Below, piece after piece: positions 1 through 33,014 of a stretch of 33,014 nucleotides of DNA. Within the stretch, counting starts at the first letter, position 1. Every line of letters starts with the position of its first letter. This DNA comes from an uncultured Pseudomonadota bacterium. Its GTDB lineage: Bacteria > Pseudomonadota > Gammaproteobacteria > Enterobacterales > Succinivibrionaceae. The position numbers and the translations under genes were made by a program. The notes below the pieces were generated by a model. It was not told the DNA's origin and did not search any database. It was given only the letters and a program-made list of their open reading frames with translations. The stretch covers positions 1 through 33,014 of the forward strand of contig ONIT01000019.1 in assembly GCA_900317945.1 (NCBI GenBank). The letters run 5' to 3'.

Positions 1-1038
1 TGATGAAATAGACTGCTGCGAGAGCGTACCGAACCCGTATCTCCCGGATGGTGAGATGGTTACCTTTGCCGATACGCTGAACGGGTTCCTGCACATGCCA
101 CAGACCGAGGTTTTTGTCACATGCAGCGGCCCTGAGATGCTCCCTCTGAACCTTCCGACATCGCTCCGCGGGCGCTGCTGCCAGATCCCGGTGGAGCCGC
201 TCTCTCTCAGGGAATACTCAGAGGCCAGAGGCACTGATCCGGAGAACTCACTCAGGGATACCTCCTTTATGGCGGGCTCCCCGGCATCGCCGCCTGCAGC
301 TCTCCAGAAGAAAAGAGGTCATTCCTCAGGGAGCATCTCGGGAAGATCTGCCGTATAAAGAGGTCATTCCTCAGGGAGCATCTCGGGAAGATCTGCCGTA
401 TGGCTGTGAGGGACAGCTGCCTCAGGGACAGCATGCTGCTCCAGGACATCATCAGCGGGATCGCGTCAGCGGGAAGCGCACCGCTGAGCGCAGCGGGGCT
501 TGCGGGGCTCCTTTTGAGAGAGCGGGGCAGGCGAACCAACGGCAACACCGTGGGGTCATACCTCAGGGCGCTGCAGGACTCCCTCCTCATCCGAAGGTCA
601 GCGAGATACGACATCAGGGGGAGAAGGCAGGTGGGCTCTCCTTTCTCGTATTTCTTCGCTGACACCGGGCTTCTCTGCGCTGCCTCGGGCTTTGCCGCGC
701 CTCAGTACGGGCGTCTTATCGAGACAGCGGTGTACTGCGAGCTCATAAGGAGGGGGTATGAGGTCAGCGCCGGAATACTCTATGACCGTAAGGACTCGCC
801 CTATGAGACAGGCCTCGCCGTGAGGCACATTGATGAGCAGGCGTATATCACTGTCCGGTGCGGGACAGACCAGGAAAACGGTTCCGGGCGGAAAATGGCG
901 CTGCTCTCAAAGATCCCGGACTCCTTCCCAAAAATAGTCATTGAGAGGGATGTTTTCCGGAGCTTCACGGATGAGCTTGGGATCAGGCACATCAGCCCTG
1001 AAGATTTCCTCATGGATGAGCATTCCGTGTTCAGCTGA
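1..1038 (+). pseudogene. Decayed DUF4143/AAA_14-type ATPase (5' end outside window)
   Basis: The window opens just after the Walker B strand (DEID, bases 2-13) of an ATPase of the AAA_14 + DUF4143 type. Reading in that frame gives the sensor-like stretch VTCSGPEM and PLSLREYSEARG, which aligns with TGSNAFLL and FPFSFAEYLQYHD of the intact relative at 4982-6184. The family motif YLLYGGLPG then appears in another frame (from about base 256), so a frameshift lies between about 238 and 258; that second frame has a stop at 235-237. The second frame runs open to 1038 and contains the DUF4143 landmarks SYLRALQDSLLIRRSARYDI, YFFADTGL and ELIRRGYEV. It also carries an in-frame 45-bp duplication (312-401). 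The nuclease-like ExD motif near the C-terminus (KEVDFVA in the intact relative) is not recognisable here. I see this as a pseudogene. A sequencing error could explain the frameshift, but not the lost motif. Confidence 0.75.
312..401 (+). repeat. Perfect 45-bp tandem duplication (2 copies)
   Basis: Bases 312-356 and 357-401 are identical (unit starts aaagaggtcattcctc and ends gatctgccgtat). The unit is 15 codons, so it keeps the frame of the downstream ATPase fragment and repeats RSFLREHLGKICR once. It lies inside the ATPase remnant and looks like a recent slippage or unequal exchange event. Confidence 0.9.
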
Positions 1039-1122
1039 CTGTGAGAGAGCAGACGGAAATTGCTGGCGTTTTAGGTAAACTCATTAACCGATAACCATCA
1101 GACACCAGAGGGAGAAAACCAT

Positions 1123-1770
1123 ATGAACGTCAGTGAGGCTTTGAGGTCACGCAGGTCTGTGCGCTATTTCGGGAAGCAGGAAGTTCCGGAGGAGACTTTA
1201 AGGAGCATCGTGGATGATGCCATTCATGCTCCCTCCTGGTGCGACGCTCAGCCCTGGAAGGTCTACATCGCCACAGGCAGCAGGGCTCTGGAGATCAGGG
1301 AGAACCACAGAGGCATCGCGGAGCCCGGGCTCAAGGGGCATTCGGATCTTGCCGCGGGGCACCGCGAGGACTGGGGTGAGCGCGCCTGTGCGAACATGGC
1401 CCGCCTCGGGAGCGAGGTCATGGGCTTCCTTGGCGATGATGGAAACCAGATTGCCGACTGTCAGAGGGATCTCTTTGACGCGCCGGCGATTGTTTACCTC
1501 ACCATGCACAAAGGCACTCCTGATTTCGGCAAGCTCGACATGGGCGGCTTTGCCCAGAGCCTGATGCTCTCCGCAAGGGAGCACGGCGTCGACTCGGTTA
1601 TTGCCTATGAGTTCGTGCGCTACCCTGAGGAGGCAAGAAAGTTCATGGGCATCCCTGACGACGAGGCGGTCGTCATCGGCATCGGGCTCGGCTACGCGGA
1701 TGAGCGGAAGATAAACTCCTTCCGGAGCAGCAGGGCGCCGCTTGACGAAGTGCTGATCGTAAAGTCATAA
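1123..1770 (+). CDS. Nitroreductase family protein (FMN-dependent)
   Basis: This 215-residue protein has the classic nitroreductase opening: a short helix, RRSVRYF at 9-15, then EETLRSIVDDAIHAPSWCDAQPW, where APSW.DAQPW is the FMN-binding region. The late part has the substrate/FMN segment GGFAQSLMLSAREHGVDSV and the FMN-phosphate-side region with GIPDDEAVVIGIGLGYAD. Members are homodimeric flavoproteins that reduce nitro compounds, quinones or enones with NAD(P)H; the physiological substrate cannot be read here. A Shine-Dalgarno (agaggga) sits about 8 bases before the ATG. It stands alone: the upstream gene is a pseudogene, and the downstream ligase has its own promoter candidate. It ends with LDEVLIVKS, near the usual family length of about 200-220 residues. 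Confidence 0.88.
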   Translation: MNVSEALRSRRSVRYFGKQEVPEETLRSIVDDAIHAPSWCDAQPWKVYIATGSRALEIRENHRGIAEPGLKGHSDLAAGHREDWGERACANMARLGSEVMGFLGDDGNQIADCQRDLFDAPAIVYLTMHKGTPDFGKLDMGGFAQSLMLSAREHGVDSVIAYEFVRYPEEARKFMGIPDDEAVVIGIGLGYADERKINSFRSSRAPLDEVLIVKS

Positions 1771-1839
1771 GGGCAGCGGTGGCCTGCCCCGGGGCTCACA
1801 AAATTATGCGATGAACATCTACACTCCGCTCTCTGAAGA

Positions 1840-1868
1840 TTGGTTTTGAACCTGGATTACGGTATTAT
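1840..1868 (+). promoter_or_regulatory. Candidate sigma70 promoter for ligase-ACP pair
   Basis: TTGGTT (1840-1845) and TATTAT (1863-1868) are separated by 17 bases, about 55 bases before the preferred ligase start. The match is reasonable but is pattern only. Confidence 0.4.
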
Positions 1869-1922
1869 CGGTTGTCCTATTTTTAACCAGAATTTTTCTA
1901 CAGCAGGGTGAGAGAGAACGGA

Positions 1923-3275
1923 ATGCTCATCAATGAACTTTTTGAGGTTGAGTCCGATGCCGTTGTTTTCTACGGAGAGAACGGCAGCAAAGTCTCCCTG
2001 CATGATTTCCAGGCTGCCTCGGAAATAGTCGCCTACAGCCTGAAGGAAAAGGGAGTAAGGCGCGCGTCGATAGTTACTGATGACGCGTGCTGGTTCGCCA
2101 TTGCCCTCCTTGCCTGCTGGATAGCCGGAATCGAGCCGGTTGTCCCGGGGCTCGCGGGGCCGCAGCTCATGACCCGCGAGAAGGCCCGCTATGGCACCAT
2201 CCTCGCGAGAAGCCAGAGAAAGTTCCGCTACGGCCCGGGCACCCTCGCGATTGACGAGCTCGTAAGGGGAAGCCACAGGATCCCGTTCCATCACCTTGAC
2301 GAGAAGCTCGAGTACTCGGTGTTCACCTCAGGCTCCACCGGCGAGCCCAAGGAAATCAGGCGCAGCCTGGGCGAGGTCTGCGCTGAGGCCTCCTCCGTCA
2401 TCAGCCATTTCAATCCGGTCTTCGATCAGACCGACTGCTTTGCCTCAACCGTTCCCTGCCGCCACTCCTTCGGTCTCATGTTCCGGGTGCTTGTCCCGAT
2501 GTTCGTGGGTCTCCCGACCTGCAGGCAGATCTTCCGCTCCGAGGAGAACTTCCTCTACAAGAAATACGACTCCCCGTTTGTCGTAACCTCGCCCTCATTC
2601 CTGAAGCGCCTCTCCGACACGGCAAAGGGGCCCAGGGCATCGGGCGTCGTCTCCTCGGGCGGGAACCTTCCCCGCTACGCGGTTGACCTCGGGGAGAAGT
2701 TCTTCAGCTGCCCGATAACCGAGATTTACGGCACCACCGAGTATGGCGCCATCGGCATCCGCGAGAGGAAGGAGAGCGACGCGGTGTGGCGGCCGTTCGG
2801 GGGATTTTCCGTATCGAACGCCGACGAGCGCCGCCTGCAGGTTCTCTCGCCCTATGACAGGAAGGTGCACGTCCTTGACGATCTGGGGAAGGCCAATCCG
2901 GACGGCACCTTCGAGTTCTCCGGAAGGAGCGGGCGCATCGTGAAGCTTGAGGGCAGCGCGCTCTCCCTGGACCGCATCGAGTACCTCATCAGGAAGGATG
3001 ACTTCATCCGCGACGCGGCGGCCTGCCCCATCACCATCGGTAACCGGGACTTCATAGGGGCCGCCGTAGTCCTCTCCGAGCGGGGCAGCGATGTCCGCCG
3101 CGCGAGCGGCAGCGAGAGCATGTTCCTCCTGAACCTCAGGAAGCGCCTCTCTGCGGCGATGGATCCCGTGGAGATCCCGCGGGTGGTCCGCATCATGGGC
3201 GGCTTCCCCGAGGATCCCATGGGCAAGCTCCCCGAGGGCTGGCCGGGCTCGCTCTTCAGGAGCATCGGGTACTGA
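1923..3275 (+). CDS. AMP-dependent acyl/aryl ligase (aryl-polyene-type AMP-ligase)
   Basis: This 450-residue member of the ANL adenylating superfamily activates a carboxylic acid as acyl-AMP and passes it to CoA or, more likely here, to a carrier protein. The phosphate-binding loop is VFTSGSTGEPKEI, the adenine/ribose motif is EIYGTTEYGAIG, the hinge region is SGRSGRIVKLEG, and the C-terminal catalytic lysine is probably in PMGKLPEG. It is shorter than acyl-CoA synthetases (about 550) and resembles the AMP-ligases of aryl polyene and hybrid fatty-acid/polyketide clusters. I prefer the ATG at 1923, which has gagagaacgga in front; a GTG at 1908 would add five residues but has its SD too close. 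An acyl carrier protein follows 74 bases downstream, which suggests the acyl acceptor. No ketosynthase, dehydratase or acyltransferase is in the window, so the product is unknown. Confidence 0.8.
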   Translation: MLINELFEVESDAVVFYGENGSKVSLHDFQAASEIVAYSLKEKGVRRASIVTDDACWFAIALLACWIAGIEPVVPGLAGPQLMTREKARYGTILARSQRKFRYGPGTLAIDELVRGSHRIPFHHLDEKLEYSVFTSGSTGEPKEIRRSLGEVCAEASSVISHFNPVFDQTDCFASTVPCRHSFGLMFRVLVPMFVGLPTCRQIFRSEENFLYKKYDSPFVVTSPSFLKRLSDTAKGPRASGVVSSGGNLPRYAVDLGEKFFSCPITEIYGTTEYGAIGIRERKESDAVWRPFGGFSVSNADERRLQVLSPYDRKVHVLDDLGKANPDGTFEFSGRSGRIVKLEGSALSLDRIEYLIRKDDFIRDAAACPITIGNRDFIGAAVVLSERGSDVRRASGSESMFLLNLRKRLSAAMDPVEIPRVVRIMGGFPEDPMGKLPEGWPGSLFRSIGY

Positions 3276-3285
3276 TCCTTTTTGA

Positions 3286-3323
3286 GGAGGAGGGCCGCGG
3301 CGCCTCTCCTCCGTTTTGATTTT
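3286..3323 (+). terminator. Hairpin with interrupted T tracts between ligase and ACP
   Basis: GGAGGAG (3286-3292) pairs with CTCCTCC (3306-3312), extended by two inner pairs, and is followed by gTTTTgaTTTT. It may act as a partial terminator or attenuator that separates ligase and carrier-protein expression. The tract is interrupted, so strength is uncertain. Confidence 0.4.
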
Positions 3324-3349
3324 GGTTTGGATTTTTGCGGAGAACTGCA

Positions 3350-3655
3350 ATGGAAAAGTCTGAGGAAGAGAAGAAGGAAAACGCAGAGCTTGCCCTTGAG
3401 ATAAAGAAGATGATCGTCGAGTCGCTCAATCTTGATGATATCAAGCCAGAGGACATCGAGACCAACGCTCCCCTGTTCGGAGACGGCCTGGGGCTTGACT
3501 CGATAGACGCCCTTGAGCTCGGCATCGCGATGAAGAAGAAGTTCGGCGTCACCATCAGCCCTGACACCGAGAACGTAAAGCAGTACTTCCAGTCTGTAGC
3601 GGCGCTCATGAAGTTCGTCGAGATGCAGCGCGCGGGGAAGGAAGAGTCGAAGTAA
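3350..3655 (+). CDS. Acyl carrier protein (phosphopantetheine-binding)
   Basis: This 101-residue protein has a charged N-terminal lead (MEKSEEEKKEN) and one PP-binding domain. The motif GLGLDSIDALELG places the 4'-phosphopantetheine attachment serine at residue 51, followed by the recognition helix ELGIAMKKKFGV and the third-helix region TENVKQYF. The ATG at 3350 has cggag seven bases upstream; a TTG 15 bases earlier is less likely. It is not the fatty-acid-synthase acpP, which sits in the fab cluster and is shorter and more acidic. Its position behind an AMP-ligase points to a dedicated carrier for the acyl-adenylate made by that enzyme. It probably needs a phosphopantetheinyl transferase encoded elsewhere. 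Confidence 0.88.
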   Translation: MEKSEEEKKENAELALEIKKMIVESLNLDDIKPEDIETNAPLFGDGLGLDSIDALELGIAMKKKFGVTISPDTENVKQYFQSVAALMKFVEMQRAGKEESK

Positions 3656-3696
3656 GCCGCGCGTAAGGCGGCAGGGCAGCGCCCGTAAAAAGAAAT

Positions 3697-3731
3697 GGCG
3701 GCGGAAGAAATTCCGCCGCCTTAATTTTTTT
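3697..3731 (+). terminator. Strong intrinsic terminator, probably bidirectional
   Basis: A perfect 10-bp stem ggcggcggaa / ttccgccgcc (3697-3706 and 3711-3720) has a gaaa loop and is followed by ttaattttttt. The minus strand also has a T-rich stretch after the stem (attt then cttttta), so it can end the ACP transcript and the convergent peptidase C26 transcript. Confidence 0.85.
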
Positions 3732-3742
3732 GAGGCGCAGTG

Positions 3743-4450
3743 TCAGTCCTTCCTCCCGGCCTGCCTCTCCCTCGCGGCCCTGATGAAGTCCCTGACGAGA
3801 ACGAGCTCCTCCTCCTGATGGACCCAGAGCGTCTCCGGGTGCCACTGAACGGCGCGGAGGTACTGCTCAGGATCTGTCCCGGAGACAGCCTCGGGCGTTC
3901 CGTCCGGAGCCTCGGCCTCCAGAACGAGCCCCTTTCCGAGCCTGTCAGCGGCCTGGTGGTGAAGCGTGTTCACCTCGAGGTGATCGGTCCCGAGGAGCTC
4001 CTTGAGCTTTCCGAAGAGCTTAACGGGATGGGTCGGGAGATCATAGGGATGGGCCTGGTGGTGCTCAATGCCGGGGCGCTCCGATGGAAGATCGTCGGTC
4101 AGAGTCCCGCCGAAATAGACATTGATGATCTGTATGCCGCGGCAGATGCCGAATACCGGGATCCGGTGCGCTAGCGCGTAGTCCAGGAGCGCGTACTCCA
4201 GGTCATCGAGCTCCTTTGAGGGCGCTCCGGTCTTCTCGGTCGGCTTTCTGCCGAAGAGCTCCGGATTGACGTCCTGTCCGCCTGTGATGAGAATGCCGTC
4301 GAGGCGCGATGCCACGTCCTCGTCGAAAACCGGATCAATCATGATCGGGCTTCCGCCGCATTCCTTGATGAGATTGAAATAGCCGGGAAGCATCCAGAGA
4401 CTCTCTCTCTCCGGATCGACAAGAGGTGCAGCTCCAATAAGAGGTTTCAT
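3743..4450 (-). CDS. Peptidase C26 / class I glutamine amidotransferase-like (gamma-glutamyl-GABA hydrolase type)
   Basis: Using the ATG at 4450, the protein has 235 residues and begins MKPLIGAAPL, as expected for this family. The order is: N-terminal strand PLIGAAPLVD, LDGILITGGQDVNPELFG, the nucleophile elbow PVFGICRGIQIINV with the catalytic cysteine, LHHQA, and VQWHPE with the catalytic His and Glu. This is the full Cys-His-Glu triad of PuuD-like enzymes, which hydrolyse gamma-glutamyl amides such as gamma-glutamyl-GABA in putrescine use. In-frame GTG (4492) and ATG (4459) starts exist upstream, but an aggag element 11 bases before 4450 and the family N-terminus favour 4450. No other Puu genes are adjacent, so the exact substrate is open. 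It converges on the ligase-ACP pair across a shared terminator. Confidence 0.83.
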   Translation of the reverse strand: MKPLIGAAPLVDPERESLWMLPGYFNLIKECGGSPIMIDPVFDEDVASRLDGILITGGQDVNPELFGRKPTEKTGAPSKELDDLEYALLDYALAHRIPVFGICRGIQIINVYFGGTLTDDLPSERPGIEHHQAHPYDLPTHPVKLFGKLKELLGTDHLEVNTLHHQAADRLGKGLVLEAEAPDGTPEAVSGTDPEQYLRAVQWHPETLWVHQEEELVLVRDFIRAARERQAGRKD

Positions 4451-4604
4451 AGTAAACATTTCTCCTGTCAGTTGACTCCTGAATTCTAGCACACCGGCGG
4501 TTTCCCGAAATCAGGAACTGGGCGGGATCATCCCGGGAAATGCCGCCAGCGCAGCGCAGATGGCTGATTTAAGGCACGTTTGCTGTCTTATGGATGTTCC
4601 GCCA

Positions 4605-4639
4605 TTTCGCAAAAATGAAAAAAATTGAAAATTGCGAAA
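4605..4639 (+). repeat. 35-bp palindrome-ended repeat, copy A
   Basis: TTTCGCA and TGCGAAA arms enclose a 21-base AT-rich core (AAAATGAAAAAAATTG then AAAAT). The arms extend to nine bases in this copy (CATTTCGCA / TGCGAAATG). Its core is identical to copy C. Confidence 0.85.
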
Positions 4640-4791
4640 TGAAAGTGCAGCATTGCTGCCGTATGGCAGCAGAGACCAGATTCGATCGTAACGCCCGGTT
4701 CTGGGCTGTCTGGCTTTGAACTATGGCCGTTTTGTTAACGTGTCCGACCAGTTAAAACAGGCCCTGTCATGGGCTTATGTCAGGCGTTGCG

Positions 4792-4826
4792 TTTCGCATT
4801 TTTGAAAATTATTCGAAATTGCGAAA
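4792..4826 (+). repeat. 35-bp palindrome-ended repeat, copy B
   Basis: It has the same 7-bp arms and the same 21-base core length, with the diverged core TTTTTGAAAATTATTCGAAA plus T. It is closer to copy D than to A, C or E. Confidence 0.85.
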
Positions 4827-4850
4827 TGGAATGTGCAGTTATGGACACTG

Positions 4851-4885
4851 TTTCGCAAAAATGAAAAAAATTGAAAATTGCGAAA
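4851..4885 (+). repeat. 35-bp palindrome-ended repeat, copy C
   Basis: It is identical to copy A across all 35 bases and for several bases beyond (tgaaa). It lies 24 bases after copy B and 38 bases before copy D, so spacing is irregular and not CRISPR-like. Confidence 0.85.
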
Positions 4886-4923
4886 TGAAACAGCAGAAAC
4901 GCTGGCTGCAGGTGGTATATTTG

Positions 4924-4958
4924 TTTCGCATTTTTTTAAATTATTTAAAATTGCGAAA
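4924..4958 (+). repeat. 35-bp palindrome-ended repeat, copy D
   Basis: The core is TTTTTTTAAATTATTTAAAA plus T between the conserved arms. It ends 23 bases before the preferred ATPase start (4982), where a promoter or operator would be expected. The AT-rich core could hold a -10 element. Confidence 0.85.
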
Positions 4959-4981
4959 TGAAAATATGCCAGGATACATCT

Positions 4982-6184
4982 ATGAACATGAAACTGATTA
5001 GCAGGGATTTTTACCTGAGACAGCTTGAGGCTGTAAGGGATATTCCTGATATCAAGGTGATAACCGGCATCCGCCGCTGCGGTAAGTCAAGTCTTATGGA
5101 CGCATTCAGCGCCAGAATTGCAGGCGAAGCTGGCGTCAATGTGGTCAGAATCAATCTCAATCTTAAGCGGAATATTGAGCTGAGACAGCCGGAAAGCCTT
5201 TACGAGTATGTTGAAAGCAGGTACCGCAAAGACCTTAAGAACTATCTTTTCATCGATGAAGTGCAGATGTGTCAGGGTTTTGAGGAGATCATCAGCAGCA
5301 TCCACGAAGAGAGCATATATGACATCTACCTTACCGGCTCCAATGCATTCCTGCTATCGAGCGATTTGGCCACGCTTTTTGGCGGCCGTGTGTTTGAAAT
5401 AAGCATCTTTCCATTCTCGTTCGCGGAATATCTCCAGTATCACGATTCAAGCGATCCGGACGGCTCTTTTGATTCCTACGTCAGGGATGGCGGCATGTCA
5501 GGATCATATCTGTACAGGACTTACGAGAATGCGATGAAATATGTAAAGGCCATATACGAAACGACCATTGCCAAAGACATTATTAAAAAATTCAGAGTGC
5601 AGAATGAGGATATGCTGCTCAGAATAGGCAATTTTCTTATGGACAATGTCGGAAGCCTGACATCAATCAGGAACGTGGCAGCGAAACTCATTTCGGCAGC
5701 TGTCGACACCAACGACAAGACAGCAGGAGCCTATATCCGCTATTTCTGCCAGTCTTTCCTTTTTTATCCTGTAAGGCGATATGACATCAGAGGAAAAAGG
5801 TACCTTGAGGCGGACTGCAAATACTATCTTGCTGATCTCTCGTTCCGTTTCGCCGTGATCGGGAACAAGGATCCTGACTATGGCCATCTTTATGAAAATC
5901 TGGTGGCAATTGAGCTTCTTCGCAGGGGATATGAGGTGTATGTCGGGAAGCTCTACCAGAAAGAGGTTGATTTCGTCGCTCTGAAGCAGGGACAGCGCAT
6001 GTATATCCAGGTGTCAGACAATATCTCCGGGCCGGAGACGCTGAAGAGAGAGCTGGCACCGCTCCTCGCCATCCGCGATGCATACCCGAAGTTCCTGATT
6101 GCCCGCACCCGGCACGATACAGCTGACTGTGACGGAGTGCAGGTCGTCGACATAGCCCGCTGGCTTGCCGGTTCGCAGAAATGA
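4982..6184 (+). CDS. ATP-binding protein, AAA_14 domain + DUF4143
   Basis: This 400-residue P-loop ATPase has Walker A GIRRCGKSS (29-37), Walker B YLFIDEVQ (88-95), a sensor-like TGSNAFLL (118-125), FSFAEYL (146-151), and a C-terminal DUF4143 region. That region includes SFLFYPVRRYDIRGKRYLE, KYYLADLSFRF and ENLVAIELLRRGYEVYVGKL, and ends in a PD-(D/E)xK-like motif KEVDFVA with E328 and D330. Family members are abundant in gut bacteria and archaea, and their role is not established. The ATG at 4982 is preferred because AGGA lies eight bases upstream; an in-frame ATG at 4958 falls on the edge of repeat copy D. The stop codon lies inside repeat copy E, so the repeats bracket the reading frame almost exactly. 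It converges with the truncated AAA-ATPase gene downstream. Cassette mobility or self-regulation through the repeats is my inference. Confidence 0.85.
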   Translation: MNMKLISRDFYLRQLEAVRDIPDIKVITGIRRCGKSSLMDAFSARIAGEAGVNVVRINLNLKRNIELRQPESLYEYVESRYRKDLKNYLFIDEVQMCQGFEEIISSIHEESIYDIYLTGSNAFLLSSDLATLFGGRVFEISIFPFSFAEYLQYHDSSDPDGSFDSYVRDGGMSGSYLYRTYENAMKYVKAIYETTIAKDIIKKFRVQNEDMLLRIGNFLMDNVGSLTSIRNVAAKLISAAVDTNDKTAGAYIRYFCQSFLFYPVRRYDIRGKRYLEADCKYYLADLSFRFAVIGNKDPDYGHLYENLVAIELLRRGYEVYVGKLYQKEVDFVALKQGQRMYIQVSDNISGPETLKRELAPLLAIRDAYPKFLIARTRHDTADCDGVQVVDIARWLAGSQK

Positions 6185-6205
6185 AAAAAATTGAAAATTG
6201 CGAAA
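6171..6205 (+). repeat. 35-bp palindrome-ended repeat, copy E, overlapping the ATPase stop
   Basis: GTTCGCA...TGCGAAA differs from copies A and C by two bases near the left end. The ATPase stop codon (6182-6184) is inside it. It is the only copy downstream of the ATPase gene. Confidence 0.85.
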
Positions 6206-6258
6206 TGGAGCGGGCGGGACGCGGCCTGCTCAGGCCAGGCTGTATTTGGGGAAAGTTC

Positions 6259-7470
6259 TCATTCCGATGTCCCTGAGAGCTGGTCACGGCGGAGCATCTC
6301 CGCTCTGAGCTTTGTCTCAGCCGAACGCCTGATCTCATCGTTCGGAAATCCCAGCATCACACAGCCTGAGCCGGCAGGTATAGGAGACTTCAGTGTCAGG
6401 TACCCGGTCTCGCACATCAGCACATCGTCATTCATGCCGATGAGCGATGGAGGGCTCAGGAAAGCATCTGCCGGAACGGATATATCCTGAGGCAGAGCCC
6501 CGTGCTCCATGGCAAGGTTCTCAATATATCTTCTCAGGAAATCAGGCATGCCTCCGCTTTCGAACCAGTAATTGCCGAACCGAGCATCCTTCCTCAGCAT
6601 GGCCTCTGAAAAGAATCTGCTGACGGACCATGTTGAGAGGACCTTCCGGTCTGCAGCCTGCCCGAAGCAGAAGCCGCCGTATTCGGCCGAGAGCCTCAGA
6701 AGAAGCCTGCCGCGCTCCTCATCAGACACCGGTCCTCCCGGCATTCCTTTCATGAGAGCAGCGGCGAAGCCGATGTGCTCAGCATAGTATTTCCCTGTCT
6801 CCTCCGGGGTGAATCCGGCTATGCAGGCAAGGTCACTCTCATAGCTCACGTCGCGGATCTCCGGCTCATCCGAGAAAACTGCTGTCTCCTTAAGCCTTGT
6901 TACCCCCGTTACGCAGAGAAAGCGCACGCACTCCTGCCCCTTCATAATCTCAAAGAGGCTGCTGATCTCCTTCCTGAATCTCTCATATGACTCAGGATCA
7001 CTCCGGCAGGCACAGAGCTGGCAGTCGTACTCGTCGATGAGGATGACTATCTGCCGGCCGGACTTACGGAGCGCGGAGAAAAGCGATGTGAGGCATTCTC
7101 CCGCGCTCATGCCCTCATTGCAGGCATCAAGATGCAGCCTTTCTGCAAATATATTAAGGACGAGGCAGAGCCTTCTGCGGAATGACTCCAGCGTGAACCC
7201 GAGGTCCAGGAAGCTGAGCATCAGGACAGGGTACTTATCTTCTTTCCACCTGCCGTAAATCCAAGTGTCCCTGAAATACTGCTCCGTTCCGGATTCAAAG
7301 AGCGTCCTGATGGTGTCGAGCATGAGCGACTTCCCGAAGCGCCGGGGCCTTGAGATAAAAAGCCTGCTGCCCTTGCTGATGAGCAGGCTTATCTCACGGG
7401 TCTTGTCGATGTATACGGAGCCGCGGTCCCTGATGTTTCTGAAGCTCTGTCCCTGGGCAATCCTTTTCAT
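6259..7470 (-). CDS. AAA-ATPase-like protein, C-terminally truncated (no PDDEXK_9 domain)
   Basis: This 403-residue protein belongs to the AAA-ATPase_like family. It starts IAQGQSFRNIRDRGSVYIDKT, a typical opening where an FxxIR element is followed by YVDKT. Walker A is RPRRFGKS (41-48), Walker B is VILIDEYD (142-149), and FLCVTGVTRL follows. The region YGGFCFG and the late ETGYLTLKS...LGFPNDEIRRS are also family hallmarks. Full-length members usually continue for more than 100 residues with a PDDEXK_9 nuclease-like domain; this one stops about 20 residues after the FPNxE motif. The missing end points toward the ATPase/35-bp-repeat unit, 54 bases away, so that unit may have replaced the 3' end. 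The start ATG (7468-7470) has agagg seven bases upstream. Its function is unknown; it may be a non-functional remnant. Confidence 0.75.
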   Translation of the reverse strand: MKRIAQGQSFRNIRDRGSVYIDKTREISLLISKGSRLFISRPRRFGKSLMLDTIRTLFESGTEQYFRDTWIYGRWKEDKYPVLMLSFLDLGFTLESFRRRLCLVLNIFAERLHLDACNEGMSAGECLTSLFSALRKSGRQIVILIDEYDCQLCACRSDPESYERFRKEISSLFEIMKGQECVRFLCVTGVTRLKETAVFSDEPEIRDVSYESDLACIAGFTPEETGKYYAEHIGFAAALMKGMPGGPVSDEERGRLLLRLSAEYGGFCFGQAADRKVLSTWSVSRFFSEAMLRKDARFGNYWFESGGMPDFLRRYIENLAMEHGALPQDISVPADAFLSPPSLIGMNDDVLMCETGYLTLKSPIPAGSGCVMLGFPNDEIRRSAETKLRAEMLRRDQLSGTSE

Positions 7471-7735
7471 ATAGAGGCCTCTGTGTCTTCAGCCATTTTC
7501 GCAGAAACATTCACGGAGCGTCCGTGCTCTGCTGTGATGTAAGGTAAGGATATCATGACATCATAGATCATGCTGCCGTTTGAGCCTGTGTCTCCTAGGC
7601 GCTCACCGGCGTGGGGCAGGGCGGATGATGCCCCGTCCTGATGCAGGTCCCGTGGATCAAAACTGTGCTCCATAGTGCATGAAAATGTGACGAAAAGCAC
7701 TCTTTTGGAGAGGTTTTGCGCATGTCTTAAAAAAA

Positions 7736-7751
7736 CATGACTTTGATCACA
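7736..7751 (+). promoter_or_regulatory. CRP-like site upstream of ABC/creatininase operon
   Basis: CATGA-CTTTGA-TCACA matches the TGTGA-N6-TCACA consensus at eight of ten half-site positions, with AA in front and GA before TCACA as in strong sites. Catabolite control of a nitrogen/carbon scavenging operon would be sensible, but this is pattern only. Confidence 0.35.
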
Positions 7752-7787
7752 CCTTATCGCAAAAGGCCTTCTGAATGGAAAATTGGC

Positions 7788-7803
7788 TGGCACGGTTTTT
7801 GAG
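7788..7803 (+). promoter_or_regulatory. Sigma54-like promoter element
   Basis: TGGCACG-GTTT-TTGAG matches the -24/-12 consensus (TGGCACG-N4-TTGCW) except that the -12 GC reads GA. It would start transcription near 7814, 28 bases before the proposed ABC start. The -12 mismatch lowers confidence. Confidence 0.35.
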
Positions 7804-7841
7804 TTATAGCTTTCCGTTATACATCAGATATCAGTCAGGCA

Positions 7842-8960
7842 TTGATCCTATCAGGAGCGCGTAAGGGCATCGGTCAGGAACTTTCGGTTGTAAATGTCTC
7901 AAAGTACTACGGAAGCTTTAAGGCACTGGAGAACATCAACCTCATGTGCAAGCCGGGCGAGTTTGTCTCGATCCTCGGCTCGTCCGGCTCAGGCAAGACC
8001 ACGCTGCTCAAGGTCATCGCCGGCTTCGAGCGCTGCTCGGACGGAAAGATCTTCATCAACGGCAATGACGTCGCGACCGGCCCCTGCTTCAAGCGCAACA
8101 TCGGCATGCTCTTCCAGCACTACGCACTGTTCCCGCACCTTACCGTTGCCGGGAACATCGCCTATCCGCTGAAGGTGCGCCGGCTGCCGCAGGAAGAGGT
8201 GGACAAGCGGGTCAAGGACATGATCGCCCTGGTGAAGCTCACCGGGCTTGAGGACCGCTTCCCCAGGCAGCTCTCGGGCGGACAGCAGCAGCGCGTGGCC
8301 CTTGCCCGCGCCATCGTGTACAACCCTCCGCTGCTCCTTCTCGATGAGCCGCTGGGAGCCCTCGACAAGAACCTCCGCCATGACATGCAGTTCGAGATCA
8401 AGCGCATCACCCACAGCCTCGGGATGACCACGATTTCAGTAACCCATGACCAGGAGGAGGCCTTCTCGATGTCAGACAAGATCTGCATCGTGAGCTCCGG
8501 CCGCATACAGCAGTTCGGCACGCCCTCCGAGATCTACGAGCGTCCGGCCAACCGCTTCGTCGCGGAGTTCATGGGAACGACCAACATCATCCCGATGAAG
8601 AAGGCGAAGTACGAGAAGAAGGCTGACGGCGTGTTTGCCGTAACCGGCACCACGCCTCTCTCCGAAAAGCCCATGCTCGTAACCGCGGGCGAGTCCTCGG
8701 TCCGCACCGGGGAGGACGCTCCGTTCTTTGCCCTGAGGCCGGAGGCCATCCACCTTGCAGCCGGCGGGAGTTATGACAACACCTTCAGCGCGGAGATCAA
8801 GGAGACCATCTACCTGGGGCAGAGCGTGAAGGCCAAGGCCGAGTCCGGCGGGCTCGAGCTCAACCTGAGCCTCAGCGTCAGCGAGTTCCGCGGGCTGAAG
8901 GCCGGTGAGCCGGTAGCCTTCGGCTTCAACGCGGCTGACACAGCACTGATTTACGACTAA
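7842..8960 (+). CDS. ABC transporter ATP-binding protein, PotA-like
   Basis: This 372-residue ATPase subunit of a polyamine-type (PotABCD/POPT) importer has Walker A GSSGSGKTT (46-54), Q-loop Q92, signature LSGGQQQR (144-151), Walker B LLLLDEP with D168 and E169, and switch His202 in SVTHDQEEA. A TOBE_2-type regulatory domain (about 240-372, with FALRPEAIHL and ETIYLGQSV) follows. It energises the two permeases encoded downstream. The start is uncertain: no ATG or GTG lies in frame before the conserved ELSVVNVSKYYGSF. The TTG at 7842 is the best in-frame choice, with only a weak SD (gtcagg). It is the first gene of the operon. Substrate cannot be told from this subunit; the neighbours suggest creatinine or another guanidino/polyamine-like compound. 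Confidence 0.88.
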   Translation: MILSGARKGIGQELSVVNVSKYYGSFKALENINLMCKPGEFVSILGSSGSGKTTLLKVIAGFERCSDGKIFINGNDVATGPCFKRNIGMLFQHYALFPHLTVAGNIAYPLKVRRLPQEEVDKRVKDMIALVKLTGLEDRFPRQLSGGQQQRVALARAIVYNPPLLLLDEPLGALDKNLRHDMQFEIKRITHSLGMTTISVTHDQEEAFSMSDKICIVSSGRIQQFGTPSEIYERPANRFVAEFMGTTNIIPMKKAKYEKKADGVFAVTGTTPLSEKPMLVTAGESSVRTGEDAPFFALRPEAIHLAAGGSYDNTFSAEIKETIYLGQSVKAKAESGGLELNLSLSVSEFRGLKAGEPVAFGFNAADTALIYD

Positions 8961-8999
8961 GGAATTCATACAGAGACCAAACCGTCAAAGGAGAGCGCC

Positions 9000-10074
9000 A
9001 TGAAAAGATTTGTATCGACCATGATAGTCGCGGCCCTGACTGCAGTGCTTGCAGCAGGATGCGGGGATGACAAGAAGGAAGAGGCAGCCGCAGGCGCGAA
9101 GCCCGCGGCGCCTGATGCCGGGCAGCTCGTGTTCGTTGACTGGGGCGGCACCAATACCGACGCCCGCATCAAGGGCAACATCGAGCCATTCGAGAAGGAG
9201 ACCGGCATCAAGGTCACCGTGGTAACCCCCTCTGACTACTCGAAGCTCATCGCGATGGTCGAGAACAAGACCACCGAATGGGACATCATGAACTGCGACG
9301 CCTACTGGGGCGTCTACGCCGGCAAGAAAGGCTACCTTGAGCCCGTCGACTACAGCGTCGTAACCGAGAAGCTGGACCCTGAGGTCAAGTTCCCGCACGT
9401 CGTCGGCGCCGAGGTGTATGACTCCGTCATCTCCTACAACACCGAGAAGTACACCGCGGAGACCGCCCCCAAGAACTGGGCCGAGTTCTTCGACACCAAG
9501 AAGTTCCCGGGGAAGCGCGCCATGTGGCAGTACCCTGTAACCGTCCTCGAGGCGGCGCTCCTTGCTGACGGCGTAACCGTCGACAAGCTCTACCCGCTTG
9601 ATCTTGACCGTGCCTTCAAGAAGCTCGACACCATCAAGGACTCCATTGTCTGGTGGAACAAGGGCGCGCAGCCCGCGCAGATGCTCTCCACCGGAGAGGC
9701 TGATCTCGCCCTCGGCTGGTCTGGCCGCATCCTGACCGCGAAGGACGAGGGCTCGCCGGTTGCGGTCAACTACAACCAGGCCATGAGGATCGCCGCCGGC
9801 TGGGTCATCCCGAAGGGAGCTCCCAACAAGGCGAACGCCATGAAGTTCCTCAACTTTGTAAGCTCCGCCAAGATGCAGGCCGCGTTCTCCACCAGGATCC
9901 CCTACGGCTCCACGAACCCGGACGCAGTCAAGCTCCTCACCCCCCGAGCAGCTTGAGAGGATCGGACAGAGCCCCGAGCAGATCAAGAACGAGTTCTACA
10001 TCAACAACGACTACTGGGCTGACAACCTCAACACCGTCGTAGAGCGCTTCAACTCCTGGGTCCAGGGCAACTGA
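9000..10074 (+). CDS. PotD/PotF-like periplasmic binding lipoprotein, frameshifted near 3' end
   Basis: This is the substrate-binding protein of the importer. A lipoprotein signal (MKRFVSTMIVAALTAVLAAGC) puts the lipidated cysteine at residue 21. The mature part is a type II binding protein: LVFVDWGGTN, PFEKETGIKVTVV, WDIMNCDAYWGV, NWAEFFDTKKFPGKRAMW, GWSGRI and PKGAPNKANAMKFLNF. The uninterrupted frame ends at 9956 with a non-homologous tail (LLTPRAA). Removing one C from the run at 9940-9945 restores LLTPEQLERIGQSPEQI and runs on to FNSWVQGN with a stop at 10072-10074, giving about 357 residues as expected for the family. I annotate the whole span as one gene. The extra C may be a sequencing error or a real, possibly phase-variable lesion. 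If real, the protein loses its C-terminal lobe helix and probably its function. Confidence 0.85.
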
Positions 10075-10134
10075 TCCTTCGGGCAATTTCCGGGGCGGCC
10101 CGGCCGCCCCATCTGTTTCATGAGGATGTGACTT

Positions 10135-10989
10135 ATGAGCACTGCAGCATTCAAAAGCGGAGCGTGGGACAAGGCCAAGTGGCTGCTCCTCATCGTGCCG
10201 CTGCTCTACGTCGTGCTGACCATGGGCATTCCGCTTCTTGACATCATCAGGAAGAGCTTCACCGGTCCGGACGGCTTCACCTTCCAGTTCTACGTCAAGG
10301 CCCTCTCCGAGAGGCTCTATCTCTCGGTGCTGTTCTCGACCATCAGGATCTCGCTCATCGTGACGGTTGTCGCCCTGCTGCTCTCATATCCCATGGCCTA
10401 CCTCAGCGTTGTGGCGAAGAGCTCCAAGGTGAGGACCCTCATCACCGCGGGAGTGCTGATCCCCTACTGGATCTCGATGCTGGTGAGGATTTTCGCCTGG
10501 CAGGTCATCCTGCAGAACAACGGCCTCGTCAACCAGGCGCTGATGTTCTTCGGCATCACCAAGGCCCCGGTGAAGCTCCTCTACACCGACCTCGCCGTAA
10601 CCATCTCCCTGGTGCAGATCCTCATCCCCTTCATGTTCCTGAGCCTCCAGAACAACATGAAGCAGATTGACCGCAACCTGCTCATGGCCTCGTCAATCAT
10701 GGGCGCGACAAAGTTCTACGGCTTCATCCATGTGTTCCTGCCGCTCTCGAAGCCCGGGATCCTCTCAGGCTCGATCATGGTCTTCGTCCTGTCGCTCGGC
10801 TTCTACATTGCCCCGGCCCTCCTCGGCGGCCCGGACAACATGATGCTCTCGAACCTCATCGAGACCAGCATGACGAACTTCAACTGGGGCCTCGCCTCGG
10901 CGCTGTCCGTCGAGCTTCTGGTTCTCGTGTACGCCATCATCGCGCTGACGTTCAGGCTGACCGGCAACATCTTTGTGAAGCAGTACTGA
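10135..10989 (+). CDS. ABC transporter permease, PotB-like
   Basis: This 284-residue inner-membrane permease has a first hydrophobic helix at LLLIVPLLYVVLTMGIPLLDII, and further helices at LIVTVVALLLSYPMAYL, LITAGVLIPYWISMLVRIFAW, VTISLVQILIPFMFL and SIMVFVLSLGFYIAPALL. The cytoplasmic EAA-type loop that docks on the ATPase is MASSIMGATKFYGFIHVFLPLSKPGI, shown here by its A..MGA....F..V.LP..KPG pattern. An SD-like gagg lies 11 bases before the ATG at 10135. It sits 60 bases after the corrected end of the binding protein and 13 bases before the second permease. Together they form the heteromeric channel. Confidence 0.9.
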   Translation: MSTAAFKSGAWDKAKWLLLIVPLLYVVLTMGIPLLDIIRKSFTGPDGFTFQFYVKALSERLYLSVLFSTIRISLIVTVVALLLSYPMAYLSVVAKSSKVRTLITAGVLIPYWISMLVRIFAWQVILQNNGLVNQALMFFGITKAPVKLLYTDLAVTISLVQILIPFMFLSLQNNMKQIDRNLLMASSIMGATKFYGFIHVFLPLSKPGILSGSIMVFVLSLGFYIAPALLGGPDNMMLSNLIETSMTNFNWGLASALSVELLVLVYAIIALTFRLTGNIFVKQY

Positions 10990-11002
10990 GGAGGAATGAG
11001 CC

Positions 11003-11764
11003 ATGCTGCATATATTCGTATTCCTGGTCCTCATCGCGATAATCGCTCCGGCGCTCGTCATCGTGCCGCAGTCGTTCACCTCGCTGAACTACTTCGTCTA
11101 CCCGATAAAGGAATTCTCCCTCAAGTGGTACCAGAAGTTCTTCGAGAACCCCGAGTGGATCACCTCGCTTGAGCGCTCGCTCCTCATCGCCGTCTGCGTC
11201 GCTATTTTCGCGACCTTCATCGGCACGCTTGCCGCGCTCGCGGTCAACAAGCTCAACTTCAAGGGAAAGAGCGTGTTCCTCAACATCATGCTCACCCCGA
11301 TGATCGTGCCGGTCGTCATCACCGGCGTGGCCCTCTACGCGTCCTTCGCCAAGATCGGCCTCAACAACTCCATTCCGGGACTGGTGCTCGCCCACAGCCT
11401 GCTCGCGATCCCGATGGTGTTCCTCACCATGTCCACGGCGTTCGCCCGCTTTGACCAGAACCTGGAGCTTGCCGCCATGTCGATGGGATCGACCCCGATA
11501 GGCGCGTTCTTCAAGGTAACCGTCCCGGGCGTCAGGGCCTCGCTTGTCACCTCAGCGCTGCTCTCCTTCGTCACCTCCCTTGACGAGGTGGTCGTAACCA
11601 TCTTCGTCTCCGGCGCCAACACCAAGACGCTGCCGATGGTCATGTGGGAGAACCTGCGCACCACCATCAACCCGACTCTGGCGGTGGCCGCGACGTTCCT
11701 CCTCGTCCTCACGCTGGGCATGTATGTCATCAAGGAAATTGTAGAGTCGAGAACCAAGGGCTGA
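11003..11764 (+). CDS. ABC transporter permease, PotC-like
   Basis: The second channel subunit has 253 residues. It opens with a long hydrophobic helix (MLHIFVFLVLIAIIAPALVI) and then VPQSFTSLNYFVYP, a common PotC-type start. Further helices lie at LLIAVCVAIFATFIGTLAAL, VFLNIMLTPMIVPVVITGVA and SLLAIPMVFLTMSTAF. The ATPase-docking EAA loop is LAAMSMGSTPIGAFFKVTVP. The late helix around ALLSFVTSLDEVVVTIFVSG is typical of PotC/PotI permeases. An excellent SD (aggagg) precedes the ATG after nine bases. It is followed after 31 bases by the amidohydrolase, which supports co-transcription and a shared substrate. Confidence 0.9.
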   Translation: MLHIFVFLVLIAIIAPALVIVPQSFTSLNYFVYPIKEFSLKWYQKFFENPEWITSLERSLLIAVCVAIFATFIGTLAALAVNKLNFKGKSVFLNIMLTPMIVPVVITGVALYASFAKIGLNNSIPGLVLAHSLLAIPMVFLTMSTAFARFDQNLELAAMSMGSTPIGAFFKVTVPGVRASLVTSALLSFVTSLDEVVVTIFVSGANTKTLPMVMWENLRTTINPTLAVAATFLLVLTLGMYVIKEIVESRTKG

Positions 11765-11795
11765 TTGCCCTGCTGCAGAGGTTAAAGGGATAAAA

Positions 11796-13055
11796 ATGTC
11801 TGTCACGCTTTATGAGAACGCACGCCTCAACGGCGCTGCTGAGCTTACCGCAATCGCCGTCTCCGACGGCCGCTTCCTGAAGTTCGGGAAGGCTCAGGAT
11901 CTTGAGCACGAGTTTCCGGACGCAAAGAGGGAGGATCTGGGGGGCAATGTCGTCTGCCCTCCGTTCGCCGACGCGCATATCCACCTGGACTATGTCTACA
12001 CCGCGAGCCTCCCCACCCATGAGACCTCCTCGGGCACGCTCTTCGAGGCCATCGACAACTGGTCTGACTCCAAGGCGAAGCTGAGCGCCGACGCCATCCG
12101 GAGCCGCGCGCTGAAGGCCGTGAAGATGCAGATCTCCCACGGCGTGCAGTATGTCCGCACCCATGTCGACGTTACCGATCCGAAGTTCACCGCGCTCAAG
12201 GTGATGCTTGAGCTTAAGGAGCAGCTTAAGCCCTACATGCAGATCCAGATCGTGGCCTTCCCCCAGGAGGGATACTACGCCTACAAGGGCGGCGACGAGC
12301 TCGTTGAGGAGGCCCTTAAGATGGGCGCCGACGTCGTGGGCGGCATCCCCCATTTCGAGTTCACCCGCGAGGACGGCGTGCGCTCGGTTAAAAAGGGCTT
12401 CGAGCTTGCCGAGAAGTACGATAAGCTCCTCGACTTCCACTGCGACGAGACCGATGACGACCAGTCCCGCTTCGTCGAGTCAATCTGCGCGATGACCTAC
12501 TACGACGGCCTGCAGGGCCGCACCGCGGCGTCGCACACCTGCGCGATGGGCTCCTACAACAACGCCTACGCCTTCAAGATGATGTCGAAGTTCAAAAAGG
12601 CGCAGCTCAACTTCATTGTCTGCCCCACCGAGAACTGCTACCTGCAGGGGCGCTATGACTCCTATCCGCGCCGCCGCGGCATAAGCCGGGTTGACGAGCT
12701 TGACCAGAACGGGCTCAACGTCTCGTTCGCGCAGGACTCCATCTCGGATCCCTGGTACCCCCTCGGAAACGGCAACCTGATGCACCAGCTGGACTTCGGG
12801 CTCCACCTCTCGCACATGATGAGCGTAGAGCAGATCTCGAACTCGCTGCGCTTTGTTACGACCAACGGCGCGAAGACCATGTGCGTCGGCGACTACGGCT
12901 TCAAGGAAGGCAACAGCGCGAACTTCGTGGTACTTGACGCCGACAACGTGTTCGACGCCGTGCGCAACACCGCCTCCACCATCCTCAGCGTGAGGAACGG
13001 CGAGGTGATCATGAGGAAGCAGCCTGAGAAGGTCCTTACGGAGTATGGTTTTTAA
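11796..13055 (+). CDS. CodA-family amidohydrolase (cytosine/creatinine deaminase-like)
   Basis: This 419-residue amidohydrolase is very close to E. coli cytosine deaminase along its length: SGTLFEAIDNW, GVQYVRTHVDV, QIVAFPQEG, DVVGGIPHFEFTRE, ASHTCAM, LQGRYDSYPRRRGISRV and DPWYPLG. Metal ligands and catalytic residues are H61 and H63 (HIHLD), Q157, H215 with E218 (HCDE), H247 and D314. CodA has a second Asp directly after that last ligand which contacts cytosine; here it is Ser315. Bacterial creatinine deaminases belong to the same family. With a creatininase as the next gene, creatinine iminohydrolase activity (creatinine to N-methylhydantoin plus ammonia) is my favoured reading, and cytosine or isocytosine the alternative. 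It has no signal peptide and is cytoplasmic. SD aaaggga lies before the ATG. It is 12 bases upstream of the creatininase gene. Confidence 0.85.
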   Translation: MSVTLYENARLNGAAELTAIAVSDGRFLKFGKAQDLEHEFPDAKREDLGGNVVCPPFADAHIHLDYVYTASLPTHETSSGTLFEAIDNWSDSKAKLSADAIRSRALKAVKMQISHGVQYVRTHVDVTDPKFTALKVMLELKEQLKPYMQIQIVAFPQEGYYAYKGGDELVEEALKMGADVVGGIPHFEFTREDGVRSVKKGFELAEKYDKLLDFHCDETDDDQSRFVESICAMTYYDGLQGRTAASHTCAMGSYNNAYAFKMMSKFKKAQLNFIVCPTENCYLQGRYDSYPRRRGISRVDELDQNGLNVSFAQDSISDPWYPLGNGNLMHQLDFGLHLSHMMSVEQISNSLRFVTTNGAKTMCVGDYGFKEGNSANFVVLDADNVFDAVRNTASTILSVRNGEVIMRKQPEKVLTEYGF

Positions 13056-13066
13056 GGAGAGTTGAA

Positions 13067-13810
13067 ATGCCAGTCATGCATGAGATCAGAAGGCCCCAGT
13101 TTGAGCAGAGCCTCGACAAGGTTGTGATTATCCCGGTCGGCTCGACCGAGCAGCACGGGCCGCACCTTCCACTGGGTGTTGACACCTATATTGCAGAGGG
13201 CATCTCCGAAATCCTCGCGGAGAAGACCGGCGCCATCGTCGCGCCCGCCTTCAGCTACGGCTGCAAGTCAAAGCCCCTCTCAGGAGGCGGCCCGCTCTTT
13301 AAAGGCACCATCGACCTCAACGGCACTACCATGATCTCCCTCATGTACGACGTGCTCTGCGAGTTCGCCCGCGACGGGATCAAGAAGGTCTTCGTCAACA
13401 ACGCCCATTTTGAGAACCAGGCCTTCCTGGACGAGGCCATGGACCTCGCGACCCGCGAGTTCCCGGAGCTTAAGTGCGTGCAGTCCAACTGGTGGGACGT
13501 CCTTGACCAGAAGACGACCGACGAGATCTTCTCCGACGTGCCGTTCCCGGGCTGGGCGCTCGAGCACGCGGCCATCACCGAGACCTCTCTCATGATGTAC
13601 CTGAGGCCCGAGCTCGTGAAGAACGATCTCATCCCGGAGGATGTCACCGCGAAGGCCCTCCCTTACTCGGTGTACCCGCCGCGCCGCGGCATGGTTCCGG
13701 AGTGCGGGGCGCTCGCGTCCCCGAAGGGTTCGACCCCGGAGAAGGGGAAGCTGATTGTCGACAAGGCAATCGAGGGCTTCCTTAAGATTTTTGAAGCGGA
13801 ATTTGCCTGA
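13067..13810 (+). CDS. Creatininase (creatinine amidohydrolase family)
   Basis: This 247-residue enzyme matches Pseudomonas creatininase, not just the broad family. Metal and catalytic residues are in register: E28, H30 (STEQHGPHLPLGVD), D39, H114 and E116 (NNAHFEN), W143, W163, H167 and E172 (GWALEHAAITETSLM). The offset to my recollection of the Pseudomonas numbering (E34, H36, D45, H120, E122, then W154, W174, H178, E183) is a constant 6 and then 11. The late SVYPPRRGMVPECG...ASPKGSTPEKGK also follows that enzyme. It reversibly converts creatinine and water to creatine, using Zn/Mn. SD aaggaga lies before the ATG. It is in an operon with the CodA-like deaminase and the importer. No creatinase, sarcosine oxidase or N-methylhydantoinase is in the window, so the pathway beyond creatine or N-methylhydantoin is not visible. 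Confidence 0.85.
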   Translation: MPVMHEIRRPQFEQSLDKVVIIPVGSTEQHGPHLPLGVDTYIAEGISEILAEKTGAIVAPAFSYGCKSKPLSGGGPLFKGTIDLNGTTMISLMYDVLCEFARDGIKKVFVNNAHFENQAFLDEAMDLATREFPELKCVQSNWWDVLDQKTTDEIFSDVPFPGWALEHAAITETSLMMYLRPELVKNDLIPEDVTAKALPYSVYPPRRGMVPECGALASPKGSTPEKGKLIVDKAIEGFLKIFEAEFA

Positions 13811-13825
13811 GCGCAAGGAGCAGCT

Positions 13826-14434
13826 ATGAGCAATTACGTTATCACTGTCTCGAGACAGTTCGGCTCCCTCGGGCGGCCTATTGCCCAGAAAATTGCCCAC
13901 CGGCTCAACATCGGCTATTACGACCGTGAGCTCATCGAGAAGGCCGCCTCCATCATGAACGAGGACATGCGCGAGGTGTCGCCCCTGGATGAGAACATCC
14001 ACCTGCCCTTCGCCAACGCGCTCTTCCCCCTCGGGATCGGCACCGGATCGCATCACCGGAGGCTCTTCAAGGTTCAGGAGAGCCTCATCCAGGAGTGCGT
14101 GCTGAAGGAGGACTGCGTCATTGTCGGGCGCTGCGCGGACTACATCCTCCGTGACTATCCGCGCCGCTTCAACGTGATGATCTTCGCGCCGTTCGATGTA
14201 AGGGTGAAGAACTCCGTGAACTCGCTCAGGATCCCCGAGTACGAGGTCGATGACTACGTGAAGGAAATCGACCGCGCGCGCGACTATTACCACAAGTTTT
14301 TCACGGATGAGCCGCTCACCACGGTGAAGTACCGCGACCTGCTCGTTGACTCCTCCGCCATGACGCAGGACGAGGCGGTTGACCTCATCATCCGCGCGGC
14401 GTCGGCGAAGCTGAAGTTCCCGCTGCTGTTCTGA
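13826..14434 (+). CDS. Cytidylate kinase-like family protein
   Basis: This 202-residue protein has the cytidylate kinase-like (Cytidylate_kin2) opening ITVSRQFGSLGRPIAQKIA, where the phosphate loop is usually REYGSGG. It then has IGYYDRELIEKAA, VIVGRCADYILRD, FNVMIFAP and RARDYYHKFFT, all in the order seen in that family. It probably phosphorylates a nucleotide or small molecule, but family members are poorly characterised and often travel with transporters. The phosphate loop has Leu in place of a conserved glycine (GSLG), so activity is not certain. It follows the creatininase after 15 bases with SD aaggag, and I read it as the last gene of the operon. Its role in creatinine use is unknown; it could be a regulator or salvage enzyme. 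Confidence 0.82.
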   Translation: MSNYVITVSRQFGSLGRPIAQKIAHRLNIGYYDRELIEKAASIMNEDMREVSPLDENIHLPFANALFPLGIGTGSHHRRLFKVQESLIQECVLKEDCVIVGRCADYILRDYPRRFNVMIFAPFDVRVKNSVNSLRIPEYEVDDYVKEIDRARDYYHKFFTDEPLTTVKYRDLLVDSSAMTQDEAVDLIIRAASAKLKFPLLF

Positions 14435-14453
14435 GCAGCAGAATCTGCATCAG

Positions 14454-14487
14454 GGCCCGGCTGTCTCTTGGGGATGGCCGGGCCTTT
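14454..14487 (+). terminator. GC-rich hairpin at operon end
   Basis: GGCCCGGC (14454-14461) and GCCGGGCC (14477-14484) form a perfect 8-bp stem followed by only TTT. It is a plausible end of the importer/creatininase transcript, but the short T tract makes it weak. Confidence 0.45.
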
Positions 14488-14498
14488 CCGTATCTGCC

Positions 14499-14639
14499 GT
14501 GTCCTTACCTGATCTGCCGGGCTGCCTATCCGTTGGCGGAACCATTGATGAGGCAGCGGCAAATGCCGGGGACACAAAGCGTGAGTGGATCGCGGCAGCT
14601 ATTGAGAACGGATATCCCATCAGTGAGCCGGGCCGCTGA
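14499..14639 (+). pseudogene. Remnant of a HicB-family antitoxin
   Basis: Read from the GTG at 14499, the 46-codon frame contains SLPDLPGCLSVGGTIDEA, then REWIAAAIENGYPISEP, and a stop at 14637. This is the HicB-type core PDLPGC...GxTxxEAxxN and the tail WIxxAxExGxPIPxP. The N-terminal strand of HicB is missing and no ATG or SD precedes it; the hairpin ending the creatininase operon lies directly upstream. No HicA toxin is recognisable nearby. I see it as a 5'-truncated relic of a type II toxin-antitoxin unit. It marks the edge of the accessory island. Confidence 0.6.
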
Positions 14640-14662
14640 GAATTAATTGGCAGGCTCCGAAC

Positions 14663-14783
14663 CCAAGATTTTGGACACCTCAATTCCAAGATTTTTGGGA
14701 TCAATCCCAAGGTGAAATCCAAGATTTTTGATGTCAATCCCAAGGTGAAACCAAAGATTTTTGGGATCAATCCCAAGATTGTC
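14663..14783 (+). repeat. 33-bp tandem array (about four units) with embedded palindromes
   Basis: Units begin CCAAGATTTT at about 14663, 14686, 14719 and 14751, the last three spaced 33 and 32 bases. A typical unit reads CCAAGATTTTTGGGATC then AATCCCAAGGTGAAAT. Inside the units TTGGGAT-CA-ATCCCAA is a 7-bp palindrome, present twice and degenerate once. It sits just upstream of the first GTPase promoter candidate. Confidence 0.75.
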
Positions 14784-14831
14784 CATGACATGGGGTACAC
14801 CTCACTCATCAAACCCAAGTTTTAGTGCGTC

Positions 14832-14859
14832 ATGACATAAAAAAGTGACTCAATATACT
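14832..14859 (+). promoter_or_regulatory. Candidate sigma70 promoter for the GTPase island
   Basis: ATGACA (14832-14837) and TATACT (14854-14859) are spaced 16 bases apart, and each matches the consensus at five of six positions. It would give a leader of about 240 bases before the first GTPase. Confidence 0.45.
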
Positions 14860-15108
14860 TTTTTCAGATCCCAGACGCCAGCCCTGATTGACAGCCATTC
14901 TGCATGCTCATAAGATGAAAGGCATAAACTTACCTATGAACCTTGGAAAGGCAGCAGCGGCTGCAGTGCGCCGGTGGCCGATGGAGAGCGCTTGTTTCTG
15001 ATGATGCTCATGGCGGAAACAGCAGATTTTGCTGCATTTTCTGCGCTCAGTGAGCGGTTTCAGGATTAAGCCTCCATTGAAAAGAAATTGAAGTGGGGAT
15101 GCAGGCCT

Positions 15109-16065
15109 ATGAGTGATGAGAAGAAGTTTTTTGAGTCCATGGAATCAGACATTCTGAATGCCAATATTCCAGAGGAAGAGAAAAGCAAGCTGATGAAGAA
15201 TCTTCTGAACTTAAAGAAGCAGAAGATCAACCTGATGATCACCGGCGCGACAGGGGTCGGCAAGAGCTCGACGATCAATGCGCTTTTCAACACTGAGAAG
15301 GCTAAAGTCGGCGTAGGCACAGACCCTGAGACCATGGAGATCACCAGATATGAGCTGGACAACCTTGTCCTGTGGGACAGTCCGGGTCTTGGAGATGGCA
15401 AGGAGGCAGACAACCGCCATGCCAAGAACATCATCAATAAGCTCTATGAAAAGGATGAGCACGGAAACCTTCTAATCGATCTGGTGCTTGTGATCCTGGA
15501 CGGCAGCACAAGGGATCTTGGAACGTCCTATGAGCTCATCAACGAGGTGATCATTCCAAATCTTGGTGAGAACAAAGAGGGCAGAATCCTCATAGCCATA
15601 AACCAGGCAGATGCGGCAATGAAGGGCAGGTACTGGGATTCTGACAACAACAGGCCTGAGCCGCCGCTGCAGAAGTTCCTGGATGAAAAGGCTGAATCCG
15701 TCAAGAGAAGAATCAAGGAAGCCACCGGCCTTGAGGTATCCCCGATTTACTATAGCGCGGGCTTTAAGTTTGAGGACATGCCGCAGACCCCGCCGTATAA
15801 CCTCGCAAAGCTTCTCTACTATATCATTGAGCACACTCCCAAGGAAAAACGCCTGGTCTATGCCGAGAACATGAACACTGATAGGAGGATGTGGAAGGAC
15901 AATGATGATTACAAGAATTACCGGAAGAGCATTCTTGCGCAGTTTGGGGAAGTGGTGTCAGATATCGGCTCTGCCATTTACAACGCAGGAAAGACTGTAG
16001 TCGACACAGTATGTGACTGGGGAAGATCTGCGTGGAACACAGTAACATCAATATTCAGCTGGTAA
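15109..16065 (+). CDS. P-loop GTPase 1 of tandem array (YfjP/YeeP-like)
   Basis: This 318-residue TRAFAC-type GTPase has G1 GATGVGKSS (46-54), a switch I threonine in VGVGTDPETM, G3 DSPGLGDG (90-97), G4 NQAD (165-168) and G5 SAG (216-218). An N-terminal helix (EKSKLMKNLLNLKKQKI) precedes the G domain. A C-terminal tail (about 280-318, AIYNAGKTVVDTV then AWNTVTSIFSW) looks amphipathic and could bind membrane. The ATG at 15109 is preferred over a TTG at 15088, because GGGGATGCAGGCCTATGAG is conserved upstream of GTPase 2 as well and contains the SD. It resembles the 50S-binding-like GTPases carried on E. coli CP4 prophages. It is the first of five paralogues in a row. Function is unknown; immunity-type or membrane remodelling roles are inference. 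Confidence 0.82.
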   Translation: MSDEKKFFESMESDILNANIPEEEKSKLMKNLLNLKKQKINLMITGATGVGKSSTINALFNTEKAKVGVGTDPETMEITRYELDNLVLWDSPGLGDGKEADNRHAKNIINKLYEKDEHGNLLIDLVLVILDGSTRDLGTSYELINEVIIPNLGENKEGRILIAINQADAAMKGRYWDSDNNRPEPPLQKFLDEKAESVKRRIKEATGLEVSPIYYSAGFKFEDMPQTPPYNLAKLLYYIIEHTPKEKRLVYAENMNTDRRMWKDNDDYKNYRKSILAQFGEVVSDIGSAIYNAGKTVVDTVCDWGRSAWNTVTSIFSW

Positions 16066-16246
16066 ATTATGTCGTCAGGATGCTATTGCAGCCGCCGCAT
16101 GTGATGAATCTGGAAAGTCCGAAGGCTGCGGCCGTGGAACATTAAGCAGGTCTGTGCAGGCATGACCGCACAGAGATTGTTGGTCTGGTGAAAACACGAT
16201 TTCCGGCACTGTCTTATAAATGAAGCGAGAGCAAGGATGCAGGCCT

Positions 16247-17584
16247 ATGAGTAATGAGAAAAAGTTTTTTGATGCCATGGAATCTGACATTATGAATGCC
16301 AATATTCCTGAGGCTGAGAAAAGCAAGCTGATGAAGAATCTTCTGCAGCTGAAGAATCAGAAGATCAATCTGATGATTACCGGCGCGACAGGCAGCGGCA
16401 AAAGCTCGACCATCAACGCGCTTTTCAACATGGATGTCGCGCAGGTTGGCGTCGGAGTGGATCCTGAGACGATGGACATCGCCGAATATGATTTGGACAA
16501 CCTTGTCCTGTGGGACAGCCCGGGACTTGGCGATGGCAAGGAGGCAGACAACCGCCATGCCAAGAATATTATCAAGAAGCTCAATGAAAGAGATGATAAA
16601 GGAAACCTCCTTATCGATTTGGTGCTTGTAATCCTGGACGGCAGCACCAGGGATCTCGGAACATCATACGAGCTGATTAACCAGGTGATTATCCCCAACC
16701 TTGGCAAGAACAATGAGAACAGGATTCTGGTTGCCATCAATCAGGCTGATGTGGCAATGAAGGGCAAATACTGGGATTATGACAATAACCGCCCGGAGCC
16801 GCCTCTTAAGAAGTTCCTTGATGACAAGGCCGAGTCTGTCAAGAGAAGGATTAAAGAGGGGACAGGCGTTGATGTGGACCCGATTTATTACAGTGCAGGA
16901 TTCAAGGAAGAAGGACAGCCTCAGACCCCTCCGTATAACCTTGCAAAGCTCCTCTACTACATCATTGAGCATACCCCCAAGGAAAAAAGGCTGTCTTTTG
17001 TTGAGAACATCAACCGTGATGAGGAGATGTGGAAGGACAATGATGATCTGAAGGATTACCGAAAGAGCATTGTTCAGCAGTTCGGGGAAACAGTAAAAGA
17101 CTGCGCGACAAAGGGCGCAGACCTTGGCGGAGATATCGGATCTGTTTTTGGAGAAACAGGGAGGGCGGTAGGCAGTGCCCTGGGCGGTCTTGTAGGAGGA
17201 GCAGTAGGTGTAGCAGTGGGAGCTGTCGAATCTGTAGTCTCTTTCTGCACGGGCGGCGGCTGCTACATCACGACCGCGACCTGCGAGGAATACGGCAAGC
17301 CAGATGACTGCTATGAGCTGACCGCCTTCCGGAATTTTCGTGACAGCTGGCTCAGAAAGCAGCCTGACGGAGAGAGGCTCATCGCTCAGTACTACCGGAC
17401 CGCGCCCAGGATAGTGAGGCTGATAAACCGCCAGCCGGACCGCAGTGAAATCTACCGCTCCATCAGGGACAACTACCTTTCAAAGTGTCTCTCATACATC
17501 GAAAGCGGCGACAACGAGAAGTGCAAGGAGCTGTACGTTGAGATGATGGAGCATCTTTATGAGGAGCAGGACAGATGGCACTGA
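16247..17584 (+). CDS. P-loop GTPase 2 with glycine-zipper segment and CFI-box-type C-terminal domain
   Basis: The 445-residue protein is built of three parts. The G domain (1-275) is nearly collinear with GTPase 1, with G1 GATGSGKSS (46-54), G3 DSPGLGDG (90-97) and G4 NQAD (165-168). A glycine/alanine-rich stretch follows (about 290-338: GSALGGLVGGAVGVAVGAV) and looks like a membrane-inserting glycine zipper. The last 107 residues start at C339 (CYITTATCEEYG) and continue with ELTAFRNFRDSWL and ERLIAQYYRTAPRIV. This resembles the CFI-box C-terminal module (C-[FY]-I-x-T-A ... LRxFRD ... YYxxSP) found at the end of many unrelated bacterial proteins. The ATG at 16247 has AAGGA nine bases upstream; the in-frame ATG at 16220 has no SD. 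The stop overlaps the start of GTPase 3 by ten bases, which implies translational coupling. Confidence 0.83.
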   Translation: MSNEKKFFDAMESDIMNANIPEAEKSKLMKNLLQLKNQKINLMITGATGSGKSSTINALFNMDVAQVGVGVDPETMDIAEYDLDNLVLWDSPGLGDGKEADNRHAKNIIKKLNERDDKGNLLIDLVLVILDGSTRDLGTSYELINQVIIPNLGKNNENRILVAINQADVAMKGKYWDYDNNRPEPPLKKFLDDKAESVKRRIKEGTGVDVDPIYYSAGFKEEGQPQTPPYNLAKLLYYIIEHTPKEKRLSFVENINRDEEMWKDNDDLKDYRKSIVQQFGETVKDCATKGADLGGDIGSVFGETGRAVGSALGGLVGGAVGVAVGAVESVVSFCTGGGCYITTATCEEYGKPDDCYELTAFRNFRDSWLRKQPDGERLIAQYYRTAPRIVRLINRQPDRSEIYRSIRDNYLSKCLSYIESGDNEKCKELYVEMMEHLYEEQDRWH

Positions 17585-18267
17585 GATTCAGCACCTATCG
17601 TGCGGATGACATAGACGCCAACCTGAGGAGGCTGCAGGTGCGGCCTCTTGACGTGATGCTCACGGGCGTCACCGGGGCGGGGAAGTCATCGACCATAAAC
17701 GCCTTCTTCCAGGAGCCGATAGCCAAGGTGGGAAGCGGAGTAGACCCTGAGACCATGGAGGCCTCCGGGTATAACCTCAACAAGTTCTTTCGGATCTGGG
17801 ATACGCCGGGCCTTGGCGACGGCGTGGATATAGACCAGATCCATAAGAAGAAAATGGTCGACCTCCTGTGCAAGACCTACAACAGCAACGGGAAGACCTT
17901 TGGGTTTATCGACATGGCGATCATTGTCGTCGAGGGCGCCAACCGTGACATGGGTACAACCTACGCTCTCCTGAATGAGGTCATTGTCCCGAATATTGAG
18001 AGCGACAGGATACTGGTTGTCATCAACCAGGCAGACGTCGCGATGAAAAGCAGGCACTGGGACAAAGGCTCCAGCGAGCCTGACAGCAAGCTTAAAGCCT
18101 TCCTCGAGGAGCAGGCGCTCTCAATCCAGAAAAGAGTGAAGGAGGCGACGGGTGTGGATATCCTGAAGCCGGTCTGCTATTCGGCAGAGTATGACTGGAA
18201 CGTCAAGGGCGTCTTTGACTTCATCATAGACCATATGCCGAAAGAAAGACGTGTTCTGAAAATGTAA
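17575..18267 (+). CDS. P-loop GTPase 3 (short, G domain only)
   Basis: This 230-residue GTPase lacks the N-terminal helix and the C-terminal extension of its neighbours. It has G1 GVTGAGKSS (31-39), switch I VGSGVDPETM, G3 DTPGLGDG, G4 NQAD, and the G5-like CYSAEYDW. The start codon lies inside the end of GTPase 2 (10-base overlap) with GGAG nine bases upstream in the coding sequence, so the two are almost certainly translated as a coupled pair. A degraded copy of the same arrangement follows GTPase 5 (see 20518-20675). It ends with PKERRVLKM, with no membrane segment, so it is probably the soluble partner of GTPase 2. The partner idea is inference from coupling. Confidence 0.83.
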   Translation: MALRFSTYRADDIDANLRRLQVRPLDVMLTGVTGAGKSSTINAFFQEPIAKVGSGVDPETMEASGYNLNKFFRIWDTPGLGDGVDIDQIHKKKMVDLLCKTYNSNGKTFGFIDMAIIVVEGANRDMGTTYALLNEVIVPNIESDRILVVINQADVAMKSRHWDKGSSEPDSKLKAFLEEQALSIQKRVKEATGVDILKPVCYSAEYDWNVKGVFDFIIDHMPKERRVLKM

Positions 18268-18278
18268 GGGGTACCTGA

Positions 18279-19226
18279 ATGAGCAGCAGAATTCTCGATG
18301 ACATTGCAGAGGAAGCCAGAAAAGGCAGTTTTGGCACAGGGGAAGACCAGGAGAGCGTCATAAGGGGCATTGAGCTCCTGAAGAGGCAGAAGCTCAATGT
18401 TGCGTTTGTCGGCGCGACTGGCGTCGGGAAAAGCTCCACCATCAATGCCATTTTCAACATGGATGTCGCGAAGGTGGGCGACTGTACGGATCCAGAGACC
18501 GCGTCAATCCAGAAGTATGAGATTGACAACATGGTCCTCTGGGATACCCCGGGCCTCGGCGACAATCCTGAAAAAGACAGACAGTATGCCGTTGAGATTG
18601 CCGGCCTACTGAAGCGAAAGGACGAGAAGGGCGATCTGCTGATTGATGAGGTCGTTGTCCTGGTTGACGGCTCGAACAGGGACATGAAGACCGCCTACGA
18701 GACAATAGAGCATGTCGTGGCGCCTTACATTGAGGATCCGAAGCGCATCATCATCGCCATCAACCAGTGCGATGTGGCGCTCAAGGGAAGGTTCTGGAAT
18801 AACGACCGCTGCGAGCCTGAGGCGCAGCTCGCTGCCTTCCTTGATCAGAAAGTCACGTCCGTACGGGAGAGGATTGCAGGATCCACCGGCATTGCAACGA
18901 GCCCGATGTATTACTCGGCGCTCCATCATTACAACATCTCGAAGCTGCTTCTTGCCATGATCATTGCCGTGCCTGAGAAAAAGCGTTTCCTGTTCACCGA
19001 CAGTCTGAACAGGAATCCTGATGTCTGGAAGAAGAATGACGAACTGGAAACTTACAACCAGAAGATTCAGCAGGAAGTGAAAGGCTCGCTGTCAAAGGCT
19101 CTCGAGGGGGCGGCGGCCGGCGCTGCGGCAGGCGCATCGATAGGCCGCTTTATTCCGGTAATCGGTCCGGTAGCCGGCGCGATAGCAGGCGCAGCCCTGG
19201 GCTTCCTGGGCGGGCTGCTCGGGTAG
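18279..19226 (+). CDS. P-loop GTPase 4 with C-terminal glycine zipper
   Basis: This 315-residue paralogue is more diverged than 1, 2 and 5. G1 is GATGVGKSS (45-53), switch I is VGDCTDPETA, G3 is DTPGLGDN, G4 is NQCD, and G5-like YYSALHHYN follows. The C-terminal 45 residues are a Gly/Ala-rich stretch (AAAGAAAGASIGRFIPVIGP then AGAIAGAALGFLGGLLG) typical of membrane-inserting glycine-zipper segments. It starts 11 bases after GTPase 3 ends, so it is probably part of the same transcript. The N-terminal sequence MSSRILDDIAEEARKG is unlike the EKKFF start of 1, 2 and 5. Without a database comparison I cannot tell whether it joined the array separately. Confidence 0.82.
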   Translation: MSSRILDDIAEEARKGSFGTGEDQESVIRGIELLKRQKLNVAFVGATGVGKSSTINAIFNMDVAKVGDCTDPETASIQKYEIDNMVLWDTPGLGDNPEKDRQYAVEIAGLLKRKDEKGDLLIDEVVVLVDGSNRDMKTAYETIEHVVAPYIEDPKRIIIAINQCDVALKGRFWNNDRCEPEAQLAAFLDQKVTSVRERIAGSTGIATSPMYYSALHHYNISKLLLAMIIAVPEKKRFLFTDSLNRNPDVWKKNDELETYNQKIQQEVKGSLSKALEGAAAGAAAGASIGRFIPVIGPVAGAIAGAALGFLGGLLG

Positions 19227-19444
19227 GCAATTATGGCCAGCCATGCTTTGACAGAAAAACAGTACGGCAGCGGCCGGCAGTCCGCTGCTCATTCCTTTCT
19301 GCGTCCCGCGGCAGCGTATGGGCAGGTTTAAGTACTGCAGAATGTTTATTAACCATCCCGTTCAGCTGTTCTGCGTCATGCTCTCTTATTTTTCTGCATT
19401 GCAGAATCAAATGAAACGTAAGTGAGGAATCTGGTTCATGCTAG

Positions 19445-20527
19445 ATGAAAAAGTTTTTTGATGCTATGGCATCCAGCATTCTTGACGCTGATATTCCGGA
19501 AGCAGAAAAAAACAAGCTGATGATGACTCTTCTGCACCTTAAAGAGCAGAAAATCAACCTGATGATTACCGGCGCGACCGGGAGCGGCAAAAGCTCAACA
19601 ATCAATGCGCTTCTCGGTACGGAGGAATCGAAAGTCGGCGTCGGCGTGGATCCTGAAACCATGGAGATCAGAAGATATGACCTCGACAATCTTGTGTTAT
19701 GGGACACTCCGGGTCTGGGAGACGGAGCAGAACCTGACGACAGATATGCCAAGAACATCATCGAGAAACTCAATGAAAGGGACGAGAACGGAAACTTTCT
19801 GATAGATCTGGTACTTGTGATCCTGGACGGCTGCATAAGAGATCTTGGAACAGCATATAACCTGATCAATCAGGTGATCATCCCAAGTCTGGGAGAGGAC
19901 AATAAGAACAGGATCCTGATAGCCATAAATCAGGCAGACATAGCCATGAAGGGCAGGCACTGGGACTCTGCCAATAACAGGCCGGAACCGCCCCTTCAGA
20001 AGTTCCTGGATGAGAAAGCTGAATCCGTCACAAGAAGGATCAAGGAGGGGACAGGCCTTGATGTATCACCGGTTTATTACTGCGCCGGCTTCAAATATGA
20101 AGGCAAGCCTCAGTGCCCGTCTTATAACCTTGCAACGCTTCTGTATTACATCATTGAGTCTGTTCCAAAGGAAAAACGGCGTCCGATAACCGAGAATATT
20201 AACTGCTACATTACAACCGCGACCTGTGAGGAATACGGCAAGCCTGATGACTGCTATGAGCTGACTGCCTTCCGGAATTTTCGTGACAGCTGGCTCCGGA
20301 AGCAGCCTGACGGCGAGAGGCTTATAGCGCAGTATTACCGCACTGCGCCCAGAATAGTAAGGCTGATAAACCAGCAGCCGGACCGCAGGGAAATCTACCG
20401 CTCAATAAAAGAGAACTACCTTTCAAAGTGCCTCTCATATATCGAAAACGGTGACAACCAAAGGTGCAAAGATCTCTATGTTGAGATGATGGAGCATCTC
20501 TACAAAGAGCAGGACAGATGGCACTGA
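19445..20527 (+). CDS. P-loop GTPase 5 with CFI-box-type domain, no glycine zipper
   Basis: The 360-residue protein combines a G domain (G1 GATGSGKSS at 43-51, G3 DTPGLGDG, G4 NQAD) with the same 107-residue C-terminal domain as GTPase 2, starting at C254 (CYITTATCEEYG). The roughly 85 residues that carry the glycine zipper in GTPase 2 are absent, so the two domains join directly at ENIN-CYITT. Relative to GTPases 1 and 2, two bases are missing just after the ancestral start: the ATG at 19438, which has a good gaggaa SD, is now out of frame. The frame is read from the ATG at 19445, 15 bases after that SD. Expression may therefore be reduced. Its last codons overlap a relic of a GTPase 3-like gene. 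Confidence 0.8.
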   Translation: MKKFFDAMASSILDADIPEAEKNKLMMTLLHLKEQKINLMITGATGSGKSSTINALLGTEESKVGVGVDPETMEIRRYDLDNLVLWDTPGLGDGAEPDDRYAKNIIEKLNERDENGNFLIDLVLVILDGCIRDLGTAYNLINQVIIPSLGEDNKNRILIAINQADIAMKGRHWDSANNRPEPPLQKFLDEKAESVTRRIKEGTGLDVSPVYYCAGFKYEGKPQCPSYNLATLLYYIIESVPKEKRRPITENINCYITTATCEEYGKPDDCYELTAFRNFRDSWLRKQPDGERLIAQYYRTAPRIVRLINQQPDRREIYRSIKENYLSKCLSYIENGDNQRCKDLYVEMMEHLYKEQDRWH

Positions 20528-20675
20528 TTCACCGCCTGCCTTGCTGATGACAGCAATAACGGCCTCAGTGGACTGCGGCTGACATCCTGGCGTGATGCTT
20601 CAGGGCGTCAGCAGAGCAGGGAAGCCATCGATATAAACGCCTTATTCAGTGAGCCGAATGTAATTGTGGAGTTTC
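20518..20675 (+). pseudogene. Degraded copy of GTPase 3
   Basis: From the ATG at 20518, overlapping the GTPase 5 stop exactly as GTPase 3 overlaps GTPase 2, the DNA follows the first 150 bases of GTPase 3. It passes through MAL, a GATGACA tract, CTGATGTC-like DNA, and a P-loop-like GVSRAGKPS in place of GVTGAGKSS. It then reads ATAAACGCCTTATTC and GAGCCGA. The frame breaks after nine codons, and one base is lost in the tcga-ccataaac tract. Similarity fades near 20675. It shows that the [CFI-box GTPase + short GTPase] pair was duplicated as a unit and that one partner then decayed. Confidence 0.7.
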
Positions 20676-20846
20676 TGACTGCAGATGTGTTCGGTGATTC
20701 CTTGTCTGCTTTTCCTGCACGGCCAGGCTATTTTACTGCTCAGTCATAGCCTGTTCAGTGTGGAAACGCATCTTTCGCAGGCGCATGCCATCAGGCGGAT
20801 CCCATTCCCTTTTTAATCCGGCGGCTTATCGGGAGATCTGCCGTTA
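20676..20846. other. Spacer between GTPase island and lptM
   Basis: I see no gene or clear signal in this stretch. A plus-strand open frame at 20758-20994 overlaps the real lptM gene in another frame and has no family features. Confidence 0.4.
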
Positions 20847-20855
20847 TGCTAAAAT
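20847..20855 (+). promoter_or_regulatory. Extended -10 element upstream of lptM
   Basis: TG-C-TAAAAT is an extended -10 with five of six core matches. Transcription would start near 20862, giving a leader of about 24 bases. No good -35 is seen, as is common with extended -10 promoters. Confidence 0.4.
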
Positions 20856-20885
20856 TTCGGTGTTTTTCTACTCTCTGGAATGCCG

Positions 20886-21590
20886 ATGCCCTCATATATC
20901 CGTACGCTGGCCATTGCCTCATCACTACTCATCCTCTCAGGCTGCGGCCTCAAGGGCGAGCTTTACATGCCGCAGGAATACTATGATGAGCTGAAGGCAG
21001 AGCAGCTGAGGATCGCGGCTGAGCAGGCCGCCATCGCAAGGCCTGTGGCCGCAAATGTGAGGAGCGTAATAGCGAGTGCAGGCGGCACTTACACTTACGA
21101 GGCCCCTGCCGCAGGCACTGAGGCAGACAGCACGGCGCCAGAGGCCCAGGGCACTGAGGTGAAGGCAGCCGGCACTGCCGCAGCCGCTGGCACTGAGACC
21201 GGAAGCACATCGTCAGAGGCCCAGGGCGCAGAAGCGAAGGCAGACAGCACGGCATCAGAGTCCAAGGGCACTGAGGTGAAGGCTGAAGGCACTGCCGCAT
21301 CTGCTGGCACTGAGGCCGGAAGCGCAGCACCGGAGTCCCAGGGCAGTGAAGTTAAGGCTGAGGGCGCGGCAGCAGGCAGCGGAGCAGGCACTGAGACCGG
21401 CAGCAAAGCCTCAAAGCAGCGCGCAAAGGCAGTGCCTGTATGGACCGTTTTCGATGAGGCCGGCGCCTCCGCAGGCGCTGTGAGCTCTGCCATGAAGTCA
21501 TTCGCCACCAAGGCCGGGGCATCGAGCGCCGTCCCTGAGACAAAGAAGCCGAAGGCAAAGGCAGCAGGCAGCCAGGAAGGCGCTGAATAA
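20886..21590 (+). CDS. lptM: LptM (YifL)-type outer-membrane lipoprotein with long repeat extension
   Basis: The N-terminus is a lipoprotein signal ending LLILSGC, followed by GLKGELYMP. This is the LptM/YifL signature (TGCGLKGPLYFP in E. coli). LptM assists maturation of the LptD-LptE translocon. Its location before lysA and dapF is also the canonical one. E. coli LptM has 67 residues, but this protein has about 234. After residue 70 there is an Ala/Thr/Glu/Gly-rich region of imperfect repeats of roughly 25 residues (TEAGS..PE.QGTEVKAEGTAA..G) that ends in a Lys-rich tail. I prefer the ATG at 20886, which has GGA six bases before it; an in-frame ATG at 20880 would add two residues but has no room for an SD. 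The identity is firm. The function of the extension is unknown. Confidence 0.8.
   Translation: MPSYIRTLAIASSLLILSGCGLKGELYMPQEYYDELKAEQLRIAAEQAAIARPVAANVRSVIASAGGTYTYEAPAAGTEADSTAPEAQGTEVKAAGTAAAAGTETGSTSSEAQGAEAKADSTASESKGTEVKAEGTAASAGTEAGSAAPESQGSEVKAEGAAAGSGAGTETGSKASKQRAKAVPVWTVFDEAGASAGAVSSAMKSFATKAGASSAVPETKKPKAKAAGSQEGAE
21112..21416 (+). repeat. Imperfect in-frame tandem repeats in lptM
   Basis: Units built on ggcactgag (Gly-Thr-Glu) and gaggtgaaggc (Glu-Val-Lys-Ala) recur about four times with Ser/Ala/Pro-rich filler. They encode the low-complexity part of LptM and are prone to length change. Confidence 0.65.
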
Positions 21591-21619
21591 CGCGGACTGG
21601 CGCCGCACAGGTTTTCATC

Positions 21620-21665
21620 TCCCCGCAGAGGCGGGGATCACGCAGTCAAGGCGGGGATTTTCCCC
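21620..21665 (+). promoter_or_regulatory. Alternative hairpins in the lysA leader
   Basis: TCCCCGC (21620-21626) can pair with GCGGGGA at 21631-21637 (7 bp, agag loop) or with a second GCGGGGA at 21651-21657. The second GGGG can instead pair with CCCC at 21662-21665, next to the lysA SD (ctgagga). Mutually exclusive pairings beside a ribosome-binding site suggest translational control, but base pairing alone does not prove it. It does not look like a lysine riboswitch, being far too short. Confidence 0.3.
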
Positions 21666-21677
21666 TGAGGAACAGCA

Positions 21678-22934
21678 ATGAGCAAATTCAATTACAGGAA
21701 CGGCGTTCTTTACGCTGAGGATATCCCTGCAAAGTCTCTCGCAGAGAAGTACGGCACTCCGCTGTACGTCTACTCGGCGAACTCCTTCCGCGAGATTTAC
21801 AAGAACTACACCTCCGCGTCAGAGACCGCGCTTGTCTGCTACTCGGTGAAGTCCTGCAGCAGCATCGGCGTGCTCTCCCTTATGGCATCTCTGGGCTCCG
21901 GGTTCGACATCGTCTCCGGCGGAGAGCTGCAGAGGGCGCTCCGCGCCGGCGCGGATCCCTACAGGATCGTCTACTCCGGAGTCGGCAAGACCGTCGCCGA
22001 GATGGAGCTCGCGCTGAAGGCCGGCATCCTCTGCTTCAACGTCGAGTCAGAGCCTGAGCTCGAGACCCTCTCACGCACCGCTGGGCGCCTTGGCCTCAGG
22101 GCACCGTTCTCCATCAGGGTGAACCCGAACGTTGACGCGAAGACCCATCCGTACATCTCGACGGGCCTCAAGAAGAACAAGTTCGGCATCCCGGTCGAGC
22201 GCGCCGAGGCCCTCTATGAGAAGGCCGCATCCGATCCCAACCTCGAGGCCGTCGGCATCGACTGCCACATCGGCTCGCAGCTCCTTGACCTGAAGCCCTT
22301 CTCGGACGCAGCCGACAAGGTCCTCGAGGTTGTTGACCGCCTGAAGGAGAAGGGCATCACCCTGAGGCACCTAGACATGGGAGGCGGGCTCGGCGTCAAC
22401 TATATCGACGAGGTTCCGCCCGCAGCGTCTGACTACATCAGCCTGCTCTCGGGGAAGGCAGCCACGAGGGGCCTCAGCCTCATCGTTGAGCCCGGCCGCT
22501 CGTTCTCCGCCCCCTCCGGAATCCTTCTCGGCAAGGTCCTCTACCTCAAGCACGGCGCTGACCGCGAGTTCGCGATCACCGACACCGCGATGAACGATCT
22601 CATCAGGCCGTCCCTCTACCAGGCGGAGATGAAGATCGAGGAGGCGGAGCAGGATCCGGGCCTTGAGAAGAAGACCTATGACGTTGTCGGCCCAGTCTGC
22701 GAGACCGGCGACTTTTTAGGGCGCGGCAGGGAGCTTGCCGTGAGGGAGGGCTCCATCATCGCGGTAACCGGCGCCGGCGCGTACGGCTTCTCGATGTCAT
22801 CGAACTACAACTCCCGTCCCCGCGCGGCTGAGGTGATGGTCGACGGAGACCGTGAGATCCTCATCAGGAAGCGCGAGACCTTCGAGGACCTCATCAGGAA
22901 TGAGGCAGAGGTCTCCTGGACAGAGAAGGCATAA
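21678..22934 (+). CDS. lysA: Diaminopimelate decarboxylase
   Basis: This 418-residue PLP enzyme converts meso-diaminopimelate to L-lysine, the last step of lysine biosynthesis. The PLP lysine is K58 in [18 protein letters not shown], the segment [27 protein letters not shown], the phosphate-binding [16 protein letters not shown], the [13 protein letters not shown] cysteine region and [16 protein letters not shown] follow in family order. This length matches the family, and SD ctgaggaa lies before the ATG. It is followed by dapF after 16 bases, which makes the substrate of LysA, so the neighbours act in consecutive steps. The lptM-lysA-dapF order is shared with many Gammaproteobacteria. Confidence 0.96.
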
Positions 22935-22950
22935 GCCTGAAGGCAGAGAA

Positions 22951-23781
22951 ATGAGACTTAAATTCACCAAAATGCACGGCCTCGGCAACGACTTCATGGT
23001 CGTCGACGCCGTAACCCAGAAGGTCTTCTTCAATCCGGAGCTCATCAGGCGCCTGTCCGACCGGCATTTCGGCATCGGCTTTGACCAGCTCCTCGTGGTC
23101 GAGCCTCCCTATGATCCGGATCAGGACTTCCACTACCGCATCTACAACGCCGACGGCGGCGAGGTGCAGATGTGCGGCAACGGCGCGAGGTGCTTCGCGG
23201 TATTCGTGAGGCAGAAGAGGCTCACCGACAAGAAGGTCCTCCATGTCAGCACCATGGCCGGCCCCATTGTCCTCACCGTTCGCGATGACGAGCAGGTTAC
23301 TGTCAACATGGGCGTCCCTGAGTTCGATCCCGCCAAGATCCCGTTCCGCGCGCGCGAGGAGCAGAAGATGTACATGCTGAGCGCCGCCGGGGAGAACCTC
23401 CTTATGGGCTGCGTCTCGATGGGGAACCCCCACTGCACGATAAAGGTCGATGACGTCGACACCGCTCCGGTCGAGAAAATAGGAAGCGCGCTGCAGTCCT
23501 CAGAGCGCTTCCCGGAGAAGGTCAACGTGGGCTTCATGCAGGTCGTGAGCCGCGGCGAGATAAGGCTCCGCGTCTTCGAACGCGGCGCCGGCGAGACGCT
23601 TGCCTGCGGCACCGGCTCCTGCGGGGCAGTCGCGAACGGCATCAACCAGGGGCTTCTTGACAGCCGGGTAATCGTCCACCTCCGCGGAGGGGATCTGGAC
23701 ATTTCCTGGGAGGGGCGCGGGCATCCTGTGATGATGACCGGTCCGGCGGAGAGCGTCTATGACGGGGAGATAAACATTTGA
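22951..23781 (+). CDS. dapF: Diaminopimelate epimerase
   Basis: This 276-residue enzyme interconverts LL- and meso-diaminopimelate for lysine and peptidoglycan synthesis. It begins [15 protein letters not shown], the usual start. The two catalytic cysteines are C75 ([11 protein letters not shown]) and C219 ([13 protein letters not shown]), and the substrate-binding [14 protein letters not shown] and FERGAGET motifs are present. A longer open frame begins at 22852 inside lysA, but the family N-terminus and SD (ggcagag) fix the start at 22951. Its stop overlaps the TTG start of the next gene by four bases (TTGA), so the two are translationally coupled. Confidence 0.96.
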
Positions 23782-24545
23782 GCAGGCGTTCAGGCAGGAA
23801 GCAGTTCCGTGCGGTAATGGTGAGAAAGGAGGTGACCGGCGCCGACGTGCTTCAGTTCCTCCGGCGCAACCCCGGATTCCTCACCGAGCACGCCGCTGAG
23901 ATCGATCTCCCCTACGCCGACAGCGACGACGGCACCGTCTCGGTCTCCCGCATCAGGCAGGAGGCGATGAGAAAGCAGATCAGCTCGCTTTCGGAGTCGC
24001 TCTCCGACACCCGCGACATCGCTGAGGGCAACCAGGAGATCGCGGACATCTTCTTCAGGATCTGCCGGGCGGTCATCGGCGCGGAGAGCGTTGGGGAGCT
24101 CAGCAGCATAGTCAATGAGACCTGCCGCACCGAGCTCCTCATCCCGAACTCGGCAGTCCTCGCGAACGGCGGGCGCTCTGCGCCGAGGAGCGAGCCAGAC
24201 CGCAGGTTCTTCCTCTCCGGGGACATCTTCGAGGGCCTCATGGAGAGCTCCATGAGCGGGCTCAGGGTAAACCTGGGGCCGGTTCGCTCCGAGGCTGAGG
24301 CAGAGCTCTTCTTCGGCGAGTATGCCCCGATGATCAGGTCGCGCGCGCTGGTGCTCCTCGGCGCTGACGGAAAGGACGGCATCGCTGCCTTCGGGCACGG
24401 CGATCCTGACCATTACAACATGTCGCTCGGCACCGAGCTCCTCGAGGGGCTGACGGGCTTCATCGGCGCGGCGCTCGCTAAGCTCGTTGACCAGGGGCGC
24501 GACGCCGAGGGGCGGGCCATCGCGCCGATCAGCGTCGTGGAGTAG
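23778..24545 (+). CDS. DUF484 family protein (YigA-like)
   Basis: This 255-residue protein belongs to the DUF484 family, recognised by [24 protein letters not shown], the following [18 protein letters not shown] segment, the GAF-like middle ([16 protein letters not shown]-type region, 150-200) and [36 protein letters not shown]. It always sits next to xerC in Gammaproteobacteria and its role is unknown. The TTG start (23778) overlaps the dapF stop and has ggggag seven bases upstream. A perfect anti-16S sequence (aaggaggtga) lies inside the gene at about 23826-23835, after the proposed start, with no suitable start codon close behind, so I keep the TTG. An in-frame ATG at 23817 is an alternative. 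Confidence 0.85.
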
Positions 24546-24555
24546 GAGAGGGGCC

Positions 24556-25494
24556 ATGAGCGGATTTCAGGAGGAGACTGACGCTTTCCTCAGGCAGCTC
24601 AGCGCAGGGAACGGTAGGAGCGATGTAACAGTCGCTGACTACCGCGAGTCGCTCTCCATTGCCGCTGAAATCTTCACCCAGATGGGCCTTTCCTCTTTCC
24701 TTTCAGTAAGGCCTGATGACGCGAGGCTCCTTATCCTGAAGCTGGGCTCCAGCGGGAGCGGCCACGCGGCCGCCACGGTGAGGAGCCGCGTCTCAGCGCT
24801 CCGGAGCCTCTACTCCTGGGCGGTGGGGAAGGGGCTCATCGCCTCGGATCCTACCGAGGGAATAAGGCTCCCAAAGATCCCCAAGCGCATTCCCCACACG
24901 CTCACGCCTGACGAGATGAACTCGCTCCTGGACTACGGCGATCCCGCGGATCTCAACCCGGCGGATCTCCGCGACCGCGCCGCCTTCGAGCTCTTCTACT
25001 CCTCGGGGCTCCGCCTTTCGGAGCTCGCCGGGCTCAGCCTCGCTGACATTGATCTCCGGGGGCTTTCGGTGAGGGTCATAGGAAAGGGGAACAAGGAGCG
25101 CATCGTCCCTGTGACGAAGACCGCGCGCGAGGCGATAGAGGACTACCTCCCGCTACGGGAGAAAATCCTCGCGGAGCGCGGCTGCCCTGAGGAGACGGCG
25201 CTCTTCGTGAGCCGCCTCGGGCGGAGGATCTCCACAAGGGAGATTGAGAAGCGCCTTAAGCTCCTCGCGGAGAGGCAGGGCATGGAACATCCGGTGCATC
25301 CCCATATGCTCCGCCACTCCTTCGCGACGCACCTCCTGCAGTCATCCGGGAACATCAGGGCAGTGCAGGAGCTCCTGGGGCACGAGAACCTCTCCACGAC
25401 CCAGATCTACACCGACACTGACCTCTCCTATATCATGCGCGTCTATGACAGCGCACATCCCCACGCGAGGAGGAAGCCGGGGGATGACGCATGA
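24556..25494 (+). CDS. xerC: Tyrosine recombinase XerC
   Basis: This 312-residue site-specific recombinase resolves chromosome dimers at dif with XerD. An N-terminal SAM-like core-binding domain (about 1-95) is followed by the catalytic domain with R153 (GLRLSEL), K177 (VIGKGNKER), H250 and R253 (HPHMLRHSFATHLL), H276 (LLGHENLSTTQ) and nucleophile Y285 (QIYT). This is a complete catalytic set. The ATG at 24556 has gagaggggc directly before it; a longer open frame from 24487 overlaps DUF484 and is rejected. Its place after dapF and DUF484 and before a YigB-like gene identifies it as XerC rather than XerD or an integrase. The stop overlaps the next start by four bases (ATGA). Confidence 0.94.
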   Translation: MSGFQEETDAFLRQLSAGNGRSDVTVADYRESLSIAAEIFTQMGLSSFLSVRPDDARLLILKLGSSGSGHAAATVRSRVSALRSLYSWAVGKGLIASDPTEGIRLPKIPKRIPHTLTPDEMNSLLDYGDPADLNPADLRDRAAFELFYSSGLRLSELAGLSLADIDLRGLSVRVIGKGNKERIVPVTKTAREAIEDYLPLREKILAERGCPEETALFVSRLGRRISTREIEKRLKLLAERQGMEHPVHPHMLRHSFATHLLQSSGNIRAVQELLGHENLSTTQIYTDTDLSYIMRVYDSAHPHARRKPGDDA

Positions 25495-26219
25495 TTTTCT
25501 ACCGTTCTCCCAGGATGTTCCGGGCAGTTACGCTCGACCTCGATGACACGCTCTATGACAACCATCCGGTTATAGCGCGCGCCGAGGATCTCTTCATGGA
25601 GTACCTCACCGGGCGCTTCAGCGCGCTCGGGAGCTTCTCATGGCAGCAGTACGGCGACATAAGATCCTGGCTCTATGAGCTTGATCCGCTCCTTCACTGC
25701 GACGTGAGCCTCGCGAGGCTTGAGATCGTGAGAAAGGCTCTTCTTCTCCATGGAGCATCTGAAAGCGAGGCCGCGGAGGGCGCGGCGGAGGCGCTCTCCT
25801 GGTTCGTAAAGGTGAGGTCTGACTTCCGCGTGCCGGAGAAGAGCATTGAGACCGTGCGGAAAATTGCATCGGCAATCCCAACGGCGGCGCTTACGAACGG
25901 CAATGTCGACTATACCGTGATAGGGCTTAAGGGGATCTTCCGGACGGTCGTGAGGTCGGGGCGCAACGTGCCCCCGAAGCCCCACCGCGCGATGTTTGAC
26001 GAGGCTGCGCAGCGCCTTGGCGTCAGGACCTCTGAGATCCTCCACGTGGGGGACGATCCGGTAACCGATGTAAAAGGCGCCTTGAACGCGGGGTGCCTCA
26101 CGGCGATGTTCGCCTTCCTCCCTGAGTACAGGAACGTCTCGCGCTGCACCATTCTTCCCGATATCTCGCTCTCATCGCTTGATGAGGTACTGGAGCTCAT
26201 AAAAGCATATGGATCTTGA
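25491..26219 (+). CDS. HAD-superfamily phosphatase, YigB-like
   Basis: This 242-residue haloacid dehalogenase-type hydrolase has motif I LDLDDTLYD with nucleophile D16 and acid/base D18, a helical cap (about 25-115), motif II LTNGN, motif III lysine in PPKPHRAMF, and motif IV HVGDDPVTDVKGA. In E. coli the gene in this position is yigB, which dephosphorylates the riboflavin intermediate 5-amino-6-(5-phosphoribitylamino)uracil and FMN. Position and family support the same role, but substrate range cannot be read from sequence. The ATG overlaps the xerC stop; the gene overlaps uvrD by 11 bases at its end. I leave the symbol blank because YigB identity rests mainly on position. Confidence 0.88.
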   Translation: MIFYRSPRMFRAVTLDLDDTLYDNHPVIARAEDLFMEYLTGRFSALGSFSWQQYGDIRSWLYELDPLLHCDVSLARLEIVRKALLLHGASESEAAEGAAEALSWFVKVRSDFRVPEKSIETVRKIASAIPTAALTNGNVDYTVIGLKGIFRTVVRSGRNVPPKPHRAMFDEAAQRLGVRTSEILHVGDDPVTDVKGALNAGCLTAMFAFLPEYRNVSRCTILPDISLSSLDEVLELIKAYGS

Positions 26220-28515
26220 AAACGTCGTCGAATCCCTCAATGACCGCCAGAAGGAGGCTGTTACCGCCGACCGGACCAACCTTCTCGTGTACGCTGGCGC
26301 GGGCTCCGGCAAGACCCGCGTGCTCGTGAGCAGGATTGCCTGGCTCATCGCCGTCGAGAACGTGATGAAGCGGGAAATCATGGCCGTAACCTTCACCAAC
26401 AAGGCCGCGGGCGAGATCCGCGAGAGGCTCGCGAGGATGCTTGACGAGCCGGTGCCCCGCTACATGTGGGTCGGCACCTTCCACTCGCTCTGCGCGAGGT
26501 TCCTCAGGGAGAACGCTGACCGGGCGGGGCTCAGGAAGACCTTCCCGATCTACGACGAGTCGGACCAGAAAAGCCTCGTGAAGCGGCTCCTCAAGGAGCG
26601 CGGCCTGAACCAGAAGGAGTTCGCGCCGAGGGAGGTGCTCTCCTTCATCGAGGGCTGCAAGGGCAGGGGCGAGAGGGCTGACGACGTTAAGCTTGAGCCC
26701 TGGCAGATGCAGAAGCAGTACTACCCCTGCCTGCTCGAGATCTACCGCGGCTACGAGAACGCGCTGAAGCGCAGCGGCGCCTGCGACTACACCGAGCTCC
26801 TCCTCAGGACCTTCGAGGTCCTCAGGGACGACGCTGAGACCCGGGAGATGATGCAGCGCCACTTCTCCGAAATCCTCATCGACGAGTTCCAGGACACCTC
26901 CACCCTGCAGTTCCGCCTCGTAAGGCTCCTCGCGGGGCCTGACTGCCACGTCACGGCCGTCGGAGACGATGACCAGTCCATCTACGGCTGGAGGGGCGCG
27001 GATTTCCGCAACATCATGAACTTCCCGAAGGAGTTCAGCCCGGTGAAGGTCGTAACGCTTGATCAGAACTACCGCTCCACGGGCAACATCCTCACCGCGG
27101 CGAACAGCGTCATCAGGAACAATAAGGCGCGCTCGCCCAAGAAGCTCTGGACCGCCGCCGGCGCCGGCGAGCAGGTGAAGTTCTTCGAGCTCCCGGACGG
27201 CGCCGGCGAGGCGGACTTCATCGTCTCGACCATCAGGGATCTCAGGGACTCCGGCGAGGCTGGGCGCTACAGCGACTTCGCCATCCTCTACCGCGGCAAC
27301 GCGCAGTCGCGCGAGCTCGAGCAGGCCATGGTGGAGAAGGGCATTCCCTACCGCATCTACGGGGGACTCCGCTTCTATGACCGCCAGGAGGTGAAGGACG
27401 CCCTCGCCTACCTCTCGCTGGTAGCTGACCTCTCAAACGACGCCGCGTTCTCCAGGGTGGTGAACCTGCCTCCCCGCGGGATAGGCGCCAAGACCCTTGA
27501 GACCATACAGATGGCCGCGGAGAAGAGGGGCGGCACGCTCGCGGGCGCGGCGCGCTTCGCGGTTGACAACAGCATCATCACCGGACGGTCCGGGCAGGGG
27601 CTCGCCTCCTTCCTCAGCCTCATTGAGAATATGAGGAGCGGCATCGAGGGGAAGCTCCTCCCCGACGCCATCCGCTATGTGGTCGAGAGCTCCGGGCTCA
27701 TGGAGTACTACGGCGCGGCCGACGAGAAGGAGAAGAAGGGCTTCTCGGAGGCAAGGACCGACAACCTCGAGGAGCTCGTCAACTCCGTCGGCGACTTCAG
27801 CTTTGACGATGCCGCCTCGGACGCGGGCGGCACCGAGGAGCTGCAGGAGACGCCCCGCGGCGTGAGGGCCGTTGAGTTCTACCTGGGGCAGATCCTCCTC
27901 AACTTCGGCGAGCGCACCGAGGCGAAGGACGGCGACGCGGTGCAGCTCATGACCATGCACTCCTCGAAGGGCCTGGAGTTCCCGGTGGTGTTCATCGCCG
28001 GGTTCGAGGCGGGGCTCTTCCCCTCGGATCGCGCGGCGGACAGCCCGAACGGCCTTGAGGAGGAGAGGCGCCTCTGCTACGTCGCCATGACCAGGGCCAG
28101 GAAGCAGCTCTACCTCTCCTGCGCGGCGAGGCGCTCCCTTTACGGCGGCATGCAGCAGAGCGGCGAGCCCAGCATGTTCATCCGGGAAATCGACCCCTCA
28201 TGCATCAGGATCATGCGCACCGAGCGCGGCGGCGTGCTCTCAAGATCGGTGGGAAGCGGGCTCGTTCCCCCGGACAGGCCGAAGACCGGGGTAACGCTCC
28301 ACACCGAGAGCAACCTCTTCCTCGAGAACCTCAAAAAGGTCACGGCGCTCCGCCCGGGTAACCGCGTCAGGCACCAGAAGTTCGGCATGGGCACCGTGGT
28401 CGGCTTCGTGGGCGAGGGGAAGCGCGTGCAGATCAAGATCCAGTTCGACGATGACCGCTGCCGTGTCCTCCTTGCCATAGTAACGAAGCTCGAGAAGGTC
28501 GCCGACGAGGCCTGA
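26209..28515 (+). CDS. uvrD: DNA helicase II (UvrD)
   Basis: This 768-residue superfamily 1A helicase acts in nucleotide excision and mismatch repair. Motifs in order are Q-motif LNDRQKEAV, Walker A AGAGSGKT (29-36), Ia VTFTNKAAGEI, Ib TFHSLCARFLR, II IDEFQDTS (D225-E226), III GDDDQSIYGWRGA, IV LDQNYRST, V LMTMHSSKGLEFPVV and VI YVAMTRARKQLYL. The 2B domain lies between. The C-terminal tail, GNRVRHQKFGMGTVVGF...KIQFDD, is the UvrD/PcrA Tudor-like RNA-polymerase-binding element. This favours UvrD over Rep. The last 24 codons recur as a scar at 30553-30624, which shows the 3' end was included in a later duplication. Confidence 0.95.
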   Translation: MDLENVVESLNDRQKEAVTADRTNLLVYAGAGSGKTRVLVSRIAWLIAVENVMKREIMAVTFTNKAAGEIRERLARMLDEPVPRYMWVGTFHSLCARFLRENADRAGLRKTFPIYDESDQKSLVKRLLKERGLNQKEFAPREVLSFIEGCKGRGERADDVKLEPWQMQKQYYPCLLEIYRGYENALKRSGACDYTELLLRTFEVLRDDAETREMMQRHFSEILIDEFQDTSTLQFRLVRLLAGPDCHVTAVGDDDQSIYGWRGADFRNIMNFPKEFSPVKVVTLDQNYRSTGNILTAANSVIRNNKARSPKKLWTAAGAGEQVKFFELPDGAGEADFIVSTIRDLRDSGEAGRYSDFAILYRGNAQSRELEQAMVEKGIPYRIYGGLRFYDRQEVKDALAYLSLVADLSNDAAFSRVVNLPPRGIGAKTLETIQMAAEKRGGTLAGAARFAVDNSIITGRSGQGLASFLSLIENMRSGIEGKLLPDAIRYVVESSGLMEYYGAADEKEKKGFSEARTDNLEELVNSVGDFSFDDAASDAGGTEELQETPRGVRAVEFYLGQILLNFGERTEAKDGDAVQLMTMHSSKGLEFPVVFIAGFEAGLFPSDRAADSPNGLEEERRLCYVAMTRARKQLYLSCAARRSLYGGMQQSGEPSMFIREIDPSCIRIMRTERGGVLSRSVGSGLVPPDRPKTGVTLHTESNLFLENLKKVTALRPGNRVRHQKFGMGTVVGFVGEGKRVQIKIQFDDDRCRVLLAIVTKLEKVADEA

Positions 28516-28546
28516 TTTCACATCTCTATGACACATACTGCCCTTT

Positions 28547-28571
28547 AGGGCGTTCCCTGGCGCCGGTTTTT
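28547..28571 (+). terminator. Intrinsic terminator after uvrD
   Basis: AGGG-cgtt-CCCT is followed by ggcgccgg and TTTTT (28567-28571). The homologous copy at 30655 has a better stem, so this is a slightly decayed version. Confidence 0.45.
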
Positions 28572-28723
28572 GATCTGCATCATGTTCAGGATGCGGAGGC
28601 CGGCGCATACTCCTCCTGCAAGCTCAAAAGCGTCCGCTCCGGCATGCTCCCTCTTCATGCAGCATGAAGTCAGGGGGAGGCCCGGCGGTTCCTTCCATAA
28701 TTTCTGAGAGAGGAGAGAAAACC

Positions 28724-30424
28724 ATGAATGACAGCAGCTTTTCGGAAAAGCCCTCTTTTGCGGGCATCCTGTTCCCGGGCTCCGATGAGATGCGCCATCC
28801 CGTCTTTACCGTGAAGTGGGAGATGAGGAAGGAGGGCGCCGGGAGCGGTGACGCGGCTGAGAGCCTCGCGAAGGGCGAGAAGTGCTTTGACGGCAGTGGC
28901 GCGCTCCAGGATTACGAGAGGGCCGCGGAGTGGTTCAGGAAGGCTGCGGATCTGGGCAGCGCCAGGGCCTGCTGCTACCTCGGCGGCATGTACAGTGCCG
29001 GGCTCGGCGTGAGGGAGGATCCGGAGGAGGCCGCCAGATGGTTCGGGAAGGCCGCCGATCTCGGAGACGCTATGGCGCAGAGCAGCCTCGGATACCTGTA
29101 CCTCACCGGACAGGGCGTAAAGAAGGATGAGAAGGCGGCGCTCGGCTGGTACCTGAAGGCCGCGGAGCAGGGCCTTCCGCAGGCAGAGGCCGCAGCAGGC
29201 GGCATGTACGCCCTCGGACTCGGGGTGAGGCAGGATTACGCGGAGTCCGTAAAGTGGTACCTGAAGGCCGCGGCAAAGGGCTACGCTCCCGCGGAGGCCG
29301 TCATGGGCCACAGGTACCGCACCGGGCATGGCGTCACCGCTGATTACGCGGAGTCCGTGAGGTGGTTCAGGAAGGCCGCGGAGCATGGCAGCACTGACGC
29401 GGAGCACTGCCTAGGGGAGATGTACCGTGACGGAAGCGGAGTGAGCCAGGATTACGCTGAGTCGTTTTCCTGGTTCAGTAAGGCCGCGGAGAAGGGCTGG
29501 GCGCCCGCCGAGCACGCGCTCGGGGAGCTGTACCGCTTCGGGCACGGCGTACCTGAGGATCATGAAAAGGCCGCGGAGTGGTTCAGGAAGGCCGCCGAGC
29601 AGGGGCATGACGAGGCGCAGTACTGCCTCGGCGACATGTACTCCCTGGGGCTCGGCGTCCCGTATGACATGAAGGAGGCCGTGAGGTGGTTCCGGAAATC
29701 GGCCGAGCAGGGCTACGTGCCTGCCGAGCACAACCTCGGCGAGCTCCTGTATACCGGGAACGGCGTGAAGCAGGATTACAGCGAGGCGCTTGCCTGGTTC
29801 AGGAAGGCTGCCGCGGAAGGCTACGCGCTTGCCGAGAACAGCCTCGGCTGCATGTACATGGGCGGAGAGGGCGTCAGCCAGGATTTTGCCAAGGCAGCTG
29901 AGCTGTTCCGGAAGGCAAACAGCCATGGCTACGCGAAGGCAGCGCTCAATCTCTCCTCGCTCTACGGCAGCCAGGACTGGCCGGGGCATGATCCCGCGGA
30001 GGCTGACAGATGGCTCCGGACCGCCGCGGAGCAGGGGGTCGCGTACGCGCAGTACAGCCTTGCGGTGATGAGCTACAGGGGCCTTGGCGTGCCGCAGGAT
30101 TACAGTGAGGCCCTGAAATGGGCGCTGAAGGCCGCTGAGCAGGAGTATGCCGATGCGGAGAGCATGATAGGCTATATGTACCGTTCAGGGACCGGCGTCA
30201 GGAAGGATCCCCGGGAGGCGGTGAGATGGCTCAGGAAAGCAGCGGAGCACGGGGAGCCTGCCTCGCAGTACAACCTCGGCATGAGCTGCATGAAGGGAGA
30301 CGGAGTCAGCAAGGATGTCAGGGAAGGGCTCGGCTGGATGATGAAGGCCGCGGCGCGGGGATTTCCGCCGGCAGTGTCATTTATAAGCGGAATCAGCGGC
30401 GGAGCGGAGAACGAGAAGTCCTGA
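28724..30424 (+). CDS. Sel1-repeat protein 1
   Basis: This 566-residue protein has about 14 Sel1-like repeats (TPR-related helical hairpins of 36 residues, pattern AxxxLGxMYxxGxGVxxDYxEAxxWFRKAAEQG) from about residue 45 to the end. The first 30 residues form a separate head (GILFPGSDEM..PVFTVKW) that is conserved in the second copy. No signal peptide is present, so it is probably cytoplasmic or exported by another route. Sel1 proteins act as protein-interaction scaffolds and their partners are not predictable. The ATG at 28724 has gagaggagag in front and agrees with the start of the paralogue; an in-frame ATG at 28664 lacks such support. It lies 208 bases after uvrD and probably has its own promoter. 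Confidence 0.88.
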   Translation: MNDSSFSEKPSFAGILFPGSDEMRHPVFTVKWEMRKEGAGSGDAAESLAKGEKCFDGSGALQDYERAAEWFRKAADLGSARACCYLGGMYSAGLGVREDPEEAARWFGKAADLGDAMAQSSLGYLYLTGQGVKKDEKAALGWYLKAAEQGLPQAEAAAGGMYALGLGVRQDYAESVKWYLKAAAKGYAPAEAVMGHRYRTGHGVTADYAESVRWFRKAAEHGSTDAEHCLGEMYRDGSGVSQDYAESFSWFSKAAEKGWAPAEHALGELYRFGHGVPEDHEKAAEWFRKAAEQGHDEAQYCLGDMYSLGLGVPYDMKEAVRWFRKSAEQGYVPAEHNLGELLYTGNGVKQDYSEALAWFRKAAAEGYALAENSLGCMYMGGEGVSQDFAKAAELFRKANSHGYAKAALNLSSLYGSQDWPGHDPAEADRWLRTAAEQGVAYAQYSLAVMSYRGLGVPQDYSEALKWALKAAEQEYADAESMIGYMYRSGTGVRKDPREAVRWLRKAAEHGEPASQYNLGMSCMKGDGVSKDVREGLGWMMKAAARGFPPAVSFISGISGGAENEKS

Positions 30425-30552
30425 CCTGATCTCAGGATGCGTCTGCGGCCGGCTTCTAGAGAGCATCCTGCAGAGGCCGGCGTAACATGTTTCAGTACCT
30501 TTCAGGAGGGGCCATGAAAGTCTCCTCCTTCCTCACCGGAGTTCCAGTCCGG

Positions 30553-30624
30553 TTCGGTGATGACCGCTGCCGGGTGCTCCCTGCCATCGTAACAAAGCCC
30601 GGGAAAGCCGCCGGCGAGGCCTGA
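30553..30624 (+). pseudogene. Duplicated 3' end of uvrD (24 codons)
   Basis: The frame FGDDRCRVLPAIVTK, then PGKAAGEA and stop, matches the end of UvrD (FDDDRCRVLLAIVTK, then LEKVADEA) at 17 of 23 residues with no indel. Sequence after the stop also matches the uvrD downstream region. It is a scar of a segmental duplication and cannot be expressed as a helicase. Confidence 0.85.
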
Positions 30625-30654
30625 TTTTTACCTTCCAATGACACATACCGCCAT

Positions 30655-30681
30655 CCAGGGCGTTCCCTGGCGCAGTTTTTT
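30655..30681 (+). terminator. Intrinsic terminator (copy of the uvrD terminator)
   Basis: CCAGGG-cgtt-CCCTGG forms a 6-bp stem, then cgcag and TTTTTT (30676-30681). It is the duplicated counterpart of 28547-28571 and would end transcription from sel1 copy 1. Confidence 0.6.
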
Positions 30682-30842
30682 GATCTGTGTCATTTTCGTT
30701 ATGCGGCGGCCGGCGCATACTCCTTCCGCAAGCCAGAAGAGCGGCATGGACGCCCAGGCATGATCCCGCAGCTTATGAAAGCAGAAGGCACGGGGGAGCC
30801 GGGCGTCCCTGCCATTGAGAAATGAGAGAGGAGAAAGAGAGC

Positions 30843-32432
30843 ATGCAGAACAGAAAAGTTCCGGAGCTGCCTTCGTACATGGGAATTCAGCTCCCGGGCA
30901 GCGGTGAGATGTCGAACCCCGTATTTACCGTCAGCTGGCAGGACAGGCGCAGCAGCAGCGGTGATGCTGAGAGGGATTTCGAGCTCGGGAGAAAATACTG
31001 CTATGGGAACGGCGTGCCCCAGGATTATGTGAGGGCCGCAGGGTTTTTACGTAAGGCTGCCGACAAAGGCAGCGCAGGGGCCTGCTTCTACCTTGGCGCA
31101 ATGTACTGCCAGGGAGAGGGCACTGCCCAGGATTATGCAGAGGGCGCAGAATGGTTCAGGAGGGCCTCTGATCTCGGCGATGCGCTGGCTAATTGCAACC
31201 TGGGCTTCCTGTATCTCAACGGAAAGGGGGTACCGCAGGATTACAGCGCCGCGTTCGGCTGGTACATGAAGGCCGCGGAGCAGGGGCTTCCCCAGGCGGA
31301 GACCGCAGTCGGCATCATGTACGCTCTCGGATGGGGAGTGAAGAGGGATGCCGCGGAGGCAGTAAAGTGGTACATGAGGGCCGCGGAGAAGGGCTATGCT
31401 CAAGCAGAGTGCGTCATGGGGCAACGGTATCTTACCGGCGACGGGGTCACTGCTGACTGTGCGGAGGCTGTCAGGTGGTTCCGGAAAGCCGCTGAGCATG
31501 GCAGCACTGACGCTGAGTACTGCCTCGGGGAGATGTACCGTTGCGGAAGCGGCGTGAGGCAGGATTACGCCGCGGCGCTCTCCTGGTACATGAAGGCCGC
31601 GGAGCAGGGGCTTCCCCAGGCGGAGGACGCAGTCGGCAGCATGTACGCTCTCGGAAGTGGAGTGAAGAAGGATGACGCGGAGGCAATAAAGTGGTACATG
31701 AGGGCCGCGGAGAAGGGCTATGCCCACGCAGAGGTCGTCATGGGGCACTGGTACCTCACCGGCAACTGGGGCACTCCTGACTGTGAGGAGGCCGTCAGGT
31801 GGTTCCGGAAAGCAGCGGAGCAGGGCTATGCCGATGCTGAGCTCTGCCTCGGGGCGATGTACAGTTGCGGAAGCGGCGTGAGGCAGGATTACGCCGTGGC
31901 GCTCTCCTGGTACATGAAGGCCGCGGAGCAGGGGCTTGCCCAAGCGGAGGCCGCAGTCGGAGATATGTACGCTCTCGGAAGGGGAGTGAAGAAGGATAGC
32001 GCTGAGGCAGTAAAGTGGTACCTGAAGGCCGCGGAACAGGGCTATGCTCCCGCGGAGTACGCCATGGGGCACCGGTACCGCAGCGGCGACGGGGTCACTG
32101 CTGACTGTGAGGAGGCCGTCAGGTGGTTCCGGAAAGCAGCGGAGCAGGGCTATGCCGATGCTGAGCTCTGCCTCGGGCAGATGTACCGTGACGGAAGAGG
32201 CGTTGCGAAGGATGAAGTCATGGCAGCTGCCTGGCTGAGGAAGGCCGCGGAGAAGGGACTTCCCGTCGCGCAGGTGAGTCTCGCGCTGATGTACTGGAAA
32301 GGACCGTATATCGCGCAGGATGAGGCGGAGGCCGCGGAGGCCGCAAAATGGTTTCTTGCTGCCGCAGAGCAGGGAGTGCCGGTCGCGGAGGGCGTGATAA
32401 GCTATATGTATCTGAACTTCCACTCCTATTAA
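30843..32432 (+). CDS. Sel1-repeat protein 2
   Basis: This 529-residue paralogue of the upstream Sel1 protein has the same head pattern (PSYMGIQLPGSGEMSNPVFTV), no signal peptide and about 14 Sel1 repeats. Its middle consists of three successive blocks of three Sel1 units (PQAETAVGIMYALGWG, ECVMGQRYLTGDG, EYCLGEMYRCGSG and their copies), each 108 residues. It arose by duplication of the uvrD end plus sel1 copy 1, then expanded internally. The ATG at 30843 matches the position of the start in copy 1, with gagaggagaaaga in front; the in-frame ATG at 30822 falls within that SD region. Function is unknown. Confidence 0.87.
   Translation: MQNRKVPELPSYMGIQLPGSGEMSNPVFTVSWQDRRSSSGDAERDFELGRKYCYGNGVPQDYVRAAGFLRKAADKGSAGACFYLGAMYCQGEGTAQDYAEGAEWFRRASDLGDALANCNLGFLYLNGKGVPQDYSAAFGWYMKAAEQGLPQAETAVGIMYALGWGVKRDAAEAVKWYMRAAEKGYAQAECVMGQRYLTGDGVTADCAEAVRWFRKAAEHGSTDAEYCLGEMYRCGSGVRQDYAAALSWYMKAAEQGLPQAEDAVGSMYALGSGVKKDDAEAIKWYMRAAEKGYAHAEVVMGHWYLTGNWGTPDCEEAVRWFRKAAEQGYADAELCLGAMYSCGSGVRQDYAVALSWYMKAAEQGLAQAEAAVGDMYALGRGVKKDSAEAVKWYLKAAEQGYAPAEYAMGHRYRSGDGVTADCEEAVRWFRKAAEQGYADAELCLGQMYRDGRGVAKDEVMAAAWLRKAAEKGLPVAQVSLALMYWKGPYIAQDEAEAAEAAKWFLAAAEQGVPVAEGVISYMYLNFHSY
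31281..32252 (+). repeat. Three 324-bp higher-order repeats inside sel1 copy 2
   Basis: Blocks begin with caggggctt at 31281, 31605 and 31929, exactly 324 bases apart, and each encodes three Sel1 units. Long stretches are nearly identical (gtgaggcaggattacgcc, ctctcctggtacatgaag), which points to recent unequal exchange. Confidence 0.8.
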
Positions 32433-32492
32433 CGCACGACATTAATTCCTTACCTCTCTAGTTGCTTAACTCATTGAATTAAAAGAAAAAAA

Positions 32493-32513
32493 ACGGTCAT
32501 TTTGGTTGACCGT
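32493..32513 (+). repeat. Inverted repeat overlapping the transposase -35
   Basis: ACGGTCA (32493-32499) and TGACCGT (32507-32513) form a 7-bp perfect inverted repeat that includes the -35 hexamer. It may be part of the insertion-sequence end or a regulator site. Confidence 0.45.
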
Positions 32514-32534
32514 CCACCTTGTCTGTGCTATCAT
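32506..32534 (+). promoter_or_regulatory. Promoter of the IS1634-like transposase
   Basis: TTGACC (32506-32511) and TATCAT (32529-32534) are separated by 17 bases, a strong sigma70 match. Transcription would begin near 32541, inside the adjacent palindrome. Confidence 0.6.
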
Positions 32535-32558
32535 TACGAGTGTTAATTAACACTCGTA
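32535..32558 (+). promoter_or_regulatory. 24-bp perfect palindrome at the transposase start site
   Basis: TACGAGTGTTAA followed by its reverse complement gives a perfect 12-bp inverted repeat without spacer. It directly follows the -10 element and its right arm touches the SD (aggtgaag). It could be an operator or an RNA hairpin that limits transposase translation. Confidence 0.6.
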
Positions 32559-32568
32559 GGTGAAGCCC

Positions 32569-33014
32569 ATGTATCTCAATCAGAAAGTAAAAATCCCCAG
32601 CGACAAGAATGGAGTTTCGGTCAAAAAGATTAAGGGAGTTTCCTACGTCTACTATGCGTATGACAGGGTCTACAACAAAGAAAAGAAGTACACTGTTCCC
32701 AAAAACACAACCATCGGCAAGGGAGTTCCTGGGGAGAAGGGGATGATGTTTCCTAATCAGAATTATTTCCGTTACTTTCCTGAGGAAACGAATCTTGAGA
32801 GCATTTTGCCTGCAGCGCCGCGCTGCGAATATCTCAAGGTTGGTACCTATTTTGTCCTTAAAAAGATTATCTCGGAATATCACCTTGATGAAATGGCGGA
32901 GCGGATCATCGGAAAGGACAGTGGTCTGTTTCTGGACCTGGCCGCGTATTCGATTATCTGTGAGGACAACGCCGGCCAGTACTACCCCGACTACGCTTAT
33001 GAGCATCCGCTCTT
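32569..33014 (+). CDS. IS1634-like transposase, N-terminal part (cut by window end)
   Basis: The 148 codons visible start MYLNQKVKIPSDKNG and contain VSYVYYAYDRVYNKEKK and TTIGKG, then LKVGTYFVLKKIISEYHLDE, GLFLDLAAYSII and YYPDYAYEHPL. This is the N-terminal region of IS1634-family (IS4-superfamily, DDE) transposases. The catalytic DDE core lies beyond the window. SD aggtgaag precedes the ATG by three bases after the SD end, acceptably close. A palindrome and strong promoter sit upstream. The left end of the element is probably between 32433 and 32493, but I cannot define the terminal repeat. Confidence 0.8.
   Translation, partial: MYLNQKVKIPSDKNGVSVKKIKGVSYVYYAYDRVYNKEKKYTVPKNTTIGKGVPGEKGMMFPNQNYFRYFPEETNLESILPAAPRCEYLKVGTYFVLKKIISEYHLDEMAERIIGKDSGLFLDLAAYSIICEDNAGQYYPDYAYEHPL

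Follow-up and report, generated by a model that had tools for sequence, protein, structure and literature searches.

The window analyzed in this work, i.e., the whole stretch of 33,014 nucleotides corresponding to contig C99 of a 2.89-Mb, 161-contig genome, harbors a DUF4143 ATPase gene surrounded by copies of a 35-bp palindromic repeat. The question raised by this locus concerns the role of these repeats; the original prediction had regarded them either as operators for autoregulation or as boundaries of a mobile ATPase cassette.

The repeats and the gene they surround

Each repeat is a 35-bp palindrome formed by two 7-nt arms and a 21-nt AT-rich core. The search of the window for the pattern TTTCGCA-N21-TGCGAAA retrieved copies A-D as exact matches; copy E, which overlaps the ATPase stop codon, has the left arm GTTCGCA, differing from TTTCGCA at one position. 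The idea of five copies sharing the same arms and a core of exactly 21 bases holds for copies A-D and has to be corrected for the imperfect left arm of copy E. Allowing up to three mismatches, the window contains five sites versus a mean of 1.47 in shuffled sequences (maximum 4; at least five in 0/100 shuffles). The features of the locus are as follows:

4605..4639, + strand: copy A, 35-bp palindromic site, core like that of copy E ("3-prime type")
4792..4826, + strand: copy B, 35-bp palindromic site, core like that of copy D ("promoter type", 31/35)
4851..4885, + strand: copy C, 35-bp palindromic site, identical to copy A
4924..4958, + strand: copy D, predicted conserved primary operator, beginning 64 nt before the probable start codon
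4988..6184, + strand: AAA_14-wHTH-DUF4143 ATPase (PDC-S01 candidate), probable start at 4988, longest open reading frame from 4958
5066..5089, + strand: Walker A motif GIRRCGKS, residues 27-34, from the family alignment
5606..5830, + strand: winged helix-turn-helix (wHTH), residues 207-281, as modelled by AlphaFold (mean pLDDT 89.4)
5669..5671, + strand: codon 228 (Arg), start of helix 2, tracking arm base 6
5711..5719, + strand: codons 242-244 (Asn-Asp-Lys), start of the recognition helix, tracking arm bases 3, 5 and 4
6171..6205, + strand: copy E, 35-bp palindromic site over the stop codon, with one mismatch

These coordinates agree with the view that four copies lie upstream of the gene and that one (copy E, 6171-6205) covers its stop codon. 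Copies A and C are indeed identical (35/35), and copy E agrees with them at 33/35 positions; copies B and D, which had been thought to share a different core, are similar (31/35) but not identical. The two core types alternate along the window, copies A, C and E exhibiting one type and copies B and D the other. The spacing of copies A-D is irregular, as had been noticed (gaps of 152, 24 and 38 nt), and these gaps, together with the two core types, rule out a CRISPR array.

The search for the sites in the own genome and in related ones, which had been proposed as a check, revealed that they cluster at the gene. In the whole genome, allowing up to one mismatch, exactly five sites were found, corresponding to copies A-E (5/5 at the gene; reversed-pattern control, 0), and only copies A-D were retrieved when any core of 6-36 nt was allowed. 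In 15 related genomes, 19 of the 21 exact TTTCSCA-N21-TGSGAAA sites lie at the ATPase gene and two elsewhere (reversed control, 2). The repeats are genuine and specific to the family of this ATPase gene. A REP/RAYT element was also considered and discarded, since it requires a dispersed repeat and the five sites found here are all at one gene. No exact match to copy A was found in the search of viral contigs. In the genomes of 33 relatives the subfamily is mostly single-copy, further matches being mostly at about 41% or less.

As for the gene, its open reading frame matches AAA_14 (104.6 bits; cut-off 27) and DUF4143 (63.8 bits; cut-off 28.1). The listed start is at 4958; in the alignment with the relatives the family start codon falls at 4988, and judging from this alignment the listed start is probably too early. 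A start at 4988 places copy D at -64, i.e., at the conserved position. Within the Walker A motif, G27, R29, R30, G32, K33 and S34 are invariant in 59 sequences. An AlphaFold model built with 59 sequences (pLDDT 89.4, pTM 0.90) was used instead of an earlier one from five sequences, which was poor (pLDDT 63); the modelled wHTH comprises helices at residues 207-219, 227-236 and 243-255, followed by a wing, and residues 228 and 242-244 sit at the starts of two of its helices.

According to the passages of PMC12988326 dealing with it, PDC-S01 is an ATPase fused to a PD-(D/E)XK superfamily domain and ranks fourth in frequency among the defence families of prokaryotes, experimental validation being pending for most such candidates. 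PADLOC matches the window protein to PDLC04787, i.e., PDC-S01 (6.6e-140), and the protein has the same AAA_14 plus DUF4143 build; it can be considered a PDC-S01 phage-defence candidate, whose defence role is a prediction. The promoter site and the residue code reported below are added here to the description of PDC-S01 given in those passages (PMC12988326). A difference concerns the PD-(D/E)XK motif: D328 is conserved in 86/86 members of the window subfamily, residue 341, where D/E is expected, is Gln in 86/86, and Lys343 occurs in 0/86. Gln341 and the absence of Lys343 make nuclease activity doubtful, and the nuclease domain may be inactive. An active PD-(D/E)XK nuclease would carry an intact D...(D/E)xK motif, which the subfamily lacks; this bears on catalysis and not on PDC-S01 membership.

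Sites, promoters and recognition helices in the relatives

Among the sampled genomes of the host family, the nearest relative (L052, 63%) also harbors a similar site upstream of the gene and another one over the stop codon. The scan of public genomes provided 80 loci (the best 80 of 536 confirmed) and that of viral contigs three; excluding L102 (no upstream DNA) and L163 (a fragment) left 81 loci for the count of exact arms, and these, plus the window and L052-L055, represent a set of 86 loci from several phyla at about 49% identity or more. The taxa among the best 80 of 536 loci include Lachnospiraceae, Erysipelotrichaceae, Fibrobacter, Treponema, Collinsella, Bacteroidales, and others; L052/L089, L091/L161 and L103/L104 are near-identical rows and hence not independent.

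Exact 7-nt arms with a core of exactly 21 nt were found within 300 nt upstream of the gene in 59/81 loci versus 1.6 after letter shuffling; neighbouring odd core lengths are also raised, since the same palindrome is counted there again through its longer or inner parts. Single-letter shuffles were used for this count and for that of promoters, and dinucleotide-preserving ones for the generic repeat scores reported further on. When at most one mismatch was accepted in the arms and the core could measure 20-22 nt, a site was found before the gene in 81/86 loci (76 with N21, four with N22 and one with N20), and by the same rule 5/86 have no upstream site. The primary site is typically near -65. 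In several sites one arm is imperfect, and the arms vary but stay complementary (TTTCGCA, TTTCCCA, TTCCTCA, TTCCGAA, TTACGCA, CTTTCAA, and more).

When the family was aligned on the site, a -35-like element (TTGATT/TTGACA) was found inside the core and a TATAAT-like one a few bases past the right arm, followed downstream by a GAGGTG-like ribosome site and then by the start codon. A match to at least five of the six bases of TATAAT lies 3-16 nt after the site in 63/72 cases versus 17.5 in shuffled leaders, and promoter pairs with at least nine matching bases occur in 53/72 versus 11.9; of the 63 promoter-like pairs scoring at least 8, 54 have a 17-nt spacing. In the window, no consensus promoter pair overlaps copy D, i.e., the window promoter is not canonical, which at this single locus counts against reading the site as a promoter operator.

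This organization bears on the possibility that the palindromes work as RNA hairpins, forming either an attenuator or an RNA repeat array like those of type III toxin-antitoxin systems. It is true that the arms remain complementary while changing and that an ATPase having a nuclease-fold domain is preceded by repeat arrays. However, in the family the primary site lies 5' of the -10-like element, that is, before the transcription start and outside the transcript, a position arguing against a role as RNA; moreover, the core is variable and AT-rich, with no conserved pairing by inspection, and the base-residue co-variation described below indicates protein recognition. A function at the RNA level appears to us exceedingly improbable.

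The co-variation concerns the arm bases and the residues of the wHTH. Residue 243 predicts arm base 5 in 79/79 sites whose arms agree (G-Asp 40, C-His 36, T-Asn 3), and among all the alignment columns it is the only perfect one for this base, the next column having a normalised mutual information of 0.30. Read on the opposite strand, the pairs are Asp-C, His-G and Asn-A, which are chemically sensible. The counts for the other positions are T-Asn 69, C-Thr 5, A-Ser 4, T-Ser 1 and C-Asp 1 for base 3 and residue 242; C-Lys 68, C-Arg 8, T-Val 3, G-Thr 1 and A-Asn 1 for base 4 and residue 244; and C-Arg 70, A-Asn 8, C-His 1 and G-Asn 1 for base 6 and residue 228. Two identical rows with unequal arms fall outside the 79, and for the code counts the register of two rows was moved by one base. 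The automatic rule took another palindrome in L158, whose site was set by hand for bases 3, 4 and 6; this locus entered the 79/79 count with the mis-picked palindrome, base 5 being C either way. When the wHTH columns were left out of the tree, at least 11 changes of base 5 were counted; of the nine independent G/C pairs on the best tree, taken irrespective of branch support, only two lie on starred branches, so that the number of evolutionarily independent cases is far below 79.

Five loci at about 49% identity or more lie outside the code set (L215 and L247-L250). All four bases fit in L247, L249 (with a core of 20) and L250; in L248, which has another spacing, bases 4 and 5 fit and base 3 misses, and in L215, a relative from a phage record (50%), base 5 fits, its imperfect left arm having been read by eye. 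The site geometry and the code are not consistently present in 16 further paralogs that share about 31-38% identity with the window protein, and no clear 35-bp site was found in the plasmid relatives L214 and L216 (35-38% identity).

The finding that site bases and recognition-helix residues change together suggests that the ATPase binds the sites surrounding its gene. We consider it highly probable that the palindromes are operators read by the wHTH of this ATPase, that the primary copy lies on the promoter, and that the outcome is negative autoregulation. This is the best-supported reading of the sequences, with co-variation arguing for binding and position for repression, and the first of the two roles originally proposed, that of operators for autoregulation, gains strong support from the arm/helix co-variation, the overlap with the promoter in the family and the clustering of the sites at the gene. 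The conserved palindrome that an autorepressor should have at its own promoter is present (81/86 loci, with promoter elements), and the domain reading it would be the modelled wHTH, as the 79/79 co-variation leads us to infer. According to this model, two subunits related by symmetry would each recognize one of the 7-nt arms, which lie 28 bp apart; the tip residues of the recognition helix would contact arm base 3 (residue 242), base 5 (residue 243) and base 4 (residue 244), and residue 228 would contact base 6. The ATPase sitting on the primary copy (copy D in the window) over the promoter would exclude RNA polymerase, thus establishing negative autoregulation, and some signal, perhaps infection, might lift the repression. 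Autoregulation need not be the sole job of the ATPase.

A related possibility is that binding of the sites by the ATPase serves chiefly a different function, for instance within an initiator-like or self-recognition complex, as the combination of AAA+ and wHTH domains, similar to that of Orc1 and DnaA, might suggest, repression being a by-product. The nearest solved folds do include DNA-bound Orc1, RFC and DnaA, multiple sites lie in AT-rich DNA at the own gene, and there are paralogs with iteron-like arrays having 21-34-bp periods. However, these folds match weakly on the whole (TM about 0.3), a single site covering a promoter is found in most loci, and about two dozen paralogs per chromosome are hardly what one would expect of initiators; hence, we regard this as quite improbable. 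The sequence search of solved structures gave weak matches only, with DnaA first (E 0.09). The origin sites of the archaeal Orc1/Cdc6 lie in AT-rich DNA. This protein (PDB 2v1u) shares with the window ATPase an AAA+ ATPase followed by a winged helix, but the fold match is weak (TMq 0.32) and the window ATPase adds a PD-(D/E)XK-like domain and the promoter site; the resemblance of the model to Orc1/RFC/DnaA is here taken as a shared AAA+/wHTH layout only.

Additional copies and the question of mobility

If the palindromes are operators, the other upstream copies and that at the stop codon might represent auxiliary operators (involved in cooperative binding, looping or titration) or the leftovers of local duplication. 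A downstream copy within 300 nt of the stop codon occurs in 20/77 loci, mostly right at the stop codon, and at least two upstream copies in 6/81 loci, the window being the richest with four. The alternation of the cores of copies A-E may reflect local duplication. In L052/L089, about 1.1 kb upstream of the intact gene, there is a relic of the 3-prime end of a second ATPase gene, including the site at its stop codon:

L052, 300-480, reverse strand, and L089, near 1430: sequence relic of an ATPase 3-prime end

The second role originally proposed, i.e., that the copies are the ends of a mobile ATPase cassette, serving recombination rather than regulation, has some points in its favor: copies close to both gene ends in 20/77 loci, a family spanning phyla with relatives on plasmids and in phage records, the relic in L052/L089, and the distribution of the A/C/E and B/D cores, which looks as if units composed of a 5-prime site, the gene and a 3-prime site had been duplicated and their genes lost. 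Nevertheless, the promoter copy is alone in most loci, the 5-prime copy lies within the promoter, no transposase or recombinase is found inside, and the relic can be explained by ordinary duplication. Copies at both ends with target duplication, as expected of a mobile cassette or transposon, were not found: the downstream copy is limited to 20/77 loci and no flanking duplication was detected in the 20 two-ended loci examined. We conclude that the idea of cassette boundaries finds no support here and is very improbable. The left-flank DNA of the window had no match in the one same-genus genome searched (G001, 77% complete).

Similar systems and the DUF4143 paralogs

In toxin-antitoxin and restriction-modification systems, a potentially harmful gene represses itself via palindromic operators. 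There, the regulator is an antitoxin or a C protein, whereas in the present case a single large AAA+ protein would be involved. In the part of PMC12255303 concerning it, RptR is described as a DNA-binding repressor of a defence island acting via repeats in the promoter of that island; both that system and the window feature repeats at the promoter of a defence gene or defence candidate, repression being predicted in the latter (PMC12255303). RptR, as presented there, is a separate protein of small size and its palindrome measures 6 bp, whereas here the effector-like ATPase itself would carry the reading head (PMC12255303). In the open-licence PMC literature searched, we found no description of this operator. 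An Acinetobacter plasmid relative (35% identity) adjoins Qat defence genes, a neighbourhood in line with a putative defence role.

The co-variation of site and helix across bacteria suggests that a widespread predicted phage-defence protein shuts off its own gene. The code of four residues and four bases represents a direct bench handle for binding assays, reporters and inducer searches, and it offers an explanation for how many paralogs might coexist in one genome without cross-regulation. The own genome contains 26 DUF4143 matches, 24 of which are above the cut-off, and most of these genes have their own, different short repeats just upstream. A 12-mer occurring at least three times within 400 nt upstream was found in 13/22 DUF4143 genes of this genome versus 10/92 control ORFs, and the generic repeat score was at the shuffle floor in 15/18 near-full-length DUF4143 genes versus 9/85 controls. 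In the sample of the phylum, the score was at the floor in 9/25 DUF4143 genes versus 2/10 control ORFs, a mixed result that makes private repeats not convincing beyond the own genome. One might speculate on a general rule, according to which each AAA_14/DUF4143 paralog owns a promoter site or array that no other paralog reads, insulating at least 20 copies in one genome, and the DNA-bound ATPase is a resting sensor, freed and possibly armed once the DNA or the complex is perturbed by infection; at present we hold this rule to be rather unlikely.

As for the paralogs, those of the direct-repeat type (C149, C124, C45, C54 and C108) retain the D...ExK motif in the L031-L050 set, in most of those of the palindrome type E is replaced by Q and K is absent, and the motif was not matched in C64, C146, C125 and C41. 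In L044 (4889-5360), a TTTAAGCGAGA array is flanked by a DUF4143 gene on one side and by a gene for a class I tRNA synthetase on the other. Two genes encoding SLFN_AlbA_2 plus HATPase_c_4 proteins (L034:4157 and L045:8626) have their own promoter repeats (L034:3967-4120 and L045:8213-8600, respectively), which suggests that private promoter repeats extend beyond DUF4143 genes. One 12-mer is also repeated four times upstream of the gene for an archaeal-type ATPase (ATPase_2, PF01637) at L049:1182-2594.

Other genes of the window are worth mentioning. A second DUF4143 stretch without the P-loop part is located near the contig start (400-1038), and the convergent neighbour of the ATPase gene (6259-7470) encodes a protein of another ATPase family, AAA-ATPase_like (PF09820). 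A series of GTPase genes spans positions 15088-20527; the first two match MMR_HSR1, IIGP and AIG1, the next ones appear similar by eye, and the series is possibly an expanded dynamin/IRG-like family. Finally, a tandem pair of large Sel1-like repeat proteins, recognized by eye from the translation, is encoded at 28664-32432.

Follow-up and report, generated by a model that had tools for sequence, protein, structure and literature searches.

A mobile two- or three-gene operon of paralogous GTPases that may represent an undescribed bacterial defence system

The GTPase array found in an uncultured Pseudomonadota bacterium of the Succinivibrionaceae (contig ONIT01000019.1; the whole stretch of 33,014 nucleotides analysed is referred to as the window) contains a mobile operon of two or three paralogous genes, which may constitute an undescribed bacterial defence system. 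The term "undescribed" is provisional, since the literature search covered open-access sources and the defence-gene search relied on the 2023 version of PADLOC; no description of a CFI-box, bacterial IRG/GIMAP or paired-GTPase system was found in the open-access literature. Three types of protein are distinguished: A, a G domain followed by a membrane-type tail and sometimes by a CFI box; B, a G domain only; and C, a G domain with a glycine zipper. Besides the full A(CFI)-B-C operon, the window contains two extra A genes of older origin and the relic of a B gene, and because two of the five intact genes are lineage-specific A duplicates the array is not a five-component system. An earlier note that proposed a candidate system of five GTPases is partly supported: an A-B(-C) arrangement recurs with matching trees, but the unit comprises two or three genes. 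The five intact genes and the decayed start of a sixth lie on one strand at 15109-20527, with the following features in and around them:

7509..20810, no strand: variable 13.3-kb segment enclosing the array, missing at the same place in a same-genus genome
14505..14639, + strand: HicB-like C-terminus seen by motif, weak antitoxin relic upstream of the array
14685..14777, no strand: tandem repeat of a 33-bp unit in 2.8 copies, ahead of the array
15109..16065, + strand: GTPase A1, 318 aa, extra A copy; G domain and amphipathic C-terminal tail, CFI box absent
about 15916-16062, + strand: amphipathic tail of A1
16220/16247..17584, + strand: GTPase A2, 454/445 aa depending on the start, the A gene belonging to the conserved operon, with a G domain, a glycine-rich tail and a CFI box
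17102..17251, + strand: GxxxG membrane-type glycine-rich segment of A2, from sequence
17261..17581, + strand: CFI-box C-terminal domain of A2
17575..18267, + strand: GTPase B, 230 aa, the partner with a G domain only; its start overlaps the A2 end by 10 nt
18279..19226, + strand: GTPase C, 315 aa, G domain and glycine-zipper tail; last of the three operon genes, starting 11 nt past B
about 19062-19223, + strand: glycine-zipper tail of C
19445..20527, + strand: GTPase A5, 360 aa, second extra A copy; G domain with a CFI box immediately behind it, glycine tail absent
20204-20524, + strand: CFI box of A5
about 20518-20660, + strand: remnant of another B gene following A5, with a frameshift and stops

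When the window was compared by blastn with a contig of the same-genus genome (G001:C54), matches were limited to 6644-7508, 20811-21007 and 21604-26044. The direct neighbours of the array are a transporter/amidohydrolase operon on one side and an lptM-lysA-dapF block on the other, with no defence island. Both flanking elements proposed in the earlier note were examined: the tandem repeat is real, while the toxin-antitoxin relic shows a visible HicB-like motif but is rated weak, as its profile score of 15.4 bits falls under the 27-bit cut-off.

All five proteins match the Pfam family MMR_HSR1 with 34.6-47.2 bits, above the cut-off of 21.9 bits, and carry the invariant motifs GxTGxGKSST (G1), DxPGLGD (G3) and NQxD (G4). 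Open frames, Pfam scores and motifs thus bear out the row of five P-loop GTPases on one strand that had been read from the sequence, and their ends differ as then described. The catalytic motifs are all kept in A, B and C, and G3 is followed by a hydrophobic residue, as is common among GTPases whose hydrolysis takes place in dimers or assemblies. At alignment position 135 an arginine is present in 85 of 102 proteins and a lysine in 16 of the 102; a similar residue is found in Era-type GTPases, and PDB alignments of this arginine against the known arginine fingers of Toc34 or GIMAP7 returned weak SRP-receptor matches only. Two helices precede the G domain, and B stops where this domain ends. 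The GxxxG/A count is 5.2 in the tails of A, versus 2.3 in shuffled tails, and 6.9 versus 3.6 in those of C, and none of 30 B proteins displays a glycine-zipper tail. In the AlphaFold model of A2 (mean pLDDT 82) the glycine-rich segment is a low-confidence region. The CFI_box_CTERM model of NCBIfam is matched by A2 (E 2.8e-18) and A5 (E 1.7e-18). This domain is predicted to form a five-helix bundle in A2 (pLDDT 90), for which no convincing match was found in the PDB (best Foldseek E 0.5; best VIA Z 7.0, within the chance range for helical bundles). The CFI box is also present on a protein encoded in dynamin operons of E. coli plasmids, and was the sole match among GenBank phages.

Across Pseudomonadota, Bacillota, Synergistota and Bacteroidota the homologues are arranged as a conserved operon, in most cases with close coupling, and not as a random pile of paralogues. 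A and B are adjacent in 22 genome loci, as well as on plasmids and in two genomes of the G set, separated in most cases by -10 to +71 nt, and B, present in 8 of the 12 whole genomes searched, lies beside A every time. The order A-B-C is seen in seven loci besides the window; C joins in one branch and forms its own clade in the tree (SH-aLRT 95). A and B co-evolve: for 29 pairs the trees of A and B correlate with a Mantel r of 0.854, a value reached in none of 5000 permutations, the highest of which gave 0.53. A separate clade consists of single A-like genes without B, so the partner is not universal. The extra A copies of the window are old and kept by purifying selection, with dN/dS values of 0.10-0.21 overall (0.16 for A1 and 0.10 for A5, both relative to A2); a shared promoter was sought before the A copies, which have only about 12 nt in common. 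The single relic reported earlier is what remains of a further, now dead B gene following the last A gene: a 156-nt stretch has 73% identity with the beginning of the gene at 17575 (E 9e-21), and its translation runs into stops after nine codons.

The operon is rare and patchily distributed (2 of 369 Gammaproteobacteria and 3 of 299 Pseudomonadota, own genome counted), and is carried on islands and on plasmids, including mobilizable and conjugative ones; one carrier is the Comamonas plasmid L027. Over the G domain, A2 is 84% identical to a Lachnospiraceae protein, and judging from such sequences the genes of the operon have been transferred across phyla. CP4-57-like elements harbour single A-like genes beside radC, DUF2787 and AlpA. 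No relative was matched in the viral contigs of IMG/VR, and a DNA-level search of complete E. coli genomes for the A-B pair, which could miss distant copies, found none.

Location beside known defence genes recurs above background. PADLOC defence families numbered 126 among 147 neighbours of homologues, against 3 for 123 genes in one control and 11 for 119 distant genes of the same genomes in the other. The neighbours include WYL regulators, CARF nucleases, viperin, type I restriction and McrBC: a CARF nuclease lies directly downstream in L028, L049 and L084, of which L049, from Aliivibrio fischeri, also adjoins McrBC, one A-B pair is located within a type I restriction operon, and L048 displays the order viperin, A, B, kinase-STAND. 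Only L048 has a clear viperin; a similar link considered for L046, L047 and L051 was discarded, the radical-SAM proteins there having a weak viperin score or none. Homologues in L054, L056 and L064 adjoin non-defence genes, and since accessory islands also hold many such genes, neighbourhood alone is no proof of function. The inspection of neighbourhoods suggested in the earlier note brought out recurring co-occurrence and strong defence-gene enrichment; given this, together with the matching trees, homologues of the A-B(-C) branch are not scattered singly.

Among solved structures, the closest by sequence are vertebrate IRGs, namely the immune GTPases of mice. The best PDB profile match is Irgb10 (E 5.6e-10), the fold aligns over 230-256 residues including the helices before the G domain (Irga6/IIGP1, Z 14.4 over 256), and the Pfam family IIGP gives 27-38 bits in four of the five proteins and 23.5 in B (cut-off 24), although the match extends over no more than about 75 positions of the 375 in the profile. 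IRGs are likewise multi-paralogue GTPases with membrane action. Nevertheless, the large helical domain of IRGs is absent, its place at the C-terminus being taken by a glycine-zipper or CFI domain, and the window proteins differ further in their NQxD G4 motif, closely spaced operon pairs and bacterial host. As B ends with the G domain, C adds only a glycine zipper and A2 ends in a CFI bundle, the profiles and predicted models indicate that the array proteins are IRG-like and not IRG members. IRG-like bacterial GTPases were already noted by Bekpen et al. 2005 (PMC1297648), who left the relation unsettled and called the origin of IRGs obscure. Homo- and heterodimerisation controls the GTPases of the GIMAP/AIG1, Toc34/Toc159 and septin (paraseptin) families, a likeness that the window proteins may have. 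Among Foldseek matches Toc34 ranks first, and AIG1 (Pfam cut-off 27) is matched with 33.3 bits by A5 and 22-26.7 bits by the other four. Membrane-bound GIMAP2 and soluble GIMAP7, which drives GTP hydrolysis by GIMAP2 (PMC8201404), resemble in their arrangement A and B; the known members of these families, however, are eukaryotic and in no operon with defence genes. The dynamin-like anti-phage system Eleos (LeoA and LeoBC) is also an operon of paralogous membrane GTPases. Tandem LeoA/LeoBC copies occur elsewhere in the same genome (565-767 aa, 278-390 bits over >500 residues); membership of the window proteins was rejected, as they match Leo profiles over only about 60-100 residues around G1-G3 with 35-54 bits. 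YfjP of the E. coli K-12 prophage CP4-57 is likewise a short GTPase carrying a hydrophobic helix at its C-terminus, and adjoins a DUF932 gene (yfjQ), as do some Firmicute homologues, but it is a single gene without a B or C partner. Of the YfjP/YeeP-type GTPases put forward earlier as related, YfjP, the one compared, was rejected as a member of the same family: with 27% identity over 157 aa, and an operon context on the side of the window genes only, it belongs to a distant paralogous family. DO-GTPase/GAP1 systems (eLife 2020, PMC7159879) share two paralogous TRAFAC GTPases, mobile neighbourhoods and conflict-type neighbours, but here the partner is a tail-less G domain, and general clustering of the neighbours revealed no recurrent GAP1/GASH-type or zinc-ribbon partner.

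We hypothesize, at a little under even chances, that the operon is a horizontally moving, heteromeric and membrane-directed TRAFAC GTPase system acting against phage or a related stress. The tail of A (and of C), glycine-zipper or amphipathic, would bind or enter the inner membrane, and the tail-less B, by analogy with GIMAP7 and GIMAP2, would pair, G domain to G domain, with A or C and set their GTP cycle. A phage-linked trigger may then tip the balance, so that GTP-bound A or C would assemble on the membrane and block infection or halt the cell, while the CFI box, which dynamin-like operons also have, could serve as a helical domain for docking or regulation. A further-reaching version, in which A, B and C are the bacterial counterpart of IRG/GIMAP, that is, minimal heteromeric anti-phage membrane GTPases in at least four phyla whose bare partner sets or releases the tailed ones, is in our judgement rather doubtful.

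Other functions have to be weighed against defence. The tails point to the membrane, many neighbours are non-defence genes, the window array itself lies between a transporter/amidohydrolase operon and lptM-lysA-dapF, and Foldseek matches include LeoA and 5oxf, a bacterial dynamin pair whose entry title speaks of sensing and tethering membranes. These observations would suit a non-immune membrane-stress or cell-envelope module, in which paired GTPases reshape, tether or mend the inner membrane under stress and travel with mobile DNA because of the help they give the host or the element; we regard it as unlikely, for the excess of defence families over two controls and the rarity of the operon fit immunity better. 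Carriage on mobilizable and conjugative plasmids, the single A-like genes in CP4-57-like elements and the two-gene layout of a membrane-type protein and a bare partner are consistent with control or maintenance of mobile elements, through competition, exclusion or stabilisation of the carrier in toxin-antitoxin style, with A as a membrane toxin restrained by B. Such a role seems improbable, considering that B is no small antitoxin but an intact GTPase with the same fold, that A-like singles exist without B, and that old A duplicates are kept without an intact extra B. A plain expansion of housekeeping Era/YihA-type ribosome-assembly GTPases is very improbable and largely excluded. The match to MMR_HSR1 is generic, weak matches to YsxC, YlqF and YqeH models occur, and RbgA and YsxC chains equal IRGs in Z-score; yet those three models score far below curated cut-offs, the alignment to ribosome-assembly GTPases spans 160-180 residues as opposed to 230-256 for IRGs, and patchy distribution and membrane-type tails are at odds with such a function.

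If the anti-phage reading is correct, the operon would add to the dynamin-like Eleos a second kind of multi-GTPase immunity in bacteria, in which a short GTPase with a membrane tail works with a partner that has none, and would provide a compact model, two genes in size, for the way in which paired GTPases trigger membrane assembly. It would also give a functional context to the CFI box, which dynamin-type operons share, and make the origin of IRG/GIMAP-type immunity accessible to experiment. Should the operon prove to be the bacterial counterpart of these families, vertebrate immune GTPases would gain a testable prokaryotic relative, located in one locus beside prokaryotic viperin.

Open-frame reading of the window displayed five intact GTPase genes in tandem on the forward strand (15109-20527), the arrangement claimed in the earlier note, and each product exceeds the MMR_HSR1 cut-off in a profile search, retains intact G1, G3 and G4 motifs and bears the C-terminal end that had been described for it.

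15109-16065, + strand: gene 1 (A1), GTPase with amphipathic C-terminus
16220-17584, + strand: gene 2 (A2), GTPase with glycine-rich C-terminus and CFI box
17575-18267, + strand: gene 3 (B), GTPase with no C-terminal addition
18279-19226, + strand: gene 4 (C), GTPase with glycine zipper
19445-20527, + strand: gene 5 (A5), GTPase with CFI box

The CFI boxes of genes 2 and 5 are certain (E 2.8e-18 and 1.7e-18, respectively). The single relic behind the last gene proved to be a dead copy of gene 3 (73% identity over 156 nt), the translation of which stops after nine codons. As for the proposed flanks, a 33-bp repeat does lie upstream of the array, while the supposed toxin-antitoxin relic, also upstream, is a HicB-like remnant of weak assignment.

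When 84,980 species genomes were scanned with a profile, at least 56 loci came up, at least about 48 of them close homologues, and their reading revealed a recurring operon of two neighbours: A, a GTPase (about 310-450 aa) extended by a C-terminal tail and in some cases also by a CFI box, and B, which consists of a G domain alone (about 200-240 aa). C, a third GTPase (315 aa) whose tail is a glycine zipper, follows B in the window and in at least seven of the loci listed. Homologues co-occur recurrently: intact A and B stand together in at least 22 of these at least 56 loci, and B, found in eight of 12 whole genomes searched, always adjoins A, the remaining four holding A-like genes only. The pair is also carried by plasmids of Comamonas, Photobacterium, Acinetobacter and Vibrio, by a genome of the window's family (L021) and by one other Gammaproteobacterium. 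In the window, as in homologue loci L041, L042 and L086, A and B share exactly 10 nt, B starting before A has ended. The family is rare (2/369 Gammaproteobacteria and 3/299 Pseudomonadota, the window's own genome counted in both) and absent from the viral contigs searched. A lone distant B relative (24% identity) is one of four annotated genes on tiny mobilizable Salmonella/E. coli plasmids of about 4.8 kb (NZ_CP092002.1, L151, and similar).

In the GTPase tree A, B and C are separate; genes 1, 2 and 5 cluster together (SH-aLRT 99) inside mostly CFI-bearing A genes of Lachnospiraceae/Clostridia, and genes 3 and 4 are placed with the B and C genes that those same operons carry. Based on this placement, the window holds the ancestral A(CFI)-B-C operon (16220-19226), flanked on each side by an extra A copy, together with a B relic. 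With dS at about 1.1 the A copies are old, and purifying selection acts on them (dN/dS 0.10-0.21). Across 29 pairs the A and B trees match (r 0.854, where the highest value in 5000 permutations was 0.53), and therefore the A-B pair, judged from its phylogeny, moves as one unit. The 13.3-kb segment holding the array is absent at the same place in one same-genus genome, and the G+C content of the array is below that of its flanks (51% vs 57-62%). The remainder of the segment is occupied by a cluster of transporter, amidohydrolase, creatininase and cytidylate-kinase-like genes; the cytidylate-kinase-like gene of this island (13826-14434) was not found in the same-genus genome (77% complete) and shares only about 31-34% identity with other relatives. 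Near the window end (31235-32203), a 324-bp unit is repeated three times with 88% matches within a coding frame. A divergent A-like gene (261-282 aa, P-loop GAPGTGKYS) occurs with the same neighbours in the window's genome and a same-genus genome (L022:4289-5137 and L023:3735-4520).

The expected defence enrichment around homologues was found. Among 147 proteins encoded up to two genes either side, 126 PADLOC families were matched at E 1e-10. Two control sets, scanned alike, gave 3 families (123 genes from randomly chosen Pseudomonadota regions) and 11 families (119 genes lying well away from the array in 12 of the homologue-bearing genomes). The ratio overstates the gene-level difference, since a single gene may hit many families and the neighbours outnumber each control set. 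Even so, the named defence neighbours are clear: WYL regulators recur, often <300 nt away; L028, L049 and L084 each have a CARF nuclease immediately downstream; dynamin-like genes are near L028, L070, L076 and L087; A-B sits between hsdS and hsdR in L031; L049 carries HsdM, McrBC, A, B, CARF and patatin; and a Synergistaceae genome (L048:1921-9015) has the order prokaryotic viperin, A, B, protein kinase-STAND-TPR. Loci L054, L056 and L064 are counter-examples. Genes for DUF932 and YqaJ-exonuclease-like proteins turn up repeatedly close to the GTPases, whether single or paired (L057, L068, L074, L080, L085), echoing yfjP-yfjQ of E. coli CP4-57. An E. coli plasmid (L032:5826-8315) has three dynamin genes followed by one for a CFI-box protein, and the box is thus common to two kinds of GTPase operon.

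Several known systems were weighed as identities for these GTPases. Eleos was rejected on profile coverage and YfjP on its 27% identity. Elsewhere the window's genome has an Eleos-type LeoA-LeoBC pair, duplicated in tandem (L024, G000:C144:3000-13582), and further GTPases on contig G000:C138 look, by size, like another copy. The IRGs come closer, Irgb10 and other IRGs being the best PDB relatives by sequence profile. In the A2 model (mean pLDDT 82; G domain and CFI box good, glycine segment poor) Irga6 leads the structural comparison (Z 14.4 over 256 residues), with ribosome-assembly GTPases equal in Z over a shorter alignment of about 170 residues, and Foldseek ranks Toc34 top; membership was rejected because the IRG helical domain is missing. 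The CFI domain is predicted with confidence as a five-helix bundle, for which structure comparison gave no convincing known match. Bacterial IRG-like GTPases were mentioned by Bekpen et al. 2005, who could not decide their relation to IRGs (PMC1297648), and no description of an A-B(-C) operon was found in the open-access library searched.

The operon, the co-evolution, the catalytic motifs, intact in all A, B and C members, the glycine-rich tails, present on A and C and never on B, and the defence-rich surroundings are the established part of the case. We hypothesize that A and C would work at the inner membrane, that B would pair with them through G domains and control their GTP cycle, for which GIMAP7 with GIMAP2 offers a model (PMC8201404), and that a phage-linked trigger would lead to membrane assembly. 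The bolder reading, that A/B/C is a bacterial counterpart of IRG/GIMAP immune GTPases, a minimal heteromeric membrane-directed anti-phage system, we consider rather improbable. By the features tested, the A-B-C operon belongs to none of the IRG/GIMAP or dynamin-like systems, but it may work like them.
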